This document shows, piece after piece, positions 1 to 24,972 of a stretch of DNA of 24,972 bases. The position numbers and the translations under genes are program-made. Each line of letters starts with the position of its first letter. Position 1 is the stretch's first letter. The notes beneath the pieces are model-generated. The model searched no databases. It was not told the DNA's origin and saw nothing but the letters and a program-made list of their open reading frames with translations. This DNA is from a virus, in IMG/VR virus record IMGVR_UViG_3300008267_000356, positions 1 through 24,972 of that record; one strand, 5' to 3'.

Positions 1-1
1 T

Positions 2-250
2 GAGTATGATGCTGAAGTAGAAAAAGCATTGGCAAATAAAGCCAAAGCTACTGGTATATCTAAGTCAATACTCAAAAGTGTATATGCTAAAGGTTTGGCA
101 GCTTGGAAAACAGGTCATAGACCAGGTGTAGGTCAACATCAATGGGCAATGGGCCGAGTAAATTCATTTGTAACCGGTAAAGGTGGTGCTAGAAAAGTAG
201 ACTCCAAGTTGTGGAAAAGAGCAAGTAAATCAAAGAAAAAGAAAAAATAA
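2..250 (+). CDS. Small basic phage protein, 5' end cut by window edge
   Basis: The reading frame is open from the first complete codon, so the gene starts before the window; the TTG at 29 is simply an internal Leu codon. The visible 82 residues carry a compact motif block, with SKSILKSVYAKGLAAWKTGH near the middle followed by RPGVGQHQWAMGRVNSF. The protein ends in a Lys-rich tail (SKSKKKKK). From memory, this GHRPG...QW...RVNSF pattern recurs in short proteins of T4-like and other phages. I know of no proven function and infer none; the basic tail would suit nucleic-acid contact. The stop lies one base before the next ATG, so it is probably co-transcribed with the head genes downstream. Confidence is high that it is a gene and low for any role. 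Confidence 0.8.
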   Translation, partial: EYDAEVEKALANKAKATGISKSILKSVYAKGLAAWKTGHRPGVGQHQWAMGRVNSFVTGKGGARKVDSKLWKRASKSKKKKK

Positions 251-251
251 T

Positions 252-962
252 ATGAACAGCATTTCATTTTTCAAAGCGCTCCTCATGAAAGAGATAGATG
301 AAGAGCTTAAAGGTGGACAAAAGAAGCTAGACGTAGCTGAGCCTAAAGGTAAAATTACTGCAGCTGACTTTGCCGCTCTTCGTGCTAAGAAAGGAGTAAA
401 GAAAGAAGCAAAACCAGTTGATACAGATCCTTATGGTAATGATCCAAATCTAGATGTTAAAGCAGATAAAGACATTCCATCCCAAGGAATGACAGAAGAC
501 CATGAAGTATCAATGGCACACAATAGCCTTGAGTCTATTATCAAGAGCGCTATAGAACTTAAGATGAAGCTAGGTAATGATGAGCGCGATATTCCAGGTT
601 GGATTCAAGATCATATCACTAATGCAGAGAATTATGAAGATGAACTTCCAGATGGTACAGTTGAATTACCAGCAGGTGATAGAGAGGACTATATACAAGA
701 AGGCATTTCAATAGATATACCTGAAGATACTGACTATAAAGAATTTGCTATGGCAGTTGCTAATATTCTTAAGAATGATTATGGTACTCATAACTATCAA
801 CCATTTATGTCAGCTCTTTCTGGTGAATTATCAAAAGAAGAAGAGCCTGTAGAAGAATTATCTCTTGAGTCTATGATGGAAGATCTTCTTGAAGCCAAGA
901 AAAAACCGTCTGCTGGTTTATCAAAAAAACAAAAGACAGCAATCGTAAAGAAAGCAAAATAA
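252..962 (+). CDS. Acidic conserved phage protein, possible internal head protein
   Basis: A 236-aa, mostly acidic protein of unknown function. Visible parts are: (i) an N-terminal amphipathic leader, residues 1-18, with KALLMKEID ending in an I-D-E tripeptide; (ii) a charged linker to about residue 80; (iii) a block at about 87-130 (SMAHNSLESIIKSAIELK, then GWIQDHITNAENY) that looks like a helical domain and, from memory, recurs in proteins of marine T4-like phages; (iv) an acidic segment at about 195-215; (v) a basic tail ending GLSKKQKTAIVKKAK. Its leader resembles that of the next gene (K-x-hydrophobic-L-hydrophobic-x-E-hydrophobic-D). In T4, short N-terminal targeting peptides ending in (L/I)xE send internal proteins into the prohead, so a packaged protein is a reasonable inference but unproven. 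There is no SD; the leader before the ATG is AAAAAATAAT. Confidence 0.85.
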   Translation: MNSISFFKALLMKEIDEELKGGQKKLDVAEPKGKITAADFAALRAKKGVKKEAKPVDTDPYGNDPNLDVKADKDIPSQGMTEDHEVSMAHNSLESIIKSAIELKMKLGNDERDIPGWIQDHITNAENYEDELPDGTVELPAGDREDYIQEGISIDIPEDTDYKEFAMAVANILKNDYGTHNYQPFMSALSGELSKEEEPVEELSLESMMEDLLEAKKKPSAGLSKKQKTAIVKKAK

Positions 963-965
963 ATT

Positions 966-2498
966 ATGCCTGTGTCACAACACGATATACTAAAGACTAT
1001 ACTCTTAAATGAGTTAGATAGGATGGAGCCTGAAACTTCTACGTTTGAGGATGATCCTATGCAATTTATATTAAGAAAGTATGCTGGACTTAAGAAGACT
1101 CTTGAGTACTTAATGACTCCTTCATTTGAAGAGTATATAACTGGTATATATGTTGTAGCTCCTAAACCAACTACATTCAAGATTGTACTTCACAATGGTG
1201 AGTACTTCTTTTTACAGTTTATGGGTAAAGCTTATGAAGCAACTGTACAAGGCAAGAAGTATTACTTAATGTCAATTGGCGAGAAAGAAAGGTGCATGGT
1301 TGCTATCTCAAGGTTGTTAAGGAATGGCAATCCTTTAAAGACCAAAGGTCCAGAAGGAGCAGAACAAGGTACTAGAGACGCTGAAGGACCAGCTGAAGAA
1401 GCAGGACCAACACCACCAGCAGAAACATCAGCACCAGAAGAAGGTGGAGGAGAAGAATTAACAGAGGCTAGGATATTAGAACAAATTTTAAAGGAAGCAG
1501 AAACAGGAGACGCAGTACTTTTTGAATCCGCATTAGTATATGCTTGGTATAAAGTAAATGGACTTCCTGTACCAGAAGGAGCGATACTTCCTGATGAATT
1601 AAAAAAATTAAAGTCAAATAAAAAAATGATAACTAAAGCTGAAGAAGCTATAGTTAAATTAGGACTTCAAAAAGGAAAATCAGCTAGAGCTACTGGTCGC
1701 ACTGGAGAAAAAGCACAGCTTACAGAATTTTGGAGAAGCCAAGGAGCTTCTAATATAACTCCTAAGACTGATGTTATTTTAGGAAATAAAAAAATATCTG
1801 TAAAAGTAGGCAATTCCCAATTAATGTCAGGAGGTAAAAATGAATCTCTTGCTACTTTTTATGCTGCTGCTAAAAAAGTTCCTGGTATTTTAAACTCTAA
1901 GGAAGCTAAAGCTGTATTAGATACATTTGATAAATTTGTAGAAGTAGGATATACAAAATCAGGCGGGGTTGAAGCTGGTTTAAAATCTGGAAAAGATAAA
2001 GTATTAAAAGCTGGAGATAGCGCCCATAAAGAAATGTCTAGTAAACTAGAAGATCTTTTTAATAAAAGTCCTGAATTTAAAATTGCTTTTGCTCAAGAAG
2101 CTATGTCTGGATATGAAAAGTTTGGTCCTAATAGTCCAGCATCAGCAGATTATGTTTTATCTGTAAGCACAGACTTATCTGATCCTAAACTCCACTCAAC
2201 ACAAGACAATGCGTATGCTAGTAAAATAGCAGATCAAATGAAGTTAACTGTAAGATTTAAATCGTCTTCTGAAAAATTAAAAGGTGAAAAAACTGGTAGA
2301 TATAGATTCTGGAGTGTTGTTTCTCTAATATCTGATCCTACAAAGTTAAAAGAAGGTATAATGGATACAATAAAGTCTTATGTTTACAAGATACGAGACT
2401 ATATAGATAACAGTATATATTCCCTAACTAAATTCATACTTGGAGATACAATACAAGATGATGATATCAATTTTGATAACACTATAGATTTTAGTTAG
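966..2498 (+). CDS. Two-domain head-region protein with a possible nuclease-like C-terminal core
   Basis: A 510-aa protein of unknown function. Residues 1-20 form a leader with KTILLNELD. Residues 25-125 make a compact N-terminal domain. Residues 126-163 are a low-complexity Pro/Glu/Gly/Ala linker. The linker ends at E-L-T-E|A (residues 164-168), the same LTE|A sequence as the T4 gp23 maturation cleavage site. The C-terminal domain (about 168-460) holds GEKAQLTEFWRSQG, then PKTDVILGNKKISVKVG (D269, K280) and NSQLMSGGKNESLATF. The Asp...SxK spacing with an upstream Glu-containing helix resembles a PD-(D/E)xK nuclease core, but the usual Glu before xK is Ser, so this is only a suggestion. Codons of the C-terminal part look more A/T-rich than those of the first 120 residues, as if two genes were joined. 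The gene starts 3 nt after the previous stop. Confidence 0.85.
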   Translation: MPVSQHDILKTILLNELDRMEPETSTFEDDPMQFILRKYAGLKKTLEYLMTPSFEEYITGIYVVAPKPTTFKIVLHNGEYFFLQFMGKAYEATVQGKKYYLMSIGEKERCMVAISRLLRNGNPLKTKGPEGAEQGTRDAEGPAEEAGPTPPAETSAPEEGGGEELTEARILEQILKEAETGDAVLFESALVYAWYKVNGLPVPEGAILPDELKKLKSNKKMITKAEEAIVKLGLQKGKSARATGRTGEKAQLTEFWRSQGASNITPKTDVILGNKKISVKVGNSQLMSGGKNESLATFYAAAKKVPGILNSKEAKAVLDTFDKFVEVGYTKSGGVEAGLKSGKDKVLKAGDSAHKEMSSKLEDLFNKSPEFKIAFAQEAMSGYEKFGPNSPASADYVLSVSTDLSDPKLHSTQDNAYASKIADQMKLTVRFKSSSEKLKGEKTGRYRFWSVVSLISDPTKLKEGIMDTIKSYVYKIRDYIDNSIYSLTKFILGDTIQDDDINFDNTIDFS

Positions 2499-2517
2499 TT
2501 TTTTTTTATTTTTTTTT
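2499..2517 (+). other. T9-A-T9 tract after the 510-aa gene
   Basis: Immediately after the TAG stop at 2496-2498 the + strand reads nine T, one A, nine T. No GC stem precedes it, so it is not a standard rho-independent terminator. It may be a weak U-rich pause or end site, or simply AT-rich spacer. Such runs are also prone to length errors in assemblies. Confidence 0.4.
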
Positions 2518-2541
2518 GTATATTCAAGGCAAACTAATTAT

Positions 2542-2790
2542 ATGCCTAAAAAAGAATCAGTTTATAGAACAATTCGTACCATTGAAGGTACAACTATCCA
2601 CCTCTACGAAGATGAGAGTGGCATTACAAAACCGCATTGTGCAACAGGCCCTGCCATATTATATTCCAAAGGCCAATCAAAACCAGATGAATACTATATC
2701 TATGGAGTTAAATATGAGTATGATAAATGGCTAGAATTATCTAGACCTCTTAGAAAAGCAGAACCTAAAGAAGATTTACAAGACGAGTAA
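2542..2790 (+). CDS. Small conserved phage protein (GPA...Y motif)
   Basis: An 82-aa protein of unknown function. The central stretch (H-C-A-T-GPAILYSKGQ, then KPDEYYIYGVKYE and a Trp) resembles a short repeat type with pattern 'H...GPA.hY..G...EYyi.G', seen from memory in phage and bacterial small proteins, here as a single unit. The tail is acidic and charged (KAEPKEDLQDE). The ATG at 2542 is chosen over a different-frame ATG at 2516 because only this frame gives a compositionally ordinary protein with that motif. It sits after a T-rich spacer and before an ATATTTATA element. The gene call is fairly safe; the role is unknown. Confidence 0.75.
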   Translation: MPKKESVYRTIRTIEGTTIHLYEDESGITKPHCATGPAILYSKGQSKPDEYYIYGVKYEYDKWLELSRPLRKAEPKEDLQDE

Positions 2791-2799
2791 ATATTTATA
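2791..2799 (+). promoter_or_regulatory. Recurrent intergenic motif ATATTTATA, copy 1
   Basis: ATATTTATA directly follows the stop codon of the upstream 82-aa gene and lies 15 nt before the ATG at 2815. It is one of six similar elements in gene junctions of this window. Its reverse complement contains TATAAATA, the T4 late-promoter core, but on the strand opposite to the genes, so its role is uncertain. Confidence 0.4.
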
Positions 2800-2814
2800 A
2801 GTAAATGTGCTAAC

Positions 2815-3165
2815 ATGTCATTTAACTTAGAAAAGTATTTAGTCGAAAACAATCTTACTATTATCTCTAAAATAAGAGAGGAAGAAGAGGATGATTTAGA
2901 GCCGTCAGCAACAGATCTTAAACAGTCTGAAAAAGACTTTAGGAACATCGACAAAAAGAAAAAAGAATACGCAGATCTTCAAGCTAAAGTAAAAGCTATC
3001 ATTGCAAAACATACAGAAAAAGGACCTGATGGTAATCTTAAACTGAAAGATGTTGCTTCTTATAAAAGAGAAGTAGGCAATATCCCAGATAGACTTAAGC
3101 TTTTGAAAAAACAGATAGATCAAGTTGAAAATCCTAAACTAGACTCAGATGAAGAAGATATTTAG
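2815..3165 (+). CDS. Small coiled-coil protein with capsid-targeting-like leader
   Basis: A 116-aa, highly charged protein. Residues 3-20 read FNLEKYLVENNLTIISKI. This aligns with residues 5-22 of the 111-aa protein at 10019 (same F-N, L-x-E-N, L and S-K-I) although the rest of the two proteins differs. L-V-E at 9-11 matches the (L/I)xE rule of T4 prohead protease sites. After an acidic patch (EEEEDD) come long charged helices (about 40-75 and 90-112) likely to be coiled coil. The 3' end overlaps the next gene by 17 nt, so the two are translationally linked. Function is not known; an internal or core head protein is inferred from leader and position. Confidence 0.8.
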   Translation: MSFNLEKYLVENNLTIISKIREEEEDDLEPSATDLKQSEKDFRNIDKKKKEYADLQAKVKAIIAKHTEKGPDGNLKLKDVASYKREVGNIPDRLKLLKKQIDQVENPKLDSDEEDI

Positions 3166-3835
3166 TATTGGTCTAATTATACTCTTAGCGTTATTAGCTG
3201 TTTGGTATATGTTTATTTACAACCCAGGTAAGTTTGATACTAAACCTTTTGATGTTAAAATCGATTCTCTTCAGCACGAAGTTGACTCTTTATATGGAGA
3301 CAATTATAGACTAGAAACTTATGTTTCTTTTTTAGAAGATAACAATGTATATTTAATAGAGAAAACAGATAAGCTTCAATCTAGAATCGGTGATTTAAAA
3401 GATGATTTAAACGATGCTAAAGATGCTCTAAAGTATACTCCTACTCAAGTAGATAGTTTCTTTGTAACTAAATATAGTGATGAGTATACTAAGAAGTCTG
3501 AAGATACGACCCACCTACCATTAGAAGTAAGTAAAGCTGTAGTAGTAGATCTTAAAGAAGGTGAAGTGAATGCGAAAATAGTTGCTACACAAGATAGTGT
3601 TATTGTAACTATGGACTCTTCATTAAAGAATAGAGCTGAGGTGATTGCTAAATTAAGAGAGAAAGAAGTTAACTATGTATCTATTATCGATAAAAAAGTA
3701 CAGCAAGAAGAGTTGTACAAGGTACAAGTTAGTGGATTAAAACAAGATATAAAAAAGCAAGAAAAGAGACTTAAGTGGAATAGAATACAAAAGGTTGTAT
3801 TAGGTGCTGCGATAATAGGTCTCATCGTAAAATAA
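3149..3835 (+). CDS. Membrane-anchored coiled-coil protein, possibly spanin-like
   Basis: A 228-aa protein. Residues 4-24 are a strong hydrophobic segment (IFSIGLIILLALLAVWYMFI) behind Met-Lys-Lys, giving an N-terminal anchor with the bulk probably in the periplasm. Residues 38-100 and 165-212 are heptad-like charged coiled coils. The C-terminus ends in a basic patch (KKQEKRLKWNRIQK) and a second short hydrophobic stretch (VVLGAAIIGLIVK). There is no lipobox, so it is not an o-spanin by itself. N-terminal anchor plus coiled coil resembles inner-membrane spanins, which help fuse the membranes at lysis, but the C-terminal hydrophobic end is unusual for that class. An alternative is a membrane or vertex scaffold used in head assembly, given its place right before the terminase. 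It overlaps the upstream gene by 17 nt. Confidence 0.8.
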   Translation: MKKIFSIGLIILLALLAVWYMFIYNPGKFDTKPFDVKIDSLQHEVDSLYGDNYRLETYVSFLEDNNVYLIEKTDKLQSRIGDLKDDLNDAKDALKYTPTQVDSFFVTKYSDEYTKKSEDTTHLPLEVSKAVVVDLKEGEVNAKIVATQDSVIVTMDSSLKNRAEVIAKLREKEVNYVSIIDKKVQQEELYKVQVSGLKQDIKKQEKRLKWNRIQKVVLGAAIIGLIVK

Positions 3836-3836
3836 A

Positions 3837-5432
3837 ATGTCTGACGTACAAGCCAATATAAAAGAAAGAATAAAGGAGGAGTTTGTAAAGTGCGCCACGG
3901 ATCCAGTATACTTCATGAAGAAGTACTACATGATCCAGCACCCTCAAAGAGGTCGACAAATGTTCGACCTTTATCCATTTCAAGAGAAAGTACTTCGTTT
4001 ATTCCAAAAGCACGACTATTCAATTATTAATAAGTCAAGACAGCTAGGTATTTCTACACTTGTTTCTGCTTATTCATTATGGTTAATGTTATTTAATAAA
4101 GATAAGAATGTTCTTGTTATTGCAACTAAACAAGATACTGCCAAGAACATGGTAACTAAAGTAAGGTTTGCTTACCAAAACTTACCAACTTGGCTTAAGA
4201 TAGGAACATCAGAAGATAACAGACTTAGTCTTAGACTAGCTAATGGTTCACAAATAAAAGCTGTATCAGCCGCTGGTGATGCTGGTCGTTCTGAAGCTGT
4301 GTCTTTATTGGTAATAGATGAGGCTGCGTTTATTGATAATATTGAAACAATCTTTACTGCGGCTCAACAAACCTTGGCAACAGGTGGTGGTTGTGTAGCA
4401 TTATCAACTCCTAATGGTGTTGGTAACTGGTTTCACAAAACTTATTTATCTGCGCAGTCTCAAGAGAATAGATTCTTACCGATCTCTCTTCCTTGGTCCG
4501 TACACCCAGAACGTAATCAAGACTGGCGTGATGAACAAGACAGGATATTAGGTAAACGTAACGCAGCTCAGGAGTGTGATTGCGACTTTGCAACATCTGG
4601 TAATACAGTCATAGATCCAGAGATATTGAGTTGGTATGAGCAAAATATGCTTTCAGAACCAATAGAAAGGCGTGGTTTAGACAGAGCATTGTGGATATGG
4701 GAATATCCCGATCCAATGAAATACTATGCTGTGATTGCCGACGTAGCGCGTGGTGATGGTAGTGACTACTCTGCTTTCCATGTAATTGATATAGAATCGA
4801 TAACTCAAGTAGCAGAATATAAAGCACAAGTTGATACAAGAGACTATGCAAATACTCTTCTTAGTATAGCGTCAGAGTATAACAATGCATTATTAGTACC
4901 AGAGAACGCTAATATAGGTTGGGACGTTGTACAAACAATAGTTGAGAGGGGCTATAATAACCTCCACTATAGTTATAAACAGGACCAGAACATGGATTTT
5001 TCTAAATATGTAGATAAGTATAATAAAGCTGACGGTCTTGTTCCTGGCTTTAGTACTACTGAAAAGACTAGGCCATTAGCTGTTGAGAAGATGAGAGATG
5101 TGCTTGAGAATAAGATAGCTAATATAAAGTCAGTAAGGCTTTTAGAAGAGTTAAGGGTGTTTATATGGAAGAATGGTAAAGCACAAGCAATGCAAAGTTA
5201 TAATGATGATCTAGTTATGTCTTTTGCGATTGCTATGTATTTGAGAGAGACTAGTCTTAGATATAGAAAGAATGCTGAGAATTTAACTTATGCAGCATTG
5301 AATGGCTTTACTAGGACGCAAGATACTAGTGTAACTTATAATGCAAACAATCAATATAATCAAAACCCTTGGGTAATGAACTATAATACACCTCAAGGAG
5401 AGGTTAATCAGGATTTAACTTGGCTTTTATAA
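3837..5432 (+). CDS. 17: Terminase large subunit (T4 gp17-like)
   Basis: The DNA-packaging motor: an N-terminal ATPase drives DNA into the prohead through the portal and a C-terminal RNase H-like nuclease cuts the concatemer. In 531 aa one can see the P-loop region SRQLGIS (67-73), Walker B LLVIDEAAF (157-165, with D161 and E162) and coupling motif STPNG (190-194). Nuclease acidic residues fit D302 in IADVARGDGSDYSAF, E357 in VPENANIG and D457/D458 in YNDDLVMSFA. T4 gp17 (610 aa) has SRQLGKTT at the P-loop; here Ile replaces that Lys, so K66 or R68 may act instead, as in other terminases with altered Walker A motifs. The gene starts one base after the previous stop, with no SD, and is followed directly by the portal gene. 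Confidence 0.97.
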   Translation: MSDVQANIKERIKEEFVKCATDPVYFMKKYYMIQHPQRGRQMFDLYPFQEKVLRLFQKHDYSIINKSRQLGISTLVSAYSLWLMLFNKDKNVLVIATKQDTAKNMVTKVRFAYQNLPTWLKIGTSEDNRLSLRLANGSQIKAVSAAGDAGRSEAVSLLVIDEAAFIDNIETIFTAAQQTLATGGGCVALSTPNGVGNWFHKTYLSAQSQENRFLPISLPWSVHPERNQDWRDEQDRILGKRNAAQECDCDFATSGNTVIDPEILSWYEQNMLSEPIERRGLDRALWIWEYPDPMKYYAVIADVARGDGSDYSAFHVIDIESITQVAEYKAQVDTRDYANTLLSIASEYNNALLVPENANIGWDVVQTIVERGYNNLHYSYKQDQNMDFSKYVDKYNKADGLVPGFSTTEKTRPLAVEKMRDVLENKIANIKSVRLLEELRVFIWKNGKAQAMQSYNDDLVMSFAIAMYLRETSLRYRKNAENLTYAALNGFTRTQDTSVTYNANNQYNQNPWVMNYNTPQGEVNQDLTWLL

Positions 5433-5441
5433 AATAAAAAT

Positions 5442-7349
5442 ATGGCAGAACAACCAAAACAAAATAACTTATTCTCTACTCTAAGACGTTTGTTCTCTAC
5501 AGACGTTATCATTCGTAATGAAGGTGGAGATATGTTAAAAGTAATTGACACAGATACTATTCAAAGGTCTGGTGTCATTCAAACTAACTCATTAGTAGAC
5601 AGGTTCAATAAGGTATATACTACCTCTACAGCTTATGGTGTAAACCTTAACTTAGCACAGAACTATCAGTCTGCTAGGGTTCAGATATATGCAGACTATG
5701 ATGCTATGGATACTGATGCAATTTGTTGTTCGGCATTAGATATTATAGCAGATGAATGTACACTTAAAAACGAACAAGGTGAAGTATTACAAATTAGATC
5801 TTCTGACGAAAATATCCAGAAACTCCTCTACAACTTATTTTATTCTGTACTTAATATTGAATTTAATCTTTGGTCTTGGGTTAGGAATATGGCTAAGTAC
5901 GGAGACTTCTACCTCAAATTAGAGATAGCAGAAAAGTACGGTGTTTATAATGTTATTCCTTTCTCAGCCTATAATATTATTCGTGAAGAAGGATTCAACC
6001 CTGATAATCCTCAAGAGGTTAGGTTTAAATATGATCCTAATGCTACATTAGCATCTTCTACAGGATATAGTGGACAAAAGAATACTGATACTGGTATTTG
6101 GTTTGATAACTATGAGATGGCCCACTTCCGTTTAACTGGAGATGTTAACTATCTTCCTTATGGTAGGTCTTACTTAGAGCCTGCTCGTAAATTATTTAAG
6201 CAGTATGTATTGATTGAAGACGCGATGTTGATTCATCGTATTGTTAGAGCTCCTGAACGTAGGATCTTCTATGTAAACGTAGGAGCAATCCCTCCGGGTG
6301 AGGTTGATAACTATATGCAAAGGATGATTCAGAAAATGAAGAAGACTCCTTTGATTGATCCTAATACCGGTAACTATAACCTTAAATACAACCAGCAAAA
6401 CCTTTTAGAAGACTTCTTTATTCCTATGAGAGGTAATGATCAATCTACTAGGATTGATACTGCCAAAGGTCTTGATTATAATGGTATTGAAGACGTACAA
6501 TACTTCCGTGAGAAGTTGTTTGCGGCTCTTAAGATACCTAAAGCCTTCATGGGTTATGAGAAAGACTTAACTGGTAAAGCAACACTTGCCGCGGAAGACA
6601 TCAGGTTTGCCAGGACTATTGAAAGACTACAGAGAATCATTGTTAGTGAATTAACTAAAATAGCTTTAGTACATTTATATGCCCATGGATACACGAACGA
6701 ATCAGCCGCAAATTTTACGCTTTCTCTTACTAACCCTTCTATTATCTACGACCAAGAAAGAATTGCCTTGTTCAAAGAAAAAATAGACCTTGCCAAGCAA
6801 GCAATGGAAGGATCATTGTTACCAAGAGACTTTATCTATGACAAGATATTCCACTTCTCTGAAGATCAATATGCTGAGCTTGAAGATATGATTGTAGAAG
6901 ATAAGAAACGAGAGTTCAGATATGCACAGATTCAAGAAGAAGGAAACGATCCTGCTGAATCAGGTCAAGCATACGGTACACCTCACCAGATAGCAAGCTT
7001 GTATGGTGGTAAAGAAGACTCAATCTTGAATGTACCTTACGGATATGATGAGAAAAAACCAGGCCGTCCTAAGTCTGTAACCTCTATTATTGGTACCGAT
7101 AACTCTAGATTTGGTCGTGATCCTATCGGTCAAGCAGCATATTCTAAAAATGCAGAGAAAGGTGAAGATGATATGAAAGTAGATTATAAAGGAGGAAGCC
7201 CTTTAGCCTTAGAAAGTACTATGGGAGAGTTCTTAAAAAATAAGAGTTCTCTAGACAAAATGTTTAGCAAAAATCAATCAAGGAAAGTAAAGTTATTTGA
7301 GGAATCAGATCTTTTAAGTGAGAATAATATAATTGATGGTTTAGATTAA
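5442..7349 (+). CDS. 20: Portal vertex protein (T4 gp20-like)
   Basis: Forms the dodecameric portal ring that nucleates the prohead, passes DNA and joins the neck. The 635-aa product has the gp20 hallmarks: YADYDAMDTDAICCSALDII near 83-102, APERRIFYVNVGAIPPGEVD (270-289), DPNTG (306-310), the EDFFIPMRG tract (323-331), and YFREKLFAALKIPKAFMGYE (354-373) followed by LTGKATLAAEDIRFARTIER. It is about 110 aa longer than T4 gp20 (524 aa). The extra part is a C-terminal tail (roughly 500-635), rich in charged and Gly residues and ending FEESDLLSENNIIDGLD, which contains an L-S-E tripeptide. T4 genes 18 and 19 do not separate it from the terminase here. The start ATG follows AAAATAAAAAT and has no SD. 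Confidence 0.97.
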   Translation: MAEQPKQNNLFSTLRRLFSTDVIIRNEGGDMLKVIDTDTIQRSGVIQTNSLVDRFNKVYTTSTAYGVNLNLAQNYQSARVQIYADYDAMDTDAICCSALDIIADECTLKNEQGEVLQIRSSDENIQKLLYNLFYSVLNIEFNLWSWVRNMAKYGDFYLKLEIAEKYGVYNVIPFSAYNIIREEGFNPDNPQEVRFKYDPNATLASSTGYSGQKNTDTGIWFDNYEMAHFRLTGDVNYLPYGRSYLEPARKLFKQYVLIEDAMLIHRIVRAPERRIFYVNVGAIPPGEVDNYMQRMIQKMKKTPLIDPNTGNYNLKYNQQNLLEDFFIPMRGNDQSTRIDTAKGLDYNGIEDVQYFREKLFAALKIPKAFMGYEKDLTGKATLAAEDIRFARTIERLQRIIVSELTKIALVHLYAHGYTNESAANFTLSLTNPSIIYDQERIALFKEKIDLAKQAMEGSLLPRDFIYDKIFHFSEDQYAELEDMIVEDKKREFRYAQIQEEGNDPAESGQAYGTPHQIASLYGGKEDSILNVPYGYDEKKPGRPKSVTSIIGTDNSRFGRDPIGQAAYSKNAEKGEDDMKVDYKGGSPLALESTMGEFLKNKSSLDKMFSKNQSRKVKLFEESDLLSENNIIDGLD

Positions 7350-7357
7350 ATATTTAG

Positions 7358-7366
7358 ATATTTATT
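7358..7366 (+). promoter_or_regulatory. Recurrent intergenic motif ATATTTATT, copy 2
   Basis: ATATTTATT in the 41-nt gap between the portal stop and the next ATG (25 nt of spacing). A degenerate copy, ATATTTAG, lies just upstream at 7350-7357. Same family as the elements at 2791, 10498, 12219, 15136 and 18996. Confidence 0.4.
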
Positions 7367-7390
7367 ACTAGCGGACTTGTATAAAAAACT

Positions 7391-8242
7391 ATGGCAATAA
7401 AACATTCAAAATATCGCAACACCGGTATTTTATTCGAATTACTAGTTAGACAAACAACCTCTGACTTGATTAATAATCAAGACTCTAAGGCTGTTAAGAT
7501 CCTCAAGAAGTACTTTACTAATACAGAATTAGGTAAAGAATATAGCTTATATAATACCTTTGCAACTAGCACTAAGCTAAGCGAAGCTAAAGCTGAGATC
7601 TTAATATCTACGATTCTTGAACAGTATAGGAAGCTTGATTTTGAAAAGATCAATAAGTCAAAGTATAACTTGATCAAAGAGATTAAAAATACTTATGATT
7701 TAGACAACTTCTTCAAAGCTAAAGTAGAAAACTATAAACCATTTGCTTCAATCTATACCATATTTGAATCCCAGAACTCAGCTTCTGTTGATACAAAACA
7801 AGTCCTTTTAAATAAAATAACTCTCTTAGAACACCTTACTGATAGATCTCTTGACGATGCAAAAGCACCAAAGTCTATAGTACAGGAGTTTATGAAAGAA
7901 GATAAAGAGATCAGGCTTCTTGCTTATAAGATCCTTGTTGAGAAGTTTAACGACAAATACAAGGATATGTCTGATAGGCAAAAAGAAGTATTGAAAGAAT
8001 ACATTACAAATGTATCTGATACTAAAAACCTTAGAGAGTATCTAAATAACCAACTCGAATCTATTAAGACCGAGTTAATAGAATTAAAAAAGTCAACAAA
8101 AGACCCGGTTGTTAAAATTAAATTAGATGAGGTAGTTAAGTTCATCAAACCGATTAAAGAAAATCAATCGATTAAAGATGAAACAATAACTGGTATCCTC
8201 CAATATTGCGATTTAATTGATGAACTCAAACAAGGTCTCTAA
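7391..8242 (+). CDS. Conserved head-module protein of unknown function, downstream of portal
   Basis: A 283-aa, Lys- and Glu-rich, mostly helical protein. The N-terminus (HSKYRNTGILFELLVRQTTS, residues 5-24) and LKKYFTNTELGKEYSLYN (about 38-55) look like conserved signatures. From memory, similar proteins occur beside the portal gene in marine T4-like phages, without a known function. No catalytic motif, membrane segment or repeat is visible. Position suggests a role in prohead core or portal assembly, but this is inference. Its stop overlaps the next start (TAATG), so the two genes are translationally coupled. An ATATTTATT element lies upstream. Confidence 0.85.
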   Translation: MAIKHSKYRNTGILFELLVRQTTSDLINNQDSKAVKILKKYFTNTELGKEYSLYNTFATSTKLSEAKAEILISTILEQYRKLDFEKINKSKYNLIKEIKNTYDLDNFFKAKVENYKPFASIYTIFESQNSASVDTKQVLLNKITLLEHLTDRSLDDAKAPKSIVQEFMKEDKEIRLLAYKILVEKFNDKYKDMSDRQKEVLKEYITNVSDTKNLREYLNNQLESIKTELIELKKSTKDPVVKIKLDEVVKFIKPIKENQSIKDETITGILQYCDLIDELKQGL

Positions 8243-9705
8243 TGGATAAATTTAATACTCAGTTCGCTACACAAAAACTTCGCCAAGAAATGTCTGTTAC
8301 TGGAACAGGAGCTTCTTTTACTCCTGGAACTGGTGAACAAATGGCTACGAACAAAGCTTTCAAAAAGAAAACCAAAAAGGAAGTGAAAGATGTCGAACCA
8401 AAACTTGCAGCCGGTAAAGCCAAAGTCTACCCAAAAGAAAAGTGGGGATGGAAAGACGCTCCATCAATCCCTAATCGCCCTTCTAAGGGAGGTTTTATCT
8501 ATAAACAATTGTTCGAAGAGTTAAGTAAAGCTGTAAAAGAAGTTCAAGAAGGTTTGGAAGTTGATGATGTAGTTAAGGTGGTATACGGAAACCAATTTTA
8601 TGGTAAGATTGGAAAAGTAATGGATGTTAACCGTGGATTTGTGATTGTTGGCTTTATGTATGATGTAGATGGAGAGTACATAGATTGGGATGAAAGTCTT
8701 GAAGATGATCGTGAAATAGATGTTGAAGAATATAGTATGCATTCAAGCGATGTAGAAAAAATAGAAGGCGGAGATGGTCTAGATGAAATAGATGTTAACG
8801 ATCCTATCTTAATGGCAATGAGAGCTAAAAAAGATGCCCCAAAACCACAAGCATCACAATCACAAAAATCTAATCCAAATCAAGCTAAAATTAATATGCT
8901 TCTTAAAAAAAGAGCTGAGATTGAAAGAGATATGGAACAAGAAGCAGAACCAGAAGGAGGCCCTATAGCTGACAGATATGGTGATATGCTAAATAAAATT
9001 GACCGAGCTATTGCTAAATTAAAAGGTCAAGGTGAGTGGGGTCCTGAAACTAATCCATATATGGATAAAGGTGAGATAGAAAGAAGAGCCAGAATGATGA
9101 ATGAAGCAATTCATATTGGTACAGATACTAAGACTGATTCTGATATTTATTTTGAACCTTCAACAGGCACTTTTTCTATTAATGTAATTGATGCAGCTGG
9201 AAATAGAACAAATAAATTACAAGTTAATACTATTGATGATGTATTAGCTAAATTTCCAAACTGGAAATGGACAGAGCAAGGTAAAGCAGAGTTTTCTGAC
9301 GCTTTAAATGAGATTAAAATAGATTTAGATTTATCTGATAAAACATTAGAAAAATTAATTATGCTTCTTAAAGGGCAGATGAGTACAGAACGTAGTCTAA
9401 TTGCTAGTTTAGAAAGTGCATTAGGACGTGAAGTTGATCCGTTTCCTCATTTAAATGAAAACTATTCTAAATTCAAGAATGAGACAAAGACTAGAGGTAA
9501 ATCAGATCAATTCCATCAAGCAGTTAGAGAAGTAAGAAAGAAAGTCCTAGAGATAAATAAACTATTTGAATATGTAAGCCGCCTTAAAGGTGAACTATCT
9601 GAAGGTGAAGGTGGTCTTAAATATAAAATGCACACTGAAAAAACATTAGAAAAAATAAAAGAGATGGTTTCGGTTTTAAATCAAAACATTAAAAAGTTTA
9701 AATAA
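8242..9705 (+). CDS. Head-module protein with SH3/KOW-like segment and FTPGTGEQ motif
   Basis: A 487-aa multi-part protein of unknown function. Residues 21-33 read GTGASFTPGTGEQ; the octapeptide FTPGTGEQ also occurs at residues 77-84 of the major capsid protein, just after its likely cleavage site. Residues 40-52 are Lys-rich. Residues 105-138 (VDDVVKVVYGNQFYGKIGKV, then MDVNRGFVIVGF) look like a small KOW/SH3-type beta barrel. A block at 229-254 (RDMEQEAEPEGGPIADRYGD) stands out and, from memory, recurs in marine phage proteins. The C-terminal half (about 290-487) is helical and its codons look more A/T-rich, suggesting a later fusion. No enzyme motif is seen. The ATG overlaps the previous stop (TAATG). 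Confidence 0.85.
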   Translation: MDKFNTQFATQKLRQEMSVTGTGASFTPGTGEQMATNKAFKKKTKKEVKDVEPKLAAGKAKVYPKEKWGWKDAPSIPNRPSKGGFIYKQLFEELSKAVKEVQEGLEVDDVVKVVYGNQFYGKIGKVMDVNRGFVIVGFMYDVDGEYIDWDESLEDDREIDVEEYSMHSSDVEKIEGGDGLDEIDVNDPILMAMRAKKDAPKPQASQSQKSNPNQAKINMLLKKRAEIERDMEQEAEPEGGPIADRYGDMLNKIDRAIAKLKGQGEWGPETNPYMDKGEIERRARMMNEAIHIGTDTKTDSDIYFEPSTGTFSINVIDAAGNRTNKLQVNTIDDVLAKFPNWKWTEQGKAEFSDALNEIKIDLDLSDKTLEKLIMLLKGQMSTERSLIASLESALGREVDPFPHLNENYSKFKNETKTRGKSDQFHQAVREVRKKVLEINKLFEYVSRLKGELSEGEGGLKYKMHTEKTLEKIKEMVSVLNQNIKKFK

Positions 9706-9706
9706 A

Positions 9707-10015
9707 ATGAAAAACAAAAAACAACTTTTATCTGAAGAAGTTAAACAACTTCAAAAAATTGCTGGAATTAAAGAAGAAGGACATACGGGATCTCAATATG
9801 GTTTTTCTGAAGCTGTAGGTGTAGCGCCCGAGAAGGGGAAACCTTATCTAGTAAAAGGACCTCTTAAAAACGTTATTAGAGTAGAAGAGACTCTTGGAAT
9901 AATTGAATTTGTTTTAAATAAACTAGCAAATGATCCAAATAAAGAAACAAGAGCTTTAGCAAAACGTGCTATGGAGGCTCTTGAAGACACTATAACAATA
10001 CTAGACAATTTATAA
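9707..10015 (+). CDS. Small head-region protein with LSE leader and QKIAGIK motif
   Basis: A 102-aa protein of unknown function. The N-terminus KNKKQLLSEEVKQLQKIAGI (residues 2-21) is a predicted helix with L-S-E at 8-10, a possible prohead protease site. QKIAGIK closely matches the last seven residues of the scaffold protein (QKLAGIK). The rest is a small domain with a helical C-terminus (about 60-102). It lies one base after the previous stop and three before the next start, within a run of six unknown genes between portal and protease, the place where T4 has small core genes 67 and 68. A core or internal protein is the best guess. Confidence 0.8.
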   Translation: MKNKKQLLSEEVKQLQKIAGIKEEGHTGSQYGFSEAVGVAPEKGKPYLVKGPLKNVIRVEETLGIIEFVLNKLANDPNKETRALAKRAMEALEDTITILDNL

Positions 10016-10018
10016 ATA

Positions 10019-10354
10019 ATGAAAAACAATTTTAATTTCAAACAATTTTTGACTGAAAATAAGTTAGGCCCATATTCAAAAATTGCTGAAGCAGCAGGTA
10101 CAAAACAAGTATTTACAAACTATAATGAGTTTGCAAAAGCCTTATTCAGTACATATCCAGATGCTAGCGAATATGAAGAGGTAATCCATAATGGCCCAAC
10201 CGGTCCAGTTATGAAGTTAACTTATGGATATTCAAAAGGTATTCAAGCTATAGAATATGGTCAATGGGATCTAAATAGAGGTAAAGGATATGTAGTAACA
10301 TCACAAGGAGATGCATCAGACAATATATATCCTCAAGGTTCTAGTAGAGATTAA
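10019..10354 (+). CDS. Small head-region protein with LTE leader
   Basis: A 111-aa protein of unknown function. Residues 5-22, FNFKQFLTENKLGPYSKI, match the leader of the 116-aa protein at 2815 (nine of eighteen positions identical). They also resemble in outline the short leader of T4 internal proteins, which ends F-I-A-E. L-T-E at 11-13 is a textbook-like (L/I)xE site. The body (about 30-111) is a mixed alpha/beta domain with several aromatic residues (YNEFAKALFSTYP, GYSKGIQAIEYGQWD). If the leader is cut inside the prohead, the mature body would remain packaged. That is inference from the T4 model. Confidence 0.8.
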   Translation: MKNNFNFKQFLTENKLGPYSKIAEAAGTKQVFTNYNEFAKALFSTYPDASEYEEVIHNGPTGPVMKLTYGYSKGIQAIEYGQWDLNRGKGYVVTSQGDASDNIYPQGSSRD

Positions 10355-10371
10355 TCTTTAAATAAAAAGTC

Positions 10372-10497
10372 ATGGCAAAAACTAAAGGTGGCGCATCAGT
10401 AAAGATCAGTTTTGGCAAAAGGAAATTAGGTAAAGCAAAAAAATCATTTAATAAACACGATCGCTCAGAAAAAAACTATCGTGGACAGGGAAGATAA
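10372..10497 (+). CDS. 41-aa strongly basic protein ending YRGQGR
   Basis: A 41-codon gene from ATG 10372 to TAA 10495-10497. The protein has about fifteen Lys/Arg, a KISFGKRKLGKAKKSFNKHD core and the terminal motif NYRGQGR. It lies between two well-supported genes in the same direction with spacers of 17 and 12 nt. From memory, small basic phage proteins ending in YRGQGR occur in other phages, which supports it as a real gene, but I know of no function. Its charge suits binding DNA or the acidic scaffold during head assembly, as an inference only. An ATATTTATT element begins right after its stop. Confidence 0.72.
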   Translation: MAKTKGGASVKISFGKRKLGKAKKSFNKHDRSEKNYRGQGR

Positions 10498-10506
10498 ATA
10501 TTTATT
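10498..10506 (+). promoter_or_regulatory. Recurrent intergenic motif ATATTTATT, copy 3
   Basis: ATATTTATT starts right after the stop of the 41-aa gene and ends 3 nt before the ATG at 10510. That is too close for a normal promoter of the gene as called, so this copy may act at RNA level, on the other strand, or be a translation-initiation leader. Confidence 0.35.
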
Positions 10507-10509
10507 GGT

Positions 10510-11550
10510 ATGACAACACTTGAATTATATCGTAAGCATAAGGCTGGAGAAGTTGGCCGTGATAGGTTTCTCTATGAAGTTCGTAGAGACAAAAATCTTC
10601 CTTGGGTAACTAATATTACATCCTATGATGATGCTGTAAAGATCCTTAAGAATAAGGGTATTATCAGTGAAGCTGACGCTAATATAGCGACTGCCCCAGA
10701 AGTTGATAGAGTAAATCCTTACTTTTTAAAGAAAGGAGTACAGAAGTTGTTGTCAAAAGAAGAAGAGCTTACTAACGATTCATATATTAAAGCACTTAAT
10801 AAAGCCGCTAAGCAACTACATAAGAATCCTCACGCATTTGACAAAGATATGTTTGCAAATGTAGATGATGTAGATAAGGCTGATGCTAAACTTGAAACTC
10901 AAGAAGTTAAGAAGGCTAATCATAAAGATAAGGCTAACGAGATGAAAAAGGTAAAGGTTAAAGCTCTTAAAGAGACTGCCTTAAAAGCCCTTACTGATTC
11001 TCTTAAAAAAAAAGACCAAATTAACGAAGACTCCCACTGGAAATACCATGTAGGGTCAGAAGTACAAACACCAGATGGTCCTGGTAAAGTAACAGAAATT
11101 ATTGGTAGCACCTTTACTGTTGAAATGGAAGATGGCTCACTAAGAGATTATCAGACCAATACAGTACATCATTTTACTGAAAAAGAAAAGGAAGAAGAAC
11201 CTATTCAACAATCCCAAACAGAACCTTCTGTAAAAGATATGTGGGCTAACTGGGATAAAGAAAAACATAAGACCTTTGGTGGCATGGTAGTAGATCCTGG
11301 ATATCAATCTGATTTGGATAAAAAATATGGCAAATTAAAAGAATATATAGCCAAAAATAAGCACGATAAAGAAAAGATGGGAAAGTTAAAAAAGGCTATT
11401 AAAGAAAAGGTAGATGCTATCAAAGGTAAAAATACTACAACAGGAGAAGAAGAACTACTTGCAATAGTACCTGGGGGACAAGGAACTAAAACCGCACAGG
11501 CTTTAAAAGCAAAAGGAGCAACTTCTGTAATTGTTAAATCTATTGCATAA
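10510..11550 (+). CDS. Conserved head-module protein upstream of the prohead protease, SH3-like segment
   Basis: A 346-aa protein of unknown function. The N-terminus (LYRKHKAGEVGRDRFLYEVR at 6-25, then NLPWVTNITSYDDAVKILKN) is a distinctive block that I recall from marine T4-like phages next to the head genes. It contains L-Y-E (21-23) and ends near I-S-E|A (52-55). Residues 68-81 (VNPYFLKKGVQKLL) form another short block. The middle (about 85-170) is charged and helical. Residues 178-222 (KYHVGSEVQTPDGPGKVTEI and on) resemble a small SH3/KOW barrel, as in the 487-aa neighbour. The C-terminal 80 residues are Lys/Gly-rich. Its stop overlaps the protease start (TAATG), tying it to prohead maturation by position. 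Confidence 0.85.
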   Translation: MTTLELYRKHKAGEVGRDRFLYEVRRDKNLPWVTNITSYDDAVKILKNKGIISEADANIATAPEVDRVNPYFLKKGVQKLLSKEEELTNDSYIKALNKAAKQLHKNPHAFDKDMFANVDDVDKADAKLETQEVKKANHKDKANEMKKVKVKALKETALKALTDSLKKKDQINEDSHWKYHVGSEVQTPDGPGKVTEIIGSTFTVEMEDGSLRDYQTNTVHHFTEKEKEEEPIQQSQTEPSVKDMWANWDKEKHKTFGGMVVDPGYQSDLDKKYGKLKEYIAKNKHDKEKMGKLKKAIKEKVDAIKGKNTTTGEEELLAIVPGGQGTKTAQALKAKGATSVIVKSIA

Positions 11551-12179
11551 TGTCAAAACAACTCTTAATAGAATATAGTGCTTTCCAACCGCTTCCTCAA
11601 TCATTAACTGAGGCGAAAAGGCTTTCTAATGGTAACATGGTAGTATCTGGTTTAGTACAAGCTTGTGATAAGCCTAATGCTAATAGAAGGATATACCCAT
11701 ATCAGACTTTATTTGAGCAAGTTACTAAATATATAGCAGGACCAATTGCTGAGAATAGAGCTTTAGGAGAGTTAGATCATCCTGAGTCTAGCATTATTAA
11801 CCTTAAGAATGTTAGCCATAATATAGTTAATCTTTATTGGAATGGTAAAGATTTGTATGGTGACATTGAAATACTACCAACTCCATCGGGTAATATATTA
11901 AGACAGTTGTTTGCCAACAATATTACTGTAGGCATATCTTCAAGAGCTATGGGCTCTGTTACTCCTATTGGTGAAGGTTTAGTACAAGTAGAAGATGATC
12001 TTGACCTTATTTGCTGGGATTTTGTATCAACACCATCAACTTACGGTGCATATATGAAGCCAGTTGGAGGTTTAAGAGAGTCTGTAGATCATACGATTGC
12101 TAGACCAACAAGCAGAGTTAATCAACTTATTTCTGATATTATTTGTTCACAGTCAGGAGTTTGCTGTTTAAATAAATAA
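11550..12179 (+). CDS. 21: Prohead core protease (T4 gp21-like)
   Basis: Serine protease that digests the scaffold and trims head proteins before DNA packaging. The 209 aa compare with 212 in T4. The family's conserved sites are visible: GELDHPESS with H77, and TVGISSRAMGSV with S130/S131, one of which should be the nucleophile of this herpes-assemblin-type fold. WDFVSTPST (156-164) is another family block. The N-terminus has two possible self-cleavage sites, L-I-E (6-8) and L-T-E|A (19-22); self-processing is known for T4 gp21. The C-terminal tail is Cys-rich (ICSQSGVCCLNK), which is odd for a phage protease of this type. It is followed by the longest regulatory-looking gap of the head region. 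Confidence 0.95.
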   Translation: MSKQLLIEYSAFQPLPQSLTEAKRLSNGNMVVSGLVQACDKPNANRRIYPYQTLFEQVTKYIAGPIAENRALGELDHPESSIINLKNVSHNIVNLYWNGKDLYGDIEILPTPSGNILRQLFANNITVGISSRAMGSVTPIGEGLVQVEDDLDLICWDFVSTPSTYGAYMKPVGGLRESVDHTIARPTSRVNQLISDIICSQSGVCCLNK

Positions 12180-12218
12180 AAATATTTCTAGGTTTACGTA
12201 TTTTTAGTTCAAAGTGTG

Positions 12219-12227
12219 ATATTTATT
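12219..12227 (+). promoter_or_regulatory. Recurrent intergenic motif ATATTTATT, copy 4
   Basis: ATATTTATT in the 138-nt gap before the scaffold gene, upstream of the two hairpins. It is 90 nt from the ATG, so it could mark a transcription start that gives the capsid mRNA a structured leader. Confidence 0.4.
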
Positions 12228-12233
12228 GCATAT

Positions 12234-12255
12234 GTGTCATGATCTAATATGACAC
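12234..12255 (+). promoter_or_regulatory. Leader hairpin 1 with ATCTAAT loop
   Basis: GTGTCAT (12234-12240) and ATGACAC (12249-12255) form a perfect 7-bp stem with the 8-nt loop GATCTAAT. The last seven loop bases, ATCTAAT, recur at the same place in hairpin 2, while the stems differ in sequence. There is no T-run after it, so it is not a terminator. Confidence 0.6.
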
Positions 12256-12274
12256 TAGTGAATACAATCCTTAT

Positions 12275-12298
12275 ATTGCTTTCCATCTAATAAGCAAT
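12275..12298 (+). promoter_or_regulatory. Leader hairpin 2 with ATCTAAT loop
   Basis: ATTGCTT (12275-12281) and AAGCAAT (12292-12298) form a perfect 7-bp stem with the 10-nt loop TCCATCTAAT. ATCTAAT directly abuts the 3' arm, as in hairpin 1. It ends 19 nt before the scaffold ATG, close enough to affect ribosome access. It may protect the mRNA 5' end, bind a regulator, or modulate initiation at a start that has no SD. Confidence 0.6.
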
Positions 12299-12317
12299 CC
12301 AGAAACAATTTATTGAC

Positions 12318-13379
12318 ATGAGCAATCTTTATCAAGATGCTATTCTTGATGCTAAAGCTTTAAGAGCTAGTGCTATGGCTAACGCTAAAGCCGCTCTTGA
12401 AGAAGCTTTCGAACCTAAGATTCAAGAGATGCTTCGCCTTAAACTCTCAGAAGAGTTAGATGAGGTTGAAGAAATCGAAGAAGTCGAAGTAGAAGAAGCA
12501 GTGCATCCAGAAATGCAAGACGAAAATGTTGGTGGAGTAGATGAAAATCTCGATATCAACGAAGCAGAGTTAGAAGAAATTCTTTCTCAACTCGAAGAGC
12601 TCTCTAATGTTGGCGAAGCTGATCATATGAAAGATGAAGCTTACGGCCATAAAGAAGAGGCTATTAACGAAGCTGAGGAAGAAGGCGAAGAAGATGAAGA
12701 AGAAGATGAAGTTGAAGGTGATGATGACGTAATGGCAGGTGAAGAAGAAGTGGTTGATGATGAAACTAAAGTGATCGATATTACTTTAGGTGATCTCAAA
12801 CAAGTTCTCCAATCTGTAATGGCTGGTGGTCAACAAGACTTAGGTCTTGCTGGTGACGAAGCTGGTGCTGATTCTGAAGCTGAAGCTGAAATTTCTCTTG
12901 ATGAAATCCTAGCCGAACTTGAAGCTGAAAATGAATCAGTTCAAGACGTAATGAGTTCCCCAGGCTCTTCTCCAGAAGGAAATATTCCTGAAATGGAAGA
13001 GGCTAAGAAGCATGACAAAAAGAAAGATGCAGTAGAAGATGAGCTTGAAGAAGCTAAAGCTACTATTGAAACTCTCCGTCAAGGTCTTCAAGAGGTTAAC
13101 TTGCTTAACGCAAAGTATCTCTACATGAACAAGTTGTTTAAATCTAAGACTTTAACTGAGTCTCAAAAAGTAAAAGTAATTAACGCTCTTGATCGTGCTG
13201 CATCTGTAGCAGAAGTTAAGAACACCTATGAAACTTTGAAAGAGTCTTTTGAAGCTAAAAAGCAACTTAAAGAATCAATTGGTTTTGCTTCACAATCAGC
13301 TGGTGTAGCTCCTAAACAATCTATTATTGAACAAGATAATATGATGAGTAGGTGGCAAAAGCTTGCTGGTATCAAATAA
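12318..13379 (+). CDS. 22: Prohead core scaffold protein (T4 gp22-like)
   Basis: Forms the inner core around which the capsid protein assembles and is later digested by the protease. The 353 aa are extremely acidic between about 43 and 150 (runs of Glu/Asp) and helical throughout. The C-terminal third carries the gp22 signature LTESQKVKVINAL (279-291), next to LQEVNLLNAKYLYMNKLF (257-274), comparable to the LTESQK region of T4 gp22 (269 aa). Several L-x-E/I-x-E tripeptides fit its role as protease substrate. It ends SRWQKLAGIK, a motif shared with the 102-aa protein at 9707. It is about 80 aa longer than T4 gp22; the extra acidic stretch may replace the acidic T4 gp67 (inference). The start lies behind two leader hairpins and has no SD. 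Confidence 0.92.
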   Translation: MSNLYQDAILDAKALRASAMANAKAALEEAFEPKIQEMLRLKLSEELDEVEEIEEVEVEEAVHPEMQDENVGGVDENLDINEAELEEILSQLEELSNVGEADHMKDEAYGHKEEAINEAEEEGEEDEEEDEVEGDDDVMAGEEEVVDDETKVIDITLGDLKQVLQSVMAGGQQDLGLAGDEAGADSEAEAEISLDEILAELEAENESVQDVMSSPGSSPEGNIPEMEEAKKHDKKKDAVEDELEEAKATIETLRQGLQEVNLLNAKYLYMNKLFKSKTLTESQKVKVINALDRAASVAEVKNTYETLKESFEAKKQLKESIGFASQSAGVAPKQSIIEQDNMMSRWQKLAGIK

Positions 13380-13398
13380 CACAAAAATTCATAACAAA

Positions 13399-15069
13399 AT
13401 GGCAAATTTAGTTCAATCCCTTTTGGCTGAATCCGCTGGTACTGCATTCTCTGATCAACATGGTGTTGCTCAGCGTCTTGCTAAGAAGTGGGGTAAGTCA
13501 GGCCTTCTCGAGGGCTTACATGATTACGACGCCAACAACATGGCCGTAATTCTCGAAAACCAAGCTAAACAGCTTGTAGTTGAATCTTCTACTACTAACG
13601 GTAATGCAAACTCTGGTGGTGCTACCTTTACCCCTGGTACTGGTGAGCAATGGGCTGGTGTAGCTCTTCCTTTGGTACGTAAGATCTTTGGTCAAATCGC
13701 TGCTAAAGAATTCGTTTCTGTACAGCCGATGAATCTTCCTGCTGGCTTGGTATTCTATCTTGACTTCCAGTATGGTAATACCAAGAATCCTTTCACCTCT
13801 GGTGATTCTCTTTATGGTACTCCAAGTGCTAACTTTGGTAACCTTGCAGCTGGCGCTCTTTATGGTGCTGGTAAGTTTGGTTATTCTTTGAACCAGTTCA
13901 GCGCTTCTTTCTCTTCTTCTTTGTCTGGATTCCTTTCTTCATCTGCAACTTTTGTTGATGTTGATTTTAGTTCTGACTATTCCGCTTCTATTGTAGCTTC
14001 AGGCTTAACTAAGCTTCAAGTTCCAACGTCTTCTTTGACTACTCCAAATCTTGATGGCGTTCGCGCTTTCATCATCACTGGTCCTAGCTTGACTTCTGCT
14101 GATAACTTACAACAATTTACTGCATTATCATCTAGCGCAGCTGGTGTATATGTAAACTTTGTAGTTAATAAAGCTGCTGTTGCTGCTACTGGTGGTAGTG
14201 CAAACTTCGTTGTATATTACAACAAAGCTACAGACTTCAATAGTCGTGGTGACTTCGAAGACAGGTCTGGTAACCCATCTGTTCCTAACAGTCTTTCTTC
14301 AACTTCTATCGTTATCCCTGAGATCAACGTACAAATGAAGAGCCAAACCATTTCTGCTAAAACTCGTAAGTTAAAAGCACAATGGACTCCAGAATTTGCA
14401 CAAGACTTGAATGCATACCATTCTCTTGATGCAGAAGCTGAATTGACCGGTCTTCTTTCTGAGCACATCTCTCTTGAGATCGACCTCGAAATCCTTGACA
14501 TGTTAATCCAAAATGCTCCAACCATTGAGTATTGGTCTGCTAAAGTTGGTAACCAAATCAACTCTACAAACACTGGATTTACTAGCAATACTGCTGGCGT
14601 TTATTACACTCAAATGAGCTGGTTCCAGACTTTGGGTATCAAACTCCAAAAAGTTTCTAATATCATCCATCAGCGTACCCTCCGTGGCGGTGCAAACTTC
14701 ATGGTAGTATCTCCTTCTGTAGCTACTATCCTTGAGTCTATCCCAGGATTTGCTGCTGATACCGATGGTGCAGCTGACACAATGAAGTATGCTTTTGGCG
14801 TACAAAAGATTGGTCAGTTGAACAGCCGTTACAAGGTTTACAAAAACCCTTACATGCTTGAGAATGTGATTCTCCTCGGTTTCCGTGGTAATCAATTCCT
14901 TGAGTGTGGCGCTGTTTACTCTCCATATGTTCCATTGATCATGACTCCATTAGTGTACGATCCAAATACCTTCACTCCAAGAAAAGGTATCATGACTCGT
15001 TACGCAATGACTATGGTACGTCCTGAATACTATGGCTTGGTAGTAGTATCTGATTTGAACGTAGTGTAA
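13399..15069 (+). CDS. 23: Major capsid protein (T4 gp23-like)
   Basis: HK97-fold hexamer subunit of the head, 556 aa against 521 in T4. ATG 13399 is chosen over the in-frame ATG at 13363 because the latter lies inside the scaffold gene, and MANLVQSLLAESAG is a typical start for this family. The N-terminal 62 residues look like the T4 propeptide: ILENQ (51-55) parallels FENQ in T4, and V-V-E62|S fits cleavage near T4 E65. The mature start continues to GGATFTPGTGEQWAG (73-87). Conserved blocks include KIFGQIAAKEFVSVQPMN and, near 427-450, RTLRGGANFMVVSPSVATIL. Residues about 160-300 are Ser/Thr/Ala-rich and look like an inserted surface domain. Codons are richer in C/G-ending forms than in neighbours, as expected for high expression. 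A terminator follows. Confidence 0.96.
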   Translation: MANLVQSLLAESAGTAFSDQHGVAQRLAKKWGKSGLLEGLHDYDANNMAVILENQAKQLVVESSTTNGNANSGGATFTPGTGEQWAGVALPLVRKIFGQIAAKEFVSVQPMNLPAGLVFYLDFQYGNTKNPFTSGDSLYGTPSANFGNLAAGALYGAGKFGYSLNQFSASFSSSLSGFLSSSATFVDVDFSSDYSASIVASGLTKLQVPTSSLTTPNLDGVRAFIITGPSLTSADNLQQFTALSSSAAGVYVNFVVNKAAVAATGGSANFVVYYNKATDFNSRGDFEDRSGNPSVPNSLSSTSIVIPEINVQMKSQTISAKTRKLKAQWTPEFAQDLNAYHSLDAEAELTGLLSEHISLEIDLEILDMLIQNAPTIEYWSAKVGNQINSTNTGFTSNTAGVYYTQMSWFQTLGIKLQKVSNIIHQRTLRGGANFMVVSPSVATILESIPGFAADTDGAADTMKYAFGVQKIGQLNSRYKVYKNPYMLENVILLGFRGNQFLECGAVYSPYVPLIMTPLVYDPNTFTPRKGIMTRYAMTMVRPEYYGLVVVSDLNVV

Positions 15070-15090
15070 TTTAACCTACAATAAATCATA

Positions 15091-15120
15091 AAAGCCCAAC
15101 CCCGTAAGGTTGGGTTTTTT
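15091..15120 (+). terminator. Rho-independent terminator after the major capsid gene
   Basis: CCCAACC (15095-15101) pairs with GGTTGGG (15108-15114) around the 6-nt loop CCGTAA and is followed by six T. Flanking AAAG can extend the stem against the T-run. It is the only strong terminator in the window and separates the head unit from the PhoH/neck unit. Confidence 0.93.
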
Positions 15121-15135
15121 ATTTAGTATTGTCCA

Positions 15136-15144
15136 ATATTTATT
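15136..15144 (+). promoter_or_regulatory. Recurrent intergenic motif ATATTTATT, copy 5
   Basis: ATATTTATT between the capsid terminator and the PhoH gene, where a new transcript would have to begin. Of the six copies, this placement best fits a promoter element. Confidence 0.45.
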
Positions 15145-15160
15145 TGAAAGGTAGTTGAAT

Positions 15161-15826
15161 ATGGTTGACAAAAGCGCCAAGCGTAGGCCAAAAAATGAGA
15201 TAAGGTTTCAAGTTCAACTTAATGATGAGCAAAAAGAAGCCAAACTAGTTATATTAAATAATAAAATAACTGTGTTGAAAGGTCAAGCAGGTTCTGGAAA
15301 GTCTTTAATTGCAGCACAAGTTGCGCTAGATCTTTTATTTCGTAAAGAAGTAGAAAAGATTATATTGACAAGACCTGCTGTAACTTCTGGTGAAGAAATA
15401 GGATACTTACCAGGAGACAAAGATGCCAAGTTAGCACCTTATACAGCAGCTATATATGACAACATGTATAGGCTTTATAATAAAGAGAAGATAGATAAAG
15501 AAATAGCAGAAGGTAATATTGAAGTAATACCTTTAGCATTCATGAGAGGAAGAAACTTAACTAATTGTTGTGTAGTAGTAGATGAAGGCCAAAATATAAC
15601 TCATAGACAAATGGAGTTAATATTAGGTCGTATATGTAATGGTAGCAAGATGGTCATATGTGGAGATACGGCTCAGATAGATTTAAAAGATAAAAAGATC
15701 AGTGGTTTTAACTTTATATGCACCAATTTTAATGCGGTGCCAGGTTTTGCAGTTGTCACTTTGAAAACAAATCATCGTGATCCAATAGTAGAACAAATTC
15801 TAGAAATATATAAAGCACACGATTAA
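15161..15826 (+). CDS. phoH: PhoH-like ATPase
   Basis: A 221-aa P-loop NTPase of the PhoH family, common in marine phages; its role in infection is unsettled (RNA- or phosphate-related roles have been proposed). Visible motifs are Walker A GQAGSGKS (41-48), TRPAVTSGEEIGYLPGD (70-86), Walker B VVVDEGQN (138-145), sensor-like ICGDTAQIDL (166-175) and the NHRDPIVE end motif. ATG 15161 is preferred over the in-frame TTG at 15155: GAAAGG at 15146-15151 gives good SD spacing to the ATG and poor spacing to the TTG. It is the only gene here with a clear SD-like sequence. Its place between the capsid and neck genes is unlike T4. The stop overlaps the gp13 start (TAATG). Confidence 0.95.
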   Translation: MVDKSAKRRPKNEIRFQVQLNDEQKEAKLVILNNKITVLKGQAGSGKSLIAAQVALDLLFRKEVEKIILTRPAVTSGEEIGYLPGDKDAKLAPYTAAIYDNMYRLYNKEKIDKEIAEGNIEVIPLAFMRGRNLTNCCVVVDEGQNITHRQMELILGRICNGSKMVICGDTAQIDLKDKKISGFNFICTNFNAVPGFAVVTLKTNHRDPIVEQILEIYKAHD

Positions 15827-17016
15827 TGGCATCAACTTCAACAACACCAATATGGGATGGAACAGCAGGTCCAATAGCAGGAGCAACTCCTTTTGGATTT
15901 TATGATTCAGACGCGCAGTTCCAAGCAGACGGTCCTAAAGTAGCGCAATTTGTTACTAGAAAATTAGGATATCCTATAATGGAAGTAGAACTTCAATCAG
16001 GTTCTATCTATGCCTGTTTTGAAGAAGCGGTTTCTGTATATGCAGAAGAAATTTATCAATCAAAAATAAAAGACAACTATCTTACTTTAGAAGGGGCATC
16101 AACATCATCTGCTTTAAATAATACAGTAGTTGTACCTAACTTAAATTCTACCATAGTAATGGCTCAGAATTATGGTACACCAATACAAGTAGGCGGTTAT
16201 ATTAATCAGTATAAAGCTGCATTATACTTAACATCAAGCCAACAAATATATGATTTACAAGCTTGGGCAATAACAGGAAGTCTTATAACTCCAAATGATA
16301 GACTAATTATAAACAGGATATATTATGAAGCTCAACCTGCTATTAATCAATACTATGATCCATATATTGGAGGCAGTATTAACTATCAAGGTGCTACTGA
16401 AAACTTTGGTTGGACATCATATTCACCAGGTTTAAACTTTGTTTTATTCCCTATCTATTGGGATATATCTAGAATACAAGAGATTGAGATGTCTAATAAT
16501 GTTAGACGTTCAATGTATTCATTTGCTATAACTAATAACAAATTAACTATATTTCCTTGGCCTGAAAAAGATGGCATAGTTGTATGGGTTGATTATGCAA
16601 AAGGTAGTGAAGTATCTAGTATTTCTGCAAATAGCCCATATACAAATGCTAATGGCACGCCTAATACTGGATTAATTAGTAACCCATCAAATGTTCCATA
16701 TACAACCATAACCTATAGCCAAATAAATCAACCAGGTAGACAGTGGATATATGAATATGTTCTTGCATTAGCATCTGAGTTACTAGGTTTAATTAGAGGT
16801 AAATATACCCAGGTTCCTGTACCAGGTGCAGAAGTTACACTAAATGCAGCTGATTTAATATCAAAAGGTAAAGAGCAACAAACAGCTCTTAGAGAAAGGC
16901 TTAGAGGAGATTTAGCAGATATGAGTCGTCAAGCGCAGTTAGAGCGTAAACAATCAGAGAATCAATCTATTTCAAGCACTTTAAATGAAGTGCCAATGTT
17001 CATATATATCGGATAG
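15826..17016 (+). CDS. 13: Neck protein (T4 gp13-like)
   Basis: Head-completion/neck protein that joins the filled head to the tail. The 396 aa exceed T4 gp13 (309). The N-terminal FVTRKLGYPIMEVELQSGSI (42-61) and the C-terminal ALASELLGLIRGKYTQVPVP (314-333), followed by GAEVTLNAADLISKG, are the family marks I recognise. The middle (about 85-300) is rich in Tyr, Asn and Ser and accounts for the extra length. After the conserved C-terminal helix comes a Gln/Arg-rich tail (DMSRQAQLERKQSENQ). It is translationally coupled to PhoH upstream by TAATG. The gp13-gp14-gp15 order as in T4 supports the calls of all three. Confidence 0.88.
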   Translation: MASTSTTPIWDGTAGPIAGATPFGFYDSDAQFQADGPKVAQFVTRKLGYPIMEVELQSGSIYACFEEAVSVYAEEIYQSKIKDNYLTLEGASTSSALNNTVVVPNLNSTIVMAQNYGTPIQVGGYINQYKAALYLTSSQQIYDLQAWAITGSLITPNDRLIINRIYYEAQPAINQYYDPYIGGSINYQGATENFGWTSYSPGLNFVLFPIYWDISRIQEIEMSNNVRRSMYSFAITNNKLTIFPWPEKDGIVVWVDYAKGSEVSSISANSPYTNANGTPNTGLISNPSNVPYTTITYSQINQPGRQWIYEYVLALASELLGLIRGKYTQVPVPGAEVTLNAADLISKGKEQQTALRERLRGDLADMSRQAQLERKQSENQSISSTLNEVPMFIYIG

Positions 17017-17019
17017 ACT

Positions 17020-17511
17020 ATGTCAATGTTTGGATCAGCGAGAGATGTTGCTACCTTTAAGATCTTTAGTAAAGAGCTTGTTGAAGATATTATTTCTCAA
17101 GAAGTTGGATACTATAAAATAAAATTAGATGATACTAAACCTAATATATATGGTGAATCTCTAACTAAATATTTTATTGGTCCTGTATTAATACCGTGTT
17201 TGATAGTAAGAGGAGAATTTACTAAAGAAGATTCTGATTTTGGTCTAGATACAAATAGGGACGTAGATTTTAGATTCTTTAAAGACCATATGATAGAAGC
17301 AAACGTTTATCCAGAAGTTGGTGATGTTGTTATGTATAATGAAGCCTATTATGAGATAGATAATGTAAATGAAAACCAATTAATATTAGGAAAGAATCCA
17401 GACTATACCTATTCAAATGGCACAACAAATTTTGGTCAATCTTATTCATATATATTAACAGGACACTATTCAAGCCCTGATAAGCTTGGTATAACTAAAG
17501 AAAGATTATAA
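17020..17511 (+). CDS. 14: Neck protein (T4 gp14-like), short form
   Basis: Second neck protein, working with gp13 at the head-tail joint. The 163 aa are much shorter than T4 gp14 (256). The similarity to T4 is modest but collinear: an early segment with NIYGESLTKYF (T4 has LIFGEDLKNKF), a middle FFKDHM (T4 LFKHQV), then PEVGDVVMYNEAYYEIDNV (T4 KEGDLIYFPMDNSLFEI) and QLILGKNPDY. The T4 C-terminal third is absent. Placement between gp13 and gp15 is the strongest support. The stop overlaps the next start (TAATG). Confidence 0.8.
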   Translation: MSMFGSARDVATFKIFSKELVEDIISQEVGYYKIKLDDTKPNIYGESLTKYFIGPVLIPCLIVRGEFTKEDSDFGLDTNRDVDFRFFKDHMIEANVYPEVGDVVMYNEAYYEIDNVNENQLILGKNPDYTYSNGTTNFGQSYSYILTGHYSSPDKLGITKERL

Positions 17512-18773
17512 TGTCAATACAAGTAGTTAGACCACAAAATAGACAGGAATTTATGAGTAAAATCATAGGTCCTGCTTATGATCCTAAAGAAGGAACAGTA
17601 GCAAAGCCTTTTTCTGAACCTACTAAATTAGGACAGCCAGAAAATAATAGATTTTTAGAGACTAGTAAAAAGGCAGATAATGATAAGGACTTTGCTATTG
17701 GTATAAAAGATGTAGACGAAGCAATATTTCATTATTTTAATAATATATTAAGATTAAGTGTAGTCCAAAATAATACAAAAATAACTATACCAGTTATATA
17801 TGGAACACCGGAAAACTGGAAAAGTGTACAGTTAGATGGTTACTATCGCGATGAGAATGGTAAATTAATGGCGCCTCTATTAATGTTTAAAAGAGCATCA
17901 GTAACCCAGAATAAAAATTTAGGTTATAAGTTAGATGGTAACATGGTTCATAATGTTCAACTATTTAAAAAAGCTTTTAATAAAGCTAATATATATAGTA
18001 ACTTTGGAGTATTAAATAGTAGAACCCCAGAAACAAAATATATAGTATCTGCTAGTCCAGATTATGTTACAGTAGAATATCAGTGTATACTATGGACTTA
18101 TTTTGTGGAGCAGATGGATAAGCTAATTGAACAGGTAAATTTCGCATCCAGAAGCTATTGGGGTGATCCTAACCGCTTTCTATTCTATAGTTCAATAGAA
18201 TCATTTCAAGACTCTATAACCTATAATGTAGGTGACAACCGTGCGGTTAGAACTAATTTTAATATTACTTTAAACGGATATCTAATTCCTGATAGTCTTA
18301 ATAAAATGTTAGCTACTCCTGGTAATTCATACGGAGTATCTAAAGTAATATTTGGACTAGAAACTTCTTCTGGAACTGAAGAGTTTTCTGCTAGAGTGAA
18401 AAAAGGTAAATCTGGACAAACTAAATCTGTACTATTAAACGATTCTGTGAATAATGTAAATATAACAAATAACTTTGGTACAACAGATCCTGCTGTATTA
18501 AATTATATCAATACTAATAAGACTGTAGTTGGAACTTACGTATTATCTACTACTGTTACCTTCCCTAATGGTTGGTTAACAGCACCAAGCCCGCTTCCTG
18601 CTACTAGCTTAGCTAACTTTAGCTTCTTTGTAAATGGTCAATATGTTGAGCCATCTAGTATAGTTAGTTTTGTAGATGGTGGAAGTAGTGCAGTATTAGT
18701 TATAAATCCAACACTATTAGGATATAGTTTTGAAGCCGATGATGTTATAATAGCAATAGGCAAATTTAATTAA
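17511..18773 (+). CDS. 15: Proximal tail sheath stabiliser (T4 gp15-like) with C-terminal extension
   Basis: Caps the head-proximal end of the tail and binds the neck. The 420 aa compare with 272 in T4. The core shows FHYFNNILRLSVVQNNTKIT followed by IPVIYGTPENWK (about 73-104), LMAPLLMFKRAS, and YIVSASPDYVTVEYQCILWT then YFVEQMDKLIEQVNFASRSY (about 177-216). FLFYSSIESFQDS and NFNITLNGYLIPDS follow, all in the order expected for gp15. The region after about 285 is extra and holds a beta-rich end domain (FSFFVNGQYVEPSSIVSFVD). I did not identify that fold; it may be a later addition exposed at the neck. The start overlaps the gp14 stop. Confidence 0.87.
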   Translation: MSIQVVRPQNRQEFMSKIIGPAYDPKEGTVAKPFSEPTKLGQPENNRFLETSKKADNDKDFAIGIKDVDEAIFHYFNNILRLSVVQNNTKITIPVIYGTPENWKSVQLDGYYRDENGKLMAPLLMFKRASVTQNKNLGYKLDGNMVHNVQLFKKAFNKANIYSNFGVLNSRTPETKYIVSASPDYVTVEYQCILWTYFVEQMDKLIEQVNFASRSYWGDPNRFLFYSSIESFQDSITYNVGDNRAVRTNFNITLNGYLIPDSLNKMLATPGNSYGVSKVIFGLETSSGTEEFSARVKKGKSGQTKSVLLNDSVNNVNITNNFGTTDPAVLNYINTNKTVVGTYVLSTTVTFPNGWLTAPSPLPATSLANFSFFVNGQYVEPSSIVSFVDGGSSAVLVINPTLLGYSFEADDVIIAIGKFN

Positions 18774-18774
18774 T

Positions 18775-18996
18775 ATGGCTAGATTAAAACTAAAACAAGT
18801 CTTATCTAATTTACAGTATAATACTACTAATTCTCAACTTATTTTAAGTGGTAGTGGAGTTGGGGTCGACTTTGTTATTTCTGGTTCTACAGTTATTACT
18901 TCAACACCTATAAAAACAGGTTCTTTAACTATTCAAGATATCGATTCTTTTGGAGATTCTGGCTCATTCTACACAGTAGATTTAGGAGAATACTAA
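18775..18996 (+). CDS. 73-aa protein between gp15 and the tail fibre
   Basis: A small beta-rich, Ser/Thr/Gly-rich protein of unknown function. It begins MARLKLKQVLSNLQYN and ends DIDSFGDSGSFYTVDLGEY. The stretch ITSTPIKTGSLTIQDID resembles the 'ITGSLxI' turns of the fibre that follows, so it may be a small adaptor or fibre-associated protein. This is inference from composition and place. The gene begins one base after the gp15 stop, and its stop overlaps an ATATTTATA element. Confidence 0.75.
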   Translation: MARLKLKQVLSNLQYNTTNSQLILSGSGVGVDFVISGSTVITSTPIKTGSLTIQDIDSFGDSGSFYTVDLGEY

Positions 18997-19004
18997 TATT
19001 TATA
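18996..19004 (+). promoter_or_regulatory. Recurrent intergenic motif ATATTTATA, copy 6
   Basis: ATATTTATA overlaps the last base of the 73-aa gene's stop and precedes the tail-fibre ATG by 51 nt. It is identical to copy 1, including the following AG, and sits just upstream of a perfect palindrome. Confidence 0.42.
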
Positions 19005-19007
19005 AGT

Positions 19008-19021
19008 GAACTATATAGTTC
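19008..19021. promoter_or_regulatory. 14-bp perfect palindrome before the tail fibre gene
   Basis: GAACTATATAGTTC is its own reverse complement and lies 34 nt before the fibre ATG, 3 nt after the ATATTTATA element. It may be an operator for a dimeric regulator or a small RNA stem. It is the only such site noticed in the intergenic gaps. Confidence 0.45.
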
Positions 19022-19055
19022 GTAATTAGTATACACCAAAACCCGATCCAGACAC

Positions 19056-22000
19056 ATGTCTAACCAATTTTTAAAGCTGCGCCGTTCAGCGGTGCCAGGT
19101 AAGGTTCCTACTACATCCTCACTAGAGTTTGGAGAAATAGCCTTAAATACATTTGATGGGTTAGCATTCATAAAAAAGTCTGGTTCTAATGGTGAAGAGA
19201 TTGTTACAATAGGTAACACTACAGGCGCATTTACAGGATCTTTTTCTGGTTCTTTTATTGGTAATTTACAAGGTACTGCTAGTTGGGCAATTAATGCAAT
19301 AACAGCATCCTATGCTTTAAATGCAGGTACAGGGAATGTTAGCGGTTCACAATATTATGTTGCCGTATTTAGTGGAAGTAGTTCTGTAACAACGGGTTCT
19401 ATATATGATTCAGGATCTTTTACAGCAATAGGAGCAACATCATCAATTCATATAGATGCACCTGAAAGATTTTTAGTAGAAGCAGGAGAAACTGATTCAT
19501 ATAATTTAATATCAGGCCATGGATCTATAAATAATTATATCCAATTAAATGTAAAGAATTTTAGTTCTGGAATAACCGCATCTTCTGATATAGTAGCTAC
19601 TAATAATATTGGTGATGAAGAAAGTTACTTCATCAATATGGGTATTAATGGAGACGGTTACAATATAGATGGAGGAATTGGGAGCCAAAACGATGCTTAC
19701 TTATATTCAACCGGTGAAAACCTATTAATAGGTAATGCTTCCGAAGGCAAATCTGTTATACTATTTAATGGCACAGGATCAGCAATAGAAAATGCTCGCG
19801 TATTTATAAATCCTGGAGGAACAGTAGGTATAAATACAAGTGATACAAATATATCTAATCCTGAATCTTTATTAGTTGAACCGTTAACTACTTCTCCAAC
19901 TCAATTTAATAATCTTATTATAGGTAGAGGTATAATTAATGAAAGCTATTTACAGTTTAATTTAATTAATAGAGGAACGGGTTCGTATGCATCAGCAGAT
20001 ATTGTTGCTTCAAATGATGCTTCAACTGAAGTACTTAATTATATTGATATGGGTATTAATGCAAGTACTCATATATTTGATCCTAGTTTTGCTCCTGGTA
20101 CTGGTAATGATACTTATTTGTTGTCTACTGGTAAAAATTTATTAATAGGTAGTGCTACATCTGGTAGCTTAATATTATGGACTAGTACAGACTTTAATAA
20201 CGAACAAAGCGCTAAATTAATTTTAAAATATAACAATCAACATGAAATAAGTGGTTCTATAAATGTTAGTGGTAGTATTTTTAATCCACTTATTACTCAA
20301 AATAATTCATTATCTGGGTCATTAGTTGCTGTAAATCCATCAACCGGTCTTTTCCAATATACAAATACAGCAGCAACTGCCTCCTCAGCAGATGATTTTA
20401 CAGTAAGAGGAACTCTTATAGCACAAACAATTCATGCTCAAACAATTACATCTTCTACTGAATATATAACTGGATCAACTATATTTGGTTCTTTATTAAC
20501 AGATATTCATCAGTTTACTGGATCAGTGGATATAACTGGTTCTTTAATTATAAACGGCACCTCCTATACTGCTGCTACATCTGGTACTTCAGGTACTGCT
20601 GGTTCATCAGGAACCACAGGAAGTTCTGGCTCGTCAGGTACTAGTGGAAGTACTGGGACATCAGGTAGTGCAGGAAGTAGTGGAACCACAGGAAGTTCTG
20701 GCTCGTCAGGTACTAGTGGAAGTACTGGGACATCAGGTAGTGCAGGAAGTAGTGGTAGTGCTGGCTCTGCAGGTAGTTCAGGAACTGCTGGTTCATCTGG
20801 AACTGCCGGGTCTTCCGGAAGTAGTGGATCCACTGGGACATCAGGATCTTCTGGTAGCACAGGTTCATCAGGAACAAGCGGAAGCACCGGTACCTCAGGC
20901 ACTGCTGGTAGTTCTGGTACTGCAGGAAGTTCTGGTACAACAGGCTCATCTGGTAGTGCTGGTACAGCAGGAACATCTGGTTCTGCTGGCACAGCAGGAA
21001 GCTCTGGTAGTACTGGCACATCAGGTACTAGTGGAAGCTCAGGTACTGCAGGTAGTTCTGGAACAGCTGGCTCAAGTGGAACAGCTGGCACAGCAGGAAG
21101 CTCTGGTAGTACTGGCTCGTCAGGTACTACAGGTTCTAGTGGAAGTGCTGGATCTTCTGGTAGCGCAGGCACTGCTGGTAGTTCTGGTACGGCAGGAAGT
21201 AGCGGAACTACAGGAACCTCTGGTAGTACTGGCACAGCTGGCACATCTGGAACAGCTGGCACGGCAGGAAGCTCTGGTAGTACTGGCACATCTGGAACAG
21301 CTGGCACAGCAGGAAGCTCTGGTACTGCGGGTAGTTCTGGAAGTAGCGGCACTACTGGAACTAGCGGAACCTCAGGCTCATCAGGAAGTAGCGGTAGTGC
21401 GGGTACATCTGGTAGTGCTGGTTCTAGTGGAACTGGATTTAATACTATTAGTAATCCTGCAGTAGGAAGAGTTTTATTATCTGATGGTACAGTTAATGCT
21501 GCAACAGCTGAAACAAATCTAAACTTTTTAAATAATACTTTATATGTAACTGGAAGTATTATAACTAATGGTTCAATTACAGCGCAGACTTTAATTGTTC
21601 AAGATATTACTTCTTCAAGAGAATATATAACAGGATCTACTATATTTGGTAGCTTATTAACAGATACTCATCAATTTACAGGTTCAGTTAGTATAACTGG
21701 CTCTTTAAGGCTCTCTACTCCGACTTACAATACTTCTAGCATAAATGTATTAACTTACAATACAGCAAGTAGTACAGTAGAATACAGTACAATCAACGAC
21801 TTGATGTTTACCAAAAACGTTGTTACTGTAGGTCTACCTGGAAGTTTAAATGTTGATTTTAATTCTGTTAAAGCAGCTGTTGATAGTATTACTGATGCTA
21901 CATCCACAAATACATACACAGTAAGAGTACACGCTGGTTTATATAATGAAGATCAAATTCGACTAAAATCGTTTGTTGCTGTAGTAGGTGACAGTTCTGA

Positions 22001-24972
22001 ATCAACAATAATACAGGCAAACAATCCTAGCGCAAGTTTATTCTTAGGAGCTGATCAGTCTCTTATATCAGATATGAAGATACAAGGTGTAACTGCACCT
22101 AGCCAATCAGCTATCTTATATTATACTTCACAATCAGTAGCTTCTCAAGGCATATTATATGTTGAAAACGTAAGATTTGGAGCTAACTATACACACGCTA
22201 AAATGTATCCTGTATCCGGTGGTAACGCTGCGATGCAGTTAACAAATATTAAATATGGTGCTCAACCATTCACTTTAGGTTTCTATATTACAAGTGATGG
22301 TATTAGTACAGGTAGGATGTTGTTAAGAAACACTACAACAACTGCTGGTGGTATTCAATCAACTACTGATTTAGTATTTGCTAAAACAGATCAACCAAAC
22401 TGTACTTTATTAGCCAATCTTGTTGGATTGACAAAAGTAGGATCTGGTCTTGCTCAAGGTATTGGTTATTGGGTAGAAAACGGAGGTTTATTAAGAGTTA
22501 ACACTTCAAACTTACAAAGATTTGCTACTGGTATTTATGTACCCCAAGTAGGATCTGCTCCAACTATTGATGCAGTAGGATTGAACTTTGAAAACTGTAC
22601 TACAGATATTAATATTATTCATACAGGATCTTTAGGTAAAGTGGCTGGTACCGATAATTTCTTAAAAACCAATATTCCGTATGAAGCTCCTCTTTATGAA
22701 GTAGCTACGGATCAAAGAAAAATATTAGTAAATAAAAAAGGAGGTGATTTTACCTCTATTAGCGCTTCTATAGCCTATATTACAGATTCTTCTGTTAATA
22801 ACCGCTACACAATTGAAGTAGGACCTGGTCAATTTACAGAAAAACAAATAGATCTTAGAAATAAACCATATGTTTCTATTGTAGGATCTACTATTCAAAC
22901 TACACAAATTTTAGCCTCAGGTAGTGGTAATTTTGATCAAATACTTTTAGGACCTACAAATGAAATTTCATTCCTATCTATAAATGGTGTTAATGCTGCT
23001 GGATATGCTGCTATAAAAGTAGATGGAACTGGTGATAATTTTGCTCAAGCCCATAAGATATCAATATATGATTTTGATTATGGTATTAAAGTATTTAGTT
23101 CTGTTTCAAGCTCTACATTTTATGGAGAATATATTGATATAAATGGAGCCTTTAGCTACGGAACCTACGTTTCAGCTAGTAATACTTCAGCTTCTAATGC
23201 TAGTATGGAGAACTATTATCTCTTCCCATCAGGAGGAGTTTCAATAGGTAACTATGCTATAGGCTCAGGCGCTGAATTAGATTTATATACCTGTTTATTT
23301 GTAGGAGACAATGTATCTGGTTCTACAGCTATTTACTTAGCTGATAGTGCTGTAGCTGAAGTAGCGGGATTTGACGCCCAAAATTGGGAATACGGTGTTA
23401 GAGTTCCAAATATAGGATCTGCTCCAACTTTTAGAATGGTAGGAGCTATGATTCATAACTCTATTACTCATGATTTCTTTATTGAAAAAATAGGTACGCA
23501 AGGTAGATTCCAAGGTATATCTGATCACACTAAAATCAATAATGTAAGTGAAGACTTCTATTGGAACTTCTTAGATGATACAGACGGTGAGAATGACATT
23601 ACACGTAAATTATCAGTAACATTTTCTGACGGTACACATACCGATGCAACAACCCTTATCTTTAAGGGTTCACCAATGGGAGTAATGCAAGGTGGTGAAA
23701 TTACTATTTCTAGTGGCTTAACAATCACAACTGCTGCTGGTTTTGGTTACTTACAAGATGCTATAACCACTGATGTATACAAGAGATTAGATTGGAATAA
23801 TACAAATATTACTCTTGCAGCTAATACAAACAACTACATTTATCTAAACGATAATGCTATATTGTCTGCATCAGGAACAGCTCCTGATAGTACAACAAAT
23901 ATTATACTTGGTAGAGTAGTTACAAATGATACTGGAGTTGAGTTTATAGATCAAACGCCTTACGATGGTGAACACATGTCTAATAAGCTGTCTAAGTTTA
24001 ATAGAGAAGCTCTTGGGCCTGTATTTGCTGAAGGATCTATTGTAACAGAGGACGTAGTTCCATTTAAACTAGACGTAACACAAGGTAATTACTACTTCTC
24101 AGAAAATAACTTCCTACCTTCTGGCACATCATCAATTAATCTAACTCAATATTATCAAAGTGCTTCTGTTTGGGCTAGATTTACTTCATCTATTGTGCCA
24201 AATAATGTTTATGCTTCAGGTAGTACTTTAGTAGCAATGTCTGCTTCTGCTTATACTAAGCATACTGTATATCTTGTAGGTGAAGGTATTGATGAAGAAT
24301 ACTTCTTAGTCATAAATAACAATCAATATAATACATTAGTACAGACTGAGAACGCAGATTTACCAACTATACCAACATACTTTAATGATGGTGTAGTACC
24401 ATTAGCAGCGGTATATGTCCAATCAGGATCAGCTAATATAACACAAATACAGGATATTAGACCTATTATTGGTTTTAGAGCCGCCGGTGTGAATGCATCT
24501 GCAGTACATGGAAATCTATTAGGTTTAAATGCGGATGATCATACACAATATCTTCTTGTAGATGGTGCTAGACAGATGTCAGGTGATCTTGGTCTTGGAG
24601 GAAATGATATTTATAATGTTCTTTCACTATCAGGATCTAGTGTTATAACTAATACTCTACAAATAAAGAGTCTAACTGAAGATATTTCACAAAATAGATT
24701 CTTAGTTACAGATACAAACGGAAATACTTTTTATAGAACTGGAGGTGCCGCTGGTAGTGGAGGTTCATCTGGTACATCTGGAAGTAGTGGAAGTGCAGGT
24801 AGTTCTGGAACCTCAGGAAGTAATGGCACATCAGGTTCTGCAGGTAGTGCAGGTACATCAGGAAGTTCAGGCACGACAGGTACTTCTGGTAGCTCTGGAA
24901 CTTCTGGATCTGCAGGCTCATCTGGAACAGCAGGTTCATCTGGTAGTGCAGGAACCTCTGGTTCTGCTGGCA
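19056..24972 (+). CDS. Giant modular tail fibre / receptor-binding protein, 3' end cut by window edge
   Basis: The frame stays open for 1972 codons to the edge. It begins with a fibre-type N-terminus (LRRSAVPGKVPTTSSLEFGE then IALNTFDGLAFIKK, residues 8-41), probably the tail-attachment end. Next come a Gly/Ser stretch at about 60-90, two related domains at about 136-231 and 269-370, and a 34-aa repeat at 464-497. A Gly-X-Y segment follows (510-791), then a second copy of the 34-aa repeat (851-884). About 920-1450 holds two beta-helix-like, pectin-lyase-type modules (VRVHAGLYNEDQI; IEVGPGQFTEKQI). A conserved shaft region follows (about 1540-1790) with HMSNKLSKFNREALGPVFAE. Near 1823-1850 is the phage fibre motif GLNADDHTQYLLVDGARQMS, and a second Gly-X-Y segment starts near 1900. 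It should bind the host surface; depolymerase activity is possible but unproven. Confidence 0.93.
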   Translation, partial: MSNQFLKLRRSAVPGKVPTTSSLEFGEIALNTFDGLAFIKKSGSNGEEIVTIGNTTGAFTGSFSGSFIGNLQGTASWAINAITASYALNAGTGNVSGSQYYVAVFSGSSSVTTGSIYDSGSFTAIGATSSIHIDAPERFLVEAGETDSYNLISGHGSINNYIQLNVKNFSSGITASSDIVATNNIGDEESYFINMGINGDGYNIDGGIGSQNDAYLYSTGENLLIGNASEGKSVILFNGTGSAIENARVFINPGGTVGINTSDTNISNPESLLVEPLTTSPTQFNNLIIGRGIINESYLQFNLINRGTGSYASADIVASNDASTEVLNYIDMGINASTHIFDPSFAPGTGNDTYLLSTGKNLLIGSATSGSLILWTSTDFNNEQSAKLILKYNNQHEISGSINVSGSIFNPLITQNNSLSGSLVAVNPSTGLFQYTNTAATASSADDFTVRGTLIAQTIHAQTITSSTEYITGSTIFGSLLTDIHQFTGSVDITGSLIINGTSYTAATSGTSGTAGSSGTTGSSGSSGTSGSTGTSGSAGSSGTTGSSGSSGTSGSTGTSGSAGSSGSAGSAGSSGTAGSSGTAGSSGSSGSTGTSGSSGSTGSSGTSGSTGTSGTAGSSGTAGSSGTTGSSGSAGTAGTSGSAGTAGSSGSTGTSGTSGSSGTAGSSGTAGSSGTAGTAGSSGSTGSSGTTGSSGSAGSSGSAGTAGSSGTAGSSGTTGTSGSTGTAGTSGTAGTAGSSGSTGTSGTAGTAGSSGTAGSSGSSGTTGTSGTSGSSGSSGSAGTSGSAGSSGTGFNTISNPAVGRVLLSDGTVNAATAETNLNFLNNTLYVTGSIITNGSITAQTLIVQDITSSREYITGSTIFGSLLTDTHQFTGSVSITGSLRLSTPTYNTSSINVLTYNTASSTVEYSTINDLMFTKNVVTVGLPGSLNVDFNSVKAAVDSITDATSTNTYTVRVHAGLYNEDQIRLKSFVAVVGDSSESTIIQANNPSASLFLGADQSLISDMKIQGVTAPSQSAILYYTSQSVASQGILYVENVRFGANYTHAKMYPVSGGNAAMQLTNIKYGAQPFTLGFYITSDGISTGRMLLRNTTTTAGGIQSTTDLVFAKTDQPNCTLLANLVGLTKVGSGLAQGIGYWVENGGLLRVNTSNLQRFATGIYVPQVGSAPTIDAVGLNFENCTTDINIIHTGSLGKVAGTDNFLKTNIPYEAPLYEVATDQRKILVNKKGGDFTSISASIAYITDSSVNNRYTIEVGPGQFTEKQIDLRNKPYVSIVGSTIQTTQILASGSGNFDQILLGPTNEISFLSINGVNAAGYAAIKVDGTGDNFAQAHKISIYDFDYGIKVFSSVSSSTFYGEYIDINGAFSYGTYVSASNTSASNASMENYYLFPSGGVSIGNYAIGSGAELDLYTCLFVGDNVSGSTAIYLADSAVAEVAGFDAQNWEYGVRVPNIGSAPTFRMVGAMIHNSITHDFFIEKIGTQGRFQGISDHTKINNVSEDFYWNFLDDTDGENDITRKLSVTFSDGTHTDATTLIFKGSPMGVMQGGEITISSGLTITTAAGFGYLQDAITTDVYKRLDWNNTNITLAANTNNYIYLNDNAILSASGTAPDSTTNIILGRVVTNDTGVEFIDQTPYDGEHMSNKLSKFNREALGPVFAEGSIVTEDVVPFKLDVTQGNYYFSENNFLPSGTSSINLTQYYQSASVWARFTSSIVPNNVYASGSTLVAMSASAYTKHTVYLVGEGIDEEYFLVINNNQYNTLVQTENADLPTIPTYFNDGVVPLAAVYVQSGSANITQIQDIRPIIGFRAAGVNASAVHGNLLGLNADDHTQYLLVDGARQMSGDLGLGGNDIYNVLSLSGSSVITNTLQIKSLTEDISQNRFLVTDTNGNTFYRTGGAAGSGGSSGTSGSSGSAGSSGTSGSNGTSGSAGSAGTSGSSGTTGTSGSSGTSGSAGSSGTAGSSGSAGTSGSAG
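19461..19748 (+). repeat. Fibre domain repeat, copy 1
   Basis: Encodes a domain with ITASSDIVATNNIGDEESYF, INMGING and ending STGENLLIGNAS. It is related to copy 2 at 19860-20166 (SADIVASNDA..., IDMGINA, STGKNLLIGSAT). The copies are similar in protein but diverged in DNA, so the duplication is old. Borders are approximate. Confidence 0.7.
19860..20166 (+). repeat. Fibre domain repeat, copy 2
   Basis: Second copy of the domain at 19461-19748, with shared markers SADIVAS, YIDMGINA and LLIGSAT. I recall similar 'DIVA...MGIN...LLIG' domains in other marine phage fibres. Borders are approximate. Confidence 0.7.
20445..20546 (+). repeat. 34-aa fibre repeat upstream of the Gly-X-Y segment
   Basis: Encodes ITSSTEYITGSTIFGSLLTD plus fourteen more residues. 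The copy at 21606-21707 matches 31 of 34 residues. The pair brackets the first Gly-X-Y segment. Confidence 0.85.
20583..21428 (+). repeat. Gly-X-Y (collagen-like) coding repeat, 94 triplets, proline-free
   Basis: Every third codon is Gly for 94 uninterrupted triplets. The first variable position is always Ser or Thr and the second is Ser, Ala or Thr; there is no Pro, charged or aromatic residue. Such segments form extended fibre shafts. The usual collagen stabiliser, proline, is missing. Confidence 0.93.
20610..20753 (+). repeat. Perfect 72-bp tandem duplication inside the Gly-X-Y region
   Basis: Positions 20610-20681 are repeated exactly at 20682-20753. Each unit encodes eight triplets (24 aa). 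Identity at third codon positions points to recent slippage or recombination. Confidence 0.9.
21606..21707 (+). repeat. 34-aa fibre repeat downstream of the Gly-X-Y segment
   Basis: Second copy of the repeat at 20445-20546. Differences are Thr to Arg, Ile to Thr and Asp to Ser. The DNA differs at several silent positions. Confidence 0.85.
24753..24972 (+). repeat. Second Gly-X-Y coding repeat, runs off the window
   Basis: A second proline-free Gly-[S/T]-[S/A/T] tract (one Asn at a Y position) begins after the GGAAGS spacer and is still running at the edge. It has the same composition as the first tract, so the fibre has at least two such shafts. Confidence 0.88.

Follow-up and report, generated by a model that had tools for sequence, protein, structure and literature searches.

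Uncultured Bacteroidetes-type T4-like phages place one short N-terminal peptide on dozens of unrelated small proteins, very probably, as judged from sequence, as a label for entry into the head. This peptide, designated the class A leader, would be a capsid-targeting propeptide of a T4-like (far-T4) lineage, to which we assign a probability of roughly 0.84, and would act through docking, packaging, cutting at an [LI]-x-E site and ejection. The DNA analysed, referred to here as the window, is the entire IMG/VR virus record IMGVR_UViG_3300008267_000356 (24,972 bases), from which the tag, its modularity, its positions, its sites and the protease gene can be read directly, together with related records.

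Two genes of the head operon of the window, both on the plus strand, carry the class A leader. The first (2815..3165), upstream of ORF 3149 and TerL, encodes a protein of 116 amino acids with a helical body, the leader of which, FNLEKYLVENNLTIISKIRE, occupies 2821..2880 and starts at F3 of the ORF, its first LxE site (LVE) ending at 2847 and its second site (IRE) at 2880. The second gene (10019..10354) encodes a protein of 111 amino acids with an alpha/beta body, and its leader, FNFKQFLTENKLGPYSKIAE, occupies 10031..10090 from F5 onwards, with LTE ending at 10057 and IAE at 10090. As the original prediction had it, both leaders are present, share 9 of 18 residues without gaps, and stand on bodies that are unlike, BLASTP aligning only residues 3-22 with residues 5-24 (E = 2e-4); the common element does, however, run past the end at 10084 given there, to the second [LI]-x-E at 10090, and measures about 20 residues. 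The same codon is used at only 3 of the 9 common residues (29 of 54 nucleotides identical), and the likeness of the two leaders is therefore one at the protein level. Among all N-termini of the window, a best pair of 9/18 arose once in 300 shuffles, and a 12-column leader profile gave 30.6 bits on each of the two leaders versus -1.4 bits at the best other place in the window proteins. Two candidate models from which the leader could have been copied, the C-terminus of the portal (…LLSENNII) and the propeptide of the capsid protein (…ILENQAKQL), were rejected on this profile (-1.4 bits or less elsewhere in the window). Structure models of modest confidence predict a mainly helical 2815 product with one small hairpin and an alpha/beta fold for the 10019 product, and in both the chain opens at the N-terminus with a short helix, after which pLDDT falls below 50 for a stretch. 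The 10019 body has one relative (L114, 45% identity), which was detected solely via the leader; a protein search among viral contigs returned no relatives of this body, and a fold search of its model against the PDB returned nothing at E<=0.001.

The leader recurs in other phages on many bodies, and the possibility, raised beforehand, that it would be unconserved in relatives can be set aside. Pattern scanning of IMG/VR yielded at least 171 distinct class A copies with the consensus M-x-N-F-[DN]-L-K-K-[FY]-L-x-E-N-[KN]-L…[LI]-x-E, and the bodies behind them form at least 73 sequence clusters (E<1e-2). All but a few copies among the matches listed lie directly after a start codon: in 88 of 88 pattern matches listed from IMG/VR loci an in-frame start codon is found 1-4 codons upstream (the copies in L117, L123, L142 and L146 being internal to longer frames), and a start codon is nearby in 171 of the 172 listed profile matches of 15 bits or more. 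The reversed pattern gave zero matches in 12 records. Several genes of the same phage may bear the leader, and the tagged bodies are mostly 85-200 amino acids long and mostly acidic (median pI 4.7 for 77 bodies). They include bodies with an HD domain and with a P-loop kinase signature; Pfam and PHROGs, consulted for the function of the cargo, mostly gave no match. Within the collection searched, a single cultured phage species carries the tag, Flavobacterium phage immuto (MW353175), which has four strict class A genes as well as class B (see below), and tblastn of the leader against phages returned immuto records only and no T4. In bacterial genomes the pattern matched 13 contigs, with one true leader on a contig of an uncultured-bacterium MAG (L247); the other matches were judged to be due to chance.

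A second tag, class B, follows the pattern x-Q-x-L-A-G-I-I-x-E and is represented in the window by a protein of 102 amino acids (9707..10015, plus strand) with the leader MKNKKQLLSEEVKQLQKIAGIKEE and the core QLQKIAGIKE at 9746-9775. Class B tags resemble the C-terminus (SRWQKLAGIK, 13347-13376) of the gp22-type scaffold candidate (12318..13379, plus strand), and 117 of the 119 scaffold C-termini among the matches listed are LAGI-like. Within one lineage, the core of the class B tag and the C-terminal end of the scaffold protein agree in sequence, the pairs being RWQKLAGIK and QLQKIAGIKEE in the window, and RWQKLAGIIK and RMQKLAGIITE in immuto; residue-by-residue co-variation between scaffold end and tag was not seen in strict form. 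The bodies behind class A and class B together form at least 139 clusters (E 1e-4), and in at least 7 mixed clusters homologous bodies, aligning at 36-56%, carry tag A in one phage and tag B in another. Genes of both classes occupy common slots, namely behind the homologue of the 8242 gene, before TerL and behind the protease. The 8242 product itself starts (8242..8340, plus strand) with KLRQE followed by GASFTPGTGEQ, a segment that resembles what follows the predicted cleavage point in the major capsid protein; in a relative, L039, a class B tag takes the place of that N-terminus. Moreover, at least six records (L117, L123, L142, L146, L226, and L247) contain two leader-tagged proteins fused in one frame.

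The presumed cutter is a prohead protease of the gp21 type (Peptidase_S77; 11550..12179, plus strand), which matches T4 gp21 at 29% (E = 1e-18). Among the 12 records searched, of which G001 and G002 have no strict leader match, 11 encode an S77 protease, and these comprise 9 of the 10 leader-bearing records by the strict pattern, or 10 of 11 when the weaker leader of G002 is included; no S77 protease was detected in leader-bearing record G016 (75 kb), which may be a fragment. The gp23-type major capsid protein (13399..15069, plus strand) retains [LIV]-x-E at the gp23 cut position, and its propeptide would, by position relative to T4 gp23, be removed by a cut after QLVVE, which ends at 13584.

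Both window leaders indeed contain, as LVE and LTE, the L-x-E of the T4 prohead protease rule to which the original prediction pointed. This first site (positions 7-9) was largely demanded by the search pattern, so that its invariance is partly a matter of ascertainment, and the exact motif is missing in 5 of the 176 profile matches listed. The second [LI]-x-E, which was not demanded by the pattern, closes the leader in 148 of 170 class A copies among the matches listed, compared with 10-20 of about 147-169 (6-12%) in six downstream stretches of equal size. Since conservation stops there and the site survives shifts in spacing, the cut appears likelier to fall after the second site (IRE or IAE) than after LVE or LTE as had been proposed. 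It is unlikely that the leader docks to a head component and then stays on as an uncleaved anchor, with [LI]-x-E as part of a binding helix. The position of the first LxE inside the most conserved stretch is what a binding residue would show, but the second site, variable in spacing, ends the leader in 63 of 73 body clusters among the matches listed (5-9 in the downstream stretches). Likewise, the glutamate two residues past LAGII, which was not part of the search pattern, is present in all 39 class B tags listed, whereas scaffold C-termini, behind which there is nothing to free, mostly end in I or K. Finally, LxE flanks the internal leader on either side in the polyproteins of L146 and L226.

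Routing of the leader elsewhere (host membrane, nucleoid, secretion or degradation), or its function as a conserved mRNA element for translation start, is very unlikely. Many tagged genes do lie outside the head operon, in islands away from head genes, and their bodies are diverse, like early-made host-takeover proteins; among the matches listed, 45 of 177 tagged genes have a known head gene no more than 600 bp away on their own strand, a low number in part because head genes of any kind occur on the loci of just 95 of the 177. Against these readings, synonymous codons vary at conserved leader residues, which implies that selection acts on the protein, and the leader recurs within polyproteins, in L226 with no Met before it and directly after ALQE. 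In addition, the leader terminates in a prohead-protease motif, exchanges with a tag that copies the C-terminal end of the scaffold, and stands on two head-operon genes in the window. Still less probable is a single fast-evolving family of diverged paralogues alike only at the N-terminus, with no modular tag, for although short fast-evolving proteins lose detectable similarity and some tagged bodies form large families (47, 18, and 11 members among the matches listed), this is opposed by the number of body clusters, the different folds predicted for the bodies of the two window proteins, the HD-domain and P-loop-kinase-signature bodies behind the same tag, and the homologous bodies with unrelated tags A and B.

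The preferred reading thus remains that of a capsid-targeting propeptide, and the proposal of a portable tag that sends proteins into the prohead agrees with the N-terminal place, the unrelated bodies, the [LI]-x-E sites, the gp21-type protease, the head-operon slots and the swapping of A and B. In the following scheme the partner for docking, the packaging, the cleavage, the ejection and any function of the bodies are inferred. The first 12 or so residues (F-[DN]-L-K-K-[FY]-L-x-E-N-[KN]-L) may form a short amphipathic helix that docks on the scaffold core or the inner coat surface, upon which the tagged protein would be enclosed in the prohead. The S77 protease of the phage would then cut behind [LI]-x-E, most likely at the second site, with which the leader closes, and the freed body would remain beside the DNA, presumably to enter the next host on ejection. 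The tag is modular, being used on several genes per phage, in two-protein polyproteins, and in exchange for class B, a scaffold C-terminal peptide followed by I-x-E.

The principle is known from T4, of which the internal proteins IPI, IPII, and IPIII carry a capsid targeting sequence (CTS) (PMC9026906, PMC3012670); new are the tag families, the scale, the scaffold-like tag and the tag swapping. Ten residues of the CTS suffice for targeting, residues 4 and 7 serving targeting and residues 8 and 10 cutting, and an E-to-D exchange at the T4 site stops cleavage while leaving targeting intact (PMC9026906). The T4 genes ipII and ipIII begin with MKTYQEFIAE and ipI with MKTFKEF...TITE. Like the class A leader, the CTS is a short N-terminal propeptide with aromatic or hydrophobic anchors that is placed on unrelated bodies, ends in hydrophobic-x-Glu and goes with a gp21-type protease, and in both cases the cargo genes vary between phages. 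The resemblance in outline that had been suggested is visible by eye (L3-K-K-[FY]6-L7-x-E9 and Y-Q-E-F-I-A-E, with Y4, F7, I8 and E10) and is one of pattern, ten residues being too short for homology. In contrast to the CTS, the class A leader is longer, has another sequence (FDLKKFLVENKL...LxE versus MKTYQEFIAE) and two LxE sites, stands on many more bodies, and is accompanied by two-tag polyproteins and by a second tag class that equals the scaffold C-terminus. Moreover, the bodies are acidic here, whereas the internal proteins of T4, at pI 9.0-9.7, are basic; basic cargo is a trait of the three T4 proteins rather than a requirement of the tag. The scaffold protein gp8 of P22 (PMC9962691) binds coat through a C-terminal helix-turn-helix, and class B likewise corresponds to a scaffold C-terminal end and may, by analogy, bind coat; unlike gp8, it stands N-terminally on natural cargo with a protease site behind it. 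According to the available portions of the accounts of T4 Alt, the P1 Dar proteins and the SPN3US ejection proteins (PMC5512222, PMC7411985), these proteins travel inside the head for delivery into the host, in some cases after cleavage by the prohead protease, and those portions report no comparable common short tag. The far-T4 phages and immuto (PMC4360716, PMC7198788; MW353175) have a T4-like set of head genes, as is found here, and the lineage appears to be far-T4. The far-T4 paper mentions neither prohead nor protease nor internal proteins, and a literature search found none of these tag peptides in print.

If the proposed role is correct, a tag of 20 residues would identify, by sequence alone, those anonymous genes of a widespread and uncultured phage group whose products travel in the virion and reach the host. 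Dozens of 'hypothetical proteins' would thereby become candidates for injected proteins with an anti-defence or takeover role, like T4 IPI. The tag would also supply a signal by which cargo loading in Bacteroidetes phages can be tested, and would suggest that such tags originate by copying of the docking end of the scaffold. We lean, with some reserve, towards the wider view that Bacteroidetes far-T4 phages possess a general cargo loading system, in which at least two interchangeable tags, one of them a copy of the docking peptide at the C-terminus of the scaffold with a protease site added, would load well over 100 families of proteins that are otherwise anonymous, some of them as polyproteins, into the head, from which they, once released by the prohead protease, would be injected as effectors. 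Such general loading would give these phages a large and hidden repertoire of injected effectors, recognisable by the tag alone.

A T4-like head operon is present in the 24,972-base IMG/VR record, comprising genes (named by start position) for the terminase (TerL, 3837), the portal (5442), a prohead protease of the Peptidase_S77 family (11550; 29% identity to T4 gp21, E = 1e-18), a candidate scaffold of gp22 type (12318) and a capsid protein of gp23 type (13399). Among cultured phages, the Flavobacterium immuto phages come closest, with a DNA-level match to part of the capsid gene only, and the affinities to immuto and T4 gp21 suggest a far-T4 lineage. A 1972-residue reading frame (19056-24971), which runs open off the window end and contains two collagen-like G-S/T/A-S/T/A repeat stretches, probably encodes a tail fibre; out-of-frame ORFs across these repeats were rejected as artefacts.

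The original prediction proposed that unrelated proteins of this phage share a portable prohead tag. The leaders concerned, FNLEKYLVENNLTIISKI and FNFKQFLTENKLGPYSKI (within 2821-10084), were indeed found on the 2815 and 10019 products, with 9 of 18 residues in common, the same codon at only 3 of those 9, and 29/54 nucleotides identical. In BLASTP of the two proteins, the leaders alone aligned and nothing past residue 24. A 9/18 match was reached in 1/300 shuffles of the window's N-termini and, taken within the window alone, is suggestive. A profile built from the leaders of many phages assigned 30.6 bits to each leader and at most -1.4 anywhere else in the window. Structure models of the two proteins reached mean pLDDT values of 69 and 62, a modest confidence.

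This leader, designated class A, was matched in at least 119 IMG/VR stretches by a degenerate DNA pattern covering residues 1-12; pattern-scan counts for class A and for the class B tag described below are minimum values from a non-random sample. An in-frame start codon was located 1-4 codons upstream for 88/88 pattern matches in stored loci, and the reversed pattern had zero matches in 12 records. Profile searching of all fetched loci yielded 172 hits of at least 15 bits, clearly separated from the remainder, 171 of which had a start codon nearby. The proposed collection of leader-bearing proteins thereby grew to at least 73 body clusters (first 26 residues removed, E<1e-2), which are sequence-based, and some of which may merge by structure. 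Class A genes are grouped: by the strict pattern, immuto has four, the 64-kb record G017 has seven, and G011 has four in a row. Among the 12 records tested for an S77 protease, none was detected in G016, a record of 75 kb and possibly a fragment; two of the 12 (G001 and G002) had no strict leader match, G002 having a weaker leader. These tag peptides are printed in no paper of the literature searched.

The first L-x-E occupies leader positions 7-9, and its invariance is partly ascertainment, since E9 was fixed and L7 largely fixed by the search pattern. A second [LI]-x-E, outside the requirements of the pattern, begins at position 12, 13, 18, 19 or 20 in most leaders, and leader conservation stops there. 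Among the matches listed, positions 12-23 hold this second site in 148/170 copies, versus 10-20 of about 147-169 in six equal-length control windows downstream; with each body cluster counted a single time, the values were 63/73 versus 5-9. The second site is IRE in the 2815 leader (ending at 2880) and IAE in the 10019 leader (ending at 10090), and within the 2815 family a two-residue insertion moves it from IRE to LFE while the site is kept. Capsid proteins of the lineage carry QLV[VT]E or a similar motif at the T4 gp23 cut position, followed by a Gly-rich linker, and the lineage protease is therefore expected to obey the same hydrophobic-x-Glu rule.

Six loci (L117, L123, L142, L146, L226 and L247) contain two leaders within a single reading frame, spaced by about 330-420 residues, and LQE or LAE occurs shortly ahead of the internal leader in L117, L146 and L226. 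An internal translation start cannot explain the internal leader of L226, which is not preceded by a methionine (…VEALQEGFFDLRKFLAENKL…SRMLSENG); cutting on both sides of internal leaders would release two bodies. PHROGs gave no match for the L146 polyprotein. A related 340-residue frame in L112 (3182, minus strand) ends in a leader fragment (EGFDLRKFLAENRK), perhaps a decayed fusion or a C-terminal tag. The annotation of the immuto26A_194 product (MW353175, 117631-118632) as cob(I)alamin adenosyltransferase is doubtful: this protein begins with a class A leader and shows homology to the polyproteins over their first half.

The class B tag is exemplified by the N-terminus of the 9707 product, MKNKKQLLSEEVKQLQKIAGIKEE. 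Among the matches listed from fetched loci, MQxLAGII occurs at 121 distinct places, 69 of them C-terminal (61 belonging to scaffold-family proteins) and 44 close to the N-termini of other frames; E follows two residues after LAGII in 39/39 N-terminal cases with a body, a position outside the search pattern. A LAGI-like peptide ends 117/119 distinct scaffold C-termini among the matches listed, unlike the T4 gp22 C-terminus. C-terminal MQKLAGIIK or MQKLAGIITE... also occurs on a few proteins outside the detected scaffold family (L264, L266, L327 and L341), which may be diverged scaffolds or cargo with a tag at the C-terminus.

Joint clustering of the bodies (E<1e-4) gave, among the matches listed, 139 clusters: 81 with class A only, 51 with class B only and 7 mixed. 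Direct alignment confirmed that bodies with different tags can be homologous, for example L098 (A) with L285 (B; 42%), immuto 179 (A, L086) with L362 (B; 36%), and L121 (A) with L343 (B; 56%). Genes of both classes occupy common slots of the head operon: behind the 8242 homologue, ahead of TerL and behind the protease; in the window, 9707 (B) adjoins 10019 (A) behind 8242, and 2815 (A) lies upstream of TerL. Swapping and common slots are the strongest evidence that both tags serve the same function, and the likeness of class B to the scaffold end ties that function to head assembly. The 8242 product (8242-8340) and the capsid protein (13399-13650) share G-A-[ST]-F-T-P-G-T-G-E-Q behind an E (KLRQE and QLVVE, respectively), a place where the L039 homologue of 8242 carries a class B tag (MKTEVKHLQKLAGILKE); the 8242 N-terminus is possibly a third, capsid-protein-like tag. 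A further leader, MKKSELVKLIKEEL or MKLLxLLxEAK, precedes bodies homologous to class A bodies (L095:2316, L212:3022, L237:2436 on the minus strand, L086:7; also L001, L134 and L146) and is a possible additional tag class.

The best-supported reading of the tags and their reuse, the sites, the protease, the slots and the swapping is that both tags are capsid-targeting propeptides of the T4 kind: the tag would engage a binding partner, tagged proteins would be packaged into the head, the tag would be cut, and the cargo would be ejected. The capsid targeting sequence (CTS) of T4 was shown to need ten residues, of which 4 and 7 serve targeting and 8 and 10 serve cutting, and to carry foreign proteins into the head (PMC9026906); T4 internal proteins are described as diverse defence proteins linked by the CTS alone (PMC3012670). 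The tag sequences differ from those of T4 (MKTYQEFIAE in ipII and ipIII, MKTFKEF…TITE in ipI) and comprise too few residues for a homology test. Most of the tagged cargo is acidic, with a median pI of 4.7, whereas the three T4 internal proteins have pI 9.0-9.7, which speaks against a DNA-condensing role. Known domains are absent from almost all bodies, the exceptions being two class A cargo proteins, one with an HD domain (L186:364-945) and one with a weak P-loop kinase signature (L137:202-1041), which are candidate enzymes carried in the head.
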